Of a stretch of 64,000 bases of DNA, positions 1 through 64,000 are shown one piece after another. The notes under the pieces were generated by a model that saw nothing but the letters and a program-made list of their open reading frames with translations, was not told the DNA's origin and searched no databases. Origin of the DNA: a virus; IMG/VR virus record IMGVR_UViG_3300021963_005763, positions 1 through 64,000 of that record, one strand, 5' to 3'. The translations under genes were made by a program, and so were the position numbers. Numbering within the stretch: position 1 is the first letter of the stretch; every line of letters starts with the position of its first letter.

Positions 1-1
1 T

Positions 2-997
2 CAGGTTATCTCTGGTCCTGAAGATATTCCTCGTGCCACTACTCCTGGTGCCTTTCTTAACTTTGGCGGGACTAATATCTATAAGTCTCGCCAAGTTGAA
101 GAGATTGCTCGCCTTTTTACCGCCGGAACCATTATGGCCGGCGACCATTTTGTTTTTTATGATGCTTGGCATCCAGGCATTATCAACCTCAAATACATGA
201 GTGAACTACTAAAAACTCCTGTAAAAATTCACGCACTTTGGCACGCTGGATCATATGATCCTCAGGACTTTTTAGGTCGTCTTATTGGAAACGCTCCTTG
301 GGTAAGGCATTCAGAAAAGGCATTTTTTGAAGCCATTGACTTTAACTATTTTGCCACAGACTTTCATATTGAGATGTTTGTGCGTAATTTATTAAATAAT
401 GGACTTAACGAGAATCCTTGGTTAGATGAGGATTTAGATGATGCTCTAAAAGGACGTTGGGCAGGCATTGTGAGGTCAGGTTGGCCAATGGAATATATGG
501 CAGAAACTTTGGCACCATATAAAGGTCGTCGTAAACGTGACCTAATACTTTTTCCACATCGTATAGCACCTGAGAAACAGATTGAAATCTTTTGGGATTT
601 GAGGCTAATTCTTCCTCAATATGAATTCGTAGTATGTCAAGAACAACCACTTACCAAAGATGAATATCATACTCTATTAGGTGAGGCTAAAATAGTGTTT
701 AGTGCTAACCTACAGGAAACCTTGGGCATCAGTTGTTATGAGGGTGCCTTGGTAGATGCTATTCCAATGGTGCCAGATAGGCTGTCATACTCAGAAATGT
801 ATTATGAAGGGTTTAAGTATCCCAGTCATTGGACAGAAAGTTTTGATAGTTATATGAGGTATCGTGCTGATTTGGTTCACCATATCATTGTTACTATGAC
901 ACACTATGAGAAACGGCTTCCGCAACTACAAAAACAAACTGATGATTTAACAGCAAGGTTTTTCTCATGTACCGCACTCATAAACAACTTGAATTAG
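2..997 (+). CDS. Glycosyltransferase-like protein, 5'-truncated by window edge
   Basis: The reading frame is open from base 2, so the gene begins left of the window; the ATG at 134 is internal. The C-terminal half reads like the second Rossmann domain of a GT-B (group 1) glycosyltransferase: a strand followed by PHRIAPEKQ, then a segment ending in an ETLGISCYEGALVDAIP-type stretch, which resembles the donor-sugar binding E-x7-E region. A role in modifying phage DNA or a cell-surface sugar is possible, but the acceptor cannot be inferred. The last 31 bases overlap the next gene, so the two are probably translationally coupled. The fold assignment is inference from motif appearance only; an unrelated Rossmann-fold protein is the alternative. 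Confidence 0.5.
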   Translation, partial: QVISGPEDIPRATTPGAFLNFGGTNIYKSRQVEEIARLFTAGTIMAGDHFVFYDAWHPGIINLKYMSELLKTPVKIHALWHAGSYDPQDFLGRLIGNAPWVRHSEKAFFEAIDFNYFATDFHIEMFVRNLLNNGLNENPWLDEDLDDALKGRWAGIVRSGWPMEYMAETLAPYKGRRKRDLILFPHRIAPEKQIEIFWDLRLILPQYEFVVCQEQPLTKDEYHTLLGEAKIVFSANLQETLGISCYEGALVDAIPMVPDRLSYSEMYYEGFKYPSHWTESFDSYMRYRADLVHHIIVTMTHYEKRLPQLQKQTDDLTARFFSCTALINNLN

Positions 998-1224
998 ACT
1001 TTGAAGAAGAATGGCCCATGCGTGACTATTACGATGATGGCCCTGTGACCATTGATGATCCCATTGTAGAATATAAAACATTTGAACAGGTCAGTTGGTG
1101 GAGGCTGAAACAAATGCTGGAACGGTGGCCAGCCATGCGTAAGAGTTGGGAAGCATTTATCATTGACTATAATGTATGCTTGGCCACTTTGAGAGAAGAG
1201 GACGAAGATGATATTCCATTTTAA
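967..1224 (+). CDS. Small acidic hypothetical protein
   Basis: An 85-residue protein starting inside the end of the glycosyltransferase-like gene and ending 12 bases before clpP. It is acidic at both ends (for example EEDEDD near the C terminus) and rich in Trp in the centre (SWWRLKQ, ERWPAMRKSWEAF). No family was recognised and there is no signal peptide or membrane segment. Its position directly upstream of ClpP makes a functional link, for instance as a substrate or adaptor, conceivable, but nothing in the sequence shows it. The ORF is supported by its placement between two same-strand genes with a short overlap and a short gap. Confidence 0.6.
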   Translation: MYRTHKQLELDFEEEWPMRDYYDDGPVTIDDPIVEYKTFEQVSWWRLKQMLERWPAMRKSWEAFIIDYNVCLATLREEDEDDIPF

Positions 1225-1236
1225 TAAGGAAACAAT

Positions 1237-1848
1237 ATGAGCTTAGTTCCTATGGTATTAGAGCGTTCTGGTAATAGTGAACGTGCTATGGATTTATACA
1301 GTAGACTGATGCGTGATCGCATTATTCTTTTAGAAGGCGAAATCAGAGACCATATGGCCAATCTTGTAGTTGGTCAACTTTTATTCTTAGAATCAGAAAA
1401 CCCAGACAAAGATATCAGCATGTTTATCAATAGCCCCGGTGGAAGTGTTACAGCGGGTATGGCTATCTACGATACCATGCAATTTATTCGTCCTGATATT
1501 AGTACATTTGTTATGGGACAGGCATGTAGCATGGGGTCTTTGTTAGCACAAGCTGGGTCTAAGGGTAAACGTTTCATTCTCCCACATGCTCGTCATATGA
1601 TACATCAACCCAGTGGCGGGGCAGGTGGTCAGGCCACTGACATGGAAATTCAAGTTAAAGAAATTTTGAAAATGAAACAATCTCTAACTGAAATTTATGT
1701 CAAGCATAATTCAGTAGGAAAAACTTTCGACCAACTTAAAAACGATATGGAACGTGATTATTTTATGTCGGCGGAGGAATCTGTTGCCTATGGTCTGGCA
1801 GACAGGGTTATGGAGAAGCGTTCTTTAACAACCCCCGAAGATAATTAG
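1237..1848 (+). CDS. clpP: ATP-dependent Clp protease proteolytic subunit ClpP
   Basis: A 203-residue ClpP, the usual length of the bacterial enzyme. The serine protease triad is intact: Ser98 in GQACSMGS, His123 in MIHQPSGG and Asp174 in [10 protein letters not shown]. The INSPGGSV oxyanion strand and the GLADRV C-terminal motif are also present. ClpP assembles into a double heptameric barrel in the cytoplasm and degrades proteins fed by a ClpX- or ClpA-type unfoldase. No Clp ATPase is encoded in this window, so the phage enzyme would rely on the host unfoldase or mix with host ClpP. The start is supported by an AAGGA ribosome-binding site a few bases upstream. ClpP genes are known in several aquatic phages; their role in infection is not established. 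Confidence 0.95.
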
Positions 1849-1855
1849 GACGAAC

Positions 1856-2023
1856 ATGAAAAAAGGTAGCAAATGGTATGGTAGTAATGGTGATATATTT
1901 GAAATCGATGATATAAGAGTTATAAGAGGCGATACTTGGGTATTTTATACTAATACATTTACCATGAAGACTTTTAGCTGTCTAATCAATGCCTTTAAAG
2001 ATAGATTTAAGGAAATTTCGTAA
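1856..2023 (+). CDS. Small conserved-looking phage protein, 55 residues
   Basis: An ATG at 1856, seven bases after the clpP stop, with an AGGA-type ribosome-binding site overlapping that stop, opens a 55-residue frame ending at TAA 2021-2023. The protein begins MKKGSKWYGSNGDIFEI and contains a TWVFY-x-N segment followed by FSCLINAFKDRF. The pattern of an aromatic Trp-Val-x-Tyr strand and a C-terminal Phe-x2-Arg-Phe resembles small beta-rich proteins found in many phages, without known function. Its last 17 bases overlap the 3' end of the oppositely oriented radical-SAM gene. The short length is the main reason for caution. Confidence 0.55.
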   Translation: MKKGSKWYGSNGDIFEIDDIRVIRGDTWVFYTNTFTMKTFSCLINAFKDRFKEIS

Positions 2024-2861
2024 TTAGTTTATCTTCTTCATTTGTACATGCTATCATCTTACAAAGTGTGGGTCCAGCGGGTAGACTGAAGGATCCATTC
2101 CATATATTTCCTAAATGAGTATTATTACAGTTACTTCCTTTAATATATCCATTATGGCTTATTTGTAAATATTCTACCCCAGAATTACAAAGTTGACCAG
2201 TAAAACTATCATTATCTTTAATCATTAGTTCTACTCTTTGTTCAAAAGTTTTAGTCTTGTATTGAATGTTTTCTTCAATTAACTGTTCACCTTTCATTAT
2301 TTTCAGTTGTGTATCTGTATAATCAAACATACCTGTAACTGTACTAGCATCTTTATATAACTGACTTTTTGATACTAAGATACCATAAGTTTTTTCTATT
2401 TCAACTGCTCTATTAATATCATAATCAAAATGATTGGGACGAATAGGAACAACTACATCCACAATTTTATTATTTTTTTGAAATGTTTGTATTATAAAAT
2501 CTATTAATTTTCTATTTTGCCAATAGTGATACGTCAATATCAGTTTATCAATGTTAGGTTCTAAAGCCCACCAATCTAACCACAAGCGTCCACCATTACT
2601 ATGAATTTGAATCGTACCTCCATTAGTTTTACAATATTTTAACATCATAGGAAAGTCAAATAATTCTAGTGGTTCCCCACCATTAAATATCCAATTTATT
2701 TTTCTATTCATTTCTGTATAATGACTTACAATGGTTTTCAAAACATTCATGTATTCTTCTATAGAATGGTTGATATTTCCTCCCCAAAATCTCGATGGAC
2801 AATAAGAACAACCAGCCTGACAATGATCATGAATATTCCAATAGATTTTTGTTTCTAACAT
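2007..2861 (-). CDS. Radical SAM protein with SPASM/twitch-like C terminus
   Basis: A 284-residue protein with the radical-SAM [4Fe-4S] motif C14-x3-C18-x2-C21 and the SAM-contacting GGEP at 61-64. The C-terminal part has four more cysteines (225, 245, 267, 272) around an ISHNGYIKGSNC and HLGNIW stretch, which is the arrangement of SPASM or twitch auxiliary-cluster domains. Such enzymes modify peptides, proteins or other substrates by radical chemistry; the substrate here is unknown. It is the only minus-strand gene in the first 11 kb and is visibly more AT-rich than its neighbours (some 60-base stretches are below 20 percent GC), suggesting separate acquisition. A TAAATAC late-promoter-like box lies 29 bases upstream of the ATG. 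Confidence 0.85.
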   Translation of the reverse strand: MLETKIYWNIHDHCQAGCSYCPSRFWGGNINHSIEEYMNVLKTIVSHYTEMNRKINWIFNGGEPLELFDFPMMLKYCKTNGGTIQIHSNGGRLWLDWWALEPNIDKLILTYHYWQNRKLIDFIIQTFQKNNKIVDVVVPIRPNHFDYDINRAVEIEKTYGILVSKSQLYKDASTVTGMFDYTDTQLKIMKGEQLIEENIQYKTKTFEQRVELMIKDNDSFTGQLCNSGVEYLQISHNGYIKGSNCNNTHLGNIWNGSFSLPAGPTLCKMIACTNEEDKLITKFP

Positions 2862-2862
2862 A

Positions 2863-2891
2863 TTGACAATCTCTAAATAATAGTGTAAAGT
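2863..2891 (+). promoter_or_regulatory. Putative sigma70 promoter for queE
   Basis: TTGACA at 2863-2868 is a perfect -35 box. After exactly 17 bases comes TAAAGT (2886-2891), a 4 of 6 match to TATAAT. It points at the queE-like gene starting at 2952, in the gap between two divergent genes. The weak -10 lowers confidence, but it shares its perfect -35 and spacing with the two stronger promoters at 6653 and 44945. Confidence 0.45.
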
Positions 2892-2896
2892 ATTTA
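2890..2896 (-). promoter_or_regulatory. Late-promoter-like box TAAATAC
   Basis: On the minus strand the sequence reads TAAATAC about 29 bases before the ATG of the radical-SAM gene, a normal distance for a T4-type late promoter. It overlaps the -10 of the opposing putative sigma70 promoter, so early and late transcription would start in opposite directions from the same spot. Confidence 0.4.
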
Positions 2897-2951
2897 AAGA
2901 AATACAAAATATCCTTCAAGATTCAAAAACTAACATGGTCAAATATATCTT

Positions 2952-3806
2952 ATGAGTAAATTAAAAGTATCAGAATTATTCTACAGCGTTCAAGGTGAAG
3001 GACGCTATATGGGTGTTCCAAGTGTGTTCCTTCGTGTGTTCGGCTGTAATTTTACCTGCGACGGATTTGGTAAACCCCGAGGAGAACTATCAAATGAAAG
3101 ACACCTTGTAGCAGAACGCATAGCAGAATTCAAAACATATAAAGATCTACCCTTAGTCCATTCAGGTTGCGACAGTTATGCCAGCTGGGATCCAAGATTC
3201 AAGGAATTTAGCCCAGTGTTAGAAACTGATGCTATTGTAGATGCTATCATGGAAATGCTGCCCTACAAGCGTTGGATGAGAGAACATCTTGTTATCACAG
3301 GCGGCGAACCTTTGTTAGGCTGGCAACGTAGTTACCCAGACTTGTTAGATCACCCCAAAATGCAGGATCTAAAAGAAATCACATTTGAGACCAACGGCAC
3401 TCAAAAACTATTGCCTGATTTCAAACGTAGATTAATTGCCTGGACTAACCAACGTGAGGCCAATACCAATATTATAACCTTCTCAGTCAGTGCCAAACTT
3501 CCATCCAGTGGTGAAAAGTGGGGAGAAGCGATCAAACCAGAAGTAGTGTGTGAGTATGAAGAAATTGGTTGGACCTATCTCAAATTTGTAGTAGCCACAG
3601 AACAAGATGTTCAAGATGCGCTACGTGCCACAATGGAATATAGAGATGCTGGATTTGAAGGTGAAGTATATCTCATGCCAGTAGGCGGTGTGGAAAGTGT
3701 ATATAGTTTAAATAATAAAAACGTAGCATTGGCCTGTATGAAACACGGATTGAGGTACAGTGATCGACTTCAAGTCCCGCTCTTTAAGAACGAGTGGGGA
3801 ACATAA
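2952..3806 (+). CDS. queE: QueE-like 7-carboxy-7-deazaguanine synthase (radical SAM)
   Basis: A 284-residue protein with the QueE start SELFYSVQGEG, a GVPSVFLRVFGCNFTC segment and the SAM-binding ITGGEPLLGW stretch, followed by ETNGT. QueE converts 6-carboxytetrahydropterin to 7-carboxy-7-deazaguanine, the precursor of tRNA queuosine and of 7-deazaguanine modifications in phage DNA. The cluster cysteines are unusual: C32 and C36 are spaced normally, but the third cysteine appears to be C73 in HSGCDSY, after an insertion, where ordinary enzymes have it two or so residues later. Other preQ0-pathway genes (folE, queD, queC) are not in this window. The gene abuts the next coding region (ATAAATG junction). 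Confidence 0.85.
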   Translation: MSKLKVSELFYSVQGEGRYMGVPSVFLRVFGCNFTCDGFGKPRGELSNERHLVAERIAEFKTYKDLPLVHSGCDSYASWDPRFKEFSPVLETDAIVDAIMEMLPYKRWMREHLVITGGEPLLGWQRSYPDLLDHPKMQDLKEITFETNGTQKLLPDFKRRLIAWTNQREANTNIITFSVSAKLPSSGEKWGEAIKPEVVCEYEEIGWTYLKFVVATEQDVQDALRATMEYRDAGFEGEVYLMPVGGVESVYSLNNKNVALACMKHGLRYSDRLQVPLFKNEWGT

Positions 3807-4286
3807 ATGAAAAAAATACTTAGAAAACTTTTTGGTATAGAGGAAATGGAAAGGTCTATTGCCGAAACCATTCAACGTCGAATGGAGGCAGAACAGGCTA
3901 TCCAAGCAGCAGAAGAAGAAAAGAATCGACTATTAAAACAGGTAGAACAAGAACTTGCTGACGCAGAAGAAGCCAAAAGACTTGTTCAATTAACTCCAAA
4001 AGAATTGGCCACTGAGCGTAAGGAACCTTATGTAGCAGTATTAGAAACACATGTCAATAAAGATAATCTTAGAAATGGGTTTTTTGAGCTTGACTGGAAT
4101 GAATATTTCGTTGTACAATTAACAGAAGCAGGCTACAAAGGTGCTTCAGAAGAAGAAATTGTAGATGCTTGGTTTAGTGAACTTTGTCGTAATGTTGGGG
4201 CAGAATCTGGTGTAGATATGGATCGCCGTGGTTCTGGTTATGTTAATCGTGCTCTCCGTGATGACGGAAAAACAGAGGTCTCATGA
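3807..4286 (+). CDS. Conserved phage protein with N-terminal coiled coil
   Basis: A 159-residue protein starting one base after the queE stop. Residues about 10 to 65 are a charged, Ala/Glu/Lys-rich heptad region predicted by eye to form a coiled coil. The remainder is globular, with RNGFFELDWNEYFV and a DAWFSELCRN motif. I recognise the C-terminal pattern as a type often found near RNase H in T4-like aquatic phages, but its function is unknown. It overlaps the RNase H gene by four bases (ATGA), indicating translational coupling in the queE to RNase H operon. Confidence 0.75.
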   Translation: MKKILRKLFGIEEMERSIAETIQRRMEAEQAIQAAEEEKNRLLKQVEQELADAEEAKRLVQLTPKELATERKEPYVAVLETHVNKDNLRNGFFELDWNEYFVVQLTEAGYKGASEEEIVDAWFSELCRNVGAESGVDMDRRGSGYVNRALRDDGKTEVS

Positions 4287-5269
4287 CTTATATATTAGTT
4301 GATACAGCCAATACATTCTTCCGTGCCCGCCATGTTGTTCGAGGAAATCTAGAAGATAAAGTAGGTATGAGTATTCATACCATACTTGGCAGTGTTAGAA
4401 AAGCATGGAAGGATTTTAATGGCACTCATGTGGTATTTGCCTTAGAGGGACGTTCGTGGCGTAAGGACCATTATGCTCCATACAAACGAAACCGTTCAGA
4501 CGCTCGTGCTGCTCTGAGTCCACGTGAAGCAGAAGAAGATCGTGTGTTTTGGGAAACCTTTGATCAATTCAAAGAGTTTATTACAGGTAAGACTAATACC
4601 ACAGTTCTACATCATCCACAACTGGAGGCAGATGATCTTATTGCAGGTTGGATTGATCTTCATCCAAATGACGATCACGTTATCATATCTACCGACGGTG
4701 ACTTTGCTCAATTAATTGCTCCTAATGTAAAGCAATACAATGGAGTAAGTGGAGTTACAACTACACATGAAGGCTACTTTGACGAAAAGGGGAAACCCGT
4801 TAAAGATAAGAAAACAGGCGAAGTCAAACCTGCTCCAGATCCCGAATGGCTGTTATTTGAAAAATGTATGCGTGGTGATACCAGCGACAACATCTTCTCA
4901 GCATTTCCAGGTGTAAGAGAGAAAGGCAGTAAGAATAAAGTGGGTTTGAGAGACGCATTTGCTGATCGCAATAGTCGTGGTTGGGCATGGAATAATCTCA
5001 TGCTACAGCGTTGGACAGATCACGAAGGACAAGAACAGCGTGTGAAAGAGTGCTACGAACGTAACCGATTACTTTGTGATCTTAGAGCACAACCTAGTGA
5101 AATTAGAGATCTTATGTTTGACGTCATCAATGAACATATCAATAGTAAAAAGGATATCCCACAGGTTGGTATACGATTACTGAAATTTTGTGCCACCTAT
5201 GATCTACAAAAAATCAGCGAACAGATACAGAGTTATGCTGAACCACTAAATGCGAGATATATAGTATGA
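4283..5269 (+). CDS. rnh: RNase H / 5'-3' exonuclease of the T4 Rnh (FEN) family
   Basis: A 328-residue flap-nuclease-family protein, slightly longer than the T4 enzyme. Metal-binding acidic clusters are in place: Asp7 in ILVDTAN, Asp117-Asp118 in EADDLI, Asp138 and Asp140 in STDGDF, and the later GDTSDNI motif that starts the helix-hairpin-helix region. The RKDHYAPYKRNR arch region is also recognisable. In T4 this enzyme removes RNA primers from Okazaki fragments during phage DNA replication. It overlaps its upstream and downstream neighbours by four bases each, so it is part of one translationally coupled operon. Assignment to the Rnh branch rather than a stand-alone 5' exonuclease rests on context. 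Confidence 0.88.
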   Translation: MTYILVDTANTFFRARHVVRGNLEDKVGMSIHTILGSVRKAWKDFNGTHVVFALEGRSWRKDHYAPYKRNRSDARAALSPREAEEDRVFWETFDQFKEFITGKTNTTVLHHPQLEADDLIAGWIDLHPNDDHVIISTDGDFAQLIAPNVKQYNGVSGVTTTHEGYFDEKGKPVKDKKTGEVKPAPDPEWLLFEKCMRGDTSDNIFSAFPGVREKGSKNKVGLRDAFADRNSRGWAWNNLMLQRWTDHEGQEQRVKECYERNRLLCDLRAQPSEIRDLMFDVINEHINSKKDIPQVGIRLLKFCATYDLQKISEQIQSYAEPLNARYIV

Positions 5270-5727
5270 TTGAAACAAAAGAATTAATTCCAGATAAAGA
5301 ATGGATACTTAAAAAAGAAGATAAAAAAATAGGCAGTATTACTAAAGCCAAAAAAGGATTTTCCTTTTTAATAAATGGAAAAAAATACAGTATTAACGAT
5401 TTGGATTCTCTTAAAATTGTAATACCAAAAAAAACAGTAGAGTCAAAGATTCATATTGAAGATAAGGGATTTTTTATATACGACTATCCGTGTAGTTCGA
5501 AACCTTTTTTTCCAATTTTTAATATCAAAAAACGTTTACCCATTTTTGCCAAAAGCTCAAAAAGTAAAAGTTTATTCTGTGCAGGTCACTATATAATCAA
5601 ATTTAGAAAAGGATGGGTGAAAAGTTTCTGTCCAAAAATGATTACATTGGAACGATACCCGTATAAAGGCCCATTTAAAACAGATATGGAAGTTAAACAC
5701 GAACTATTAAAAGTAAATAAACAATGA
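5266..5727 (+). CDS. Conserved phage protein of unknown function
   Basis: A 153-residue basic protein overlapping RNase H by four bases and the next gene by four bases. The N-terminal third is Lys-rich; the second half has a distinctive stretch with YDYPCSSKPFFPIFN, then CAGHYIIKFRKGWVKSFCP and ERYPYKGPFKT. This C-terminal block is of a type I associate with hypothetical proteins of T4-like marine phages. No catalytic motif was identified. Two conserved-looking cysteines (in FCAGHY and SFCPK) could bind a metal together with histidines, but that is speculation. The gene is AT-rich compared with RNase H. Confidence 0.7.
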   Translation: MIETKELIPDKEWILKKEDKKIGSITKAKKGFSFLINGKKYSINDLDSLKIVIPKKTVESKIHIEDKGFFIYDYPCSSKPFFPIFNIKKRLPIFAKSSKSKSLFCAGHYIIKFRKGWVKSFCPKMITLERYPYKGPFKTDMEVKHELLKVNKQ

Positions 5728-5945
5728 AGCCACTAAATGTATTTCCGATAGAAGATTATTTAGAGAAGGTAAGGTTAGCGGTTAAGACTGGACAGAAAAA
5801 TCTTACATTGTCTCAAAAAGAGTATACAGATTTAGCTAATAGTTTAGCTATTGTAATGACACGTCTTACAGGTTCTCTAGATAAATCTGTTCAGGAAAAA
5901 CCTCTAGATAATATACAGATTAATGTAGACGGTGGAAGGTTCTAA
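5724..5945 (+). CDS. Small hypothetical protein
   Basis: A 73-residue protein with ATG overlapping the preceding stop by four bases. It appears mostly helical (a central QKEYTDLANSLAIVMTRL helix) and ends with a short charged beta-like tail (INVDGGRF). No family recognised. It is the last gene of the queE-to-5945 coupled run; a late-promoter-like box follows 10 bases after its stop. Confidence 0.6.
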   Translation: MKPLNVFPIEDYLEKVRLAVKTGQKNLTLSQKEYTDLANSLAIVMTRLTGSLDKSVQEKPLDNIQINVDGGRF

Positions 5946-5955
5946 CAATATGGGC

Positions 5956-5962
5956 TAAATAT
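5956..5962 (+). promoter_or_regulatory. Late-promoter-like box TAAATAT
   Basis: CTAAATATA lies just after the stop at 5945 and 25 bases before the GTG start at 5987, with a GGAG ribosome-binding site between. The spacing fits a T4-type late promoter with a leader of about 15-20 bases. Confidence 0.5.
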
Positions 5963-5986
5963 ATACGCATATTTGGAGAGCGTATT

Positions 5987-6286
5987 GTGAGCAGGCCTAA
6001 ACCACAAATTTTATTAGAAAATACAAATAAAAGAAATTATAAAACAGATCAGGTTTTAGAGGCAGATGCCATTTGGGCTGTGTTTTACAAAGATAAACCA
6101 ATTAATCTCAAAACCACAAGTATAGTAGGTCAACAACTAGGACCTAAATATAAAAAAGTAAGTTTTTCAAATTCTGGACATGCCTTTAATTTAGCAGAAA
6201 AATTAAACCGACAATTTAATAGTAAAGACTTTTCCGTGTATAAATTAACAGTAGGGGAAAAGTTCATAGATGAGCCAAAAAATTGA
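5987..6286 (+). CDS. Conserved phage protein, GTG start
   Basis: A 99-residue protein starting with GTG, supported by GGAG about nine bases upstream; no ATG lies near. The protein begins MSRPKPQILLE and contains ADAIWAVFYKDKPINLKT, PKYKKVSFSNSGHAFNLAEKLN and a C-terminal VYKL strand. This pattern is familiar from T4-like phages of aquatic bacteria as an uncharacterised conserved protein. Its small, mixed alpha/beta composition and positive charge would fit a nucleic-acid-associated or accessory role, but no function can be assigned. It overlaps the next gene by 17 bases. Confidence 0.7.
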   Translation: MSRPKPQILLENTNKRNYKTDQVLEADAIWAVFYKDKPINLKTTSIVGQQLGPKYKKVSFSNSGHAFNLAEKLNRQFNSKDFSVYKLTVGEKFIDEPKN

Positions 6287-6656
6287 AATTACCAAATGTG
6301 TTTTAAAAGAGTTAGGACTAGAACCTAGCGAGGATAACCTCAAAAAATATTTTAAAATATGGTGGAAAAGTGTAAGAAAAAAGCCACAAAAAAGTCTATG
6401 GCTTACTGACAACGGTTTTAAGGCGTTTAACCAAGCAGATATAAAAAGCTACAACATCAAATTTAATACCACCATAGATTACTTTGATAACAAATTTGTT
6501 ATTTGGTTAGATAATAACATTGATTGTCCGTTTTATATGACAAGAGACGAAATATATCTTTTCGGAGAAAGAACAGCCATACAACTAATATTATTTTCCG
6601 GTGATTTGAAGATGTTGTATAAAGCACACACTAAAAACAAAGAAAAAAGTAGTTGA
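6270..6656 (+). CDS. Conserved phage protein of unknown function
   Basis: A 128-residue basic protein overlapping the preceding gene by 17 bases. The N-terminal half has a KIWWKSVRKK segment; the C-terminal half has LDNNIDCPFYMTRDEIYLFGERTAIQLIL, suggesting a compact alpha/beta fold. I cannot name a family. Its stop codon TGA (6654-6656) lies inside the -35 TTGACA of the promoter that drives the following MoxR gene, so the end of this gene doubles as a control element. Confidence 0.65.
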   Translation: MSQKIEITKCVLKELGLEPSEDNLKKYFKIWWKSVRKKPQKSLWLTDNGFKAFNQADIKSYNIKFNTTIDYFDNKFVIWLDNNIDCPFYMTRDEIYLFGERTAIQLILFSGDLKMLYKAHTKNKEKSS

Positions 6657-6681
6657 CAAAACCATACTACCCCACTATAAT
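6653..6681 (+). promoter_or_regulatory. Consensus sigma70 promoter for MoxR/VWA operon
   Basis: TTGACA at 6653-6658, a 17-base spacer, then TATAAT at 6676-6681: both hexamers and the spacing match the bacterial sigma70 consensus exactly. Transcription would start near 6688 and give a leader of about 40 bases before the ATG at 6731, which has a GAGAGAA ribosome-binding site. This predicts strong expression early in infection by unmodified host RNA polymerase. Confidence 0.88.
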
Positions 6682-6730
6682 AGAGACTCATAACAAATTA
6701 TTTGTAGTTCAACTTTATAGAGAGAAATAA

Positions 6731-7813
6731 ATGGCAAAAGAAATGTCCGCAAATCGCACTGTTACCCCAAATGGTGCCAAGGCTTCTATCCGCAAGGCAA
6801 TGAGCAAAAAGCGTCCAATCTTCATGTGGGGCCCCCCAGGTATTGGAAAGTCAGACATTGTCAAGCAGATTGGTGCTGAACAGGATCGTGAGGTAATTGA
6901 TGTCCGTTTGAGCCTTTGGGAACCCACTGACATCAAAGGTATCCCATATTACAATAGTCAAGCCAATACTATGACTTGGGCCCCTCCTTCAGAGCTTCCT
7001 TCAGATCCAAATAGCACTGCTATCTTGTTTTTAGATGAGCTTAACTCTGCGGCTCCGGCTACTCAGGCTGCTGCTTACCAGCTCATTCTTAATCGCCGTG
7101 TTGGTACTTATCGTTTGCCAGATGGTGTAGACATCGTGGCTGCTGGTAACCGTGAAGCAGACAAGGGTGTTACCTATCGTATGCCTGCTCCGTTAGCGAA
7201 CCGGTTCATCCATTTGGAATTGTCAGTAGACTTTGAAGATTGGCTACAGTGGGCTACTGCCAACCGTATCCATGAGCAAGTTGTAGGCTATGTTGGTTTT
7301 GCCAAACAGGATCTCTATGACTTCGATCCAAAGAGTGCCAGTCGCTCGTTTGCTACTCCACGTTCGTGGAGTTTTGTAAGCGATCTTTTGGAAGATGATG
7401 ACATCAGTGACAACACCCTTACTGATTTGGTATCCGGTGCTGTAGGTGAAGGTCTTGCTGTTAAGTTTATGGCGCATCGCAAGGTAGCCAAGCAGATGCC
7501 CAAACCAGAAGATATTCTTAGTGGCAAGGTAAAAGAGTTCTCTGTAAAAGAGATCTCAGCAATGTATTCTTTGACTATCAGTATGTGTTATGAGCTCCAA
7601 GAGGCAGACAAGAAGAAAGTCAAAGGTTGGGATTCAATGGCAGATAACTTCTTTGGCTTTATGATGGATAATTTCCCAACTGAGTTAGTTGTTATGGGTG
7701 CCAAAGTTGCTCTTACTAACTATGCTTTACCATTTGATGCTTCAAAGTTGAAGAACTTCGATCGCTTCCACGACAAGTATGGCAAGTATATTATCCAAGC
7801 AATGGAAGGTTAA
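6731..7813 (+). CDS. MoxR-type AAA ATPase (CobS-like)
   Basis: A 360-residue AAA+ ATPase. Walker A is GPPGIGKS at 34-41, Walker B is ILFLDELN with D102-E103, a sensor-type AAGNRE segment follows, and APLANRF provides the arginine-finger region. The layout is that of MoxR-family ATPases, the same branch as CobS of cobaltochelatase; related phage proteins have been labelled CobS. MoxR ATPases work as chaperone-like remodelling machines together with a VWA-domain partner, and the next gene encodes one. A strong sigma70 promoter precedes it and a terminator follows directly, so a share of transcripts may be monocistronic. The substrate is unknown. Confidence 0.88.
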   Translation: MAKEMSANRTVTPNGAKASIRKAMSKKRPIFMWGPPGIGKSDIVKQIGAEQDREVIDVRLSLWEPTDIKGIPYYNSQANTMTWAPPSELPSDPNSTAILFLDELNSAAPATQAAAYQLILNRRVGTYRLPDGVDIVAAGNREADKGVTYRMPAPLANRFIHLELSVDFEDWLQWATANRIHEQVVGYVGFAKQDLYDFDPKSASRSFATPRSWSFVSDLLEDDDISDNTLTDLVSGAVGEGLAVKFMAHRKVAKQMPKPEDILSGKVKEFSVKEISAMYSLTISMCYELQEADKKKVKGWDSMADNFFGFMMDNFPTELVVMGAKVALTNYALPFDASKLKNFDRFHDKYGKYIIQAMEG

Positions 7814-7837
7814 AAAGGGCCCGCAAGGGCCTTTTTT
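7812..7837 (+). terminator. Intrinsic terminator after MoxR gene
   Basis: An A-tract, GGCCC, a GCAA tetraloop, GGGCC and a T6 run form a hairpin in which A-tract and T-run can extend the stem. It begins at the MoxR stop codon. The T-run also belongs to a second possible hairpin (7835-7855). Confidence 0.8.
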
Positions 7838-7897
7838 GCTTGCTCTAAAAGCAAAGTGAATATATAATATGTGTATAGTAAAACAACGGAGAAACAT

Positions 7898-9160
7898 ATG
7901 ACTTCAGTGATGAAAGGTTCTAGAATATCAAAGCCCAAGTGGGAAGGTAAGACTTTTACTGCTCAAGAACAGGCTAGAATTATTGACAAATTGGTAACTG
8001 CTCGTGTGGGGTTGTTGCTACGTCATCCGTTTTTTGGCAATTTGGCTACTCGTATGAAGATGATTGAAGCCAGTGATTGGTGCCAAACTTTGGCCACTGA
8101 TGGCAGGAACTTCTATTACAATAATGGCTTTGTAAACGAACTCAGTCCAAAAGAGTGTGAGTTTGGCTTCGCCCATGAAGTCCTACACAACATCTTCGAT
8201 CATATGGGACGCCGCGAAGGACGTGATCCAAGATTAGCCAACATTGCCGCTGACTATGCTGCCAACCAAATCCTTAAGGATGAAAAAATTGGCACGGTGC
8301 CGAGTTGGATTAGGATCTTCCAAGATGACCAGTATCGTGGCAAATCTTATGAAGAAATCTATGCCATCCTCTACGCTGGAGCGGAAAAAATTCATCCAGA
8401 AGACTTGGGTGAATTGTTAGATGATCATCTCGATGATGATGACGGTGATGATGGTGGTGATTGTGAGGACGGCGATAAACCTGGTAAGGGCAAGCGCCCT
8501 CGTTTGAGTAAAGCAGAACGTCAACAGATCCGTGATGAGATCAAAGAGGCTATGATTGCCGCTGCGCAGAATGCCGGTGCAGGCAAAGTTCCGGCAGGAA
8601 TCCAGCGTATGATCAAGGACTTAACTGAGCCAAAAATGGATTGGCGTCAACTGTTACGTATGAACATCCAAAGTATCATTAAGAGTGACTTTAGTTTCAA
8701 TCGTCCAAATCGTCGCACCCAGCACACCGGTGCTATATTACCTGGGTTAATGAATGAAGAAACTATTGATATCAGTGTAGGTATTGATATGAGCGGTAGT
8801 ATTTCGGATAGTCAGGCCAAAGACTTCATCAGTGAGGTCAAGGGTATTATGGATGAATACAAAGACTTCAAAGTTAACCTGTGGTGCTTTGATACAGAAG
8901 TTTACAATTACGCAGAATTCACTGGAGATACAGCAGATGAACTTCTTAGTTATGAGGTAAAAGGTGGTGGTGGCACTGACTTTGTAGCCAATTGGGAGTT
9001 CATGAAGGAACAGGGTATTACTCCAAAACGCTTTATCATGTTTACAGACGGTTATCCCTGCGGTGATTGGGGTGATGAGGATTACTGCGAAACTCTGTTT
9101 GTCATTCACGGCAACGAGACCATTGTTGCTCCATTTGGTCAAACTGCTTATTACAAATGA
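7898..9160 (+). CDS. Metallopeptidase-like plus VWA domain protein (MoxR partner)
   Basis: A 420-residue protein in two parts. The N-terminal half has an HExxH zinc motif (His93-Glu94-Val-Leu-His97) followed by further acidic and His residues, as in putative metallopeptidase domains of the DUF2201 type. After an Asp/Gly-rich linker (around 180-200), the C-terminal third is a VWA-like domain with the MIDAS motif DMSGS (D297, S299, S301) and the T360-D361 loop in GGGGTDF. I chose the ATG at 7898, with CGGAGAA a few bases upstream, over the GTG at 7871. The MoxR plus VWA pairing is a classic two-component remodelling system; the metallopeptidase half could act on a target held by the VWA domain. 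Ends overlapping the next ATG by four bases. Confidence 0.85.
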   Translation: MTSVMKGSRISKPKWEGKTFTAQEQARIIDKLVTARVGLLLRHPFFGNLATRMKMIEASDWCQTLATDGRNFYYNNGFVNELSPKECEFGFAHEVLHNIFDHMGRREGRDPRLANIAADYAANQILKDEKIGTVPSWIRIFQDDQYRGKSYEEIYAILYAGAEKIHPEDLGELLDDHLDDDDGDDGGDCEDGDKPGKGKRPRLSKAERQQIRDEIKEAMIAAAQNAGAGKVPAGIQRMIKDLTEPKMDWRQLLRMNIQSIIKSDFSFNRPNRRTQHTGAILPGLMNEETIDISVGIDMSGSISDSQAKDFISEVKGIMDEYKDFKVNLWCFDTEVYNYAEFTGDTADELLSYEVKGGGGTDFVANWEFMKEQGITPKRFIMFTDGYPCGDWGDEDYCETLFVIHGNETIVAPFGQTAYYK

Positions 9161-9444
9161 GTTTGAACAGGGGAGAACTGAATCCTTTAGATGTTCTGGG
9201 CCTGAGGAAATTAAACTTCATCCCAGAACATTTTCAAACCATCACAATAGAGACAGGATTTCAAGATATCAAAAAAATAGACCAATGGATTAACTACCAC
9301 TTAAATAGTAGATATGCCATTGAGCACACTGTGACCTTAGATCAGACAAGTAAAAAAATTACTCAGGTAACTATTATCGGATTAGAGGATCCAAAAGAAA
9401 TTACCATGCTAAGTTTAGGGTGCCATTTTTTACATCAAAAATAG
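9157..9444 (+). CDS. Small hypothetical protein coupled to the VWA gene
   Basis: A 95-residue protein with its ATG overlapping the VWA stop (ATGA). It has a helical middle (IKKIDQWINYHL) and a beta-like C-terminal half (YAIEHTVTLDQTSKKITQVTIIGLED). No family was recognised. Translational coupling suggests it is made together with the VWA protein and could be part of the same complex, but this is inference from gene order. Confidence 0.6.
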   Translation: MSLNRGELNPLDVLGLRKLNFIPEHFQTITIETGFQDIKKIDQWINYHLNSRYAIEHTVTLDQTSKKITQVTIIGLEDPKEITMLSLGCHFLHQK

Positions 9445-9452
9445 GAGAATAT

Positions 9453-9656
9453 ATGGAAAACGATTTACCACAAACAAATGATACATCTACTGAGACACCA
9501 GATCTTAATGTAAATGATCTAGCAAATATTAGATCAATTATTGATGCTGCTGTTCGTAGAGGTACTTTCACTGCTAAAGAAATTTCAGGAGTAGGCGCAG
9601 CCTATGATAAGTTAGACAAATTTTTAACATCCATCGAAAGTCAAAAACAACAATAA
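9453..9656 (+). CDS. Small conserved phage protein, 67 residues
   Basis: The ATG at 9453 is preceded by AGGAG at optimal distance and is preferred to an upstream in-frame ATG at 9420, which lacks a ribosome-binding site and overlaps the preceding gene. The N terminus is polar and acidic (ENDLPQTNDTSTE); the rest is a helical bundle-like segment, DLANIRSIIDAAVRRGTF followed by EISGVGAAYDKLDKFL. A pattern of this kind recurs in T4-like aquatic phages as a hypothetical protein. Function unknown. Confidence 0.65.
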   Translation: MENDLPQTNDTSTETPDLNVNDLANIRSIIDAAVRRGTFTAKEISGVGAAYDKLDKFLTSIESQKQQ

Positions 9657-9666
9657 AGGAACACCT

Positions 9667-10320
9667 ATGAAACATGTAGGAAAAATGAAGAATAACTCTG
9701 CTAAGGTTGCTGTAGCATATAGAACTTTACCAGGAGATTCAACAAGTGCCTTAGTTGTAGGTACTAATGGTCTTCCAGATAGTCATCACGACGCTTTGAT
9801 GAGTCTCATAGAAAGTGATGCTGGACAGCAAGCCAATGAATTAGCAGACATGCTAGCATCTCGAAGATTTCCGGACGGTAGTGTAATGCTAGCTTATCTT
9901 CATAATAATGGTCATCTAACAAAAGTACCAACAAGTATGGTTCTAATGACCCCCAATACTGTAACTCAATTACCGTTAGATAAACTTAATGAGTTGATTG
10001 CCAAAGATAAAGGGGTAACTGTAGATGAACTAGCAGTTAAGGACGAAGGTGCTCAACGTCAAAAACCAGCAGCAGAAACTAAACCAACTATCCCGCCGGC
10101 TAATTCACCAGAAGCAATTAAACTTGTTGACGAGGCGCCATATCATCCAGGATATGAAGGTGCTGTAATAGAAAAGCCAGTAACAGCCAGTGATCTTAGA
10201 TCAATGGCAGATAAACTTTTCAAAGAAGCCCAAGCACTTAGAAAGAAGGCTGATGAAATAGAACCACCTAAACCGAAAGTTGTAAAAGCTAAAAAAACAG
10301 TAGAAAAATCTAATGAATAA
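9667..10320 (+). CDS. Conserved phage protein with Lys/Pro-rich tail
   Basis: A 217-residue protein with an AAGGA ribosome-binding site upstream. The N-terminal domain (about 1-110) begins MKHVGKMKNNSAKVAVAYRT and includes DSHHDALMSLIESDAGQQA and KVPTSMVLMTP, a recognisable conserved block of T4-like aquatic phages of unknown role. After a Pro-rich linker there is a helical segment (SDLRSMADKLFKEAQALRKKADE) and a basic tail rich in Lys. The basic tail might contact nucleic acid. It overlaps thyA by eight bases, indicating a shared transcript with nucleotide metabolism. Confidence 0.7.
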   Translation: MKHVGKMKNNSAKVAVAYRTLPGDSTSALVVGTNGLPDSHHDALMSLIESDAGQQANELADMLASRRFPDGSVMLAYLHNNGHLTKVPTSMVLMTPNTVTQLPLDKLNELIAKDKGVTVDELAVKDEGAQRQKPAAETKPTIPPANSPEAIKLVDEAPYHPGYEGAVIEKPVTASDLRSMADKLFKEAQALRKKADEIEPPKPKVVKAKKTVEKSNE

Positions 10321-11200
10321 TCCTGAGTATGTGTATCTAAATGTATTAAAGGATATTTTAAATACAGGTGAATCTAAACTAGATAGAACAGGTATTGGTA
10401 CCATTAGTAAATTTGGTGTCCAACTAAGATTTGATCTATCAAAAGGATTCCCTGCCTTAACAACAAAAAAACTAGCATGGAAGTCTGTTGTAAGTGAATT
10501 GTTATGGTTCATTGAAGGTAGTGGCGACGAATATAGATTAAGAGAAATTTTACACGGTGCTAGATATTCTGATAAAACTACAATTTGGACTGATAACGCC
10601 CAGGCCTCGTACTGGACATCTAAACGACTTCAACGTCACCCAGGAGACCTTGGACGGATATATGGTGTACAATGGCGTAGATGGCGCAAACCATTAATTA
10701 GAATCAACAAAGTTGTTCTTCAAAATCATGATCAGTTACTTGAATTAGTAGATGGCTTAAAAAAAGACCCGTTTAGTAGACGGCATATTATTACAGCATG
10801 GAATCCGGGAGAACTAGATATTATGGCATTGCCACCATGTCACATGATGTCTCAATTTCATGTTAGCAAAGATAAAAAACTAAGTTGTCAGATGTACCAA
10901 AGATCTGCGGATATGTTCCTCGGAGTGCCATTCAACATTGCTTCATATGCTTTATTCACCCATATGCTGGCGCAGATTTGTGGATACACAGTAGGTGATC
11001 TAATTATTGTTCTTGGAGATGCTCATATATACAATAATCACATCGAACAGGTCAAAGAACAATTGTCAAGAAAACCATATGAACTACCCGAGTTGTATCT
11101 AAATCCAAGCATTAATGAAATCACCAAATTTACTATGGAAGATATAGGGCTTGTAAATTATCAAAGTCATGATGCTATAAAAGCACCTATGGCTGTTTAA
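10313..11200 (+). CDS. thyA: Thymidylate synthase ThyA
   Basis: A 295-residue folate-dependent thymidylate synthase. The catalytic cysteine is Cys176 in LPPCHMMSQFHV. Other family signatures are the N-terminal DRTGIGT loop, TTKKLAWKSVVSELLWF, GRIYGVQWRRW and the RSADMFLGVPFNIASYA substrate-binding stretch. It makes dTMP from dUMP using methylene-tetrahydrofolate, supporting phage DNA synthesis. It is the canonical ThyA type rather than the flavin-dependent ThyX carried by many cyanophages. It overlaps the preceding gene by eight bases, and its stop codon overlaps the stop of the opposing tail-fibre gene, leaving no room for a terminator between them. Confidence 0.96.
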   Translation: MNNPEYVYLNVLKDILNTGESKLDRTGIGTISKFGVQLRFDLSKGFPALTTKKLAWKSVVSELLWFIEGSGDEYRLREILHGARYSDKTTIWTDNAQASYWTSKRLQRHPGDLGRIYGVQWRRWRKPLIRINKVVLQNHDQLLELVDGLKKDPFSRRHIITAWNPGELDIMALPPCHMMSQFHVSKDKKLSCQMYQRSADMFLGVPFNIASYALFTHMLAQICGYTVGDLIIVLGDAHIYNNHIEQVKEQLSRKPYELPELYLNPSINEITKFTMEDIGLVNYQSHDAIKAPMAV

Positions 11201-12465
11201 ACAACCATTACTTCAATAATACCATGACCGTCTGATGAATGAGACTCTAATGCTTTAGCAAAAACAGCATTAGGATTATCTCCTTTTTCATAGGCCCTTC
11301 CATGTCCTTGGACTCGACCTGTAACCAATAAATCACCTTTATGAATCCATCCATGTACTTTACAGGGAACTCTGCCTTTTAGAGCAATAAATGGATGTGT
11401 TGATTGATCTCCTGCATCCTCATTCATTCTATAGGCAGGTCTTACACTGACAATACCCGCAACTGAAACATCTGCGTCAATCGAGCTTATAGTAACTTCA
11501 TTTCTTCCGCCAATGACGAGTACAGTACCTTCACTATATACTGCATCAGCATGATATCTTTCAGCAAGGTCACTATATCGAGCAGCCGTAGCAATAACAT
11601 TCAAAACATTTGTACTAGGATTATAAAATAAACCAGTGCTTATGTAGGCAATACTGGCAGATGTAGCAGAAGCAGTAGATATAAAAGGAAGATTATAATT
11701 GGCATTTGTATTAGTAGCAGTAAATTGGAATCCGGCTGTGCTATCTGCAACTGTAGCTCTATCAGATAAAATAGAATGAGCAGCTGATCCCCAAAAATAA
11801 ATCCCCTTGTTAGAACTTATACCCGTTGTTGGATCTGCACCTACTAACGTCACACCTTTTACAATCTTAAAATTATCTGGTGAATTTGATTCTGCAGTGG
11901 GGAATAAGTTGTTAATATTAGTTTTTTGAGTAATATAAGTTTCATTACTCACTACAGCAATGATGCTTTCTTCTGTTCCAACCACCGCTTTGATATTATA
12001 TTTAGGAACGTTATTTCCTATGATAGCATCATATTCATAGTCACCTCTCCAACTTGCTATAAGATCAGCAGCATTTGGAGGTCCAATTAGTTCAAAAGAA
12101 GTCCCATTATGTGCAAAGAGCTGTTGAGATTCTGGATTATACCATAAGTCACCGCTTTGGTAGGTTTTGGTTTCATTTGGGTCAGCTGTAGTGACTTCTA
12201 AATGTCCTATAGGTTTCCAACTTGCCGAATTGTAAACATTAATCTGGTTCCCTACTGAATCGTACCATAATTGCCCTTCAATTGGATTACTAGGCGCTTG
12301 GCTATTACTAAAATTTTCTAATAATTTTAGAAAGTTTTCATTTTGAATTTCACCATATCCGGCAAAATTTCTACCAACCAAAGTAAGATCTGTAGTATTA
12401 TCTATTGCCCCATCTTCAACTGTAGCAACAATTGAACCATTTGTCTTGTTAATTATATAAGCCAT
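11197..12465 (-). CDS. Tail-fibre/adhesin-like structural protein A
   Basis: A 422-residue protein with an N-terminal module (about residues 24-75: LTLVGRN, YGEI, NENFLKLLENF, IEGQLWYDS) shared with the next two genes. It is followed by another WYN-type strand pair and low-complexity Asn/Thr/Ser-rich sequence. The C-terminal 130 residues form a separate domain with YSDLAERYHAD, GTVLVIGG and RVPCKVHGWIHKGDLLV, resembling the C-terminal tips of aquatic T4-like phage fibres. It is the last gene of the minus-strand block and begins with TAATG overlap with its upstream neighbour. Role as a virion fibre or baseplate-attached adhesin is inferred from composition and location. Confidence 0.7.
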   Translation of the reverse strand: MAYIINKTNGSIVATVEDGAIDNTTDLTLVGRNFAGYGEIQNENFLKLLENFSNSQAPSNPIEGQLWYDSVGNQINVYNSASWKPIGHLEVTTADPNETKTYQSGDLWYNPESQQLFAHNGTSFELIGPPNAADLIASWRGDYEYDAIIGNNVPKYNIKAVVGTEESIIAVVSNETYITQKTNINNLFPTAESNSPDNFKIVKGVTLVGADPTTGISSNKGIYFWGSAAHSILSDRATVADSTAGFQFTATNTNANYNLPFISTASATSASIAYISTGLFYNPSTNVLNVIATAARYSDLAERYHADAVYSEGTVLVIGGRNEVTISSIDADVSVAGIVSVRPAYRMNEDAGDQSTHPFIALKGRVPCKVHGWIHKGDLLVTGRVQGHGRAYEKGDNPNAVFAKALESHSSDGHGIIEVMVV

Positions 12466-13481
12466 TATGCGATCCTTACTACATTAGTAAAGGTATTACC
12501 CACTATTGGGAAATAAGTTGTACCTGTAGATGGATACACTTCATATGCCTCCCAAGCTTTTACACCTACAACACGTTCCTCTAACCTATAATGACGTACC
12601 TCTGTGGCTGTAAATGTACCACTTGTTAATAAAACTTTTACCTCAGATAATACAGAAGTAGCAGACGTCCATGTATTAGTAGCTGTTGAAAATAGATAAG
12701 GTAAAATTTGTAAGCGAACTATATTATTTGTAGCAGTATATGTTGTAGTAAACGCACCTATCCATCCAGAATTATAACTAGCCGTTAGAGTCTTATCAGG
12801 AGTTTGAACTATGCCGCCAGAGACTCTAAGTGTACCACCTACAAATAAATCTTTATTCACACTAAGAGTACTTAAAATATTTGTACCTGAATAAATTGTA
12901 GTTGTATTAGTATTAATTCCGTAATAATAGTAACTGGTAGAAGTATTAGCGATAAAAGTTGTAGTAGACAATATCATAACAGGTCTACCATAACTGTAAA
13001 TTACTGAACAAAATTTATTAGCATCACTACCGTACTCACGAACAGCATAAGTAGTAGGAGGTGGTTCAACTCCAAATTTACCCAAATTAGGATTAGTTTT
13101 AGGTCCTATAATATTCCAAGAACCGCCCGCATATACATTTAATTGATCGTTGTTGTCATCAAACCATAATTCACCCGTTCTAGGCTGAGCCGGTGAACTA
13201 GAACTTACTACAGCGTTTAGTAGACTACTCCAAGCGCTACCATTATATACTTTTAAAGTTTCATTTTGTGAATCATACCACAATTGCCCTTCTTGTGGAC
13301 TTCTAGGACCTGTGGTATTTGCAAAAGAAGTTAACAATCTTACAAAATTATTATTGACAATTTCCCCATAGTTATTGACATTTTTTCCTATTAGATCTAA
13401 GCTAGTAGCAACATCGTCAACTTCTCCATTAGCGATATTAACTAAAACCGTTCCGTTATTATTATATACAGTGTATGCCAT
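12465..13481 (-). CDS. Tail-fibre/adhesin-like structural protein B
   Basis: A 338-residue paralogue of its neighbours. The shared N-terminal module is clear: LDLIGKNVNNYGEIVNNNF, then PQEGQLWYDS and a second GELWFDDNNDQL strand pair. The rest is Thr/Ser/Asn-rich beta sequence with a C-terminal part containing VRHYRLEERVVG. There are no catalytic motifs. It lies head to tail with the preceding and following paralogues (one-base overlap and one-base gap), so the three probably come from one transcript and may attach to the same virion site. Confidence 0.65.
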   Translation of the reverse strand: MAYTVYNNNGTVLVNIANGEVDDVATSLDLIGKNVNNYGEIVNNNFVRLLTSFANTTGPRSPQEGQLWYDSQNETLKVYNGSAWSSLLNAVVSSSSPAQPRTGELWFDDNNDQLNVYAGGSWNIIGPKTNPNLGKFGVEPPPTTYAVREYGSDANKFCSVIYSYGRPVMILSTTTFIANTSTSYYYYGINTNTTTIYSGTNILSTLSVNKDLFVGGTLRVSGGIVQTPDKTLTASYNSGWIGAFTTTYTATNNIVRLQILPYLFSTATNTWTSATSVLSEVKVLLTSGTFTATEVRHYRLEERVVGVKAWEAYEVYPSTGTTYFPIVGNTFTNVVRIA

Positions 13482-13482
13482 A

Positions 13483-15258
13483 TTAAGTCTTAATTATGTA
13501 ATAAATTGTTCCTGTAGTAAGGGCCGATGTTACATTTGGAACTTGGAAAAAACCTGCGGCTACAGTTGCGGATGTAAACGACCTGCCAATTACTGAATAT
13601 AAACTTGCATATGCCCCTGTAGCACTGTATATTAAACCGTTACACAGCAGGAAGTTATTATAAACTGTCGATGTGGTACTTGTAGACCAAGGCATGATCG
13701 ATCCTGTAGGAACAAGTGCAGCATAAACATCTCTAAGAAAGTTGGCCTTGCTAATTGATTCTAAATTGGTATTAATTGTGCTTGTATCAAGTACCAATAA
13801 ACTATATGTACTAGTAGCAGTATTTGTAAATGGCTGTGTAGCTATGGCACTTCTTTGTAGAGTGGCCGTGAAAATAACATTTGTAGATCCATCAAAACTC
13901 ACAGTACCAGTAGTAGCAACTTGGCCAACAATACTAAATGCACGTGATGTACCTAGTTTTGTAGCTGTTCCATATAGATTACCATAAAAATTACTTGTGC
14001 CAGTTGTACCAAAAGAACTAGCATATATTTTTCTAAATCTTCTTGTCGATGATCCTATATCATACACATCATCTTTCCCTGGATCAACTATCAATCCTGT
14101 TCCTATAGTTGATCCAACAACTATTCTACCTGTAAATGTACTCAATCCCGTGATAGATAAAGATCCCCCTACCGAAGCATTACCTGATACATTTATACCG
14201 CCACCATTACCAATAATCAATGAATCGGATGAAGCAAAGCTTATAGTCACCGTGTTATTAAAACTAGCGCCACCATTAACTTCTAAGGCAGCACCAGATG
14301 CATTTGTATTGGTCATGATACCGACGCTTTGATTTACAGGATCAAAGGTCAACCAGCTCCAATTCTCTAAACCTATCCGAAATTGTTTTGTATCATCGCT
14401 AAAATAAATTCTAGCACCGTCTATCGTACTGTTAATTTGTATAGTATGATTATAGGTAGCATTCTTTACTTTTAAGCCATCTGTCGAATTTACGATAAAT
14501 GTACCAGTATGTATTTGACTAGCAATGTTGTTTCTTAAAAAATCAGTGGCTCGTAAACTGGAGTTACTGGTCAAAACAAGAGAATCTGCTTTTGTTACAA
14601 TACCATTGTACCTAGCATTTACTCTAGTTGTTAAATTTGTACCTGTTGAAATTGAGGAAAATCCTTCAATGACTCTTTTTGGTGTAAATGATGTGTAACT
14701 TATTATTTCTACAACTTTTCCATTAGACCAATTTAATATTACAGGTTGCTCAATGTTATTTGTATCTGTTAGAGTAGTAGCTTCCGGTCCTGTTTTATCA
14801 CTGCCAGAACTAATTGTTGGTCCAACTATTTTCCATTCCGTACCATATCTTAATTTAAGTTGACTGTTAGCAGTGTCTACCCAGAGGTCTCCCTCGGCAA
14901 CTGTTTCTTGATATTGAATATATGGGTCATTATTCTGAGTAAAAATTCCACTGGCAGCAGGCCATCTACTGCTAGTGTCACTGCCATTACTTACTCGTAA
15001 AACTTTTCTGCCAGGGATACTAGTGTCGTACCATAATTGCCCCTCAATAGCGTTTTCAGGTGCATAAGGGCTTGAAAAATTTTCTAATAAATTTAAGAAA
15101 TTTTGAGCGTAAGCTAATCCATAATTAGGATATCCAGGTCCTACTAAACTAAGACTTGTATCATAATTGTTAATACCTGACCCTGTATTAGCTGAAGGGA
15201 CTACAATTGTCTCAGTTTTAAAAGGATTAGAGTATCGTAAAACGTATGGATTGGCCAT
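13483..15258 (-). CDS. Tail-fibre protein with C-terminal collar-type domain
   Basis: A 591-residue protein with the same N-terminal module as the two genes downstream (about residues 33-88: SLSLVGPGYPNYGLAYAQNF, IEGQLWYDT). The middle contains repeated fibre motifs such as NVSGNASVGGSL and YDIGSSTRRFRKIYASSF, typical of aquatic T4-like phage fibres. The C terminus has the shape of a phage tail-collar domain: PTGSIMPW, NNFLLCNGLIYS, YASLYSVIGRSF, FQVPNV. Such domains sit at the tips of short tail fibres and mediate receptor contact. It is the first of the three paralogues on the transcript. Confidence 0.75.
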   Translation of the reverse strand: MANPYVLRYSNPFKTETIVVPSANTGSGINNYDTSLSLVGPGYPNYGLAYAQNFLNLLENFSSPYAPENAIEGQLWYDTSIPGRKVLRVSNGSDTSSRWPAASGIFTQNNDPYIQYQETVAEGDLWVDTANSQLKLRYGTEWKIVGPTISSGSDKTGPEATTLTDTNNIEQPVILNWSNGKVVEIISYTSFTPKRVIEGFSSISTGTNLTTRVNARYNGIVTKADSLVLTSNSSLRATDFLRNNIASQIHTGTFIVNSTDGLKVKNATYNHTIQINSTIDGARIYFSDDTKQFRIGLENWSWLTFDPVNQSVGIMTNTNASGAALEVNGGASFNNTVTISFASSDSLIIGNGGGINVSGNASVGGSLSITGLSTFTGRIVVGSTIGTGLIVDPGKDDVYDIGSSTRRFRKIYASSFGTTGTSNFYGNLYGTATKLGTSRAFSIVGQVATTGTVSFDGSTNVIFTATLQRSAIATQPFTNTATSTYSLLVLDTSTINTNLESISKANFLRDVYAALVPTGSIMPWSTSTTSTVYNNFLLCNGLIYSATGAYASLYSVIGRSFTSATVAAGFFQVPNVTSALTTGTIYYIIKT

Positions 15259-15262
15259 TTAA

Positions 15263-15871
15263 TTAAATTCCTGAGCTCAAACTTTGTATTCTAACGGTAT
15301 AATCTACCTGAATCATTCTATTCAAAGATTTTTGAACAGGATGAAAAATAACATGAGTTAGTAAGACACTCTCTTCTGTGCTTTGAGTGTATCCTTTTAG
15401 ACCCAATTCATCAAAAACAAAGGTGCCTTCTGTATTAGTTTCATTATCAAAAGCATATTGACCATCTGGTTCATTAAAATCTAATAAACAACTTACTAAA
15501 ATATCACTATAATAAGTACCTGTTCTGTGTCTAACTTCCATAAAATTGCGGGCAGGGTCAAAATTTTGAGGATCATTAGCATCAACAATTTTTGAGTAGG
15601 TAGGATTGTATAAATTAGCAGCAGAATATGTTGTATTAGGTGTCTTATAGGTAATTATTCCCGTAGGATCTATACGAGTCCCACCATTACCAAAGTCCAT
15701 AGCATATATGAAACCTCTGCCTAGATTGGCCATAGCTCGTGCCAATCCTACACTAAAATTTTCATAATGGATTGCATTACGTTTGTTTACAAAAACATAA
15801 TTACTTTGAGGATCATATATCTTGAGATGACCCTCAATGTGTAATAATCCGTTATCTTTATAATTGTTCAT
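15263..15871 (-). CDS. Putative structural protein
   Basis: A 202-residue protein preceding the three paralogous fibre genes. It begins MNNYKDNGLLHIEGHLKI and contains FVNKRNAIHYENFSVGLARA, GRGFIYAMDFGNGGTRID and a C-terminal HPVQKSLNRMIQVDYTVRIQ strand. The NAIHYENFS pattern resembles a protein conserved beside fibre genes in T4-like aquatic phages, likely a connector between the baseplate and fibres, but this is inference. A late-promoter-like box (15889-15895) stands 17 bases before its ATG, so it probably heads a transcript covering the three fibre genes downstream. Confidence 0.65.
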   Translation of the reverse strand: MNNYKDNGLLHIEGHLKIYDPQSNYVFVNKRNAIHYENFSVGLARAMANLGRGFIYAMDFGNGGTRIDPTGIITYKTPNTTYSAANLYNPTYSKIVDANDPQNFDPARNFMEVRHRTGTYYSDILVSCLLDFNEPDGQYAFDNETNTEGTFVFDELGLKGYTQSTEESVLLTHVIFHPVQKSLNRMIQVDYTVRIQSLSSGI

Positions 15872-15888
15872 TTTATTTTATTCCAATG

Positions 15889-15895
15889 ATATTTA
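15889..15895 (-). promoter_or_regulatory. Late-promoter-like box TAAATAT
   Basis: On the minus strand GATAAATATC precedes the ATG at 15871 by 17 bases in the only non-trivial gap (52 bases) of the fibre block. It could start a separate late transcript for the genes from 15871 down to 11197. Confidence 0.5.
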
Positions 15896-15923
15896 TCAAT
15901 TTATAAGATTCAAAAAATTGCGC

Positions 15924-17540
15924 CTATTGTTCTAATTGTAACAGAGTAAGAGTAACAACAATATTCCTAATAACTACATCGTTGTTGGTTACGCTTAGGT
16001 AAATTGTAGATGTACTAGGAGAATCATTATTGAATCCAAATGCTCCTGGACTAATTAATTTTGTCAACCCACCAGATGTAGTTAATGTTTCAACAATTAA
16101 ACCAGAATTATTAGCTACCTGAGTGGCTGTTGATCTGTAAAAATCAGCAGACCTTTGAGCAGCATCTGTATAAATCCTTACCCTGGCTGGATAATTTGTT
16201 TGAATTTTAGAAATCATATATGATTTATATCCTACAATTTCCATTGTAGCTGTACTATTTGAAGCTGTAGTAATATTATCAAAAACTGTGGTCCTACTTG
16301 GTAGTGTTGCCTGTAGACCTTGTACAAAGGTAGCGGTGGTGTAGACTACTAGTCCAGACCCTGTTGTTATCGTAGCAAGTAGATTACCTGTATGATCTAA
16401 AAATAAATGATTATCACTTGAATATCTATGGATAAAACTGCTTAGATTCAATCTTGTACTTGATATTGTTGTGCCACTGTTTATTGTATTAACTAAAAAC
16501 TTTGTACCCTGATCCGATACAGTAAAGTCACTAATCGCTTTGAGACTTATACTGCCTACTGCTACCCCAAAATTTGTAGAACTATTTTGATATTGTCCTC
16601 TATAGTCAATGATGCCTAAACTATCATCTTCTCTTATTGCATTCCTTCTTCCATATGTACCACTACCCCTACCAGCAACAAAAGTGAATCTCAATGTATC
16701 GTCTAGGCTAGCATTATCTGCGTCTAATCCTCCTTCAGCAGGCACACCGACCAGTCTCAATTGACTATTCACAAAATTTACATTTGTTGCTCCATGTCCT
16801 TGTTGAACAATACCATTGTTTCTTGTAACAACAGTGTGATTATTCATTCCAGCATCGCCGAAATACAAATTATTAACACTGATACTGTCACCACTTATTG
16901 ACCATTCTTGCCACAAATGGTTAAAGGCACTAGATGGACTTAATTTAGTATTCGTTGGATGGGTAGATAGCTTGAAACTAGTACCTGCTCTAAGTGTTTC
17001 AGTAAGACTAGATGACCATGTTTCACCGGCACGGAATGACAAAGTTCCTGTTAGAGTATTGACAAACCTTGTACCATCATATCCAGCGAACCCCATTCCA
17101 CCTATAGTATCCCCTGCCTGTAAAGCTGCCTTAGCAGAAGGTGATCCTCTAGCAACTTCACTGGTTATAAGAGGATTTTTAAGACTTAGTGTACCATAAT
17201 TGTCTACATATCCGCGAAGTGTTAAGTTTGTAGGCGAGTTTGATTCAAAGTCATTACTGATAAAAATACTAGTAGATGTACTATCAGAGGGTAATGTATC
17301 CCCTATTGCTATATTCTTCTTTACTGAAAGTCTTTGAAAAGTTGCTGTATTCGTTATGTTTAAACTATTAAAGGTCACGTTACTAGAAGTTGTAACTGGT
17401 TGGGTTAAACCTAGCTCAACTCCAAGCCAGTAAACAAAATTAGGATACCTGATCCTGCCAGTGGCCTGATTGTGTGTGATCAATAACCTGGTTACACTAG
17501 TAGCAGTGAAACTATCTGGTAAGTCAATTGTACGTGGCAT
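15924..17540 (-). CDS. Fibre-like structural protein
   Basis: A 538-residue Thr/Ser/Asn-rich protein. It starts MPRTIDLPDSFTATSVTRLL, preceded by an AGGATAG ribosome-binding site. The N-terminal segment to about residue 60 (NQATGRIRYPNFVYWL) looks like an attachment domain; the centre has short beta repeats (NVTFNSLNITNTATFQRL, LSVKKNIAIGD) of the kind found in trimeric fibres. The C-terminal part (YKSYMISKIQTNYPARVRIYTDAAQRSADF) may be a compact beta domain. Low-complexity fibre sequence makes family assignment unreliable. Placed within the baseplate-fibre operon directly after the 863-residue protein. Confidence 0.6.
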   Translation of the reverse strand: MPRTIDLPDSFTATSVTRLLITHNQATGRIRYPNFVYWLGVELGLTQPVTTSSNVTFNSLNITNTATFQRLSVKKNIAIGDTLPSDSTSTSIFISNDFESNSPTNLTLRGYVDNYGTLSLKNPLITSEVARGSPSAKAALQAGDTIGGMGFAGYDGTRFVNTLTGTLSFRAGETWSSSLTETLRAGTSFKLSTHPTNTKLSPSSAFNHLWQEWSISGDSISVNNLYFGDAGMNNHTVVTRNNGIVQQGHGATNVNFVNSQLRLVGVPAEGGLDADNASLDDTLRFTFVAGRGSGTYGRRNAIREDDSLGIIDYRGQYQNSSTNFGVAVGSISLKAISDFTVSDQGTKFLVNTINSGTTISSTRLNLSSFIHRYSSDNHLFLDHTGNLLATITTGSGLVVYTTATFVQGLQATLPSRTTVFDNITTASNSTATMEIVGYKSYMISKIQTNYPARVRIYTDAAQRSADFYRSTATQVANNSGLIVETLTTSGGLTKLISPGAFGFNNDSPSTSTIYLSVTNNDVVIRNIVVTLTLLQLEQ

Positions 17541-17541
17541 A

Positions 17542-20133
17542 TCATTCTATCCTTATTATTTCATCTAATTCATTTGTTATCGGAACATAATTCTCGTCTA
17601 ATATTCTTGGATCACCACCATAGAAATAGACGTCAGGAAGTTCAGCTTCTTTCTGTCTAATAAACTTAGCCTGTCTAACTTGGCTAGTAAGTAAAGACTC
17701 TGTTCCTGTCCAAATTCTACCTTTTCTATGAGTTATTGTTAAGGTAACTCCAGGTTCTAATCTGTCACCAATATTTAATTTAATCTGTTGGGTAGAGGTA
17801 GTAATTTCAAATTCAGCTAATAAAGTTGTTAATTCTGTACTACTAAAATTTTCATATACCTGTCTTTCAGTCTTACTGAGTGGTCTACCTCCATAGAAAA
17901 CTTTTACCTGATCTATTGCTGGTATAATATAGTTGCCGCCCATATCTGTTTCATTGTTAAGATTAATACCCAGGCCAGTTTGTGTATTAAACGCCGAAAT
18001 AGTGTAGGTTGTAGTATTTGTTGTGCTGGTTGTAAAGACATAGACACTATCTGAAGCGCCTGGTATAGTTTGTAATACGCCTTGATCTATTATTTTACTG
18101 CCTAAATCACTCCATGGAGCAGGACCAGTTCCGCCTGTTCCTCTTCTTAATTGATACAAAGCATTGTCACTTCTACCAAAAAATTCAATACGCTCTCTAT
18201 CTAATAGCACTACACCTGGAACATTTTTAGCATCATTAACAGGACTTAATCTAGATTCGTCGTTTATATAAATTGTTTGATCATCAGGAGCAACTAATGC
18301 TGTAAGAAAAGTAGTATGCTCTTTACTCAAACGTTTATAACTTGTTCGTTCGTAAAAATCGCTGAATATTCTAAATCCGTATACTTGATTAGGAATATCT
18401 GGACGCTTTATGGATGTTGCCATTATAACTGAACTTGGATTCAAATCATAATCATAGGATATCTCGATAGTTCTAGCATCCGATAATACTCTGAAGTCTA
18501 TTCCATGTACAAGAGGAATCCCATCAACATAGACCCACACATAACTATCATCGAGAATAGCTCGTATGTAAGAAAATCTCCTCGATGGGGAGTACTGAAA
18601 TATTTCAGTTTCTAAAAATAAATTATCATGATTGCTAAAACTGGTTACTTTAACCGTTGTATCATTCAAAACACTAGGCTCAAATCTCAAAATATTTCCA
18701 CTTATTATATAATCATAGAGGTTACCTGTTTCACGTTTTTTGTTTACAATCGATATATACACACCATTTTGATATAGCCCAGGTTGTAGAATAATACGAT
18801 TATTAGCGAAATCATAATTAAAATCATATCCTGATCTAATAGGAGTACCATTAGCATAGACCAATATATCAGTAGGATCATATGGACCAATAGGTGTATG
18901 TCCATCATCAAAAAAACTAAAAAATCTATTATTATCAGTAACAAAATAATTGCTAACCTTAGGCGGCATTAACCTACGTCTTATAGTATTCAAACTACCT
19001 GTGCCTGTTTCAACAATTACCTTATCGCTAAAAGGTTGCCATGAAGCTAGCGTTGTATTCAATGTAAGTGTTTGACTACCGCTTACAGTGTAATAATCCT
19101 CTTTAATTTTATTAAACTTTACATCAGGTATACTAAAGAACCACGCAGATAATTGATGCTGCCCTGGGGGTAAATTATAAAAATGTATTGCTGCTCGTGT
19201 ATCTTTGTCTTTATGTATGTTAGGATTACCCTGCCAAGATTCTTCTAAAATATAGCCAAAGTTATTTGTTGATGATGTAGTGAGAGCTGCAACTTCTTGC
19301 CCATCTGCCAGTACATACACATTTTTAATTGATTCAAAACTTGCTAAACTTTCTAATATTACAAATGATGTAACAGTATTGTCTACATAGATTGAGTTTT
19401 CATCGATTAGTCCTGTACCACCTATTCTTACAAAACTATATCCAGCAGTGCCTCTGCTTGGTTGCGGTGGTAATACAATATTTTTACCTTGAATAAAATA
19501 TTGATTACTTGTTGTAAAATTAGTTGTAGTAGATCGTTGAAAAATTTGATCATTAAATGTTACAATAAACCCAGCTGCTGATTCAATACTACCAGTAATT
19601 TGATTTGTTACAGTTGTATTTGCCTCAACTAAAAAAGATCCTGACAACACAGTTGCATATGTTTCCCCCGCCTGGGTATATACATTAATGCCCAGGCTAT
19701 CTGTAGTATGGCCTGGTACTAACTCTTCTGGGGCAAAATCATGTTGTGGAGACATGAATTCGCCACCACTTATGACAGTTTCATTAGAATTAGTAGCTAA
19801 TGCCGAAACTGAATATCCATTTTGCCAACTACCTGCATCTAACGACAAATCTGCGGCGGCAGGTTCAAAATCGTATTTCCAAAATTCAACCCCTGGATCA
19901 GAATACACTGTAGCACTGAAAATGTAACATGTACCGGATGAAAGGTTATTGATTTTTATCAAAGCTCGGCCACGTAGTTCTGTATCTTCTAAAAGATTAT
20001 ACCAAATGGTTGTACCTGTGGTTGCTATTAGAGATTCGTTAACATATACCACAGTTCTAGAAATATCAGCCAAAAGATTATCAGTTACAATGATTGCCGA
20101 ACTAGCTGTAGTTGTTTGATCAATAGTTCTCAT
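17542..20133 (-). CDS. Large baseplate/fibre-associated structural protein
   Basis: An 863-residue protein whose ATG overlaps the stop of the giant upstream gene (TAATG). The N-terminal third carries beta-rich sequence including EFWKYDFEPAAADL and ISGGEFMSPQHDFAPEEL, then repeated strand-turn units with DDGHTPIGPYDPTDILVYANG and YVDGIPLVHGIDFRVL, which look like tandem copies of one beta module (a declared name, a GxDF motif and a following strand). The C terminus is more soluble and charged, containing QVRQAKFIRQKEAELPDVYFYGG. It probably sits next to the giant baseplate protein; T4 gp8 or gp10 would be the positional counterparts, but I see no direct match to either. Confidence 0.6.
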   Translation of the reverse strand: MRTIDQTTTASSAIIVTDNLLADISRTVVYVNESLIATTGTTIWYNLLEDTELRGRALIKINNLSSGTCYIFSATVYSDPGVEFWKYDFEPAAADLSLDAGSWQNGYSVSALATNSNETVISGGEFMSPQHDFAPEELVPGHTTDSLGINVYTQAGETYATVLSGSFLVEANTTVTNQITGSIESAAGFIVTFNDQIFQRSTTTNFTTSNQYFIQGKNIVLPPQPSRGTAGYSFVRIGGTGLIDENSIYVDNTVTSFVILESLASFESIKNVYVLADGQEVAALTTSSTNNFGYILEESWQGNPNIHKDKDTRAAIHFYNLPPGQHQLSAWFFSIPDVKFNKIKEDYYTVSGSQTLTLNTTLASWQPFSDKVIVETGTGSLNTIRRRLMPPKVSNYFVTDNNRFFSFFDDGHTPIGPYDPTDILVYANGTPIRSGYDFNYDFANNRIILQPGLYQNGVYISIVNKKRETGNLYDYIISGNILRFEPSVLNDTTVKVTSFSNHDNLFLETEIFQYSPSRRFSYIRAILDDSYVWVYVDGIPLVHGIDFRVLSDARTIEISYDYDLNPSSVIMATSIKRPDIPNQVYGFRIFSDFYERTSYKRLSKEHTTFLTALVAPDDQTIYINDESRLSPVNDAKNVPGVVLLDRERIEFFGRSDNALYQLRRGTGGTGPAPWSDLGSKIIDQGVLQTIPGASDSVYVFTTSTTNTTTYTISAFNTQTGLGINLNNETDMGGNYIIPAIDQVKVFYGGRPLSKTERQVYENFSSTELTTLLAEFEITTSTQQIKLNIGDRLEPGVTLTITHRKGRIWTGTESLLTSQVRQAKFIRQKEAELPDVYFYGGDPRILDENYVPITNELDEIIRIE

Positions 20134-23100
20134 TACAATAACTCTCTAAAATCTCCACCTAATGGTAAGTTACCACCACCGGTGCTTCCCCCACTTGTAG
20201 GCGCTATATCTGAATACACATAACAATCAAATACACCCTGTGAAACAACTGCTCCACCTGATGTTTTAGCGATTTGAATAGTCAAATTAAATCTGCCAAA
20301 TGCGCTGGCAGTATCGGCTAATGCTCTAGCATACCATCCCAAATTACCAAATACTGCTGATGTTTCAGCAGTATTTACTGTAACCCAATTTCCTGTAATA
20401 GCGCCTGAGGCAAAATCTGCGTAGGTTAAGGTATTAGCAAAACCTGGGCCAGTAAATTCTACTGTGCCTTGCCATTCATTTACAGGCTCAACAATACCTC
20501 TTACATAATATGTAGACAAGGAAGTATTGACTGCCCATGTCTGAGAAGTAGGTTTATTAGATAAAGCTTCTGCTTGATCGTATATATAAAAATCAAATGT
20601 ACCTGTATTGTTTATCCTAATATTGGAATAGGCTGTATTTCCATTTACTGTATAACCATAGACAGGCACATTACCATAGACCTGATTTAATTGATCTAGT
20701 ATATAAATTGTAGCACTGTTAACTGTCTTACCAGGCAATGTAATCCAAACTACTTCAGTACTTTCTAGTCCAGTCGTAGCAGCATCGCTAGAAACATTGA
20801 AGGAAATGTCTGCGTATTGACCACCTGGGTTAACTGTACCGCCATCAACCATTACAAATGTTCCTGTATATGTTGTAGTGTTTAAATCGCTTACTGCAAC
20901 AGTACCGGTAATAACAAATGGAATCACTGTGCCCGCATTTACATAGGTAGTTGTTAACCTAAATGTAGCAGTTGATCCTTCATAAACTGAAGGAGTGAGA
21001 GAAGTTAGTTGATAAGTGCTTGGTTGGGTTAAAGAAGTATCTAGAATAGAAATGCTAGTAACCGTAGTAGTAATTGTTGTACTATACGAGTTAACATTTG
21101 TTACAGTGCTAATGTCTAATCCGAACGACATTATTTCTGTACCTTCGGTTAGGAAATCTTCAGTAAACTGTACATCAAAGCTAATCGGTAAATCATCTTC
21201 GCTATAGAATGTAATCCAATCTGATACAAGAGTATTGGCGGTTATGTCACCGGATGTGATGTTTATACCAGACCCAGTAACTCTTGCTCTAATACCATCA
21301 CTGGCAAAATCTAGATTTGATCCAGCTACGGTAAATTTAACAACTTCTCCCTCTTTGGCAGATGTTACAACTGCTCCATCAACGTTCCTAGCAGTAAGTG
21401 ACCATGTGCTCATACCTAATGGACGGTTTCTCAGTTTCATTGACTTGTTAGCAATGATCTTAGTGCTTGTACTCGAAGCTGTAGTAATCCACGAAACAAC
21501 ATTTACATAATACGTTTCTGTATTAAGTCCACCATTGGTTAATGTATTAACAGCATTAATTGTAGAACTAGTAAGGAAAGTAATTGGCAAGCTAGTAGCA
21601 TTGGTAGTAATTACTCCTGTTAAGCCTCCAACAAAATCTGCAGCAACTATATTGGTTCCTGTAATATAATACCAGTATGTTCTGCCTTGTCCAAAATCTA
21701 CATCATTTCCACTTATGGTCCAGGTAGCTGTATATCCTTCCATCATGCTAGGAGCACTTGAACTGAGGTAATAATCAGAAAATATACAATTGCCAACATA
21801 GGTGTTGTAATTGCCAATTAATCTGTTTTGTGGCTCAATTGTTTCTAATAAACTGTATGTTCTCAACCTAGATGTAGTAGAACCAGCTGTAGTTAAAACC
21901 TGTAATGTGCCTGTTGAAAGAGCTATAAAAGTTTTGCTACTAGTGATTGTTGATATTGATTTTATCCCATCAAATCCAGTGGCTGCTATTCCAGTAATCT
22001 CTATCACATCACCTGCTCTCAAAGCGCCATTAAAGGGAGTCATAGTTTCAAAGGTTATAGCCGAACCTGCCAGAGTAGATGTACTAGACGCAAATTTAAT
22101 CAAATAAGTAGCAGTACTGATTTGTATACTATTATTAGCAGCATTAACAGACACAACAACTGTGTCAGTCCTTACTTTACGATACGGTGTGTTTAGGAAA
22201 TTTAAAGTTTGGCCAGGAACGATACCTGTTGTAGTATTAAGGAATAATACTATAGAACTACTAGATGCAGTCGAAACAACTCTAGCTCTAGAATAATAAC
22301 TTGTAAAATCATTCCAACCACCGCCATTATCATAGACAGTACCAGTTGACAAGATAGGAGTTGTATAATCAAAAGCCAATCCAGTTAGCTGTCTGCCAGG
22401 AAACTCTAATCCTGTCATTAAAATAGGCAAATAATCACCGGGCATAGTAGATGAAGGTGTATAATAATTGTCTACTCTGTCTATGGCATTATAAAGATTG
22501 ATATTTTTAGTATAGTTAATTTTAAGAACTTTTCCAGCGGCTGGCAAATAATTTTTGAATATGAATTTAGAATGATCCTTATTATACCCGTTTTCATCTT
22601 TGCTAAAACTTATAATGTCATAATCAGAACTTAAAACTAACTTTCTATCTAACGTAGCAACAATATTAAATTTATTTGTATCAGCCTGATACGGTAATTC
22701 ATAATCAAAATTTAATCCGTTAGTTGTAGTAGTGTAGGATACTGTAGTTGCCCCGACTTCACCTGTCCTAGAATACCTATCAAATTTCAAACCAATAACA
22801 TTTTTACGTGTTGTGGTATTTGTTAGAATAACAGACGCAGTTGCTCCAGATCCATTACCTCCGCTAAATGTCACGTAGGTTAATCTATCGTATCCCAATC
22901 CTTCTCTGGTTACAACAATTTTGTAAACTTTACCATTTCTAATATATGCTTGTGCTAAGGCAGGGATTGAGGGATTACTATAAGAATTTATTGTAACTGA
23001 CGGGGCACTAGTATATCCGCTACCGCCATTTGCTATGATAATTTCTTTGACTCCGTAACTATAATTATCTGTCCAATCCTTCCAAGGATAGGTTAGCAAA

Positions 23101-26100
23101 ATACTGGAATTAGTAGAATCAGTTACAACTTTTTGTGTAGTAGTGAATGTACCTAATGTTGAATTATAATATGAAGGTAAATCAAAATCTGTAGTGTGCA
23201 TACGAGCATTTTCTAAATATTCATATGCGCTGACAAAGTTTCGTACCTTAGTCCTATAAGGCTTAATTTCTTTTATGTAATCTTCAATATACTTACTGCT
23301 ATCTAATGTATAAGAACTGCTGGTATTGAGATAGGAAATACTATTTTTAACTGTTATAAAACTAGTCTTAAACGCCCAATCTAATAATTTTTGTTCTGTA
23401 AGAGCATACTTTACTCCCTTAAAGAACATTAGGTTCCAATAAACTTTAAAATCATCTACAAAAATATCTTCTTTTAAAGCAATAATAATATTGGCTAATT
23501 CTCTATCCGGTAATTGATCAAACAACGTCTCATCTATACTGAGTTTGTCATAAGCATAGTCAGATGTAGAAATATTCCATAAATTATCATTAAATTGAAT
23601 AGTTCCATTCTGTAAATAAACAATTTTATAATCCTGAGAAAAATCTCCATTTAATGATTTTTCTAGTACAATAAAATTGCCATTTCCAGAATTTAAAATC
23701 TTAATATAATCACCTATATCTGTATCAACCAATGTGTCTAACTGAAAAACATCATTTATTGTATACCTAAATCCCTTATATGTGTCATAGTCCGATGCAC
23801 GATAATCTACATAATTCCAATATAGAGTTGTATTATATAACTGTGTTCTAGATTTGATCCAAATTCTTAAAGCATAATCAAATTTATAAAAACTCCATCT
23901 ATCATTACTATTCGAATCTACTGCTACAACAGCAACATGTTCCCTTACGGTTAAGACAGGATTAGAAACAAAATTACTACCTGAGTTTGTTATCATAGCA
24001 GAAATAACTTTACCCTGACTGTCTATCTCTGTTTTGATTTCTGCACCACTTAAATTATTAGCTATGGTCACCTTAGGGGCATATCCATAACCATACCCCT
24101 GGTTGATAACATCTACTCTAATAATTTTACCATTATACACACTACATGATAATTGCGCACGTAAGAATGTTTCTGTGCTTACATCTACTAATTGATCAAA
24201 TTCGTCAACTAATAAGTCATAGTCACCAGAATCTTCTGCTGGAATAGGTTCAAAACTATTAAGTTTGGCTAGATTTCTATTTCCAACAATAATGTTGTTA
24301 GCTAGTATATCGTTAGCATACCCTAGACAATTTCTCAAAGCTTGAAATCTATCTTTAAATATTGTCTGCTGTGGTCTAATTCCTAATCCATACTTTTGTC
24401 TGAAACTTAAAGACATATCGGGTACTGGATTTCCAATAGAATCTCTGCCAATCAGACTGTCTACAAATTTCTTATCTAGTAAGGACACAGGCATTGAAGC
24501 ACTATCACCCTCAGTCATTATAACCCATTCTGTATGTCGGGGAATTGAACTTTTTACACTATCGAAAGTAATATTAGCGCTGATATTTTTAGCAATTAAA
24601 TTGCCTTGAATATTTCCAAATGCTAAAGAATTTGTAGACAAAATATTGGCATATTTTAATCCATAGCCTAAAGGATCAGCAATGACCCTAGAAACTTCAT
24701 ACGCTGTAATCTTTCTTGATTTTACATTAGGTGCAGTAACCTTATTTTTGACCCAATAAAAATAAACATTCTCAAAGGATCCGGTCACAGTGTTAAGAAT
24801 TTGTTTTACACTCACTACACTATTGTCTGGATACTTAGGCTGACCACTTATACCTCTAGATAGTCCCCCTGGAGTATCAGCTGCCACTGCCCATTCGCTC
24901 GGTAGTAAATCAGATTTGACCCATTCATAGATATCTATACTGGCCCCGGGAAACAATTTGCCCCAATTATTTTTCCTAAAAATTTCATTACCTTGTTCAT
25001 ACCAAATATATTTGGCTGTGGATAAATCCCACCATAATTCTCCAACATGATCTTCAATCCAACTATTTTTAGAATCATTAATCGTGTTAGCAATGCCTAA
25101 AGAATAAATTGCAGGATCTGCTGATGTCTTGTATTTTAATTCTTGTTCAGCAATACCGGGTATTCTTCCTTTCAACGGATCAAATACATCTAGATAATCT
25201 AATAAAATTTCATTCTTAGTATCAATTAAACAAATTCTTCTCATCGTGTCAATATCTACAGTAGGTTCTTGTAAACGGAGAACATTCCATGTTTGACTTA
25301 GAGTATTTGAGACCTTAAATTGATAAAATCGTGAAATATCGTTAGAAGATGAAGAAGCAGAGTTTGACGGAGCGCCAACAAAAATGCTGCTATCGGTTAC
25401 TGCTACAGATTTGCCATATCTACCGTTGGCGTAGACATTATCCGGTAATAATTCATCTGCCTGAACAAAATATCCATCTAATTTAGTATATGTATAAGCA
25501 GCTCCTGAATCCTGGACACTATTAATAAATTTAGTTTCATTGTTATCAAATGTAGTTTCACCTAGTAGATCGATTTTGTTTTCGTAGAATTTAACATATT
25601 CAGATTTATTAGTACCCAGAGCAGTGATAACCAAGGTGTCTTCATCTGGACTTATGTCTATAGATTCACCAAATAGTAAATCAGAATTTTGAATTGGATT
25701 TTCTAAAATCTGACTGAGTTCATATCTACCAGAAGACTGTTCCGCATAGACAGCAACTTTACCATAGGTATTATAACTACTCAATGGCTTAGAAGATCCA
25801 ACAAAGATATATTTTCCTGACTTAGATACTGCTAGACTTTGTCCAAATTCATCATTGTATCCAAATGGTGAATCTAAAGTTTGCTTCCAATATAGGCCAC
25901 TATTAAATATTTGAACAATACCTTCTTGCCCGAAGTTGAAGTAAGATGGCGCACTAATTGCAATAGTAGAGCCCGCATCCGAACCAGCGATAGCCCAACC
26001 CCATTTACTACCTGCATTCAATGATACAGTTGCCGTGGTAATTAATTCTATAAATCCTACATATGCGGTAGCAGCACCAACAGTTGTCATACTAGTGCCT

Positions 26101-29100
26101 GTAAATGTAACTGTTGGAGCTGATGTATAACCAGTTCCTCTATTTGTTATAATAATACTTGTTCCAGTATTTCCTGTCTTGACTAATACTGCTGTAGCCG
26201 TAGTGCCTCCGGGCTGATTAGGATTAGAGAACGTAATAGATATCGAGCCAGTGCTAACAGGAGCAGTAGTTATTATAACATTTGCTACAGTATCGGTCCC
26301 AAAATTTGTTATAGAAGTTCCTGTGCCTGATATAGAATAAGCAAAAACAGTGCCAGTTCCTAGATATGAATCATTGCCAGGTGCTCCGACTAATAATGTA
26401 GTGGCCGAATTTAATCCTACCTTATTAATATACAGACTGTGCCCAAATCTAGAATTTTGATGAGTAGCAGTTGTAGCAGCAGTTTGAAATCCTGTAGTAG
26501 CAAAAGGTCTTGTAAAGGCAAATTTTGTTACTTCGGCTGTTCTATTCGAATTTTTTGTACTAACTTTTACTACACCTTCTCTGATATAACCACGAGATAC
26601 ATTTGTGCTACTGGTGATTGCTACTAGATAAGACGTCGATGTTGTTGCTCTAACATTTGTAGCACTAGGTGCTCCTGTAATGTAAAGATTTTTTTCAACA
26701 TCGTAAGCAAGACTATATCCAAAATCAGTCGTAGTATTTGTTTGACAAAATATTTGCCCGTTACTATTGAGTACATAATCAAAATTAGCTGTTAATCTTT
26801 CGTTAGACAGTTTCCTGTAGACGGCTACTTTACCAAAATTATATGAATTAACACTATGGTATGTTGGACTAGATACTAGCAGTGTATCGCCTGCAAATTT
26901 TAAACTAAAACCAAAACTTTGTCTTGCAGGAGATTGAGCTGTAGTGAACTCAGTGGCACTATTAAAATTTTTAATTTTTTCTAATACCGTCCATTTTTGA
27001 TCCTGATTTTTATCTACCCAAATTTTAGATCCATAACCATATCTAAATAAATCTGTTGATTTTGAGAAAGCAGCATAATCACTGAATCTTACTGGTTCAA
27101 ACTTAAACAGACTTCCATAATGAACAAGCGGCTCATTAACAATACCAGCCAATGTAGAATCTACTGTGAATTGATTAGATTTGTTGATAGTCTTAACAAT
27201 ATAAACGCCGTCTACTTGATAGTTAAATCTAACAACACTGATAATATCACCTGCTATTAAGCCATGATTAATATCAGTTACAAAAGTTATATCAATTCCT
27301 GGAGAATTTACATAAACACCCTTTATCTTTGCTCTTTGATTCGAATACCTATATACAGACCAATCACCGTTTTCTAAAAATCCTAACCATATTGTTGTAC
27401 CATCTTGAATAAGACTATTGTTAGCTATGTCTAGTAAACTATTTTTACTATAGGCAGTAGTAGTTACATCGTCTAATCTAACATATCCTGCGGTAGTTAA
27501 TTTAATATTGTTATCGTCAAAAGTTCCATTGACTGTTACAAAGGTGCTGGTTATCGAATAATTTGTAGGAGCAATTAATAAATCAGTCGACGAAGTGTAA
27601 TGTACAATACCAGATGTATTTTCGGTCAATTGGTCAGTAAGTGTAACCAGATATGGATTTTCTAAATATGAACCTTCTAATAACGGAAATTCAATTTCTT
27701 TGAAGCTGGATTCTGATCCATACGATCCTACTCTAAATGCCCATTCTTCTTTAATCTCTATACTACTATAATCTCGATTTTCACCAGCTTTGGCAATATT
27801 ATCTATGGCTTTCTTCGTACCTTTATCTCTTATATATCCTTGATAATATTTGTATTCAGCCTTGGCATTGGTTATTAATTTACTTAGATACAACCTAGGA
27901 GTATATCCAATGAGATGCTGAGCTAGGTCTTGTTGTTTAACATCAAAATTATCTATATCTAAACTATAAAAATCTTCAAATTGTTGTGCCTTGTAATCAA
28001 AATTAGGCAAAAGTTGGCTCACAGGTTTTCCGTCTAACAAGGTCCATTTAGTAAAATCAAACGTAACATCATACAATATTCTTTGATTAGCTGAATAATA
28101 AAGACTATTGAAAATCACTATTTGACTTGGATAGTACTCTTTGTAGGGCAACCAATTTGTTATTTTAATTTGATCATAGATAAACCCTGGACTTCTAATG
28201 TCTCCATTCCATCCCTTAGTTCTAAATCCAGATAATTTTATTCTCTTTTGTCTATAGCCTGTTGCTGCATCATAAATTGTATCATTAAAAACTGTAGTAT
28301 TGTTCAATACAAGTTCATGCTCTTTTTGTATTAAATTAATCTTGGCAAAAAATATCCCCTCTTCTGTGTTTTTTGTTTTAATTACACAGCTACCGTCTAA
28401 TCTTGAAATGTCGAAACCATCTCGCGGAAATAGTTGTCCGTCTGATTTTTGTAAAGAGTATTCATAATTATCAGCAAAAAGATTATCAACAATAGCGGTA
28501 GTATTATCAACTTTCAAATAATCCGCAAATGGTGACAGTGTGATTAAATTACCATCTGCCCAATTATGTACACCCCAAAATGCTAATTCTTTGCCGCTGA
28601 AATTCCAATCAATAACTTCATTGAGGTCAGGGTTGAAATAATCAAAAACAAAACCTTTTGTCTTTAAATATTCTCCATAGCCTAAAATTACATCATAAAC
28701 TTCTTGAATAGACCTAAATTCAGAATTATAATTTACTCTTGATTCTACAGATTCAAATTTCTTAGGTATAGCAATTCTCAATCCACCTTTGGTAGGTAAT
28801 TCAGGTAATCTAGCAAAGAATGTAGGGTTGAAGGTTGCCTGGGCAGCATGAGAGACCTTTACACGATAAAACTGATTACTATATAAAACAATTTGACCTT
28901 GTTTATAAAACTTATTGCTCGATCCTATTTCAATGTTAGACAATGTAGAAGAATCTAGATTTGGTTGCCATAATACATAATCTTCATCTTTGCCACCGAC
29001 TTTTAAAACTGTATCATTATTTGTATGAATTGCCTTTAGAATAGTAAAATAAGGTGCTTGTCTATCATATCCTCTAATTATGAATCTATCGCTAGTTTTC

Positions 29101-32100
29101 TGAACTATGACTCCAGATATAGAAATAGAAGAAATTGGATTACTGGAATTTAAAAATAATTCATAATCTTCAGGAGGTAACAATAAACCAGGGCTAGCTG
29201 ACTCAGGATCAACAGCATTAATTTTAACTTGTAATTTTTCTTTACTGGTAAATCCCCCTAATCTATGTACAAGATTAAAGGTCAGATATTTTAAATCCTG
29301 AGCTAGGTGTTCAGTATAATTTGAATTTTTACCAAGACCTCTTTCTAAAACTAGATTGATAAACCCTGCTGTAATTTCATTGTTATATCCATCTATCTTA
29401 ATTTTCCTTGGATCAACATGCTGCATGTCATCTTTATATACTAATCTATCAGCATGATTACGAATCATCCTAGAAGTATCTAAGAATCTACTACAATAGA
29501 TATTTGGATATAACAAAGCATTTACAATATTCACAGCAAATGGATAGAACGTGCTATTACGCCAAGTAACCTCTGCTGGTCCGAAATCTCCAAATTGCCA
29601 ATCTGCCTGGTAGTCGTTTACAGTTGAATGCGAAACTAAAAAGTCTAAAGGATTTCTAAGATTACCATTTGAATCTACAGGAATAATACTACTTAGACCA
29701 GGACGTCTATATCTAGTTAAACTATAATCAGAAGATAACTCACCCCTTCTATAACCTTCTTCTAGATCAGACCAAAGTAAAACATTAGTAGAGCTATATG
29801 GGGCAGACCCGTATAAATCATTCCACCATGTTGGTTCAACTGTATATCCTAACATTTCCCAAGGATGTGTATGAGGACGATCTGTATCATAAAAATATTT
29901 GAATATAGATCTCCATGAACCTGATAGAACTTTATTAGTTAGGGTATTGACAGAATTGATATAATTGTATGTTCTATAATTTGAAGAATTATATATGTTA
30001 TTTGTATTCCAATCTACATTGAAACTATTAGTCCAACTGGCAAATTCTTTTTCTAATAAATTATTATATTGACTTAATGTATGTTCTGTATAATGAAACG
30101 CTCCTGGTAAATTATAAATGGCCTCACCAGGGTATATAGTATTGTATTTGACCTTGATATTATTATAAATTCTTTTTTCTAATTCTAAAATAACATCATC
30201 TCTATAATCATTGAATGCCTTAATTAAACTTCCATCATGACACTGAATCATAGTTTGAGGTGTAGTAATATATCTATCATCCTCAAATATCTCAGGTACA
30301 AACTTAGCGTACATGCCAAGTTTCGTAGGTGTAGGAGGTACATAAGAACCTAAAGTATCAGTATAGATATGAAATTCTAAAGAATCATCTATAGATAGCC
30401 CTATGAGAAATTCTACAGATCCTTCTAGTTTGTTGAATATGTAATCTTTACCAAAGATTAATTGCTGTGAATTTTTATATACTAATACTGCTTGATGACT
30501 TAGGCTTTCTAGATCAAATTCTATATTAATTGGATAAGATGTAAAATAAGCAGAGTTTACAGTAACCTTCCTAATAGTTTTTGCTGTGCCATATGGCACC
30601 ATATCTGATCTATAAAAATTGCTTTCTAATCCCTTGGCTTGATTAATTTGAGTTAATACTGCGTCTACAATTTCTATAGGATCATTTTGATTTGGATATT
30701 CAGAAATTAATTTTAAGAAGGTAAATCGCCATTGCGAATATTGGTTAGCTACAAATCTAATAGAATCAATAAGACTATGATTTTTGTTACCTAAAAATAT
30801 CATAGGCAACGCAATTGGATCTTGGTTTTGAATAAGAACTGTGCCCTTTTTAGCGTAGGCTATACTGTCACGAATAGGATCGATACTTATTGTGCTCCAT
30901 AAGTTATCTTTCTCTAACATACTATCAAAATGATCGGATAACTGACTTAAAGTAAGAGTATCGAAAATATCATTTAGAGGATTATTTAATAAGTTTAATG
31001 GAATATCGTAATAGTAATTACTAACGGGCGTACTTGTTGTATTCCATTTTACAATAACTTGACTATTTTGATTGATAGATTCATTAAATTGTAAAACTAT
31101 ATTACTGCCAACAAAGGTAGCAGTAACAGAGGCTTTCATTCCATTTATCTTAGCATCAACTGTACCATAGGGAATATAAGGTAAGCTGAAAGCTTTGCTA
31201 ATTAAACTGCTTGTAGAAGTTGCCGTAACTAAAAAGTTTTCGACTACAGGTGGATAATATGAAAATCCAAAATTATATGTGTTTAGTAATTTGTAAAGAT
31301 CTGGGTTAACTAAATCCCATACTTTATAATATCCATTTGAAATAAAATTATTTTTAGTTACACCATTTTCAATACTAGTAAAATAATCAGAAGCCACATA
31401 GTTCTTAAATAGATAACCACCTATCCCTACAGATGTTGCGGATTTTTCTACAGGAAATCCTAAAATTGGATCTATTGCTCCCTGTCCAATAGAATAACCA
31501 AATATTTTACTTCCTTCAAAATTATTATCTAGAGATTCATCAGAAAAGCTAACACCATTTTTATCATATAAATCAAATAGAGGGGCTTCATTTCTTACTG
31601 TATGTTGCTGGCTTAATTTCCATTGTTTACTGCTATCTTTATAGTGAAAAGATTTACCTGCGTAGACATTTCCATAATTTATTGACACCGATGCTTGGTC
31701 TACCACACCTGAATCAGAAGCTTCAACCAGTGTAATTTGATTTGTAGTTGTATCAAACACAGTCTGATATATTTTATTCCTAGCATAAAGATCTTTAGCA
31801 TTGTTAAAGATTATTCTATATCCTTCTTCTAACAATATTCCATCTACGTAATATCCAACATTACCAGGTATTTCTATTAAAGGAAACTCAGTTACATCAT
31901 CAAGTAAGTCAACATTTTTAATACCAAATCTTCCAAAATTATACAAAGGAAGATAGGCATAAAACTCAATAATAGGCCTTTGTGCTCTAGAGGCATTACT
32001 AATATCTACATCAGTACCGTTTAAATTAGCTGTAGTTTTTATAACATCTACATGAAACCACCTATTATATCTAGACCAAGGATTAAGGTCACCACTCAAT

Positions 32101-32846
32101 CTGTTTATTGTTACATATTCTGGTACAATGGCTAATTTTTTGTCTGAGTCAAAGGGAAAACTATCAAATCCAGAATTATCAAAAACTTCATTATAAGTAG
32201 TGGCTAAATCACCATTGGGCTGTAATAGATTATAATCTAAGAATTGTATGTAATCTCCAACACCTTCTACAATATATTCTGTACCAGATGAAATAGTAAG
32301 TGTACCTGTTGAGTATGTAGCAGTAAATACTACCTTCATGCCGTTGCTAAGTTTAACTGAATTATTAATATTATAACTAGATTGACCGAATGCCAATAGA
32401 GGATTAATGTTTAATAAAATTGGATCTGGGCCAGAAGGTAACCAATGATATTGATCGTAGTTGACTAACTTATCCCAATCAATTCTAGGATTGTAAGAAT
32501 AATGTTCAAATTTTAGAGTGCTTGCTAAATTATCTGTTAAACCACCTGCATTCTTTATTTCATTTATTAAATCTTCATAATTAACTAAATCAGTAGGTTG
32601 TCCTAATTTATCTCTGAATACCAAACCAGGTATAAGTTGTTGTCTAGCTCTTACAGGGGTAGATTCACTTATGTAAGTATCTGTAACAGGATTAAAATTC
32701 GCAACTTCAGAGGTACCTACAAATCCTTCTATTCTTTCTAATTCAGGAGTTTGTATAAATTGGTCAAGTGTACTCGATAAAAATCTAGCATTTTTATCTG
32801 TCTGTAGATAACTCGGTAAAAGATTGACTGATTTTTTCTCTGCCAT
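20133..32846 (-). CDS. Giant 4237-residue structural protein in gp7 position
   Basis: One uninterrupted 12.7-kb reading frame directly after gp6, where T4 has the gp7 wedge gene (about 1030 residues). The N terminus (VNLLPSYLQTDKNARFLSSTL, then TPELERIEGFVG) resembles very large proteins of T4-like aquatic phages. Around residues 1970-2500 there are at least six repeats of the form FG-x-S-L ... GAP or SSP (for example FGFSLKF, FGYSLAYD, FGHSLYIN, YGKSVAV with VGAPS), consistent with an FG-GAP beta-propeller as in integrin alpha chains. GxGYxxxPxVT modules occur near 2240, 2913 and 3269. Residues about 3820-4050 hold two Calx-beta-like domains (EGSTATFRL). A baseplate wedge and adhesin role is inferred from position; no frameshift is seen. 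Confidence 0.75.
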   Translation of the reverse strand: MAEKKSVNLLPSYLQTDKNARFLSSTLDQFIQTPELERIEGFVGTSEVANFNPVTDTYISESTPVRARQQLIPGLVFRDKLGQPTDLVNYEDLINEIKNAGGLTDNLASTLKFEHYSYNPRIDWDKLVNYDQYHWLPSGPDPILLNINPLLAFGQSSYNINNSVKLSNGMKVVFTATYSTGTLTISSGTEYIVEGVGDYIQFLDYNLLQPNGDLATTYNEVFDNSGFDSFPFDSDKKLAIVPEYVTINRLSGDLNPWSRYNRWFHVDVIKTTANLNGTDVDISNASRAQRPIIEFYAYLPLYNFGRFGIKNVDLLDDVTEFPLIEIPGNVGYYVDGILLEEGYRIIFNNAKDLYARNKIYQTVFDTTTNQITLVEASDSGVVDQASVSINYGNVYAGKSFHYKDSSKQWKLSQQHTVRNEAPLFDLYDKNGVSFSDESLDNNFEGSKIFGYSIGQGAIDPILGFPVEKSATSVGIGGYLFKNYVASDYFTSIENGVTKNNFISNGYYKVWDLVNPDLYKLLNTYNFGFSYYPPVVENFLVTATSTSSLISKAFSLPYIPYGTVDAKINGMKASVTATFVGSNIVLQFNESINQNSQVIVKWNTTSTPVSNYYYDIPLNLLNNPLNDIFDTLTLSQLSDHFDSMLEKDNLWSTISIDPIRDSIAYAKKGTVLIQNQDPIALPMIFLGNKNHSLIDSIRFVANQYSQWRFTFLKLISEYPNQNDPIEIVDAVLTQINQAKGLESNFYRSDMVPYGTAKTIRKVTVNSAYFTSYPINIEFDLESLSHQAVLVYKNSQQLIFGKDYIFNKLEGSVEFLIGLSIDDSLEFHIYTDTLGSYVPPTPTKLGMYAKFVPEIFEDDRYITTPQTMIQCHDGSLIKAFNDYRDDVILELEKRIYNNIKVKYNTIYPGEAIYNLPGAFHYTEHTLSQYNNLLEKEFASWTNSFNVDWNTNNIYNSSNYRTYNYINSVNTLTNKVLSGSWRSIFKYFYDTDRPHTHPWEMLGYTVEPTWWNDLYGSAPYSSTNVLLWSDLEEGYRRGELSSDYSLTRYRRPGLSSIIPVDSNGNLRNPLDFLVSHSTVNDYQADWQFGDFGPAEVTWRNSTFYPFAVNIVNALLYPNIYCSRFLDTSRMIRNHADRLVYKDDMQHVDPRKIKIDGYNNEITAGFINLVLERGLGKNSNYTEHLAQDLKYLTFNLVHRLGGFTSKEKLQVKINAVDPESASPGLLLPPEDYELFLNSSNPISSISISGVIVQKTSDRFIIRGYDRQAPYFTILKAIHTNNDTVLKVGGKDEDYVLWQPNLDSSTLSNIEIGSSNKFYKQGQIVLYSNQFYRVKVSHAAQATFNPTFFARLPELPTKGGLRIAIPKKFESVESRVNYNSEFRSIQEVYDVILGYGEYLKTKGFVFDYFNPDLNEVIDWNFSGKELAFWGVHNWADGNLITLSPFADYLKVDNTTAIVDNLFADNYEYSLQKSDGQLFPRDGFDISRLDGSCVIKTKNTEEGIFFAKINLIQKEHELVLNNTTVFNDTIYDAATGYRQKRIKLSGFRTKGWNGDIRSPGFIYDQIKITNWLPYKEYYPSQIVIFNSLYYSANQRILYDVTFDFTKWTLLDGKPVSQLLPNFDYKAQQFEDFYSLDIDNFDVKQQDLAQHLIGYTPRLYLSKLITNAKAEYKYYQGYIRDKGTKKAIDNIAKAGENRDYSSIEIKEEWAFRVGSYGSESSFKEIEFPLLEGSYLENPYLVTLTDQLTENTSGIVHYTSSTDLLIAPTNYSITSTFVTVNGTFDDNNIKLTTAGYVRLDDVTTTAYSKNSLLDIANNSLIQDGTTIWLGFLENGDWSVYRYSNQRAKIKGVYVNSPGIDITFVTDINHGLIAGDIISVVRFNYQVDGVYIVKTINKSNQFTVDSTLAGIVNEPLVHYGSLFKFEPVRFSDYAAFSKSTDLFRYGYGSKIWVDKNQDQKWTVLEKIKNFNSATEFTTAQSPARQSFGFSLKFAGDTLLVSSPTYHSVNSYNFGKVAVYRKLSNERLTANFDYVLNSNGQIFCQTNTTTDFGYSLAYDVEKNLYITGAPSATNVRATTSTSYLVAITSSTNVSRGYIREGVVKVSTKNSNRTAEVTKFAFTRPFATTGFQTAATTATHQNSRFGHSLYINKVGLNSATTLLVGAPGNDSYLGTGTVFAYSISGTGTSITNFGTDTVANVIITTAPVSTGSISITFSNPNQPGGTTATAVLVKTGNTGTSIIITNRGTGYTSAPTVTFTGTSMTTVGAATAYVGFIELITTATVSLNAGSKWGWAIAGSDAGSTIAISAPSYFNFGQEGIVQIFNSGLYWKQTLDSPFGYNDEFGQSLAVSKSGKYIFVGSSKPLSSYNTYGKVAVYAEQSSGRYELSQILENPIQNSDLLFGESIDISPDEDTLVITALGTNKSEYVKFYENKIDLLGETTFDNNETKFINSVQDSGAAYTYTKLDGYFVQADELLPDNVYANGRYGKSVAVTDSSIFVGAPSNSASSSSNDISRFYQFKVSNTLSQTWNVLRLQEPTVDIDTMRRICLIDTKNEILLDYLDVFDPLKGRIPGIAEQELKYKTSADPAIYSLGIANTINDSKNSWIEDHVGELWWDLSTAKYIWYEQGNEIFRKNNWGKLFPGASIDIYEWVKSDLLPSEWAVAADTPGGLSRGISGQPKYPDNSVVSVKQILNTVTGSFENVYFYWVKNKVTAPNVKSRKITAYEVSRVIADPLGYGLKYANILSTNSLAFGNIQGNLIAKNISANITFDSVKSSIPRHTEWVIMTEGDSASMPVSLLDKKFVDSLIGRDSIGNPVPDMSLSFRQKYGLGIRPQQTIFKDRFQALRNCLGYANDILANNIIVGNRNLAKLNSFEPIPAEDSGDYDLLVDEFDQLVDVSTETFLRAQLSCSVYNGKIIRVDVINQGYGYGYAPKVTIANNLSGAEIKTEIDSQGKVISAMITNSGSNFVSNPVLTVREHVAVVAVDSNSNDRWSFYKFDYALRIWIKSRTQLYNTTLYWNYVDYRASDYDTYKGFRYTINDVFQLDTLVDTDIGDYIKILNSGNGNFIVLEKSLNGDFSQDYKIVYLQNGTIQFNDNLWNISTSDYAYDKLSIDETLFDQLPDRELANIIIALKEDIFVDDFKVYWNLMFFKGVKYALTEQKLLDWAFKTSFITVKNSISYLNTSSSYTLDSSKYIEDYIKEIKPYRTKVRNFVSAYEYLENARMHTTDFDLPSYYNSTLGTFTTTQKVVTDSTNSSILLTYPWKDWTDNYSYGVKEIIIANGGSGYTSAPSVTINSYSNPSIPALAQAYIRNGKVYKIVVTREGLGYDRLTYVTFSGGNGSGATASVILTNTTTRKNVIGLKFDRYSRTGEVGATTVSYTTTTNGLNFDYELPYQADTNKFNIVATLDRKLVLSSDYDIISFSKDENGYNKDHSKFIFKNYLPAAGKVLKINYTKNINLYNAIDRVDNYYTPSSTMPGDYLPILMTGLEFPGRQLTGLAFDYTTPILSTGTVYDNGGGWNDFTSYYSRARVVSTASSSSIVLFLNTTTGIVPGQTLNFLNTPYRKVRTDTVVVSVNAANNSIQISTATYLIKFASSTSTLAGSAITFETMTPFNGALRAGDVIEITGIAATGFDGIKSISTITSSKTFIALSTGTLQVLTTAGSTTSRLRTYSLLETIEPQNRLIGNYNTYVGNCIFSDYYLSSSAPSMMEGYTATWTISGNDVDFGQGRTYWYYITGTNIVAADFVGGLTGVITTNATSLPITFLTSSTINAVNTLTNGGLNTETYYVNVVSWITTASSTSTKIIANKSMKLRNRPLGMSTWSLTARNVDGAVVTSAKEGEVVKFTVAGSNLDFASDGIRARVTGSGINITSGDITANTLVSDWITFYSEDDLPISFDVQFTEDFLTEGTEIMSFGLDISTVTNVNSYSTTITTTVTSISILDTSLTQPSTYQLTSLTPSVYEGSTATFRLTTTYVNAGTVIPFVITGTVAVSDLNTTTYTGTFVMVDGGTVNPGGQYADISFNVSSDAATTGLESTEVVWITLPGKTVNSATIYILDQLNQVYGNVPVYGYTVNGNTAYSNIRINNTGTFDFYIYDQAEALSNKPTSQTWAVNTSLSTYYVRGIVEPVNEWQGTVEFTGPGFANTLTYADFASGAITGNWVTVNTAETSAVFGNLGWYARALADTASAFGRFNLTIQIAKTSGGAVVSQGVFDCYVYSDIAPTSGGSTGGGNLPLGGDFRELL

Positions 32847-32847
32847 T

Positions 32848-35800
32848 TTATGTAGATGTTACTATGTTTGATGATGCCTTTAGTTGACTAGGCGTTATTC
32901 CGTTGATAATTTCAATATTATTAACTGTGGTTCCATTTATAAAAATTTCATCTGGCTGGCAGGCTATCTCGTACAAACTTCCAAATCCATTATCTACCAT
33001 AGGTACAATAATAAAATTAGAAATGTCTGGGGTCATCTCATTCATTACATAAGTAGCCAATTCACTAAAATAAAATGTTTGACCGAACTCCCAATTTTCT
33101 AAGGCAAAAAACTCATTTATTGCTGTTAAAATTCTTGCCTTTAAATTGTTATCATTGGTGTTTCTATTTGATGCTCTTACAGCCTTAAATTTAGCCTGTA
33201 AATTTAGCACGGCCTTGTCACCAAACAAAATCTTGTACTTAACCGGATGGTATATAATTTCGTCACTGATAGCTTTAATAGGTTCTAGATATTCACTATA
33301 ATTTTGTTCTAAACTTTGACTAGTTGGCGCACTAGGTTCTGTTGTATATATACCTTGAATATAACTTTTGTATTCAGCATTATAAGAAGCTGTAAGCACA
33401 TAGAGATCAATTATATTAGTCTTACTAGGATCAATTCTGCGTTGATTACCACTATTATGTGTATATTGAAATTTAAGATCTGATCTACCATTTCTTCCTT
33501 TGTATTGATCAGTAAACACTACAGATCCGTATTGTGATGACCAATACTTTACAACCTGTGTATCTTTGAAATAAAATAGCTGTCCATTAATCTTGTAGCT
33601 GTCTAATATAGCCTGTTCATTGTTTAATACAATAATATCTTCTCTTGTCAATGAATAAGAAGAATCAGTTGTGTTCTTTTTGAAGAAAACATAATTATTT
33701 CCAACAATATCAATAAAAGTGTTAGGGTCTATAACTTTAGAACTATCGCTGCTATTGTAAAAACTTACCACAACTTTATTAGGCTGAACATAACCGTCTT
33801 TTTCAACTATACCTTCATCTATCTGCCATAACCTATCAAAGCCCATAGGACTTGTTCTATTCACTATACCAAATAAATTTTGATATGGTGAAAATATACC
33901 CAACCCAATACTTATGGCATATTGTATATCTTGTTCTGGTACCCCTATTGTTCTTAGATCGTCGGCAGTAATTCCTTTCTGATTATAATATTCAACCTTT
34001 TGATCTGCTGAATAGTTTTTCCAACCATTAGGCAATACCAAAAACAAACTATCATTTGCATAATTTTCAGCATCAGGAACATAGTTAACAGACAACACAT
34101 TAATAGTATCAAGTATTATTTGGTTGGTTTGATAATCATAATTCTTAACTGTCTTGTCTATATAAAAAGCAGTTTCTAATTCACTTTCAAAAATATAATT
34201 TAATTTGCGATATCTAACCTTGTAAATACTTCCTGTCCATACAAATGCTATTAACCAACTTGCATCTAGTCCCTGGTCTAATGTATTTTCCTGATAGGCT
34301 AGACTAAAATCATTTATTAGATCAACATTAGAATTTAATATTATATCCCAATTTCGTGTTTCTTTATTAATTGTTAAACCAAAATTTCTAAAATTTCTAC
34401 ATTGATTCGTTACTTCATTTTCAATACTAAATCCCAGCAAAGGTTGATATGTAGGAATAACTTCTAAAGGAATTGCACCATCGGGAACATATGAGCCAAA
34501 AATCAACGGTCCTGTTCCATCATCTAATAATGTAGCCCCATCATTAATTATTTGCGAAACTGAAGTCCACATAGAAGTTTTACCTCCTAATGGAATAGAA
34601 TAATTTACGATAGTTTTAAGATTATTATTAGCATCAAAATATTTGCCCCTAGGTGAAGCAAATTTTACTAAACTATTAACATTAACAAATCTTAATTCAT
34701 TGTCTGTATTTGAAGATCCTACAGCGTAACTTCCATTATCATTGTAAAGATATCCTCTAACCTGCCCTGGGGTAGAATTTATCAACTTAAATTTAAGCCC
34801 TAGTCCTATAAGAGATATTCTATCCCAGTTTTCATAATAAAATGATCTCATACCTGCGCTAGCAACTATATTTGCAAGGTTATTTTTAACTATAGCTAAA
34901 ACATTTGCCACACTGGTAAATTCAAATTCAAATAATTCTTCCAATTGTTCTTTGTATAAAATACCGTCATTGGCAAATATGTTAGTTTTTCCATAATTTC
35001 CAGATACATCACTAAGATCAAAATACTTGCTTATACCACTGGATATTCTATTAACACTCTTTATTTTAAGTATATCACTGCCTGCATTGAGAGGTGCTAT
35101 GTTGTAGTCCTCCGCAGTAATCATTCTATTTTGGGTATAATAAGTTTGTGGAGCCTTTTGTTGAATAGTAGCGTTTGATTCGGTGCCCACGCTGTTACTT
35201 ACTGTATATTGTAAACTTAGTGTTATTTGTAGTGAATGATTTTGACCTAAATTATTAACATACGGAACATTTATTATAATTCCACTTAACTGTTCTGGTT
35301 TTATTGTATAGGTCAATCCATTACTTTGTCTGTAAAATAATCTAAAATCACCTTTCGGAAGATCACCAAACACACCATCAGCAAAATTTAAGTCAACCTG
35401 ATCATCAACTCGACTCGACACAGCATATAATGTTCTAATATTTTTACTTACACTATTATAGACAACGTTATTACCAACGGTGCTAGGAACCTGCGTCCAA
35501 AGAGTATCAAAATTTCCTTGTAAATTAAGTTGCCATAGCCAAACATCAGTATTATTGATATTAGGTACATTTACACCTATAATTTCATTTGATACAGGAT
35601 TTGAAATATTAAAAGATGTTGTCCCTAGTGTTCCCTGCCTAAAATGAAAGAAAAAACCATTATTGATACTAGCAGATCCTTGATTATCATTTCTATATAT
35701 AAAGGATAATAGGTTTGCAGGTTTAGGTGCTGATTCGTAAATGTAATCTTTACCTTCAAATGTACACGGAACAACTTCAAAAGTCATATTTGTGCCATTT

Positions 35801-36405
35801 ACAGATTTGTTAAAATTGTAAATAGGGACATCTATATTGGTGCTGTTTATATTATACTGTTCAGTTGAGATGCCATCTATGGTTTTTTTGGCAGTTGATT
35901 TGCCAAAAGAAGTTGTCATAGCACTATTAAGTATCGTGAGAAATTGTTGATACCAATTTGAATTAGTAGGATCATTCCAGGTTATGGTTGTATCAGCTAG
36001 ATTGATCCCATTTGAATCGTATACACTATCTGAAGTATTAACTGCCGTAACTTTTAAAAGACCATGAGCGGGTGTATTCCTAGAAGGATTATATCCTACT
36101 AATTGTGCCAACCGTAAAATACTATCACGTCTTTGTGCAGTTTCTAGAAAATTTTCTCTAGCATTTAGATCAATTCTAAAACTTAAGTTTTGGCCTAAGA
36201 ATGCTATAAGATCTACCAAGGCTATATATTCACTAGATTCAATAAAATCATTAAAGTCTTCAGGGTAATTTTCCTGAAGATATGAAATCATTGTACGTTT
36301 TAATGTTTCAAAATCATAACTTTTGAAATCAGCATTACGAAAGGATTGATATATCTTTGTCCAATCTTCACTGGCTAGTAATTTTGTATTGGTAGCAGGT
36401 ATCAT
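32848..36405 (-). CDS. 6: Baseplate wedge protein gp6
   Basis: A gp6-family wedge protein. The N-terminal block matches T4 gp6 closely in pattern: YQSFRNADFKSYDFETLKRT, NYPEDFNDFIESSEY, LVDLIAFLGQNLSFRIDLNA and ETAQRRDSILRLAQLVGYN. In T4, gp6 dimers form the continuous ring that ties the baseplate wedges together around the hub. At 1185 residues it is nearly twice the length of T4 gp6. The start is set at ATG 36405 (MIPATNTKLL); an in-frame TTG at 36438 would put the TAAATAT promoter box inside the gene. It follows gp25 after 51 bases and leads into the giant gene after one base. Confidence 0.9.
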   Translation of the reverse strand: MIPATNTKLLASEDWTKIYQSFRNADFKSYDFETLKRTMISYLQENYPEDFNDFIESSEYIALVDLIAFLGQNLSFRIDLNARENFLETAQRRDSILRLAQLVGYNPSRNTPAHGLLKVTAVNTSDSVYDSNGINLADTTITWNDPTNSNWYQQFLTILNSAMTTSFGKSTAKKTIDGISTEQYNINSTNIDVPIYNFNKSVNGTNMTFEVVPCTFEGKDYIYESAPKPANLLSFIYRNDNQGSASINNGFFFHFRQGTLGTTSFNISNPVSNEIIGVNVPNINNTDVWLWQLNLQGNFDTLWTQVPSTVGNNVVYNSVSKNIRTLYAVSSRVDDQVDLNFADGVFGDLPKGDFRLFYRQSNGLTYTIKPEQLSGIIINVPYVNNLGQNHSLQITLSLQYTVSNSVGTESNATIQQKAPQTYYTQNRMITAEDYNIAPLNAGSDILKIKSVNRISSGISKYFDLSDVSGNYGKTNIFANDGILYKEQLEELFEFEFTSVANVLAIVKNNLANIVASAGMRSFYYENWDRISLIGLGLKFKLINSTPGQVRGYLYNDNGSYAVGSSNTDNELRFVNVNSLVKFASPRGKYFDANNNLKTIVNYSIPLGGKTSMWTSVSQIINDGATLLDDGTGPLIFGSYVPDGAIPLEVIPTYQPLLGFSIENEVTNQCRNFRNFGLTINKETRNWDIILNSNVDLINDFSLAYQENTLDQGLDASWLIAFVWTGSIYKVRYRKLNYIFESELETAFYIDKTVKNYDYQTNQIILDTINVLSVNYVPDAENYANDSLFLVLPNGWKNYSADQKVEYYNQKGITADDLRTIGVPEQDIQYAISIGLGIFSPYQNLFGIVNRTSPMGFDRLWQIDEGIVEKDGYVQPNKVVVSFYNSSDSSKVIDPNTFIDIVGNNYVFFKKNTTDSSYSLTREDIIVLNNEQAILDSYKINGQLFYFKDTQVVKYWSSQYGSVVFTDQYKGRNGRSDLKFQYTHNSGNQRRIDPSKTNIIDLYVLTASYNAEYKSYIQGIYTTEPSAPTSQSLEQNYSEYLEPIKAISDEIIYHPVKYKILFGDKAVLNLQAKFKAVRASNRNTNDNNLKARILTAINEFFALENWEFGQTFYFSELATYVMNEMTPDISNFIIVPMVDNGFGSLYEIACQPDEIFINGTTVNNIEIINGITPSQLKASSNIVTST

Positions 36406-36427
36406 TATTATATTATGGATTGATCCT

Positions 36428-36434
36428 ATATTTA
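36428..36434 (-). promoter_or_regulatory. Late-promoter-like box TAAATAT
   Basis: GATAAATATAGG on the minus strand, 22 bases upstream of the gp6 ATG (36405), in the 51-base gap after gp25. It argues that gp6 starts at the ATG and not at the upstream TTG. Confidence 0.55.
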
Positions 36435-36456
36435 TCAATAATATTATCAGCTAATA

Positions 36457-36891
36457 TTATTGAACTCTAAGACCTATCTGTTGGTCAAAAGCCAACCTAA
36501 GTGTGCTTGTTTCGTCTGTATCTTTTAATAATAAAGTTATTTCTATAAGAAATCCCTGTTCATATTCATTGACTTTTATGTTTAATGGAGCCACTCTTGG
36601 ATCAAAACTACAAACTGCCTTTATATCTTCTGTAATTAAATTCTTAATTTCATAGGTTAATGGCTCCATAATAAGGTCCCAAATGGCAGTCCCAAATGTG
36701 GGATTCATTAACCTTTCACCCCGTTTTGTATTAAAATGATTGATAATATCTTGTTTAATAAGATCAAAATCAAATAATTTATTAGATCCCATAGGATCAA
36801 CACTACTGTATCCTTTATATAAGTGATACCTAGTTTGTCGTTGTGTTTCAGTGTAGCTAACAGGATTTAATTCTATGTTCTTATAGGGCAT
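36457..36891 (-). CDS. 25: Baseplate wedge protein gp25
   Basis: A 144-residue protein, close to the 132 residues of T4 gp25. The family signatures are LIKQDIINHFNTKRGERLMNPTFG and the IWDLIMEPLT segment carrying the Glu-Pro pair of the gp25-like sheath-initiation fold, followed by DPRVAPLNIKV. In contractile tails gp25 is at the wedge core and provides the first handshake strand for sheath polymerisation. The order gp5-gp25-gp6 is the standard order of T4-like aquatic phages. Confidence 0.92.
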   Translation of the reverse strand: MPYKNIELNPVSYTETQRQTRYHLYKGYSSVDPMGSNKLFDFDLIKQDIINHFNTKRGERLMNPTFGTAIWDLIMEPLTYEIKNLITEDIKAVCSFDPRVAPLNIKVNEYEQGFLIEITLLLKDTDETSTLRLAFDQQIGLRVQ

Positions 36892-36899
36892 GATAATAT

Positions 36900-39227
36900 T
36901 TATTGACTACCTCCGCCTGTTCTAATTGGATTTCCACTACTGTCAACTACTACACCGCTTTGTCCAGATGATAGAATTCCCCCGCTTAGTTGAGCATAAA
37001 AACATTCGTAGAATCCTTTCTTCTTGGCCTTAATATCGGGTGTATTGAATCCCACTGCCTTACAGGCTGCTTCAAAGTATCCTGCGCTATTTTGATCTGC
37101 CCTACATCTGTCTAAAAGATACTTAACACTGACTTCTGCAGCAATAGTAGGGTCATTGAGCAGTTTAGGATTATTAATTAGATCTTGCCCAACCATACCG
37201 CCGTACTTAGCATAGTTTGACCTTCCAGTTAATTGGATATATCCTCTACCAATAAATTTTGCCCCATCGCCTGATTGAGTATTGCCTAAACCCCTGCCTT
37301 TAGCAGTATCAGATCCATATAGGAACTCCGGTAGGCTATTATTAGGATTACCTGCGTATCTCTGTGCTAAAGTCTGGTCACCTTTGAACACACTAGGAAA
37401 TACCTGTAATAATCTAGCAGAACTATAGTTGAAATTTTCTTCTACTAATTTCCATCCACATTCACCACCGGCTATACCTAAAAGCGCAGCAACAGCATAC
37501 GGGCTTGTGAGTCCATATTTCTTACAGGCTGCTTTGAGAGCAGCGATACCTGCTTGAGCAGCCGGAGAATTAATTTGTTTAGCATATTCTGGGCTACAGG
37601 TACCTGGAGGTATCTGTGATTCATTCGCTGATTTTTGTCCTTCCCCTGCGGCTCCCCCTGCAGGAGTGTTAGTATTCGGTGGTACTCCGCTACTAGATCT
37701 ATCTGTTAAACTTACATCAGTAGCAGCTGGACTAAATTTTTCAGGATTAATATTTTCATGTTGATCCCATGGCTCGTGAGTAGGTACACGCTGCATGATA
37801 CTGACTATAGAATTAGGATCCTTATAGAATTTTCTATCTTCCCAACCAATCTCTTTTCTTCTATTAGGCAGGTTATAAAGAGGTAAATCAGGAGGCACAT
37901 CAGCTTTTGAAGCCATAGTCGGTGCCGCAGCAGATGGTCCATTAAGATCAATTCTGCTGCCACTGAGTAGTATTTCTCCGTTGGCTCCGAGGTTGATTCC
38001 TGCGCCACTACCTATGCTAACATGACTTTCTCCGGAAAGATCTATTCCATCATTACCTGAAGCTATAAAACTCTTATTTGATAAAAATTCTATAGAACCT
38101 TCCGCCGAAAATTTTACTGCGTCACTGACATTAAAATCTAACTGTTTTCTTATAGCAATTTTACTATGATCATCCACAGTAAGATAAAGATATCCAGAAA
38201 TATTTGCCTCCATATTGCCCACCGAACGCATATTAATATTTCTTCCTGCTTCTATATTAATATCTCTATCTGCTCTAAAATTGAAATCATTTTCGCTATG
38301 AATACTAACAGAATCTTTTGTATAGATATCTAACTTTCCATGACTGGTCATTTCTATCCAGGCAGTACCCTTGCTATTACCTATGTATATTAGATCACTG
38401 CTATTATGTAGAAGAATTTGATGACCTGTTCTCGTTCTAATTCTTACTAATTCATTCAATCCTGTTTTATCGCCATCATCCATGACAAAACTACTACCGC
38501 CTAATCTACTAACAAATGCTTCTACACCTTCCCTCTTTATAGACTTGTATCCTATCTTGGCCTTTTTAGCACCAGCACTAGTATCAATAGGACCAGGAGT
38601 ACTAATACCAAACACAGAACTAGGTACTTCTCGTCTAGCTCCACTGCTGGTAATTCCTCTAATATTATCTGCTAATAGTCCCTGATCTAACAGTCTATCT
38701 GCGAAAGGATGGACAGGTTTAGGTTTACCATCTGTACTTGTACCTTCTTTAAGACTGCTTTTATGTCTTTCTGCTACAGGTAATACATTGACCTGATACC
38801 TTCTAGCCTGTTCTGCTGTCATTAATACTTCATCGCTAGCAGCTATCCCAGGTACCATATGATTTTGAAAGGGCGACTGAACACAACCAAACCAATAACA
38901 TTGGTTAGGGTCTCCACCTATAAAAATGACCATTACAGTGGCACCTACGTCAGGAGGTACCATCCAAAATCCGTAACTTTTTTGTACATCATTAAAATCA
39001 GATGGATTGTTTCCTTCAAATCTTTCAGATGTAAATCCCATAAAAGGACTACAATAATTAGCTACATAAGTTTCACTTTGAAATTCTATATCACTAGGAA
39101 TGGTTTTTATTAAGGCTATTTCTAGCCTACCCATATACATAGGATCTAAATGATTAGTAACTTCAGCCAAGAATGGACCTGGCGATGGTGGTGGACTTCG
39201 TCTTCTCGATTCAAAATTAGCAGTCAT
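36900..39227 (-). CDS. 5: Baseplate hub/spike gp5-like protein with C-terminal GH19 lysin domain
   Basis: A 775-residue protein in three parts. The N-terminal ~170 residues form a gp5/VgrG-type OB-fold domain (FLAEVTNHLDPMYMGRLEI, YGFWMVPPDVGATVMV, NQCYWFGCVQ). Residues about 260-440 are short repeated strands (IYTKDSVSIHSENDF, NINIEAGRNINMRS) of a trimeric beta-helix spike. The C-terminal ~200 residues resemble GH19 chitinase/endolysin domains, with a Glu in IAGGECGW near 589, ENFNYSSARLL, and GRGYIQLTGRSNYAKYG. In T4 gp5 a GH24 lysozyme sits between the OB fold and the helix; here the muralytic domain is of another family and placed at the end. It would locally digest cell wall during tail penetration. 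Confidence 0.85.
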   Translation of the reverse strand: MTANFESRRRSPPPSPGPFLAEVTNHLDPMYMGRLEIALIKTIPSDIEFQSETYVANYCSPFMGFTSERFEGNNPSDFNDVQKSYGFWMVPPDVGATVMVIFIGGDPNQCYWFGCVQSPFQNHMVPGIAASDEVLMTAEQARRYQVNVLPVAERHKSSLKEGTSTDGKPKPVHPFADRLLDQGLLADNIRGITSSGARREVPSSVFGISTPGPIDTSAGAKKAKIGYKSIKREGVEAFVSRLGGSSFVMDDGDKTGLNELVRIRTRTGHQILLHNSSDLIYIGNSKGTAWIEMTSHGKLDIYTKDSVSIHSENDFNFRADRDINIEAGRNINMRSVGNMEANISGYLYLTVDDHSKIAIRKQLDFNVSDAVKFSAEGSIEFLSNKSFIASGNDGIDLSGESHVSIGSGAGINLGANGEILLSGSRIDLNGPSAAAPTMASKADVPPDLPLYNLPNRRKEIGWEDRKFYKDPNSIVSIMQRVPTHEPWDQHENINPEKFSPAATDVSLTDRSSSGVPPNTNTPAGGAAGEGQKSANESQIPPGTCSPEYAKQINSPAAQAGIAALKAACKKYGLTSPYAVAALLGIAGGECGWKLVEENFNYSSARLLQVFPSVFKGDQTLAQRYAGNPNNSLPEFLYGSDTAKGRGLGNTQSGDGAKFIGRGYIQLTGRSNYAKYGGMVGQDLINNPKLLNDPTIAAEVSVKYLLDRCRADQNSAGYFEAACKAVGFNTPDIKAKKKGFYECFYAQLSGGILSSGQSGVVVDSSGNPIRTGGGSQ

Positions 39228-39230
39228 TGG

Positions 39231-42200
39231 TTAACTTTTTAATGGTGGCATGCCTAGATTTTTTCTAATAATAGGATTAGAACCAGTATAAGCAGGAGCA
39301 TTAGTATTTCCAGTCTTATTGACTAATTTATCTAGAGGACTCTTACCTAGAGCCTTACTACCGAATACTGCTAATACAGTATTTTGTAATTGTTGATTTT
39401 TTACATAAGATTTATCAGTAAGAGGATTTAATTGATCAGCAGCACTTGAAACCCTGTTAGTATAAGCATTTATGTCTGCGTCATTAGTAAATGATCTATA
39501 ATTGCTGTATGGATTAAACTCAACAGGTCCTGTATTTTCTAGTGCTGAAGCTAGATCTAGATTGCTTAGTTGACTTTGACTGATTCTACTAACATCGTTT
39601 ACGCCATAAAGGTTTGCCAATGCCCTCGGTCCGCCGCCTGCAACAACCTTATTAATATAATCTATATTAACACCAGGAGAAGGAGCAGATGTTTTAGGTT
39701 GTGTTACAGGCAAATTTTCTAAATCACTGGCAGAAATATTATCTAATCTAAGTCCGCTATCATATGCTTGAGCAAGTCCAACATCTTGTGGAACATTTTT
39801 ATAATTTGATATATCATTAGTTAATTTACTTTGAAACAAGTTTCCAAGACCAGAAACCTTACTAGAGTCTAAGCCTATTCTAGCCACAAGTGCTGACGGA
39901 TCTGCTCTTGTTCCTAAGGTAGATTTGACTGTATCACCGATATTATTAAGAATATTATTTGATTTCTTAGGACTAAGAGCTCCTATGTTATCAACGTTTA
40001 ATCTGCTTAGGTTAGATGGTATGCCTTCTATATACGAAACAGAATTAGGATCTAATTCCAAATCTTCTTTGGTAATTTTTACTGTAGCACCTTCCCCTAT
40101 TCCGCTTCCCGGATTGCTGATGAGTAGATTTTTTTCTAGACTCTCACTGACCAATGATGTAACTAAATCTTTTGACCTAGATCCGTCACTATAGGACAAA
40201 AGTGTTGCCACTGTCTGTCTAACTTTACTGGAATTTTCTAAAGATGTTTGGCTAAGTTCTGCCAGTCCTTCCTGGCTTAATCTTATATTTCTAGCCATAT
40301 CACTCGGAAGCGGCGCTCCAATTGGCAAACTATCAGATGATAGACTTCCATCCAAAGGATATTCTCCGAATGATTGATTTTTCACGGTGTCTTCATTACC
40401 ACCTAGCCCCCCTGTGGCATTGGTGAAATTAGTATCGTCACTGGGCAAACCTCTGTCATTGGGCAATCTATCACTAAAATCGCTGGCAGGTGTTTGTGCC
40501 TCAATGACTTGATCTTTAGGATTAGGAGAAGTAATCATAGCATCAGCCGGATCAGTTGGCTGTAGATTTTGATCTATAAGTTGCCCCGGAATACGAATAA
40601 GATTTAATTTCTGATAAAAGAATCCATCCTTAAAGGTATTCTTTACCGTAGTAACTTGAAAAACACCACTAAAGGGTATGCGATTACTGTCAAATATCAT
40701 CATACCATTAGAACCTATGTCAATAGGATTTCTAAAATTTATAGCTATTAAAACTTGACCAACTATATGTGCTGCTTCCCCATCAACAGTTTCTAAATGA
40801 GTTGTTAAAGCAGGATTATAATTCCCTATTCCACCTGTTACAGTAAAAAATGGATCTCCAAGAATTTCAATTTCTGCTGTAGCAAGACTTGTACTGTTAA
40901 GAACCTTTTCGTGCATTGACCTAGCTAACACACTGTAAGGATCATTTTTTGGCAGTGCTGAATTATATCCGCTTGGAGGTAGAACACTGGTAGCAGTAGG
41001 ATCTGTTCTTTTACTAGGTTGAGGTACTGTAGTGTCTGTATTCAATGTTGTAGGATTTTGTTTTACATTTGTACTATTACCAGGTCTAGCCGCAGTCTTT
41101 GTGCCTTTTTCATCTTTATTACCCATATTTTGAGGAATAGCTTCAAAATAAAGAAAATTAAAATTCAATCTAAAATTTCTAACATCTGTGTTTAAACCTG
41201 TATACAAATAATTGTATTCCCTTAACACTGACCTTTTTAACTTTTTTTCGTTAACTAAGGAACTTTCTAAATTAGGAATATTTGTATAATGAATCCTATA
41301 GGGAGTTACAACATAGGTATATGTTTGGTAAGGCTTCTTGGTTTTATCATCTATATTAGAAGAATTCTTAACCTCTGTTCTAACAATAAAATAATCAACC
41401 ATACCATCATTGTCTATTTTAAGATCTTTGATTAAATTACTAACATATTCGCTATCTCTAATAACAGCAGCAATAATTTCATGTAGACTTACATTTTCTG
41501 GAAACTGAGTAACTGTTTTTTTTGGTTCAAACTTTTTTTCATCTAAATCAGTGTCACCAGATGGAGCAACATCCTTGACTGTTTTATAATTTGTCTTTTT
41601 ATCTGTTTGGCTAGGATCTATCATCTGATAAAGGTTACTATCTGTGCCTAATTCAGACAACTTAGATTTAGCTATAGCACCTTCACTGTCATCAGTCCAT
41701 CCGTTTGCGCTAGGTTTAAGAAACTTAATTTCATAGGTATCATGAAATTGACTGCCTGCCTTTTTGGCATTTTGTTTTTCCTGATCAGTTACATTGTCCA
41801 TGAGATCTTTCAATATCTCTCGAACATTTTCTCCTGCCATTTTTACAGATTTTTTCAGTTTACCCGGTTGGCCGTAGGCAGTTTCATTGAATGGAACTGC
41901 GCTACATCTATATTTTGTACCACGTTCAGTTACTTCAACTTCTACTCCTGTAAATTTAAAAACAAAGTATCTTTCACTTTTAGGAACGAAATCCGCATCA
42001 GGAAATTGTACATCATCTTTATAACCAATAAACTGAAGTTTCAATACAAAACTCGCACTGGCATAATTAGGATACCCCGCCTTTACCGCAGATATCTGAA
42101 GTGCTTCTAAGAATCCATTTATACTGTATGGTTCAATAACTTCAAATTTAAGACTGGTAGGCTGAGTGGTACCGCCTTGCTGACTAAAGGCCATTATAGT

Positions 42201-42689
42201 ATCGATTTCTACATCGTCTATGAACATGTCAAATCTACCAGGACTATCTTTATTGAAGCCGGAAATAGCCTGTAAGTTTTCTGCTTGCTGTGCTGCTTCT
42301 TTTTTTTCTTCGTCCGTTTTGGCCTTTGATTGGTTTACCTTTACTTTTTCTTGGTCTTGAATAGTAGGATATGCTATGGCATCTCTACCTTTTCCACCAG
42401 ATCTTAAAATAACCAAATCTAGCTCACTATTTCTATAAGCAGCAGGATTATTAGCCACTGTTTTGTCTAAGGCAGCTAACACAAAATTATAGGTATATGA
42501 TCTATAACTACTCAGAATATTTTTTTTGCCGCTACTGACAAATTCAGCCTTTTGATCTGCCTCTTTTTTGTCTTTGTTGGTAGCCTTTTCAGTTTTGGCT
42601 GTCTTTCTTTCTACTTTTTGATTCGTAGATTCAGAGGGTGTAGGAACAAAAGCAGACTCATAACCGGAATATTCATATTCATTGGCCAT
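39231..42689 (-). CDS. Probable baseplate hub protein (gp27-like role)
   Basis: A 1152-residue protein between gp53 and gp5. The first ~60 residues are charged and Lys/Glu-rich. Between about 180 and 300 there is a folded domain with GYPNYASASFVLKLQFIGY and KYRCSAVPFNETAYG. Around 640-740 a segment with EILGDPFFTV, NPIDIG, FSGVFQVTTVKNTFKDGFFYQKLNLIR resembles the end of tail-hub (gpD/gp27-type) proteins. The remainder is disordered-looking. The position beside the gp5-like spike supports a hub role; related proteins of cyanophages have, as I recall, been given the name VrlC. Assignment as the gp27 counterpart is inference. Confidence 0.6.
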   Translation of the reverse strand: MANEYEYSGYESAFVPTPSESTNQKVERKTAKTEKATNKDKKEADQKAEFVSSGKKNILSSYRSYTYNFVLAALDKTVANNPAAYRNSELDLVILRSGGKGRDAIAYPTIQDQEKVKVNQSKAKTDEEKKEAAQQAENLQAISGFNKDSPGRFDMFIDDVEIDTIMAFSQQGGTTQPTSLKFEVIEPYSINGFLEALQISAVKAGYPNYASASFVLKLQFIGYKDDVQFPDADFVPKSERYFVFKFTGVEVEVTERGTKYRCSAVPFNETAYGQPGKLKKSVKMAGENVREILKDLMDNVTDQEKQNAKKAGSQFHDTYEIKFLKPSANGWTDDSEGAIAKSKLSELGTDSNLYQMIDPSQTDKKTNYKTVKDVAPSGDTDLDEKKFEPKKTVTQFPENVSLHEIIAAVIRDSEYVSNLIKDLKIDNDGMVDYFIVRTEVKNSSNIDDKTKKPYQTYTYVVTPYRIHYTNIPNLESSLVNEKKLKRSVLREYNYLYTGLNTDVRNFRLNFNFLYFEAIPQNMGNKDEKGTKTAARPGNSTNVKQNPTTLNTDTTVPQPSKRTDPTATSVLPPSGYNSALPKNDPYSVLARSMHEKVLNSTSLATAEIEILGDPFFTVTGGIGNYNPALTTHLETVDGEAAHIVGQVLIAINFRNPIDIGSNGMMIFDSNRIPFSGVFQVTTVKNTFKDGFFYQKLNLIRIPGQLIDQNLQPTDPADAMITSPNPKDQVIEAQTPASDFSDRLPNDRGLPSDDTNFTNATGGLGGNEDTVKNQSFGEYPLDGSLSSDSLPIGAPLPSDMARNIRLSQEGLAELSQTSLENSSKVRQTVATLLSYSDGSRSKDLVTSLVSESLEKNLLISNPGSGIGEGATVKITKEDLELDPNSVSYIEGIPSNLSRLNVDNIGALSPKKSNNILNNIGDTVKSTLGTRADPSALVARIGLDSSKVSGLGNLFQSKLTNDISNYKNVPQDVGLAQAYDSGLRLDNISASDLENLPVTQPKTSAPSPGVNIDYINKVVAGGGPRALANLYGVNDVSRISQSQLSNLDLASALENTGPVEFNPYSNYRSFTNDADINAYTNRVSSAADQLNPLTDKSYVKNQQLQNTVLAVFGSKALGKSPLDKLVNKTGNTNAPAYTGSNPIIRKNLGMPPLKS

Positions 42690-42696
42690 AATCTAG

Positions 42697-42996
42697 TTAC
42701 CCATTTAGCGCCTGTTTTATCACAGATAATTTTGGCAAATATATTTGTACTCCTGCCACCATATCAAAAACTGGATCCTTAATTCTATCTTTATTCCTAG
42801 CAGCAAATACCCACCAATATCCTGGATTTTTATAGAGGTCATAAGCCAATAGATCAGGTCTAAATTCGTAGGTAGCAGTTATAGTAAAAAGATGATCATC
42901 AGACTGATAGGGAATATCTCGAAAATTTAATACATCTAAGTGATCGTTGACTATGCTAGTAGTGTAATATGGACTTGTTGGATTATAGATGATCAT
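42697..42996 (-). CDS. 53: Baseplate wedge protein gp53
   Basis: A 99-residue protein, about half the length of T4 gp53 but typical of the aquatic T4-like version. Signatures are SPYYTTSIV at the start, RDIPYQSDDHLF, then RPDLLAYDLYKNPGYWWVFAARN and KDPVFDMVAGVQIYLP. In T4 gp53 is one of the last proteins added to the wedge and clamps neighbouring wedges together. It is separated by one base from the upstream tube-cap gene. Confidence 0.82.
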   Translation of the reverse strand: MIIYNPTSPYYTTSIVNDHLDVLNFRDIPYQSDDHLFTITATYEFRPDLLAYDLYKNPGYWWVFAARNKDRIKDPVFDMVAGVQIYLPKLSVIKQALNG

Positions 42997-42997
42997 T

Positions 42998-43933
42998 TTA
43001 AATGAATCCTTTTCCTCTCATAACGCCATTGAGGTAGCTATTAACACTAAACCCTTGCATTTCGTCTCTACTATACATAGTAATAACCGTTATAGCCAAT
43101 GTACTCATTGTAGGTACTGAAAAGATATTGGCAGAATCTGCCGACTTAAAGGTCATATAATCAACACTATCAGGTAATTCAATACGAAAATTAGTTATTG
43201 CTACAGGTACATTGTCTAACATTAAATCTCCGTAAGCAAACAATCTACATACAGGGGGCGGAGCGCCGCTATCTGGATCACCTGACCTTGCTCCTCCTGA
43301 TCTCATACGTGTTAAAGCTCTGACCAAGGTCTTAGTGGCAATATAAATTTTTGCGTCGTTTTCATTTTGTATTGTAAATTTTCCAGTCAATGTAATTGAG
43401 CTTAATTTACTGCGTTGATAGAAACTTATAGAAAAGTTGCTGTGCATGGGATTTAATGTACCATAATCCGCACTGGCTTCATAGGTTATACTAGGAGTGT
43501 AAGGGAATAAAATACCGCCTTGTCCAGTTAGGGCAGACGTTAAACCTGTTAGGTATTTAGGTGGTACAAGTATTCTTACCCTAAGATCCTGTCCTTGCTT
43601 ATTGCCATTAACATCAAAAAAATTAACTGTAGGATTAGGGATAGGTCTTTTTTCTGCACCAGTAGGAATCCCAGGCACTGATCTTTCTAATAATCCAACA
43701 GATTTCTCTCCGTTTATTTCTCTTTCATCATAATATTCGCCGTTGATGTCAACTATATTCGAATTTTGATATTTTTCCAATGTGCTTTGATCAGAATTTG
43801 ACTGGTTAGTGGCTAGATTGCGCTCTGCCGCCTGTAAATTTTCAACATTCTGTCTACTTTGTTGCGTAGACAATGGTTCAATTTCAGCTGTAGTTGTCTG
43901 GTTTGATGAAGCCACAGGGTTTAGAATAGCCAT
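42998..43933 (-). CDS. Tail tube initiator/cap protein, gp48- or gp54-like
   Basis: A 311-residue protein, in the size range of T4 gp48 (364) and gp54 (320). After a disordered N-terminal ~90 residues comes a domain with LFPYTPSITYEASADYG, MHSNFSISFYQRS, TGKFTIQNENDAKIY and a C-terminal VPVAITNFRIELPDSVDYM strand pair, ending with SVNSYLNGVMRGKGFI. In T4 these proteins sit on the hub and nucleate the tail tube. It is the first gene of the minus-strand baseplate block, with a TAAATAT box 30 bases before its ATG. I cannot separate gp48 from gp54 by eye. Confidence 0.65.
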   Translation of the reverse strand: MAILNPVASSNQTTTAEIEPLSTQQSRQNVENLQAAERNLATNQSNSDQSTLEKYQNSNIVDINGEYYDEREINGEKSVGLLERSVPGIPTGAEKRPIPNPTVNFFDVNGNKQGQDLRVRILVPPKYLTGLTSALTGQGGILFPYTPSITYEASADYGTLNPMHSNFSISFYQRSKLSSITLTGKFTIQNENDAKIYIATKTLVRALTRMRSGGARSGDPDSGAPPPVCRLFAYGDLMLDNVPVAITNFRIELPDSVDYMTFKSADSANIFSVPTMSTLAITVITMYSRDEMQGFSVNSYLNGVMRGKGFI

Positions 43934-43963
43934 TGAAACAGTTTCCTAAATCATTTTAATTTT

Positions 43964-43970
43964 ATATTTA
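43964..43970 (-). promoter_or_regulatory. Late-promoter-like box TAAATAT for baseplate operon
   Basis: On the minus strand GGTAAATATAAA precedes the tube-cap ATG (43933) by 30 bases. It is only three bases away from an oppositely oriented TATAAATA box, forming a divergent late promoter pair. Confidence 0.6.
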
Positions 43971-43973
43971 CCT

Positions 43974-43981
43974 TATAAATA
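43974..43981 (+). promoter_or_regulatory. T4-consensus late promoter TATAAATA
   Basis: An exact copy of the T4 late promoter octamer, 73 bases before the gp55 gene. It suggests the late sigma gene can be transcribed from its own class of promoter, a possible positive feedback. Confidence 0.6.
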
Positions 43982-44054
43982 AAGTGCCATTTTAGTACCT
44001 CTTGACCTTTTATCTCTAAGGTTATATACTCCTGGATAAGGAAGATTAATAATA

Positions 44055-44948
44055 ATGACTATAATAACAAAAAAGGTAAAATACCTTAACAATCGTGATC
44101 TATTAGAAGAAATTCATAAGAGTAAATGTAGTTTTTCATGTTTCAGTAGTAAAGAATATCAACAACACGACATAATCGTAGCAGATATAAAAAAAATCAC
44201 AATAAGAACCATAAGCGATGCTAAGAAAAACCGTGCTAAACGAATAGGTTTGAAAAATTTCGTAGAAGCTAGAAAAAACGGAGATAAAAAAATTAAATTA
44301 GCAGACCTTACTCCAGATTATAAAAAAATATTAAAGACCGATCTTGTGTTTAGAGTAATGACATTCGAACACATACCACTTACTCCGGGTCGAAAAAAAA
44401 CTACCAAGACTACTTCAGATAATCACGAAAAAGTAAATTTTCCTCCTTTCCAGCATTGGAAATTTAACGAAGAAAATGAATTGATCTGTGTGGGCAAAAG
44501 TCATTGGAAGGGCGGAATAAAGACAGGAAAATTTTCTAAAGAACACGGACGTATTACCGAAGAACTAGGCCGTATGTTTATTAAACTTTCCGAACGTTAT
44601 GCCCAACGTAGTAATTGGCGTGGCTATACCTATATCGACGAAATGCGTGGTCAGGCCATATTACAACTTAGCCAAATTGGTCTACAGTTCGATGAATCAA
44701 AATCAGAAAACCCATTTGCCTACTATACTGCTGCTGTCAATAATTCATTTACTCGTATTCTTAATATTGAAAAGAAAAATCAGAATATCAGAGATGACAT
44801 GCTGATTGAAAACGGACTAACGCCTAGCTCAACTAGACAAAATTATCAGGAATTCGCAGAAGAAATAGCACGACAGGCTAACTTATATAAAAATACAAGA
44901 ATGCCAAAAGCAGCAGAAAATATAGAAGATGAAGAGGAGGCGGCTTGA
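44055..44948 (+). CDS. 55: Late transcription sigma factor gp55 with N-terminal extension
   Basis: A 297-residue protein whose C-terminal ~130 residues match the gp55 late sigma pattern: RYAQRSNWRGYTYIDEM, ILQLSQIGLQFDES, PFAYYTAAVNNSFTRILN, IEKKNQNIRDDML. That region corresponds to the sigma region-2-like part that recognises TATAAATA-type promoters with the sliding clamp. The first ~160 residues (KYLNNRDLLEEIHKSK, KKNRAKRIGLKNF, FRVMTFEHIPLTPGRKK) are additional; T4 gp55 is about 185 residues in all. A similar N-terminal block occurs as a separate or fused element in aquatic T4-like phages. Its stop codon lies inside the -35 box of the next promoter. Confidence 0.88.
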   Translation: MTIITKKVKYLNNRDLLEEIHKSKCSFSCFSSKEYQQHDIIVADIKKITIRTISDAKKNRAKRIGLKNFVEARKNGDKKIKLADLTPDYKKILKTDLVFRVMTFEHIPLTPGRKKTTKTTSDNHEKVNFPPFQHWKFNEENELICVGKSHWKGGIKTGKFSKEHGRITEELGRMFIKLSERYAQRSNWRGYTYIDEMRGQAILQLSQIGLQFDESKSENPFAYYTAAVNNSFTRILNIEKKNQNIRDDMLIENGLTPSSTRQNYQEFAEEIARQANLYKNTRMPKAAENIEDEEEAA

Positions 44949-44973
44949 CATTTAGATCTGTAATTGCTATTAT
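44945..44973 (+). promoter_or_regulatory. Near-consensus sigma70 promoter for gp47-gp46
   Basis: TTGACA at 44945-44950, a 17-base spacer and TATTAT at 44968-44973 (5 of 6). Transcription would start near 44980 and give a very short leader containing the AGGAGAG ribosome-binding site (44981-44987) of gp47. The gp55 stop TGA (44946-44948) is inside the -35. Confidence 0.75.
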
Positions 44974-44990
44974 GCCACAGAGGAGAGTCT

Positions 44991-46004
44991 ATGGCATTGT
45001 TTAAAAAGGTAGCGTGTTTTACAGATCTACATGTTGGTGCTAAATCAAACAGCACAGTTCACCTACAGGACTGTGAAGAATTTGTAGATTGGTTTATTGA
45101 ATCGGCTAAAAGAGAAGGTTGCGAAACCGCAATCTTTCTCGGAGACTGGAGTCATAATCGTAACAGTCTAAACTTATACACATTAGATACTAGCCTGCGA
45201 CTGTTAGAAAAACTGGGTGCGGCCTTTGAACAGTTCTTTTGGTTTCCAGGCAATCACGACCTATTCTACAAAGACAAGCGTGATATTCATAGTTCAGCGT
45301 TCGGGCGTCATATACCAGGCGTTACTGTGGTTGAAACCGTAACCACTATAGATGATGTAACTTTAGTTCCATGGCTAGTAGGAGATGAATGGAAGGTTAT
45401 GAAAAATGTTAAAAGCAAATACGTGTTTGGACATTTTGAATTGCCCAAGTTTATGATGAATGCTATGGTTCAGATGCCCGACCACGGTGAACTGCGTGCT
45501 GAAGATTTTAAGGGACCAGACTATGTATTCAGCGGACATTTTCATAAACGTCAACGGAATGGATGTGTAATTTATATAGGAAACGCCTTTGCTCACAATT
45601 ATTCAGATGCTTGGGACGATGACCGAGGCATGATGACCTTAGAGTGGGAAGGGGAGCCAAAGTTTCATAACTGGGAAAATGCTCCTAAATTTAGAACCAT
45701 CAAGCTAAGTGACCTCATTGATCGCAAAGACGAAATAATGAAGTCAAAAATGTATATTAGAGTGAACTTGGACATTGATATCAGTTTTGAAGAAGCCAAC
45801 TTTATCAAAGAAGAATTTACTAAGATTTATGACATAAGAGAAATCAGTCTTATTCAAGACAAGAGTAATTTAGAAGGTTCCTACGAGGATAATCCAGATA
45901 CACAATTTGAAAGCATTGATCAAATTGTATCAGAACAATTGACCAATTTAGACAGTGGTAATTTTGACAAGAAACTATTAATGGACATTTATAATGACCT
46001 TTAA
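44991..46004 (+). CDS. 47: Recombination endonuclease subunit gp47 (Mre11/SbcD-like)
   Basis: A 337-residue metallophosphoesterase. Motifs in order: FTDLHVG (Asp12, His14), LGDWSHNRN, FPGNHDLFY, FGHFELP and SGHFHKRQ. In T4, gp47 with gp46 forms the Mre11-Rad50-type complex that resects DNA ends for recombination-dependent replication and helps degrade host DNA. The start is placed at ATG 44991, with AGGAGAG four bases upstream; an in-frame ATG-less extension to 44964 has no ribosome-binding site. It overlaps gp46 by 11 bases. Confidence 0.95.
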   Translation: MALFKKVACFTDLHVGAKSNSTVHLQDCEEFVDWFIESAKREGCETAIFLGDWSHNRNSLNLYTLDTSLRLLEKLGAAFEQFFWFPGNHDLFYKDKRDIHSSAFGRHIPGVTVVETVTTIDDVTLVPWLVGDEWKVMKNVKSKYVFGHFELPKFMMNAMVQMPDHGELRAEDFKGPDYVFSGHFHKRQRNGCVIYIGNAFAHNYSDAWDDDRGMMTLEWEGEPKFHNWENAPKFRTIKLSDLIDRKDEIMKSKMYIRVNLDIDISFEEANFIKEEFTKIYDIREISLIQDKSNLEGSYEDNPDTQFESIDQIVSEQLTNLDSGNFDKKLLMDIYNDL

Positions 46005-47781
46005 GATTAAGACACTGACAGTAAAGAATTTCATGAGTGTAGGCAATCAAACTCAAGGTGTTGATTTTGATCAAGAGCAGTTGACCCTGGTGTTAGGATC
46101 TAATCATGACCTGGGTGGCGATGACACAGGTTCCAGAAATGGCACAGGTAAGACCACAATAATCAACGCCTTGAGTTATGGCCTTTATGGCCAGGCATTG
46201 ACCAACATTAAAAAAGAAAATCTAATCAACAAGATCAATAATAAACATATGTTGGTCACAGTTGAGTTTGAAAAGAATAATCTAAATTATCGTATCGAAC
46301 GTGGTCGTAAACCCAATGTTCTCAAATTGTTTGTCAACAATCAAGAAATCACTGCAGACAACCATGGAGACGATGAAAGTCAAGGTGACAGCAGAGAAAC
46401 ACAAAAGTCAATTGAACAAATGTTAGAAATGAGTCACACTATGTTCAAACACCTCGTAGCTCTCAATACCTATACCGAACCTTTCTTGGCCATGCGGGCC
46501 GCTGATCAACGTGAAGTTATTGAACAACTGTTAGGCATAACCCTATTGTCAGCCAAGGCAGAAGAATTAAAAAATCGTGTAAAAGAAAACAAGGACTTAA
46601 TTTCCAAAGAAAATTTTAGAATTGAAGGTATCAAATCGGCCAACGAAAATGTTCAGAAGAGTATAGAAAGCCTAAAACTTAAAAGTTCAGCTTGGCTCAA
46701 TAAACATGACCAAGAATTGGAATCATTAGGTCGTGCCATTGTTAATCTCGAAGCAGTAGATATTGAAGCAGAGATACAGGCTCACGCTAAATTAAAGGCA
46801 TGGTTAGACAATGATAAAAAATTAACCGGCTTAAGAAAGCAAAAGGCAACGTTGGAAACTGCTGTCATGCAGGCAGAAAAAACTGTGAAAAAATACACAG
46901 CAGAAGTAGAAAAATTAAAAGATCATAAATGTCATGCCTGCGATCAAAAACTTCAAGATCATAAACACAAAGAAATGTTAGATGATGCTGTCAAGCACAA
47001 GATGGAAGCAGAGGAATATGCTTTAAAAGTGGTCAATGACTACGGACTGATTGTCAATGACATTGAAAAAATCGGCAACCAAGGAGCAAAGCCTACTACA
47101 TTTTACGAAACTGAGGTAGAAGCATTAGGTCATAAAAACAATTTAGGCAACTTAGAAAAGGCACTGATACAAAAATCAGAAGAATCTAATCCCTATGAAG
47201 AACAAATTGAAGAACTAAAAAATTCTGCTATACAAGAAATAGATTGGACATCAATCAACGAATTAACCAAGTTGCGTGATCACCAGGACTTTCTTTTGAA
47301 ATTGTTAACAAATAAAGATAGTTTCATACGAAAACGTATTATTGATCAAAATCTTTCATATCTTAATAAAAGGTTAAGTTATTACATTGACAAATTAGGG
47401 TTGCCGCATCGTGTGGTGTTTCAAAATGATCTCACGGTAGAAATAACTCAACTGGGACAAGATTTAGACTTTGATAATCTCAGCAGGGGTGAACGTAATA
47501 GATTAATTTTAAGTATGAGTTTTGCCTTTAGAGACGTATGGGAAGGCCTATACCAACCTATCAATTTACTATTCATCGATGAACTTGTTGATTCAGGAAT
47601 GGATTCAGCCGGTGTGGAAAGTGCTTTAGCAGTATTGAAAAAAATGGGCAGGGAACGTAATAAGAATATATATCTTATTAGTCACAAAGATGAACTACAG
47701 GGCAGAGTTAATAACGTGCTTAGAGTGATAAAAGAAAACGGTTTCACTAGCTATTCAAACAGTTTAGAATATGTCAACTGA
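45994..47781 (+). CDS. 46: Recombination endonuclease subunit gp46 (Rad50/SbcC-like)
   Basis: A 595-residue SMC-type ATPase, near the 560 residues of T4 gp46. The N-terminal Walker A is GSRNGTGKT (46-54). Two coiled-coil arms flank a zinc hook Cys313-His-Ala-Cys316. The C-terminal ABC signature is NLSRGERNRL, followed by Walker B NLLFIDELVD and the ISHKDEL H-loop. It partners gp47 in end resection. The 11-base overlap with gp47 and a further overlap with the next gene indicate coupled translation. Confidence 0.96.
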   Translation: MTFKIKTLTVKNFMSVGNQTQGVDFDQEQLTLVLGSNHDLGGDDTGSRNGTGKTTIINALSYGLYGQALTNIKKENLINKINNKHMLVTVEFEKNNLNYRIERGRKPNVLKLFVNNQEITADNHGDDESQGDSRETQKSIEQMLEMSHTMFKHLVALNTYTEPFLAMRAADQREVIEQLLGITLLSAKAEELKNRVKENKDLISKENFRIEGIKSANENVQKSIESLKLKSSAWLNKHDQELESLGRAIVNLEAVDIEAEIQAHAKLKAWLDNDKKLTGLRKQKATLETAVMQAEKTVKKYTAEVEKLKDHKCHACDQKLQDHKHKEMLDDAVKHKMEAEEYALKVVNDYGLIVNDIEKIGNQGAKPTTFYETEVEALGHKNNLGNLEKALIQKSEESNPYEEQIEELKNSAIQEIDWTSINELTKLRDHQDFLLKLLTNKDSFIRKRIIDQNLSYLNKRLSYYIDKLGLPHRVVFQNDLTVEITQLGQDLDFDNLSRGERNRLILSMSFAFRDVWEGLYQPINLLFIDELVDSGMDSAGVESALAVLKKMGRERNKNIYLISHKDELQGRVNNVLRVIKENGFTSYSNSLEYVN

Positions 47782-48094
47782 ATTTGAAGATAGATATCGA
47801 GAATTGTATTCAAGATACGTAGAGCTTAATATAAATCTGCATAATTACCATGTCGAGTTCTTCAGGCGTAAGTTAAAGAAAGATGCAGATAATATACGAG
47901 ATTGTCTTGCCGAGATGAGAGAACTTGTATTGGATATGAAAAAGATAGTGTTAGCAGTAAGACGAGAACATGTAAAAAATTGGCGAGTAAAAATACAGGA
48001 CAAATATTATTACTCTAAAGATGGAAAGAAAAAACTAAAGAGGTCAACGAAAAAAGATTATGGAAACTACAAACCACCTGAAAAAACTATTTGA
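47771..48094 (+). CDS. Small basic helical hypothetical protein
   Basis: A 107-residue protein overlapping the gp46 end by 11 bases and the next gene by 35. It is strongly helical and charged, with aromatic N-terminal heptads (EDRYRELYSRYVELNINL), then FFRRKLKKDADNIRD and a very basic tail (KDGKKKLKRSTKK). No family recognised. The charge pattern fits a small nucleic-acid- or gp46/47-associated protein, but there is no direct evidence. Confidence 0.65.
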   Translation: MSTEFEDRYRELYSRYVELNINLHNYHVEFFRRKLKKDADNIRDCLAEMRELVLDMKKIVLAVRREHVKNWRVKIQDKYYYSKDGKKKLKRSTKKDYGNYKPPEKTI

Positions 48095-48254
48095 AGAATT
48101 TCTCAAAGAAGATGAAAAGTTTACCAGCGGCAATGCTGCGGCTGGAACCAGAGCAAGAAAAGCATTAGCAGAAATTTCTAAGACAGTTAAAGCTCGTCGT
48201 AATGAAATTACAGAAGAAAAAAATGCTCGCAAGGAAGCCAAGGCCGCTAAATGA
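48060..48254 (+). CDS. Histone H1-like small basic protein
   Basis: A 64-residue protein starting inside the preceding gene. The motif GNAAAGTRARKALAEISK followed by KARRNEI matches the pattern of bacterial histone H1-like (Hc1-type) proteins, in which GN-x-AAG-x-R-x-RK sits at the helix turn. It lacks the long Lys/Ala-rich tail of Chlamydia Hc1; only a short EEKNARKEAKAAK end remains. A DNA-binding or host-nucleoid-interacting role is plausible but unproven. Its stop is three bases before the next ATG. Confidence 0.65.
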   Translation: METTNHLKKLFEEFLKEDEKFTSGNAAAGTRARKALAEISKTVKARRNEITEEKNARKEAKAAK

Positions 48255-48257
48255 TTG

Positions 48258-48692
48258 ATGTCTTGGTATCATCAAGATACGATAGTCAATGAATTACCCG
48301 ATGATTGTATTGGTTTTGTGTATCTCATCACCAATACAATCACAAATAAAAAATACATAGGCAAAAAATTAGGCAAATTTTCAAAAACAACCTACAAAGT
48401 AGTAAAATTAAAAAACGGTACTAAGAAAAAGAAACGCATCAAAACAAAGATAGACTCAGACTGGCAAACATATTACGGCTCAAACGATCAACTCACAAAA
48501 GATGTAGCACAATTAGGCACCGACAAATTTCACAGAGAAATATTATATTTTTGTAAATCTAAGGCAGAATGTAGTTACATTGAGGCACGCGAACAATTCA
48601 CAAGAAAAGTATTAGAATCAGACGAATATTATAACGGACAGATATCTGTTCGTGTCCATGGCTCACATATCAAAGGCAAATTAATCGGTTAA
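48258..48692 (+). CDS. SegE-like GIY-YIG endonuclease
   Basis: A 144-residue protein with the GIY-YIG hallmark GFVYLITNTITNKKYIGKK near residues 18-36, then DSDWQTYYGSND and a CKSKAECSYIEAREQF segment with the conserved Glu region. The pattern is that of T4 SegE-like free-standing homing endonucleases. It would cut related phage genomes at a specific site and drive spread of the surrounding DNA. The ATG at 48258 is preferred to an in-frame TTG at 48255. It is followed by about 410 bases of apparently non-coding structured sequence, which may be linked with its mobility or its target site. Confidence 0.82.
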   Translation: MSWYHQDTIVNELPDDCIGFVYLITNTITNKKYIGKKLGKFSKTTYKVVKLKNGTKKKKRIKTKIDSDWQTYYGSNDQLTKDVAQLGTDKFHREILYFCKSKAECSYIEAREQFTRKVLESDEYYNGQISVRVHGSHIKGKLIG

Positions 48693-49105
48693 CGGCTCGC
48701 ACAGGCTAACTTCATGTGCCCTAAACCTGGACCTAGTGTCGCAGGGACGGAATGCTCACCGCCGTAGTGAGAACTCAACCACTACCCATAAGGATGTAGA
48801 TCACTAATCGCCGTGATTTGGTTGTTTGAATAGGTTAAACCCAAGGCAAAAAAGACGCTCTTAATCGAGCACGTTTTACAAATGTGATAGCGTATATTTG
48901 TAAGACCGCCGTTGTAATGAAGACGGGGATGGAGGTACCGGACAACCGCCTCTGCTAAACACCCTAACGCTGTGTGACTATGCTACTCAGATGATGCATA
49001 ACTTCGCCCGCCCTGGGCGAAGTGTGACCACTTAATCTAGATGATACTAAAAGACAAAAATGCTTCGAGTCTCGTAGACGAAGAAGCGAACGAACGTAGT
49101 TCGTT
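48693..49105 (+). ncRNA. Candidate structured non-coding RNA region, unknown class
   Basis: The only stretch over 300 bases without a gene. All six frames are closed and GC is about 47 percent (hand count over 48721-49080) against roughly 27-35 percent in adjoining coding lines. It is packed with short perfect hairpins: 48699-48719, 48755-48771 (CTCAC/GTGAG), 48857-48870, 48876-48903 (8 bp TTACAAAT/ATTTGTAA), 48932-48952, 48979-49000 (TATGC/GCATA), 49001-49023 (9 bp ACTTCGCCC/GGGCGAAGT), 49063-49083 and 49089-49105 (7 bp AACGAAC/GTTCGTT). A CGCCGT motif occurs three times. The last hairpin abuts a late-promoter-like box. The strand and ends of any transcript are not known. Confidence 0.5.
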
Positions 49106-49107
49106 AC

Positions 49108-49114
49108 TAAATAC
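49108..49114 (+). promoter_or_regulatory. Late-promoter-like box TAAATAC
   Basis: CTAAATACCGG, 19 bases before the ATG at 49134 and directly after the last hairpin of the structured region. No clear ribosome-binding site lies between the expected start point and the ATG. Confidence 0.5.
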
Positions 49115-49133
49115 CGGATACTGTCAATAAATC

Positions 49134-50417
49134 ATGAAATTATATCAAGCCCTCGGTCAAGAAACTATATTTGAAAGTATAGGTAGTAACGATCCCTATT
49201 TCCGTAAATGGCAAAAAGAAATACATCCTGTTCTATGTGAAGTTGCTCTACAACCCGATCAAATAAATCAATTATTCAAATCGATTGAGAAGGGCGGAGG
49301 GAGAAGTCTCATAGGCAAGGCCAAGGATGCTGCTGGAAAAATTAACAACATATGGTTTGATAAATTCGGTGGTATGTTACAAAATAGCACTCCTGTCCAA
49401 GCATTTGATCAAAAATATGAACAACTTAAATCAAGCATAGCTGCTAAGAATCATAAGGTAGCTGCTAGTTTAGCCAAGTATGGGGATTTCGCAAAAAACA
49501 ACCCTAAATTACAAAAATTTTTATTGGCAATCGCAGGCAGCGTGGCTGCTGCACTAGGAGTAGCGTTTGCAGGAGGGGTAGGTGCTGGAGCATTAGCAGT
49601 GGGCACAGGTGCAGGCATAGCAACAGGTATCATTAATATTGCTGACCGTTTATTACAAGGACAACGAGCCAGCACTGCTATTGGTAGAGGCGCTACTACA
49701 GGAGCCATTGCTGGACTAACTGCTGCGGCTGCTACAACAATTGCTGGATCGATAGCAGATAGTTTTAGAGCAGAATATGTTCAAGCCAGAGGTGCTAACA
49801 ATCTAATGAAAGGCACATTCGATCTCAATGGTCAATGGACCTTTGTCACAGGCAAAGCTGAAGATGTTCGTATGCTGAACAAACTAGTCGATGCTGGAGA
49901 TATGAACGGTTTTTATAACCTAGTGGCCAAGATGCGAACTCCGGAATATGTTCAAGGATTGAACGCTTCTATGGACATTATCAAACAGGCTGCTCAACAT
50001 TATCAAACAGCTAAGGATACACTGACAACATTGGCACAGGTAGCTGCTGCCGGAGCAGGCGGTGCTGTCAGTGCGGCTACAAGCGGTCAACCTACTACTG
50101 AATCAGTATCCCGTAGACAAATTACAGAATTATTTGGCATCACTGGTAATAAGATAGATGCTAGTAAATTAGAAAAAGCATGGACACAGGCTGGCTCTCC
50201 TACAGACAGTGAAGAAATTAGAAAAATTTTACAAAGTGCGGGCGTCGAATCTAGCATTATAGATCAAGCATTTCAAGATATAGGTGTTCAAAGTTCTGTT
50301 GGAAACACAGCAAATAAAACAGTTACTCAAACGGTAAATACGCAGGAAATAGTAGCAAGAATACGAAAACTTACTCCTGCTCAACAAAAAGAAATTTTAG
50401 CCTTGTTAGGACAATAA
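49134..50417 (+). CDS. Putative internal virion protein with hydrophobic Gly/Ala core
   Basis: A 427-residue protein. Residues about 125-215 are Ala/Gly-rich and hydrophobic (FLLAIAGSVAAALGVAFAGG and two similar segments), compatible with membrane-inserting helices joined by GxxxG turns. The N terminus (MKLYQALGQETIFE) recalls T4 capsid-targeting peptides and contains an I-x-E site at 12-14, the cleavage pattern of the gp21 prohead protease. The C-terminal VARIRKLTPAQQKEILALL helix is echoed in the next protein (KALVQKLNPEQKQEVAAEL). An internal head protein delivered with DNA, or a tail-associated membrane protein, are both possible. Recognition is weak and inferential. Confidence 0.55.
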   Translation: MKLYQALGQETIFESIGSNDPYFRKWQKEIHPVLCEVALQPDQINQLFKSIEKGGGRSLIGKAKDAAGKINNIWFDKFGGMLQNSTPVQAFDQKYEQLKSSIAAKNHKVAASLAKYGDFAKNNPKLQKFLLAIAGSVAAALGVAFAGGVGAGALAVGTGAGIATGIINIADRLLQGQRASTAIGRGATTGAIAGLTAAAATTIAGSIADSFRAEYVQARGANNLMKGTFDLNGQWTFVTGKAEDVRMLNKLVDAGDMNGFYNLVAKMRTPEYVQGLNASMDIIKQAAQHYQTAKDTLTTLAQVAAAGAGGAVSAATSGQPTTESVSRRQITELFGITGNKIDASKLEKAWTQAGSPTDSEEIRKILQSAGVESSIIDQAFQDIGVQSSVGNTANKTVTQTVNTQEIVARIRKLTPAQQKEILALLGQ

Positions 50418-50418
50418 C

Positions 50419-51267
50419 ATGAGAATTAATGAAATTATAACTGAAGAACAACTGGATGAATTAAACCTAAAGGGTCTAGGAACAGGGTTAGGTAAAGTTA
50501 TCGGTGGAGCTGCTGGCGGTGTAGTTCAGGGTGCTAAAAATGTTTGGTCAGGAATGAAACAAGGCTATCAAGGCGCTCAACAGGCATTAGCCCCGGATAC
50601 AACTGGTACAACTGCTCCTGCAACAACTGCTTCTGGTGCTACTACATCTCCTAGTACCAGTGCAACACCTACTACGTCTACTGCTCCTAGTTCTAGCTCA
50701 GTCTCTCCGTCGACTGCTCAATCTACAACAACAGCTCCAGAACCGCAGGCAACTCTGGATGAATTAGATAGTATCAAGGCGTTGGTTCAAAAATTAAATC
50801 CTGAACAAAAGCAAGAAGTAGCAGCTGAATTACAAAAACCTGAAATACAACAACCGTCTGCACCTGCTCCCCAACAAGCACCTGCCGCTCCTACAGGAAC
50901 AAGTGTAGATATAGGTCAGGTTAAGCAGCAAAGTGCTCAACAAGCACAGGCAGCGCAGACAGATAAAGCTACAGCACAGCAACAGATCGCAGCTACACAA
51001 CAAGCAAATAGTCAAAAAGCCAAACAAGATGCTGCTATTAAGGCTGCTAAAGATGCTGCTATGGCTAAACCAGCTTTCCAGCAGACAGCATCAGACAAAC
51101 TGGCTATTCAAAAGGCACAGCAAATGGGTATTAGAGAAGCGGTAAGTGAGAGTAAACAACCTAAAAAGCCTGCACCAAAGCAGCCTGCTAAAAAGCCTAC
51201 TCCTGGAAAGAAGAAAAAAATTGTTGTTGCGGAATTTAATAGTAAATTTCTAGGAATACCTATCTAA
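50419..51267 (+). CDS. Low-complexity putative internal head protein
   Basis: A 282-residue protein starting one base after its neighbour's stop. The N terminus MRINEIITEEQLDELNLKG has three possible gp21-type sites (INE, ITE, LDE). A Gly-rich amphipathic segment (GLGTGLGKVIGGAAGGVVQG) is followed by a Thr/Ser/Pro/Ala-rich linker (about 60-110), the KALVQKLNPEQKQEV helix, a Gln/Ala/Lys-rich helix region and a basic Lys/Pro tail. The composition fits a DNA-packaging or injected internal protein. Its stop overlaps the stop of the opposing gene at 51264. Confidence 0.5.
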   Translation: MRINEIITEEQLDELNLKGLGTGLGKVIGGAAGGVVQGAKNVWSGMKQGYQGAQQALAPDTTGTTAPATTASGATTSPSTSATPTTSTAPSSSSVSPSTAQSTTTAPEPQATLDELDSIKALVQKLNPEQKQEVAAELQKPEIQQPSAPAPQQAPAAPTGTSVDIGQVKQQSAQQAQAAQTDKATAQQQIAATQQANSQKAKQDAAIKAAKDAAMAKPAFQQTASDKLAIQKAQQMGIREAVSESKQPKKPAPKQPAKKPTPGKKKKIVVAEFNSKFLGIPI

Positions 51268-51482
51268 AAGAACGGTAATCCAGATTCTTTAGTTGTCTTA
51301 AGATTATCTTCAATTAACTTAGCTATAATTTCTCGATCTTCGGGGGTTAACATATGACTTTGATCATATGTTAACCCACCTCGCATAAACCAACAGATTC
51401 TTAAAAGTTCTTGTTTTATGGCTTTTGTATCATTCTCATAGACTTTAACCATGTCGTCTATTCTGTCGGCGCTGAGATTCAA
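51264..51482 (-). CDS. Short tail-assembly gene in the -1 frame of the gp26-like gene
   Basis: A frame encoding about 72 residues, beginning (after a possible TTG at 51482) NLSADRIDDMVKVYENDTKAI and including ELLRICWFMRGGLTYD and an LTPEDREIIAKLIEDNL helix, ending GLPFF. The pattern is familiar from small proteins next to gp26-family genes in T4-like aquatic phages. No ATG with a good ribosome-binding site is present at the start; the first ATG would remove the first 10 residues. The frame is open upstream through the slippery heptamer at 51494-51500, so it is probably expressed, at least in part, as a -1 frameshift extension of the preceding gene. Confidence 0.7.
   Translation of the reverse strand: MNLSADRIDDMVKVYENDTKAIKQELLRICWFMRGGLTYDQSHMLTPEDREIIAKLIEDNLKTTKESGLPFF
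51344..51377. repeat. Perfect 13-bp inverted repeat inside the short tail-assembly gene
   Basis: GGGTTAACATATG (51344-51356) and its exact reverse complement (51365-51377) are separated by eight bases. The repeat lies within coding sequence for the GGLTYDQSHMLTP segment and close to the convergent gene end at 51264-51267. There is no T-run on either side. Confidence 0.9.
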
Positions 51483-51487
51483 AAGCC

Positions 51488-52351
51488 TTATGCGAAAAAA
51501 TTTGATGGATCAAACGTCAACGGTATGGTGATCATATCTTCTGTTACACCTTGCTCTCTCATTTCGTCAGTTACAGGAATTTCTATAGGCCTTACTGCAT
51601 TTGATTGCTGAAGATTTTCTAGATGTTTTTGAATTCGGTTAAAGATTTCCTTGTCGGAATTCATTACAAATTCTCTAATATAGTCTTGGTCATCAACTGT
51701 ACCTTCACTAGTTTCAATTTTTATTATGCTTTCTGATATTACAGACATTGTAACATCTGTTAATTTGCTAAAACTATCTTTAAATATTTCAACTTTTTGT
51801 TCATCAGTTAATGTTTCATTGTTTACTGCCTGCATTATTTTTTGAGTTTCGAATGTTTTTACTGCAGTTTTAGTCATTTGCCTATAGTTTAATGGTCGTA
51901 CATAGACTGTCATCTCATCATTGATAGGGATAACAGGATCCCATCTAATGTTTGATAATAAATTATCCATAACTAGTCTAATATCTACCTGGTAATCAAA
52001 TTCGAAACCTTCCTTTAAACTAACAGGAGTTTTCATTAATTCACCATAGGTAGCTAGACGAATTGAAAGTAGCAGAATATCTAGGTCTATACTAGGTATC
52101 ATCCAGGCATTTTTGATTTGAGGAACACAGTTTTGAATGATATCAACTACTGCTTGTCCATTCATTAGGGCGTCCGGCACATTTAACATTAGTTCGTCTT
52201 TGGCAGTCATGCTATATACAGCCAATTGACCATTATCAGGCATGTCAATACTGTCCTCGGGATAATATGCTCCACCGCTAGGCAGTGAAATGTATATCTT
52301 AGGCTGTCTCATAAATGCCGCTAATGGGTTAGGACCACGGTTTTGAACCAT
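51488..52351 (-). CDS. Baseplate hub/tail assembly protein of the gp26/gp51 family
   Basis: A 287-residue protein with the pattern of the T4 base plate protein family (gp26/gp51): KIYISLPSGGAYYPEDSID, QLAVYSMTAKDELML, PDALMNGQAVVDIIQNCVP, IDLDILLLSIRLATYGELM. The ATG at 52351 is chosen because GGAG stands seven bases upstream; a TTG at 52357 is too close to it. The last codons are AAT TTT TTC GCA TAA, which contain a canonical T TTT TTC slippery heptamer leading into the next frame. The gene lies divergently from the tape-measure gene, matching the position of tail-assembly chaperones in other phages. Confidence 0.85.
   Translation of the reverse strand: MVQNRGPNPLAAFMRQPKIYISLPSGGAYYPEDSIDMPDNGQLAVYSMTAKDELMLNVPDALMNGQAVVDIIQNCVPQIKNAWMIPSIDLDILLLSIRLATYGELMKTPVSLKEGFEFDYQVDIRLVMDNLLSNIRWDPVIPINDEMTVYVRPLNYRQMTKTAVKTFETQKIMQAVNNETLTDEQKVEIFKDSFSKLTDVTMSVISESIIKIETSEGTVDDQDYIREFVMNSDKEIFNRIQKHLENLQQSNAVRPIEIPVTDEMREQGVTEDMITIPLTFDPSNFFA
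51494..51500 (-). promoter_or_regulatory. Candidate -1 ribosomal frameshift site T TTT TTC
   Basis: Read on the minus strand, the heptamer is in the zero frame as X XXY YYZ (codons TTT, TTC) two codons before the stop of the gp26-like gene. A -1 slip continues with CGC ATA AGG CTT TTG AAT directly into the 51264-51482 frame with no stop, yielding a fused protein of about 360 residues. Confidence 0.6.
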
Positions 52352-52362
52352 TTTCAATCTCC

Positions 52363-52370
52363 GATAAATA
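52363..52370 (+). promoter_or_regulatory. Late-promoter-like box GATAAATA for tape measure gene
   Basis: A 7 of 8 match to TATAAATA, 53 bases before the tape-measure ATG at 52424, in the divergent gap shared with the gp26-like gene. It overlaps the leader of the opposite transcript. Confidence 0.45.
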
Positions 52371-52390
52371 AACTGATATTAATATGACTC

Positions 52391-52397
52391 GTATTTA
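52391..52397 (-). promoter_or_regulatory. Late-promoter-like box TAAATAC for the gp26-like gene
   Basis: GATAAATACG on the minus strand, 39 bases before the ATG at 52351, with GGAG in the leader. Its layout is that of a regular late promoter. Confidence 0.55.
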
Positions 52398-52423
52398 TCT
52401 ACTACTATAACACCTAATTTACA

Positions 52424-54823
52424 ATGGCAGACGTAACCGGTAATATTGGCAACGAAAATGTAACGCTGAATAATGCGGCTACTGAGGCTACGTTACGACT
52501 GTTACTACAAGCTACACTGGCAGCAAACAAGCAGAGTCTCAGTGCTGTACAACAGTTAGCTCAATCGAGTGGTTTAAATCCTCAGGTAGTTCAGGCAGCT
52601 AGTCAAGGTCTTACTCAGACAGGTGCTGCGACTAAAAATACTACAGGAGCTTTAACAGGTTTAGGTACTACAATCGGTGTAGCACGTGCATTATTTGAAC
52701 AATTTGACGGTGTCCTAAGAAAGGCAATTGATGGAACACTACAGACTAGTGATGTATTTGCCAGTCTTAAAAGTCTACCTGGACCTATTGGTTTAGTAGC
52801 AGCAGGTTTTCAAAGGATAGCAGAATTTCAAGAAAATAATATGAAGACTTTTCAGCAGATCAGCTCCGTAGGTGCTAATTTTGCTGGAAGCTTGACAGGC
52901 ATGCGCATGGCAGCAGCAGGCACACAGATGACCTTAGAACAATTTGGAGCTATGGTTACAAAAAATGCTGATACCCTAAGCATGTTAGGTGGTGGTGTAG
53001 AGAATGGTACTAGAGCATTTGCACAATTGAGCAAGCAACTCTTAACCGGAGATACCGGCAAACAGTTAATGGCTATGGGCTATACAGCCAACGATGTAAA
53101 TCAAGGACTATTAAATTATATACAAGTAACAGGTGGTCTTACTAGTGCGGAATTAAAAAATGCCGCAGTAACGAAACAGGTTACTGAGGCGGCGGGTGAA
53201 TATCTGGGACATCTCGATGGATTGGCAAGATTAACAGGCAAAAGCAGACAAGCTCAGGAAGAAGAGCTTGCTGCCGCCCAAAAGAACGCAGCCTTTCAGG
53301 CTTACATGCAAACTTTAAGTAAAGAAGAACAACTTAAAGCACAAAAAGGTATGGCTAGTGCTATGGCTTTGGGTGGAAAAGGCGCAGTAGATGCTTTTCA
53401 AAGTAAATTGATGGGTATAGCACCGGATAAGGCAGGTGCTATGTTTATTGCTACTGCTGATAAGACTGCTAGGGTAGTAGATGATATGGCTGACATGGTA
53501 AAGGATGGTAATGCTAAATCTAGCGATATCAATAAAAAGACTGCAGAAGGTATGCGTGCAGCACAACAGGATTTTGCCAAATATGGTAGAGAAGGATTAT
53601 TTGCTATCATTAGACAAGGCGGTCCTGTTGCAGATGCTTTACAACAAATCGGTATTACTGCTAATAAAGCAGCTACAATGACTGATGAAGAAATAGAACA
53701 GGCTTTGAAGAAGGCAGAACTAGAAAAAAGTGAAGCAGGTGCTATGGCTGAGGCAAATTCTAATTTGAAAAAATTAGGAGAAGCTTTAATTGGTATTATA
53801 AGTCCTATTGTTTCCTTACTGACTCCTGCCTTGTCAATGTTTTCGGGCGCATTATCTTCTGTTGCAGAATTTATAAACGGTATGCCTGAACCTTTTAAAA
53901 AATTAATTGGTGTTGTAGGAATAGCTACTGCTGCACTAATGGCCTATGCTGCTATGCAGAAAAAGGCAGCAATGACTCAGGCTGCAGGTAGTATATTACC
54001 TAGTGGAGGTGGTGCACCTGGTGGAGGTGGTGCACCTGGTGGAGGTGGCAGTGTGTTAGGCAGTCTATTACAGAATATAGGACCAGCAGCTAAAGCTTTA
54101 CTCCAAGGATTTGCTGATGGTTTATTGGCATTTAAGAACCCCGCAGTGTTATTAGGTGCTGCTAATTTAGGCGGCAGCATAGCAATAATTATAACAACTA
54201 TAGGTGCAGGTATTGCCGCAGCCAGTTGGATTATGGGCAAAGCATTACCGAGTCTTTCAGAAGGTATTAATTCATTTACAAATATTGACGGGGATAAGTT
54301 AGTAACAACTGCCAAGGGAATAACAGCATTAGGTGGAGCTCTAGTGGCATTCAGTGCAACAAGTTCTATAGCTACAGTTGGCAATACATTTAATAATATA
54401 ATAGGCGGCATGGCTAAATTCTTTGGTGGTGAAGATATTGTAACAAAAATATCAAACATGGTTATGAGATTTAGTCCTATGGTACCTCAATTAACAGTTT
54501 TAGGTCCAGCTATTCAAGGATTTGGTTCAGGACTTCTAGATTTTAGCAAAGCAATTAATTCAATTGATTTAAGCAAAGGTGAACGGGTTAGAGAATTATT
54601 AGCAAGTTATGCCTCATCTGGTGCTTTAAAAGCTATTCCTGGAACAACCCCAGAAACAGTGCCTCCTGCTGCCGTCGGCACACAAGAAAGTTCAGCAGCG
54701 TCTGTAGAAGCCTTAAATAAAACAATGGCTGAATTGTTAAAATATACAAAAGAAATGGCCGAAAACACCAAGAGGACTATGGATGGTGTTAAGGCGCTGA
54801 ATCCTAATTTATTCGCAGGTTAA
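52424..54823 (+). CDS. Putative tail tape measure protein
   Basis: A 799-residue, Ala/Gly/Gln-rich, mainly helical protein. The first ~70 residues are polar helices (LRLLLQATLAANKQSLSAVQQLAQ); residues 110-470 are long helices with phage tape-measure character (MRMAAAGTQMTLEQFGAMV, GLMNYI-like and EYLGHLDGLARLTGKSRQ segments). Two hydrophobic segments follow (about 455-520 and 580-610), separated by a Gly-rich linker (GGGAPGGGGAPGGGGS). The C terminus is amphipathic. T4 gp29 (590 residues) has the equivalent role of setting tail length and being ejected. Placement next to the gp26-family gene and before the portal supports this call. Confidence 0.72.
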   Translation: MADVTGNIGNENVTLNNAATEATLRLLLQATLAANKQSLSAVQQLAQSSGLNPQVVQAASQGLTQTGAATKNTTGALTGLGTTIGVARALFEQFDGVLRKAIDGTLQTSDVFASLKSLPGPIGLVAAGFQRIAEFQENNMKTFQQISSVGANFAGSLTGMRMAAAGTQMTLEQFGAMVTKNADTLSMLGGGVENGTRAFAQLSKQLLTGDTGKQLMAMGYTANDVNQGLLNYIQVTGGLTSAELKNAAVTKQVTEAAGEYLGHLDGLARLTGKSRQAQEEELAAAQKNAAFQAYMQTLSKEEQLKAQKGMASAMALGGKGAVDAFQSKLMGIAPDKAGAMFIATADKTARVVDDMADMVKDGNAKSSDINKKTAEGMRAAQQDFAKYGREGLFAIIRQGGPVADALQQIGITANKAATMTDEEIEQALKKAELEKSEAGAMAEANSNLKKLGEALIGIISPIVSLLTPALSMFSGALSSVAEFINGMPEPFKKLIGVVGIATAALMAYAAMQKKAAMTQAAGSILPSGGGAPGGGGAPGGGGSVLGSLLQNIGPAAKALLQGFADGLLAFKNPAVLLGAANLGGSIAIIITTIGAGIAAASWIMGKALPSLSEGINSFTNIDGDKLVTTAKGITALGGALVAFSATSSIATVGNTFNNIIGGMAKFFGGEDIVTKISNMVMRFSPMVPQLTVLGPAIQGFGSGLLDFSKAINSIDLSKGERVRELLASYASSGALKAIPGTTPETVPPAAVGTQESSAASVEALNKTMAELLKYTKEMAENTKRTMDGVKALNPNLFAG
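54004..54048 (+). repeat. 18-base tandem repeat encoding Gly-rich linker
   Basis: Two and a half copies of an 18-base unit (TGGAGGTGGTGCACCTGG) encode Gly-Gly-Gly-Ala-Pro-Gly repeats in the tape-measure gene. Near identity at DNA level suggests recent slippage. Confidence 0.8.
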
Positions 54824-54824
54824 T

Positions 54825-54831
54825 TAAATAT
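54825..54831 (+). promoter_or_regulatory. TAAATAT box immediately before portal ATG
   Basis: The box ends three bases before the portal ATG (54835). Transcription from a standard late promoter would begin at or after the ATG, so it may be fortuitous or give a leaderless message. Confidence 0.3.
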
Positions 54832-54834
54832 ACT

Positions 54835-56559
54835 ATGTCTTGGAAAAAATACTTTACTCCTGTAAAACCCACAACTGGCCAACTTAGTGTGATAAGTGGT
54901 TCTGGAGTAGGGCATACTAATCCTGCGCATCGCAATTATTCAAGTTACTTACCTGATGTTTATTCAGGACATCCTAATCGTCTAGAACGGTATGGTCAAT
55001 ATGATACAATGGATAGTGACAGTGAGGTTAATGCTGCTTTAGATATTCTAGCCGAATTCTGTAGTCAGACGAATGATGAAAATGGTACACCCTTTAGAGT
55101 TTTCTTTAAAGAACAGGCAACAAATGCTGAAATAACCGTAATTAAAAAATATCTACAACAGTGGACTAAACTCAATAAATTTCAATTAAGAATATTCAAA
55201 CTCGTGCGTAATGCTTTCAAATATGGGGATGTATTTTTTGTACGAGATCCTGAGACACAAAGTTGGTTATTCGTAGATTCTGCCAAAGTTGACAAGATTG
55301 TTGTAAACGAAAGCGAAGGTAAAAAACCTGAACAATATCACATCAGAGATTTTAATCCAAACTTAGAAACTCTAGCAACTACGGCTATCAATCCCAGTAA
55401 TGTAACTGGAGGAGGAAGTCAATATGCTAGTAGCTTTGCGGGAAATGCAGGTGGTGCAGGTTATAGCCGAGGCATGACAGGCGCATTTCCGACAAATATA
55501 TCAGGCACTCGATTTGACAAGAATGAAAGACAATATGTTATAGATGCTAGGCATATTATACATATCTCAATGAGTGAAGGTTTAGATAATAATTATCCTT
55601 TTGGAACTAGTCTATTAGAAAGTATTTTCAAAGTTTACAAACAAAAAGAACTTTTAGAAGATGCTATTATTATCTATAGAATACAACGAGCACCAGAGCG
55701 ACGTGTTTTTTATATAGATGTAGGTAATATGCCAAGTCATATTGCTATGAGTTTTGTTGAACGAGTAAAAAACGAAGTAAATCAACGCCGTATACCTTCA
55801 GTAACTGGTGGAAGCCAAAGTGTTATAGATGCAGGATATAATCCTTTATCAATAAATGAGGATTATTTCTTCCCACAGACAGCAGAAGGTCGAGGATCTA
55901 AGGTAGAAGTATTGCCTGGTGGAACTAATCTGGGAGAAATAGATGACCTCAAATACTTTACCAATAAGTTATTCCGTGCTCTGCGCATACCTAGCAGCTA
56001 CTTACCTACAGGCCCAGATGATGGAGGGAGTAATTTTAATGATGGAAGAGTGGGAACAGCTTATATACAGGAACTTAGATTCAACAAGTACTGTGAACGA
56101 CTACAATCATTAATGAATGAACAATTTGATACTGAGTTCAAATTATATTTGCATAATAAAGGTATTAATATTGACAAAAATTTATTTGATCTAAAATTTA
56201 ATCCTCCTCAAAATTTTGCTGCTTATAGACAAGCTGAAATGGATACAGCTAGAATTAATACTTTTAATACTGTAGTAGCTATACCATTTGTTAGTAAGAG
56301 ATTTGCTATGAAACGGTTCTTAGGCATGACTGCTGAAGAAATAGCAGAAAATGAACGTATGTGGCGTGAAGAAAATATAGATGAGGGTGTAGAATTACCT
56401 GCTAGTGCTGAATTAAGAAGTATAGGAGTAAGCGCAGGCGGCATGAACAGTGACTTATCAAGTATATCAAGTGCAACTGTTCCTCCACCTTCATCACCTT
56501 CAAACCAAGAATCTGCAGATACCGCTGCTCCGGCTGGAGCTCCTACTCCTACAACATAA
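54835..56559 (+). CDS. 20: Portal vertex protein gp20
   Basis: A 574-residue portal protein (T4 gp20 is 524). Recognisable parts are RYGQYDTMDSDSEVNAALDILAEF in the N-terminal third, LRIFKLVRNAFKYGDVFFV, the DARHIIHISMSEGLDNNYPFG segment, LEDAIIIYRIQRAPERRVFY and the IPSSYLPTGPDDGGSNFNDG loop. Twelve copies form the ring through which DNA is packaged and ejected, and to which the tail attaches. The C-terminal ~40 residues are Pro/Ser/Ala-rich and disordered. It is followed by the prohead core, protease, scaffold and capsid genes in T4 order. Confidence 0.95.
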   Translation: MSWKKYFTPVKPTTGQLSVISGSGVGHTNPAHRNYSSYLPDVYSGHPNRLERYGQYDTMDSDSEVNAALDILAEFCSQTNDENGTPFRVFFKEQATNAEITVIKKYLQQWTKLNKFQLRIFKLVRNAFKYGDVFFVRDPETQSWLFVDSAKVDKIVVNESEGKKPEQYHIRDFNPNLETLATTAINPSNVTGGGSQYASSFAGNAGGAGYSRGMTGAFPTNISGTRFDKNERQYVIDARHIIHISMSEGLDNNYPFGTSLLESIFKVYKQKELLEDAIIIYRIQRAPERRVFYIDVGNMPSHIAMSFVERVKNEVNQRRIPSVTGGSQSVIDAGYNPLSINEDYFFPQTAEGRGSKVEVLPGGTNLGEIDDLKYFTNKLFRALRIPSSYLPTGPDDGGSNFNDGRVGTAYIQELRFNKYCERLQSLMNEQFDTEFKLYLHNKGINIDKNLFDLKFNPPQNFAAYRQAEMDTARINTFNTVVAIPFVSKRFAMKRFLGMTAEEIAENERMWREENIDEGVELPASAELRSIGVSAGGMNSDLSSISSATVPPPSSPSNQESADTAAPAGAPTPTT

Positions 56560-56563
56560 ATAG
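56557..56563 (+). promoter_or_regulatory. TAAATAG box overlapping portal stop
   Basis: The portal stop TAA is part of TAAATAG, four bases before the next ATG (56568). As with the portal gene, the distance is too short for an ordinary leader. Confidence 0.25.
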
Positions 56564-56567
56564 TTCT

Positions 56568-56810
56568 ATGTTTCTAAGAGAGTTCATATATTTTGATAAG
56601 AAAAATCCCGAGATGGTAGATGATTCGCGTTATCTATCCGACAATGACTCTTCTATTTTGAATCTAAATGATACTCGCAAAACACGACTAACTTTAAAAA
56701 TGTTAAGTGAACTTAGAAAAGCAGGTGAAGCTAGAGAAAAAGAGTATAAGGAAGAAATGGGATTAGTTAGAAAAATGTATGCTGCTCCCCCTCCTGAAGC
56801 CGCCGTGTAG
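56568..56810 (+). CDS. Prohead core-associated small protein (gp67 position)
   Basis: An 80-residue protein between portal and the acidic core protein, the same length and place as T4 gp67. It starts MFLREFIYFDKKN and contains DDSRYLSDNDSSIL, TRKTRLTLKMLSELRKAGEAREKEY and ends in PPPEAAV. This pattern is regular in T4-like aquatic phages. T4 gp67 is a prohead core protein that is cleaved during maturation; I cannot show homology by sequence, so the role is inferred from position. A hairpin and late-promoter box separate it from the following genes. Confidence 0.65.
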   Translation: MFLREFIYFDKKNPEMVDDSRYLSDNDSSILNLNDTRKTRLTLKMLSELRKAGEAREKEYKEEMGLVRKMYAAPPPEAAV

Positions 56811-56839
56811 GAAAAAATTAATTTTTTTCTAACCATTAG

Positions 56840-56870
56840 AGGCCAAAATTCTTCATTTTAGGCCTATTTT
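56840..56870 (+). terminator. Possible terminator hairpin
   Basis: AGGCC (56840-56844) and GGCCT (56861-56865) flank further A/T pairing and a short loop, followed by ATTTT. The T-run is weak. It lies in the 131-base gap before the acidic core gene, upstream of a late-promoter-like box. Confidence 0.45.
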
Positions 56871-56893
56871 CTACCGAGTTTTTAATCAATTTG

Positions 56894-56900
56894 TAAATAT
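56894..56900 (+). promoter_or_regulatory. Late-promoter-like box TAAATAT for head operon
   Basis: TTGTAAATATCC, 41 bases before the ATG at 56942, with AAGGAG at 56926-56931. The layout is that of a regular late promoter and would drive core protein, protease, scaffold and capsid genes. Confidence 0.6.
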
Positions 56901-56941
56901 CCTTACAGCCTTGCCGCTACCATTTAAGGAGAATACAAGTC

Positions 56942-57970
56942 ATGACGAAGTTTGAACAACTTCTAGACTACATTGTTAACGAAGAACATGATAAAGCCAA
57001 TGAGCTTTTTCATGAAATCGTTGTAGAAAAATCTAGAGAAATTTACGAAAATTTAATTGCCGAAGAACAAGATGAAGATATGGACGAAGCTTCTGAAGAA
57101 GAAGCAGATGAGTCTGTAGATGAAGCAGCTGATGAAGAAATGGATGAGTCAGAAGAAGAAATGGACGAATCTGCTGACGAGGAAATGGATGAAGGTGAAG
57201 ACGAAGAAGCCGATGAAAGCATGGATCTAGAAGATTCATATATGATGGACGGTGACGACGAAGAGCCTATGGGCGGAATGGACGACATGGGTGGTGATGC
57301 CACAGATGACCTAGAAGGTGATGTTAGTGCCGACAGCCCAGAAGAAGAATTAAAAATGAGCATTAAAAATGCTATGGCAGAACTACAGGCTGCGTTTGAC
57401 GCTGCTGAAGATATGTCAGGCGGAGACATGGGCGGTGATGATGAATTCTCTGCCGGTGACGATGACATGGGCGACGAGATGCCAAAAGAGGATGATATGA
57501 TGGGCTTTATGGAAGGTCGTCGTATGACTCGTGAGTATATTGAAAAAGTTGGTAATGATTGGGACAAAGGTTCAAGTCAAAAACAACAGGCTAAACATGT
57601 TGGTGCAGGTTCAGGTGAAACAGCAAGTGCCCCCTCAGAAGGACGCAGTCCAATCAGTAGCGGTTCTGGAAAACCTACAACAGGCGCACATGCTAAAAAT
57701 TTAGTACAACATCACGCAGAATCAGCTCCTGACGGTACAACACCACATGGTAAAGCAGGTGGATTTTTAAGTAGTGCTAAGGATATGGGCACAGGCAACG
57801 GTAACGTTCCTGGTGGTAAGATGGGCGTTAAGAATCTAAAGAAAGTCAGTGGAGGTCACGGTGCTGAGAAGAAAGGTTCTGGTCCAGGTCCAGTTGGTTC
57901 AGGAACAGGCGATAAAGCAGGCCAGACCAGCATGGGTAACCAAGCTCAATTGATCAAGCACATTAAGTAA
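56942..57970 (+). CDS. Highly acidic prohead core protein (gp68 position)
   Basis: A 342-residue protein. The N-terminal ~40 residues (KFEQLLDYIVNEEHDKANEL, then EKSREIYENLIAEE) are helical and typical of gp68-type prohead core proteins; an I-A-E site at 39-41 fits cleavage by gp21. Residues about 42-180 are an extremely acidic run of Asp/Glu/Met repeats (DEADEE, EEMDES units). The C-terminal ~140 residues are Gly/Ser/Lys-rich and basic. Acidic core peptides in T4 heads are made by proteolysis and exchanged for DNA; this protein could supply them. Longer than T4 gp68 (141 residues). Confidence 0.65.
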   Translation: MTKFEQLLDYIVNEEHDKANELFHEIVVEKSREIYENLIAEEQDEDMDEASEEEADESVDEAADEEMDESEEEMDESADEEMDEGEDEEADESMDLEDSYMMDGDDEEPMGGMDDMGGDATDDLEGDVSADSPEEELKMSIKNAMAELQAAFDAAEDMSGGDMGGDDEFSAGDDDMGDEMPKEDDMMGFMEGRRMTREYIEKVGNDWDKGSSQKQQAKHVGAGSGETASAPSEGRSPISSGSGKPTTGAHAKNLVQHHAESAPDGTTPHGKAGGFLSSAKDMGTGNGNVPGGKMGVKNLKKVSGGHGAEKKGSGPGPVGSGTGDKAGQTSMGNQAQLIKHIK

Positions 57971-57983
57971 TTAGAGAATCTGG

Positions 57984-58616
57984 ATGAAACAAATTTCCTA
58001 TCTACGAGAACACCTGAGCTTCGATCAAGCTCAGGTGATTCTTGAATCTGACGACAAGGAAGGCAAAAATCTTTATCTTAAAGGTATTGCTATCCAAGGC
58101 GGTATTAGAAATGCAAATCAGCGTGTGTATCCTGTAGATGAAATAGAGCGTGCGGTGAAAACATTGAACGATCAAATTCAAAGTGGATATTCAGTGTTAG
58201 GTGAAGTAGACCATCCAGATGACCTTAAAGTAAATTTGGACCGAGTAAGCCACATGATAACACAGATGTGGATGGAAGGTCCTAATGGATATGGGAAGAT
58301 GAAAATTCTTCCCACTCCTATGGGCAACTTAATTCGTACCATGTTAGAAAGCGGTGTAAAACTTGGTGTCAGTTCAAGAGGCAGCGGCAACGTTGATGAC
58401 TATTCTGGCAAAGTATCCGATTTTGAAATTATTACGGTTGACATAGTAGCCCAGCCCAGCGCACCTGGTGCCTATCCTACTCCTGTTTATGAGCATTTGA
58501 TGAACATGAGAGGTGGAAACAAAGCATTAAAGGTTGCAAAAGAAGTAAAAGAAGATCCAAAGGCCCAGAAATATCTTCAAGAAAGTCTCTTGAATATTAT
58601 TAAAGGTCTAAAATAA
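57984..58616 (+). CDS. 21: Prohead core protease gp21
   Basis: A 210-residue serine protease of the prohead-protease family, the size of T4 gp21 (212). The catalytic His is His77 in GEVDHPDD and the catalytic Ser lies in GVSSRGSG (Ser130-Ser131); an ADIVAQPSAP-like segment (VDIVAQPSAPGAY) follows. It cleaves core and capsid proteins after (L/I)-x-E during head maturation. It follows the acidic core protein and precedes the scaffold, as in T4. Confidence 0.94.
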   Translation: MKQISYLREHLSFDQAQVILESDDKEGKNLYLKGIAIQGGIRNANQRVYPVDEIERAVKTLNDQIQSGYSVLGEVDHPDDLKVNLDRVSHMITQMWMEGPNGYGKMKILPTPMGNLIRTMLESGVKLGVSSRGSGNVDDYSGKVSDFEIITVDIVAQPSAPGAYPTPVYEHLMNMRGGNKALKVAKEVKEDPKAQKYLQESLLNIIKGLK

Positions 58617-58634
58617 GCCCGAGGAGAAACATAA

Positions 58635-59723
58635 ATGTTGGACGCATTCAAAAAATTAGTAGAGAGCGGCGCAATTTCAGAAGATGTTGGATCTGAACTG
58701 CAGAATGCTCTTGCTGCTAAACTTCAAGAGAATCGCGACCAAGTAACCGCTGAACTTCGTGAAGAATTTGCTCAGAAGTACAATCATGACAAAAGTTTAA
58801 TGGTTGAAGCAATCGACAAGATGTTAAGCGACAGATTGGCCGCAGAAATGGCCGAACTGCATGAAGACAAAAAAGCTCTATCAGAAGCAAAAGCACAGTA
58901 CAAACAACGTATCAGTGAAGATGCTAAGAAATTAGAAAGTTTTGTAATCAAGCAACTAGGCAAAGAGTTAGTAGAATTTCAAGGTGATCGTAAGAAGGTC
59001 AGTGAGAATTTTACAAAACTAGAACAGTTTGTTGTACATGCCTTAGCTAAGGAAATAAATGAATTTGCCATAGATAAGCGTGATTTAGCTGAAACAAAAG
59101 TTAAATTAATTCGCGATTCTAAAGCAAAGTTCGAAAGTATTAAGGCTGAGTTTGTAAGCAAGGCTTCAAAGTTAGTAGAAAATGTAGTAACAAGTAAATT
59201 GAATTCTGAAATTAGCCAACTAAAAGAAGATATTCATAGCGCTCGTAATAACGACTTTGGACGTAGAATTTATGAAGCTTTTGCGCAGGAATATTCTGCT
59301 TCTTATCTAAATGAAAAATCTGAAACTAGTAAATTATTAAAGATTATTCAAAAGAAAGAACATGAACTTGCCGAAGCTCAAAAAGCAATAGCTGAAAAGA
59401 CAACCATTGTAGAATCAAAAGATCGCGAAATTCGCGTTACAAAAGATTTAATGGAACGTAAACAAGCTATGAATGAATTGTTATCACCATTAGGTGCTGA
59501 CAAAAGGGAGCTGATGCATACGCTTCTAGAGTCTGTACAGACAAAAGATCTTGCAAAGGCATATGAGAAATACCTACCAACAGTGATGGAAGGCGAAATT
59601 AGGAAGACAGAAAAGAAACCTGTTCTAACCGAAGGAACCGAAGTAACTGGTAATCGTGAAGCAAAGCCCGAGGTAGGCTTAGATAACATTATAGACATCC
59701 GCAAATTAGCGGGTCTAAAATAA
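58635..59723 (+). CDS. 22: Scaffolding protein gp22
   Basis: A 362-residue, almost wholly helical, charged protein typical of gp22 (T4, 269 residues) and its aquatic homologues. It starts MLDAFKKLVESGAISEDVG and has long coiled-coil segments; the C-terminal region DRE-IRVTKDLMERKQAMNELLSPL and LLESVQTKDLAKAYEKYLPTVM is a recognisable block. It forms the prohead core around which capsid assembles and is digested by gp21. GAGGAGA ribosome-binding site upstream. Confidence 0.9.
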   Translation: MLDAFKKLVESGAISEDVGSELQNALAAKLQENRDQVTAELREEFAQKYNHDKSLMVEAIDKMLSDRLAAEMAELHEDKKALSEAKAQYKQRISEDAKKLESFVIKQLGKELVEFQGDRKKVSENFTKLEQFVVHALAKEINEFAIDKRDLAETKVKLIRDSKAKFESIKAEFVSKASKLVENVVTSKLNSEISQLKEDIHSARNNDFGRRIYEAFAQEYSASYLNEKSETSKLLKIIQKKEHELAEAQKAIAEKTTIVESKDREIRVTKDLMERKQAMNELLSPLGADKRELMHTLLESVQTKDLAKAYEKYLPTVMEGEIRKTEKKPVLTEGTEVTGNREAKPEVGLDNIIDIRKLAGLK

Positions 59724-59742
59724 TTCAAGGAGAAGACATAAA

Positions 59743-60918
59743 ATGTCAAAACTTTTAAATGAAAGATGGTCAGAGACCAAAGACGCTCTGCTTGAAGGCC
59801 TACAAGGTAACCGTCGTCAATCTATGGCAGTTTGCTTGGAAAACACACGTCGTTACTTGGCTGAAGCAGCAACAGCAGGTGCAACCAGCACTGGTAACAT
59901 TGCTACATTAAATCGTGTGATTCTACCGGTAATCCGTCGTGTAATGCCAACAGTTATTGCTAACGAAATTGTTGGTGTACAACCAATGACAGGTCCAGTT
60001 GGTCAAATTCATACTCTACGTGTTCGTTACGCTGACAGCGGTAACAATGTTGTAGCAGGTGAAGAAGCACTAAGCCCATTCAAGATTGCTGCTGCTTATT
60101 CTGGTAACGATGTTGACGCAACTCCTAAAGCACAGGTAACAAGTGCTCTAGAAGGTGCACCAGGTAAGCGTATGAGCATTCAGATCTTGAAAACACCAGT
60201 TGAAGCTAAGAGCCGTAAGCTATCAGCTCGCTGGACATTCGAGGCTGCACAAGATGCACAGGCACAACAAGGTATTGATATCGAAGCAGAAATCATGGCT
60301 GCTCTAGCTCAAGAAATCACAGCTGAGATTGACCAAGAAATCCTAGCTTCTCTACGTGGTCTTGCTGCTGTTGAAGAAACATATGACCAGTCATTAGTTT
60401 CTGGTACAGCTACATTCGTTGGTGACGAGCATGCCGCTCTTGCTATTCAGATCAATCGTGTAAGCAACTTAATTGCTCAGCGTACACGTCGTGGTTCTGC
60501 TAACTGGGCAGTTGTTTCTAACCAGGCTCTAACAATTCTACAGAGCGCAACAACTAGTGCGTTTGCTCGTACTACAGAAGGCACATTTGAAGCACCTACA
60601 AACACCAAGTTTGTTGGTACATTGAATGGCGCAATGCGTGTATATGTAGATGCATACATGAGTGACACCAGTGACAACAACCAAGTCTTAGTTGGTTATA
60701 AGGGTACAAGCGAAGCTGATGCTGCTGCTTTCTATTGCCCATATATACCTTTAATGAGTTCTGGTGTTGTTCTAGATCCAGCAACATTCGAGCCAGTAGT
60801 TGGCTTCTTAACACGTTACGGATATGTTGAGTTAACAAACACAGCTAGCTCTCTTGGTAACGCTGCCGACTATCTAGGTAAGGTTGCAATCACATCTGCT
60901 AATGTAAGCTTCAAATAA
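59743..60918 (+). CDS. 23: Major capsid protein gp23
   Basis: A 391-residue capsid protein. The N terminus MSKLLNERWSETKDALLEG is followed by a probable gp21 cleavage site after Glu41 in RRYLAE-AATAG. Other gp23 signatures are TLNRVILPVIRRVMPTVIAN, VGVQPMTGPVGQIHTLRVRY, MSIQILKTPVEAKSRKLSAR and TFEAAQDAQAQQGIDIEAE, plus VLDPATFEPVVGFLTRYG near the end. It is clearly shorter than T4 gp23 (521), mainly lacking insertion-domain sequence. AAGGAG upstream and a terminator downstream suggest strong monocistronic-type output. Confidence 0.97.
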   Translation: MSKLLNERWSETKDALLEGLQGNRRQSMAVCLENTRRYLAEAATAGATSTGNIATLNRVILPVIRRVMPTVIANEIVGVQPMTGPVGQIHTLRVRYADSGNNVVAGEEALSPFKIAAAYSGNDVDATPKAQVTSALEGAPGKRMSIQILKTPVEAKSRKLSARWTFEAAQDAQAQQGIDIEAEIMAALAQEITAEIDQEILASLRGLAAVEETYDQSLVSGTATFVGDEHAALAIQINRVSNLIAQRTRRGSANWAVVSNQALTILQSATTSAFARTTEGTFEAPTNTKFVGTLNGAMRVYVDAYMSDTSDNNQVLVGYKGTSEADAAAFYCPYIPLMSSGVVLDPATFEPVVGFLTRYGYVELTNTASSLGNAADYLGKVAITSANVSFK

Positions 60919-60943
60919 TTGCTTATATACAGAGTATAACATT

Positions 60944-60965
60944 AAGCCCGCCATGCGGGCTTTTT
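60944..60965 (+). terminator. Intrinsic terminator after gp23
   Basis: AAGCCCGC (60944-60951), CAT loop, GCGGGCTT (60955-60962) and a T-run to 60965. It is a textbook Rho-independent terminator 26 bases after the capsid stop. Confidence 0.9.
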
Positions 60966-61039
60966 GTTAACAGCCTTAACAGGTTTATGCGGTACCCGCC
61001 GCGTAGTGGCTAGAACCCACATACATTGAGGAGAAACAA

Positions 61040-61753
61040 ATGGGACGTCCGATTAAAGAAAAGTTTTTTGGTAATACAAATTCACCTTACACAAATGTAG
61101 CAAGAGGTGGAACATCAGGAGTAGGTGGGGAAGGATTTGGTGCTGTTGCAATTTTAAATACAGCAACAAATAGCGGATATTCTACTTCTACAACTGTTAC
61201 ATGGACAGGAAGCACACCGCAAGTTCCGGGTGGTGTAGCAGCTAGCGGTACTGCAAATGTGCAATTTATTGGTGGAACTGGGCGTATTCAAAGTCTTAAT
61301 ATAACTACCGCTGGTACTGGTTATACATCAACATCTAGCGTTACTATAACATTTAGCCCAGCAACAGGTGGTACTGCTGCTACGTATGCTATTACTGCTT
61401 TAACATCAAGTCGCCAAAATGCGTTGAGAGGTTTCGCATACCTAACGACTGGAAGTAGTGCTGTTCCTTATGATATTATGGAACAAAGAAGTAGCCGCAG
61501 GTATTTAGTGAACACAAGTCAAGGTAGGGGCGTGGTTAAATTAGCTACTACTACAACCTTAACAGCAGGAACAATGAATTTAGAAGCTACTGATGCAAAT
61601 AGTAATAAGTATCTTGTTAAGAAATTAACAGGACGCCGTGCTGTTCTTGTAAGAACAACAGCTAGCGGAGCTTGGTTATTTGCTACAAATGCTGCCGCAG
61701 GGTGGACATTTAATTCTGCGAGCACAGGCACAGTTAGTTTAGCAAATAATTAA
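61040..61753 (+). CDS. Putative virion structural protein with GxGY modules
   Basis: A 237-residue Thr/Ser/Gly-rich protein with GAGGAGA upstream. It begins MGRPIKEKFFGNTNSPYTNV, a start typical of a structural protein family in aquatic T4-like phages. Two NSGYSTSTTVT and GTGYTSTSSVT modules are related to repeats in the giant baseplate protein. The C-terminal half (SRRYLVNTSQGRGVVKLATT, VKKLTGRRAVLVRTTASGAWL) is a separate beta domain. A capsid decoration or whisker role is possible; only the virion setting is supported. No late-promoter box was found in the gap after the gp23 terminator. Confidence 0.65.
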   Translation: MGRPIKEKFFGNTNSPYTNVARGGTSGVGGEGFGAVAILNTATNSGYSTSTTVTWTGSTPQVPGGVAASGTANVQFIGGTGRIQSLNITTAGTGYTSTSSVTITFSPATGGTAATYAITALTSSRQNALRGFAYLTTGSSAVPYDIMEQRSSRRYLVNTSQGRGVVKLATTTTLTAGTMNLEATDANSNKYLVKKLTGRRAVLVRTTASGAWLFATNAAAGWTFNSASTGTVSLANN

Positions 61754-61774
61754 TTTTATTAAGGTGGTGATTTC

Positions 61775-61800
61775 AAGGGGCTTAGGCCCCTTTTTGTTTT
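61775..61800 (+). terminator. Intrinsic terminator
   Basis: AAGGGGC (61775-61781), TTAG loop, GCCCCTT (61786-61792) and a T-rich run. It closes the 61040-61753 gene and lies only 15 bases before the next ATG. Confidence 0.9.
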
Positions 61801-61803
61801 TGG

Positions 61804-61810
61804 TAAATAC
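61804..61810 (+). promoter_or_regulatory. TAAATAC box between terminator and next ATG
   Basis: GGTAAATACTGG ends five bases before the ATG at 61815, right after a strong terminator. Because the terminator cuts off upstream transcription, this box is the best candidate promoter, yet it implies a transcript starting at about the ATG. Confidence 0.5.
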
Positions 61811-61814
61811 TGGT

Positions 61815-62339
61815 ATGGCTACTCCTTGGACTTTTCCATCAACAGTTACGCAATATGCTCAGACCGGAGCAGAACAAGCCCATATTTCTTGGTTGGAAAT
61901 AGATAATTTCAGTGCTTTAAAAAGTTTAAATCAACAACATATTAAAACCACCAGAGACCTTGTTCATATTGCTAGAGATCCTAGACATGATATTGTAGAA
62001 AAAACATACTATCTTAAACTTACAAATTTTGTTTTTCAAAATTTACCAAGTACACTGTCCGGTATCCAAGTAAGATTAACTATGAAAAGATTTGGTAGAA
62101 TCACAGACGATGAAATTTTTCTTTGTCTTAATAATGATATTGTAGGGGATAATTTTGGTGACCTGGATTTGTCCCCTACTAAAATTTATGGAAGCGAAAC
62201 TGATACATGGAACACATCACTTACAATATCAGATGTTCAACATTCTTCTTTTGGAGTTGTATTAAGATTCAAAAGTCATCCTCAATGGCCGCATAAGTCC
62301 AGCGCACTTATTGACGCAATTGAAATAAGAGTTCATTAA
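61815..62339 (+). CDS. Conserved structural-region protein
   Basis: A 174-residue protein beginning MATPWTFPSTVTQYAQTG, then AHISWLEIDNFSALKSLN, followed by a beta-rich remainder (YYLKLTNFVFQNLPSTLSG and VVLRFKSHPQWPHKSSALIDAIEIRVH). The pattern WTFPS-T-V at the start recurs in T4-like aquatic phages in fibre-gene neighbourhoods. An in-frame GTG at 61764 is rejected because it would run through the terminator hairpin. It resembles a galactose-binding-like jelly-roll in shape, which is speculative. Confidence 0.65.
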   Translation: MATPWTFPSTVTQYAQTGAEQAHISWLEIDNFSALKSLNQQHIKTTRDLVHIARDPRHDIVEKTYYLKLTNFVFQNLPSTLSGIQVRLTMKRFGRITDDEIFLCLNNDIVGDNFGDLDLSPTKIYGSETDTWNTSLTISDVQHSSFGVVLRFKSHPQWPHKSSALIDAIEIRVH

Positions 62340-62341
62340 AA

Positions 62342-62348
62342 TAAATAC
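62342..62348 (+). promoter_or_regulatory. Late-promoter-like box TAAATAC
   Basis: AATAAATACATTGAGG, 16 bases before the ATG at 62365, with GAGG at 62352-62355. The start point would fall close to the ribosome-binding site. Confidence 0.4.
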
Positions 62349-62364
62349 ATTGAGGAAAACTTAA

Positions 62365-64000
62365 ATGCCAGTAAATGTTCTTAATATACCAGGTGATTAC
62401 TATATTACAGCCAATAATGGCCTAATTCAGGTAAAAGCAGGCCAAAGTGTTACTAATCAAGCCGGGTCATATCTATTAAATACCGCAGGGTCATACCTGC
62501 GTAATAATGCTGGATCTTTTTTAGAAAATGTTGCTGGTACATCACTAACAAATACGGCTGGTACTTCTCTCACAAATACTGCAGGAACAAATCTTACTAA
62601 CGTAGCTTCTGGAATTTTAGCTAACTCTGCTGGCACAAACATGACCAATAATGCCGGCGGGAATATGGTTAATGTTGCCGTTGGAAATATTACGAACCAG
62701 GCTGGGGGTAATCTAACCAATCAGGTCACAGGTAATTTTGATAATACAATAAGCGGAAATTTTAATAATGTTATTACTGGTAGCATTTTAAATTTATCTA
62801 ATAATAATATAACTAATAATGCTATAGGTAATATTTCAAATGTAAGTCAAAATTTTTCAATTTATGCAGATGTTATTCAACTAGGTGAAAATTCTGCTGA
62901 TAAAATAAATCCAGTTGGCTTGTTTAATAATAATCTTGTCCCAGATGTAGATATTACCTATGATTTCGGTACAAGTTTAATTTCCTGGCGTAAAGTTTAT
63001 GCTGAAGAATCATATCTAAAAGGTACCGATAACGTTGATAATCCCTATCTACGTCCATACAATCCGGCAGATATTTATGGTACAGCGGCTCAAAGACAAG
63101 CCGGTGCATTTTACGTAGCAGGTGGTGTAGGTATTGAAAAAGACCTAAACGTAGGTGGTTTCATCTACGGCCGAGTAGAAACTGCTAATACTAGTCTAAG
63201 TATCAACGTAACAGCAACAAATGTAGATCAAGTGTTTTATTCTACATTTGCTGTGAACACAGGCAATCAATTCTTGTTCATAGATAATGCTGGACCTTTT
63301 GGTGGATTTACCTATAACCCCAGTGAAGGAAAACTAACAGTTGATCGTGCCCGTGTTGCGCAAACTGATAATTCAGTTTCTACAATGACAGGTGCCTTTA
63401 CAATTACTGGTGGTGTAGGTATTGGGAAAGATGTTTATGTTGGTGGAAATATTCTACCTGGAGCAGTGAACACAGGCAGTCTAGGTAAACAAGATCTAGA
63501 ATGGTACCAAGGTTATATTGACAACCTATATACAAAAGTTATTGGTAGCACAGCCAGTAATTTAACTGTAGCCCCAGGTAGCGGTATGACTGATGTATTT
63601 GGGGACATCAGAGTACGCGGTACTAACCCAATAGGCACTGCACCTGTTGTTAGAAATACATTATACGTAACTATGGACGGCAATGATACCAATGATGGTA
63701 GAGCAATGGATGCTAGCCGTGCTTGTAGAACAATTGGTGGAGCTCTTAGAAGTCCTTATTATCAGGAAGGTACACAGATCTTAGTCAGCGCAGGGCACTA
63801 CCTAGAAGACAATCCCCTACCTATGAAACGCTATACAAGCATTCGTGGTAGTGATATTAGAACAACTTTTATTGAACCAATCAATAAGACGCAGGATCTT
63901 TTTCATGTCAATAGTGGATGTTATTTAAATTACATGACATTCTTAAATGGTCGTAGCGGATTACTAGAAGGACCATATGAACAAGGCTTTAATCGTGGTG
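62365..64000 (+). CDS. Fibre/adhesin with octapeptide repeats, 3'-truncated by window edge
   Basis: The frame opens at ATG 62365 (TGAGGAAAA upstream) and stays open to the end of the window (545 codons). Residues 31-158 are 16 octapeptide repeats, N-x-A-G-x-x-L-x, with Asn invariant. Then come two fibre motifs of the form GGVGI-x-KD-(L/V)-x-VGG, near residues 254 and 352, typical of aquatic phage fibres. From about residue 430 (TLYVTMDGNDTNDGRA, CRTIGGAL, GTQILVSAGHYLEDNP) it takes on the look of a right-handed beta-helix of the pectate-lyase type. It is probably a trimeric fibre or tailspike whose distal part is outside the window. Confidence 0.7.
   Translation, partial: MPVNVLNIPGDYYITANNGLIQVKAGQSVTNQAGSYLLNTAGSYLRNNAGSFLENVAGTSLTNTAGTSLTNTAGTNLTNVASGILANSAGTNMTNNAGGNMVNVAVGNITNQAGGNLTNQVTGNFDNTISGNFNNVITGSILNLSNNNITNNAIGNISNVSQNFSIYADVIQLGENSADKINPVGLFNNNLVPDVDITYDFGTSLISWRKVYAEESYLKGTDNVDNPYLRPYNPADIYGTAAQRQAGAFYVAGGVGIEKDLNVGGFIYGRVETANTSLSINVTATNVDQVFYSTFAVNTGNQFLFIDNAGPFGGFTYNPSEGKLTVDRARVAQTDNSVSTMTGAFTITGGVGIGKDVYVGGNILPGAVNTGSLGKQDLEWYQGYIDNLYTKVIGSTASNLTVAPGSGMTDVFGDIRVRGTNPIGTAPVVRNTLYVTMDGNDTNDGRAMDASRACRTIGGALRSPYYQEGTQILVSAGHYLEDNPLPMKRYTSIRGSDIRTTFIEPINKTQDLFHVNSGCYLNYMTFLNGRSGLLEGPYEQGFNRG
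62455..62838 (+). repeat. 16 tandem octapeptide-coding repeats (24 bases each)
   Basis: Every 24 bases a codon for Asn recurs (AAT or AAC) with Ala-Gly at positions 3-4 in the first half and Gly at 5 in the second half, hydrophobic at 7. Codon choices differ between copies, so the repeat is conserved as protein rather than as DNA. Confidence 0.92.

Follow-up and report, generated by a model that had tools for sequence, protein, structure and literature searches.

The closest described relatives of the gene analysed here are the largest proteins of the Rak2-like phages. Homologs in isolated phages comprise RaK2 ORF070 (3326 aa), CBB_236 (3340 aa), SCTP-2 gp140 (3807 aa), PA5oct gp355 (3857 aa) and Atu_ph07 gp180 (4449 aa), together with proteins of phage Munch (3342 aa), Vibrio phage 2.275.O (3771 aa) and Phosso (4555 aa). 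In PA5oct, Atu_ph07, Phosso, RaK2 and CBB the gene immediately before the giant one is annotated as baseplate wedge and occupies the position of gp6. The order gp25-gp6-giant is kept in PA5oct, Phosso and CBB, and a small gene occupies the gp25 place before the gp6-giant pair in Atu_ph07 and RaK2. The record of PA5oct gp355 carries an ESI-MS/MS note as a virion protein, and CBB_236 was detected in virions with 21 unique peptides and labelled only 'structural protein' in the available part of its description (PMC5259590). A 382-kDa protein of phAPEC6, which directly follows the wedge protein of the baseplate in the published list and was detected with 17 peptides (PMC7247149, available part), would by its size and position be another homolog. 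The PHROGs family of these proteins, phrog_10938, is filed under 'head and packaging', and the literature found names no function for the largest protein of Rak2-like phages, as far as the available part of the source goes (PMC5259590).

The stretch of DNA under study, hereafter the window, comprises 64,000 of the 103,953 bases of an IMG/VR record from an uncultured virus. As stated in the initial annotation, a single gene takes up about a fifth of it (12,714 bases), as one uninterrupted minus-strand reading frame that starts with ATG and contains no internal stop (Table 1). Its product falls into phrog_10938, the Rak2-type giant virion proteins, by homology across the core, and the gene stands in the place typical of this family, directly after a gp6-like wedge gene. 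With 3326-4555 aa being the norm among the isolated-phage homologs, giant size was dropped as a novelty. The location assigned to the baseplate region was equally well founded, since gp6-like, gp25-like and gp5/VgrG-like hub genes adjoin the giant gene, all upstream and on the same strand. In the hub, a glycoside hydrolase 19 (chitinase-class) domain accompanies phage_base_V and DUF2345 matches, both slightly under cut-off. Downstream there are genes for 863, 538 and 202 aa (the last one phrog_11259), followed by three fibre-like genes. A 591-aa protein encoded at 13483-15258 (minus) matches the Phage Tail Collar domain (E 1.3e-5), making it a candidate gp12-like short tail fibre, and shares an N-terminal block (phrog_14394) with the proteins of 338 and 422 aa encoded by the two genes after it. 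Megablast of the giant gene, and of its counterpart in the related record L141, gave no match among phages, and a PDB sequence search with the whole giant protein, the gp6-like protein and a profile of the C-terminal tail returned nothing meaningful.

Table 1. Position of the giant gene, its parts and its neighbours in the window; residue numbers are those of the 4237-aa protein.
Feature	Coordinates	Strand	Evidence
863-aa gene (96 kDa), corresponding to the C-terminal part of the giant in fused relatives	17542..20133	minus	
TAATG, one-base overlap between the stop of the giant gene and the start of the 863-aa gene	20131..20135	minus	
Giant gene, 4237 aa, ~472 kDa (calculated)	20133..32846	minus	ORF; phrog_10938 E 1e-299
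~550-aa Ig-like/Calx-beta-like tail (predicted), residues 3681-4237, in split-gene relatives only	20136..21806	minus	
Residues 3231-3680, common to fused relatives, ending at the break point	21807..23156	minus	L065 alignment
GxGYxxxP-like module, residues 3275-3282; surroundings match phrog_460 (3232-3351)	23001..23024	minus	
Conserved C-terminal core blocks, residues 2545-3230	23157..25214	minus	blastp map, alignments
GxGYxxxP-like module, residues 2917-2924	24075..24098	minus	
Seven-bladed integrin-alpha-type FG-GAP propeller (predicted), residues 1959-2523, insert in core	25278..26972	minus	
GxGYxxxP-like module, residues 2237-2244, within propeller, low-confidence loop	26115..26138	minus	
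Conserved N-terminal core, residues 1-1735, common to isolated jumbo phages	27642..32846	minus	blastp map, alignments
CBM_5_12-like (chitin-binding type) stretch, residues 1310-1340	28827..28919	minus	16.8 bits (cut-off 26.2), E 0.0072
gp6-like baseplate wedge protein, 1196 aa	32848..36438	minus	phrog_10646 E 5.9e-275; phrog_219 E 1.3e-19
gp25-like baseplate wedge protein	36457..36891	minus	phrog_43 E 7.4e-16
gp5/VgrG-like hub with chitinase-class lysozyme domain	36900..39227	minus	

Relatives of the core of this protein are encoded by 588 stretches of viral contigs, 80 of which were kept in a total of 102 loci (15 + 80 + 7 from separate searches). A reading frame was obtained at 100 of these loci, in 49 cases closed at both ends and 3719-4904 aa long from stop to stop, and 67 of the 100 relatives (at least 2900 aa, closed 5' end, low redundancy) make up the non-redundant set. 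Blastp and alignment revealed a variable block at about residues 1850-2520, located between conserved core blocks and nearly missing from RaK2; the stretch between the anchors at 1735 and 2545 measures at least 640 aa in all 67 non-redundant uncultured relatives. Within the N-terminal core, a helical stretch bearing a KGT motif (near residue 1676) may resemble the gpI/gp7 family. Modules of the CBM_5_12 type are scattered across the giant family and reach their strongest matches in the C-termini of some relatives (best E 7.1e-15; 63 of 68 sequences scanned, five with short or missing C-termini being left out). As for the several GxGYxxxP modules reported before, three GxGYxxxP-like ones are present.

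The most conspicuous of the inserted modules is the apparent FG-GAP block, for which an integrin-type propeller is now predicted by several lines of evidence. Motifs of the FG type are found at residues 1978, 2042, 2134, 2282, 2334, 2392 and 2477, although motif counting alone constitutes moderate evidence, because shuffled stretches contain 1.7 of them on average and up to 7 (2000 shuffles). Scanned by itself, the segment of residues 1850-2560 matches FG-GAP_2 with 34.7 bits (cut-off 23, E 2.1e-8), and the same profile matches 57 of the 63 central stretches scanned in the family (63 of 68 with the window included, five stretches longer than 1000 aa being left out). The AlphaFold model of residues 1560-2755, built on 59 of the 67 alignment rows (near-copies and some rows that were partial or divergent being excluded), has a mean pLDDT of 81.8, with the propeller mostly above 80 outside one loop. 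All of the best 50 matches listed by Foldseek against the PDB are integrin alpha chains (top E 2.0e-13). With VIA-align the model superposes on integrin alpha-M (Z 37.2, rmsd 3.6, 375 residues) and alpha-V (1jv2, Z 35.6); the aligned part corresponds to model residues 400-964, that is, residues 1959-2523 of the window protein, and the rest of the model is barely covered. The earlier proposal of an FG-GAP propeller is therefore upheld by its seven motifs, by the profile match above cut-off and by the model. In most of the uncultured relatives examined the propeller is predicted as an insert in the conserved core. In eight isolated phages, Pfam gave no FG-GAP match over the equivalent region, and since RaK2-type relatives keep the giant protein without a detectable propeller, this module appears dispensable for the function of the core.

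When compared with predicted viral structures, the propeller model is best matched by long proteins of uncultured phages, and propeller proteins of giant viruses are among the matches as well. A separate 393-aa 'hemagglutinin' of Atu_ph07 (BFVD A0A2L0UZX4) also matches the model (TMt 0.69), which suggests that the propeller exists in this phage group as a stand-alone gene too. The titles and abstracts of the literature searched contained no account of a phage baseplate protein with a propeller of the integrin type. The calcium motif of integrins, DxDxDG, is absent from the window propeller and occurs in 3 of the 67 relatives and once in the related record L143. For this reason the designation 'calcium-binding propeller' was rejected, and, with those loops missing, the domain is referred to here as a propeller of the integrin fold and not as an integrin. 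Sequence identity in the propeller is 56% between the window and L141 (core 55-60%) and 45% between the window and L143 (core 51-56%). Conserved in the former pair to much the same degree as the core, the propeller does not look like a receptor-binding part under diversifying selection.

Three observations go beyond the initial annotation: the split of the giant gene, the link between this split and a C-terminal tail, and the identity of the next gene as the missing C-terminus. The 863-aa protein, with no family in Pfam or PHROGs, aligns with the last ~800 residues of the giant proteins of relatives. A profile of this end block located it inside the giant reading frame in all 69 loci where it was detectable (67 distinct records, several of them near-copies) and as a separate frame in none, the fused loci including PA5oct, Atu_ph07 and Phosso; outside this count are 34 loci lacking the block whose frame runs off the contig and six isolated phages without a detectable block. 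The usual trait of the family, a C-terminal block on the same polypeptide, is thus replaced in the window by a separate gene, which we regard as a variant and not as an exclusion from the family, because six isolated relatives show no such block. In the alignment with the relative L065, position 3745 is matched by residue 3680 of the window giant and position 3751 by residue 9 of the 863-aa protein. The window thus carries some 557 additional residues, and a stop and a restart fall within a linker of six residues.

The same arrangement was found in a second and a third record (L141 and L143), and a scan with the split sequences yielded 25 loci, 8 of them split and 17 fused. The ~550-aa tail occurs in all 8 split loci and in none of the 17 fused ones, where it was searched together with the 100 reading frames (blastp, among the matches listed, which concern mainly the first part of the query). 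Nine split records are known in this way with the window included, since two of the 8 scanned loci are on the L141 and L143 contigs; L151 and L152 give identical matches, and the L150 locus covers the second half of the tail, with the core beyond checking. As L141, L143 and L147-L154 were found through queries with sequences of the split clade, the proportion of split members should not be read as survey data. A quick tree, based on 2143 of 7670 columns after loose trimming of the rows, groups the window with L141 and L143 in a single clade (SH-aLRT 99); fused members are found in its sister group. In the clade of the window, the C-terminal ~860 residues of the giant are now the separate next gene.

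The tail itself looks like three or four Ig-like units. Its model is poor (pLDDT 52, best at ~3940-4045) and matches generic Ig-like domains, with the calcium-binding domains of NCX1/CALX tied among them (Z 8.0-8.8). The Pfam Calx-beta profile (PF03160) finds nothing in the window tail, nor anywhere in the 103,953-base record, and gives matches below its cut-off, at less than 27 bits, in three of seven family tails (best E 4.2e-4), the seven rows being the nine split records without the partial L150 and without L152, which has the same matches as L151. From the C-terminal Calx-beta-like domains announced in the initial annotation, what survives is the predicted Ig-like fold, from a poor model; the assignment to Calx-beta is weak, with sub-threshold matches in three of the seven tails and none in the window's own. 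Used as a query against viral contigs, the window tail gave 9 pattern matches, none of them confirmed, and later alignment-based scans found the relatives; among phages, a search with residues 3500-4237 found no tail. Identity in the tail is 41-42% among the split relatives, the lowest of any part (core 51-60%). Host specificity would thus more likely reside in the tail than in the propeller, which may be a conserved platform for binding or docking. The giant of L143 has at its end (L143:9300-9971) a Peptidase_S74 (endosialidase chaperone) domain that is not present in the tails of the window and L141 (23.1 bits for the end alone against a cut-off of 22, and 21 in a longer stretch). Domains of this kind occur in tail spikes and fibres, so the L143 end supports a fibre-like, receptor-side role of the end of the giant and would be odd for a wedge protein.

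The gene probably belongs to a jumbo-type phage related to Rak2, PA5oct and Atu_ph07 and codes for its giant baseplate protein, with a core on the side of gp6, exposed propeller and Ig modules and a split C-terminus. The conserved core would assemble in the baseplate beside gp6 and probably make up the wedge arm, the part played by gp7 in T4, and the propeller, the carbohydrate-binding-like and the Ig-like modules would protrude as surfaces for adhesion or docking. In the clade of the window, a tail module would have been gained at the linker where the reading frame now ends, leaving the giant with a new free C-terminus that bears its most variable domains, and the old C-terminal part would be made separately by coupled translation and presumably join the same assembly. 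A place in the particle of this phage, a role in the wedge and adhesion or receptor binding would all follow from such an arrangement. The most likely description is that of a baseplate arm protein presenting adhesion modules, and the merger of a wedge protein with a receptor-binding one, proposed in the initial annotation, is plausible. Points against this reading are the lack of profile similarity to gp7, the conservation of the propeller, its absence from detection in RaK2-type relatives and the filing of phrog_10938 under 'head and packaging'.

Several other explanations deserve attention. The propeller could be an over-reading of degenerate repeats, as the FG-GAP_2 scores of 14.3 bits for the whole protein and 18.7 bits in a six-frame search of the record are under the cut-off of 23, but the segment score, the matches in most central stretches, the pLDDT and the Z values of 35-37 make this very improbable. 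Still less credible is an assembly or sequencing error as the origin of the split. The frames of the giant and the 863-aa protein overlap by ~12 bases, so a single indel could separate them, but eight other records share the split, which refutes a sequencing error, and the spacing of stop and start, where both ends are readable, varies from a 4-base overlap (L143, L147, L149) through a 1-base overlap (the window, L153) and direct abutment (L141) to a 6-base gap (L151/L152). Such differences over several records exclude an assembly artefact and fit coupled translation. It is more difficult to dismiss the idea, in our view somewhat doubtful, that propeller and tail are not receptor binders and serve as internal scaffolding or as docking sites for other tail-fibre proteins, for instance the collar-domain protein. 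Integrin propellers bind partner proteins, tail-fibre-like genes lie directly downstream, and the propeller equals the core in conservation for the closest pair; the tail, on the other side, is the least conserved part, and the CBM_5_12-like modules scattered in the family fit surface binding.

Whether the giant is a true, enlarged homolog of T4 gp7 comes close to an even matter, with the balance slightly against it. The position claimed for it by the initial annotation stands, as the gene follows gp6 in the gp5-gp25-gp6 cluster, where no other gp7 candidate is seen, and the helical stretch at ~1609-1714 is of low confidence in the model, as would be expected if it folded only with partners. 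Homology is another question, since no profile match was found between the giant, with five conserved regions of it, and T4 gp7 with 22 relatives, or between these regions and P2 gpI, in comparisons where the gp6 control against T4 gp6 was itself weak (E 3.5e-4, prob 37); comparisons with gpJ, gp6, gp8 and gp10 gave no match either.

The reading of a baseplate arm with adhesion modules, be it homologous to gp7 or not, has practical consequences. A propeller in most of the uncultured members examined offers a concrete, testable hypothesis for how the host is held or recognized. The split linked to the tail marks a natural boundary and suggests that the last ~860 residues can act as a separate chain; if these work alone, expression and structural work on pieces of the giant becomes practical. 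A broader proposal is tentative and rather unlikely: that many uncultured myophages use an integrin-type propeller as an adhesion head within the baseplate, and that in one clade the giant was cut by the gain of a receptor-binding tail at the linker, giving an evolvable free end and a separate subunit from the old C-terminus.

Compared with known systems, the window protein shares with T4 gp7 its place after gp6 and its nature as a large baseplate-region protein, but it is four times longer (4237 against 1032 aa, as noted initially) and no profile similarity to gp7 was found. With Calx-beta (PF03160) the tail may have in common an Ig-like fold, predicted in a poor model, NCX1 CBD12 being one of the tied matches (Z 8.6, rmsd 7.9), but the window tail has no match to that profile and no family tail exceeds its cut-off. 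The giants RaK2 ORF070, CBB_236, PA5oct gp355 and Atu_ph07 gp180 are homologous in the core over residues 1-145, 230-1735/1850, 2520-2850 and 3000-3230, and are alike in giant size and in the place after a gp6-like gene, the protein being a virion component in PA5oct and CBB. The window differs from the isolated-phage giants in its FG-GAP stretch, for which Pfam gives no FG-GAP in eight isolated phages, in having as a separate gene the C-terminal block that is fused in PA5oct, Atu_ph07 and Phosso, and in a ~550-aa tail found in no phage record. The propeller resembles that of integrin alpha chains, of which bacterial versions are described (PMC3192720, available part), in its predicted fold (Z 35-37 over ~375 aligned residues, 16-19% identity) and in its seven FG motifs, but sits in a phage baseplate-region protein and has a GxGY module inside. 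Finally, the Kelch-like proteins of CBB and the RCC1-like protein of GAP32 (PMC5259590, available part) are also virion propellers from the same phage group, but they are encoded by separate genes and belong to other propeller families.
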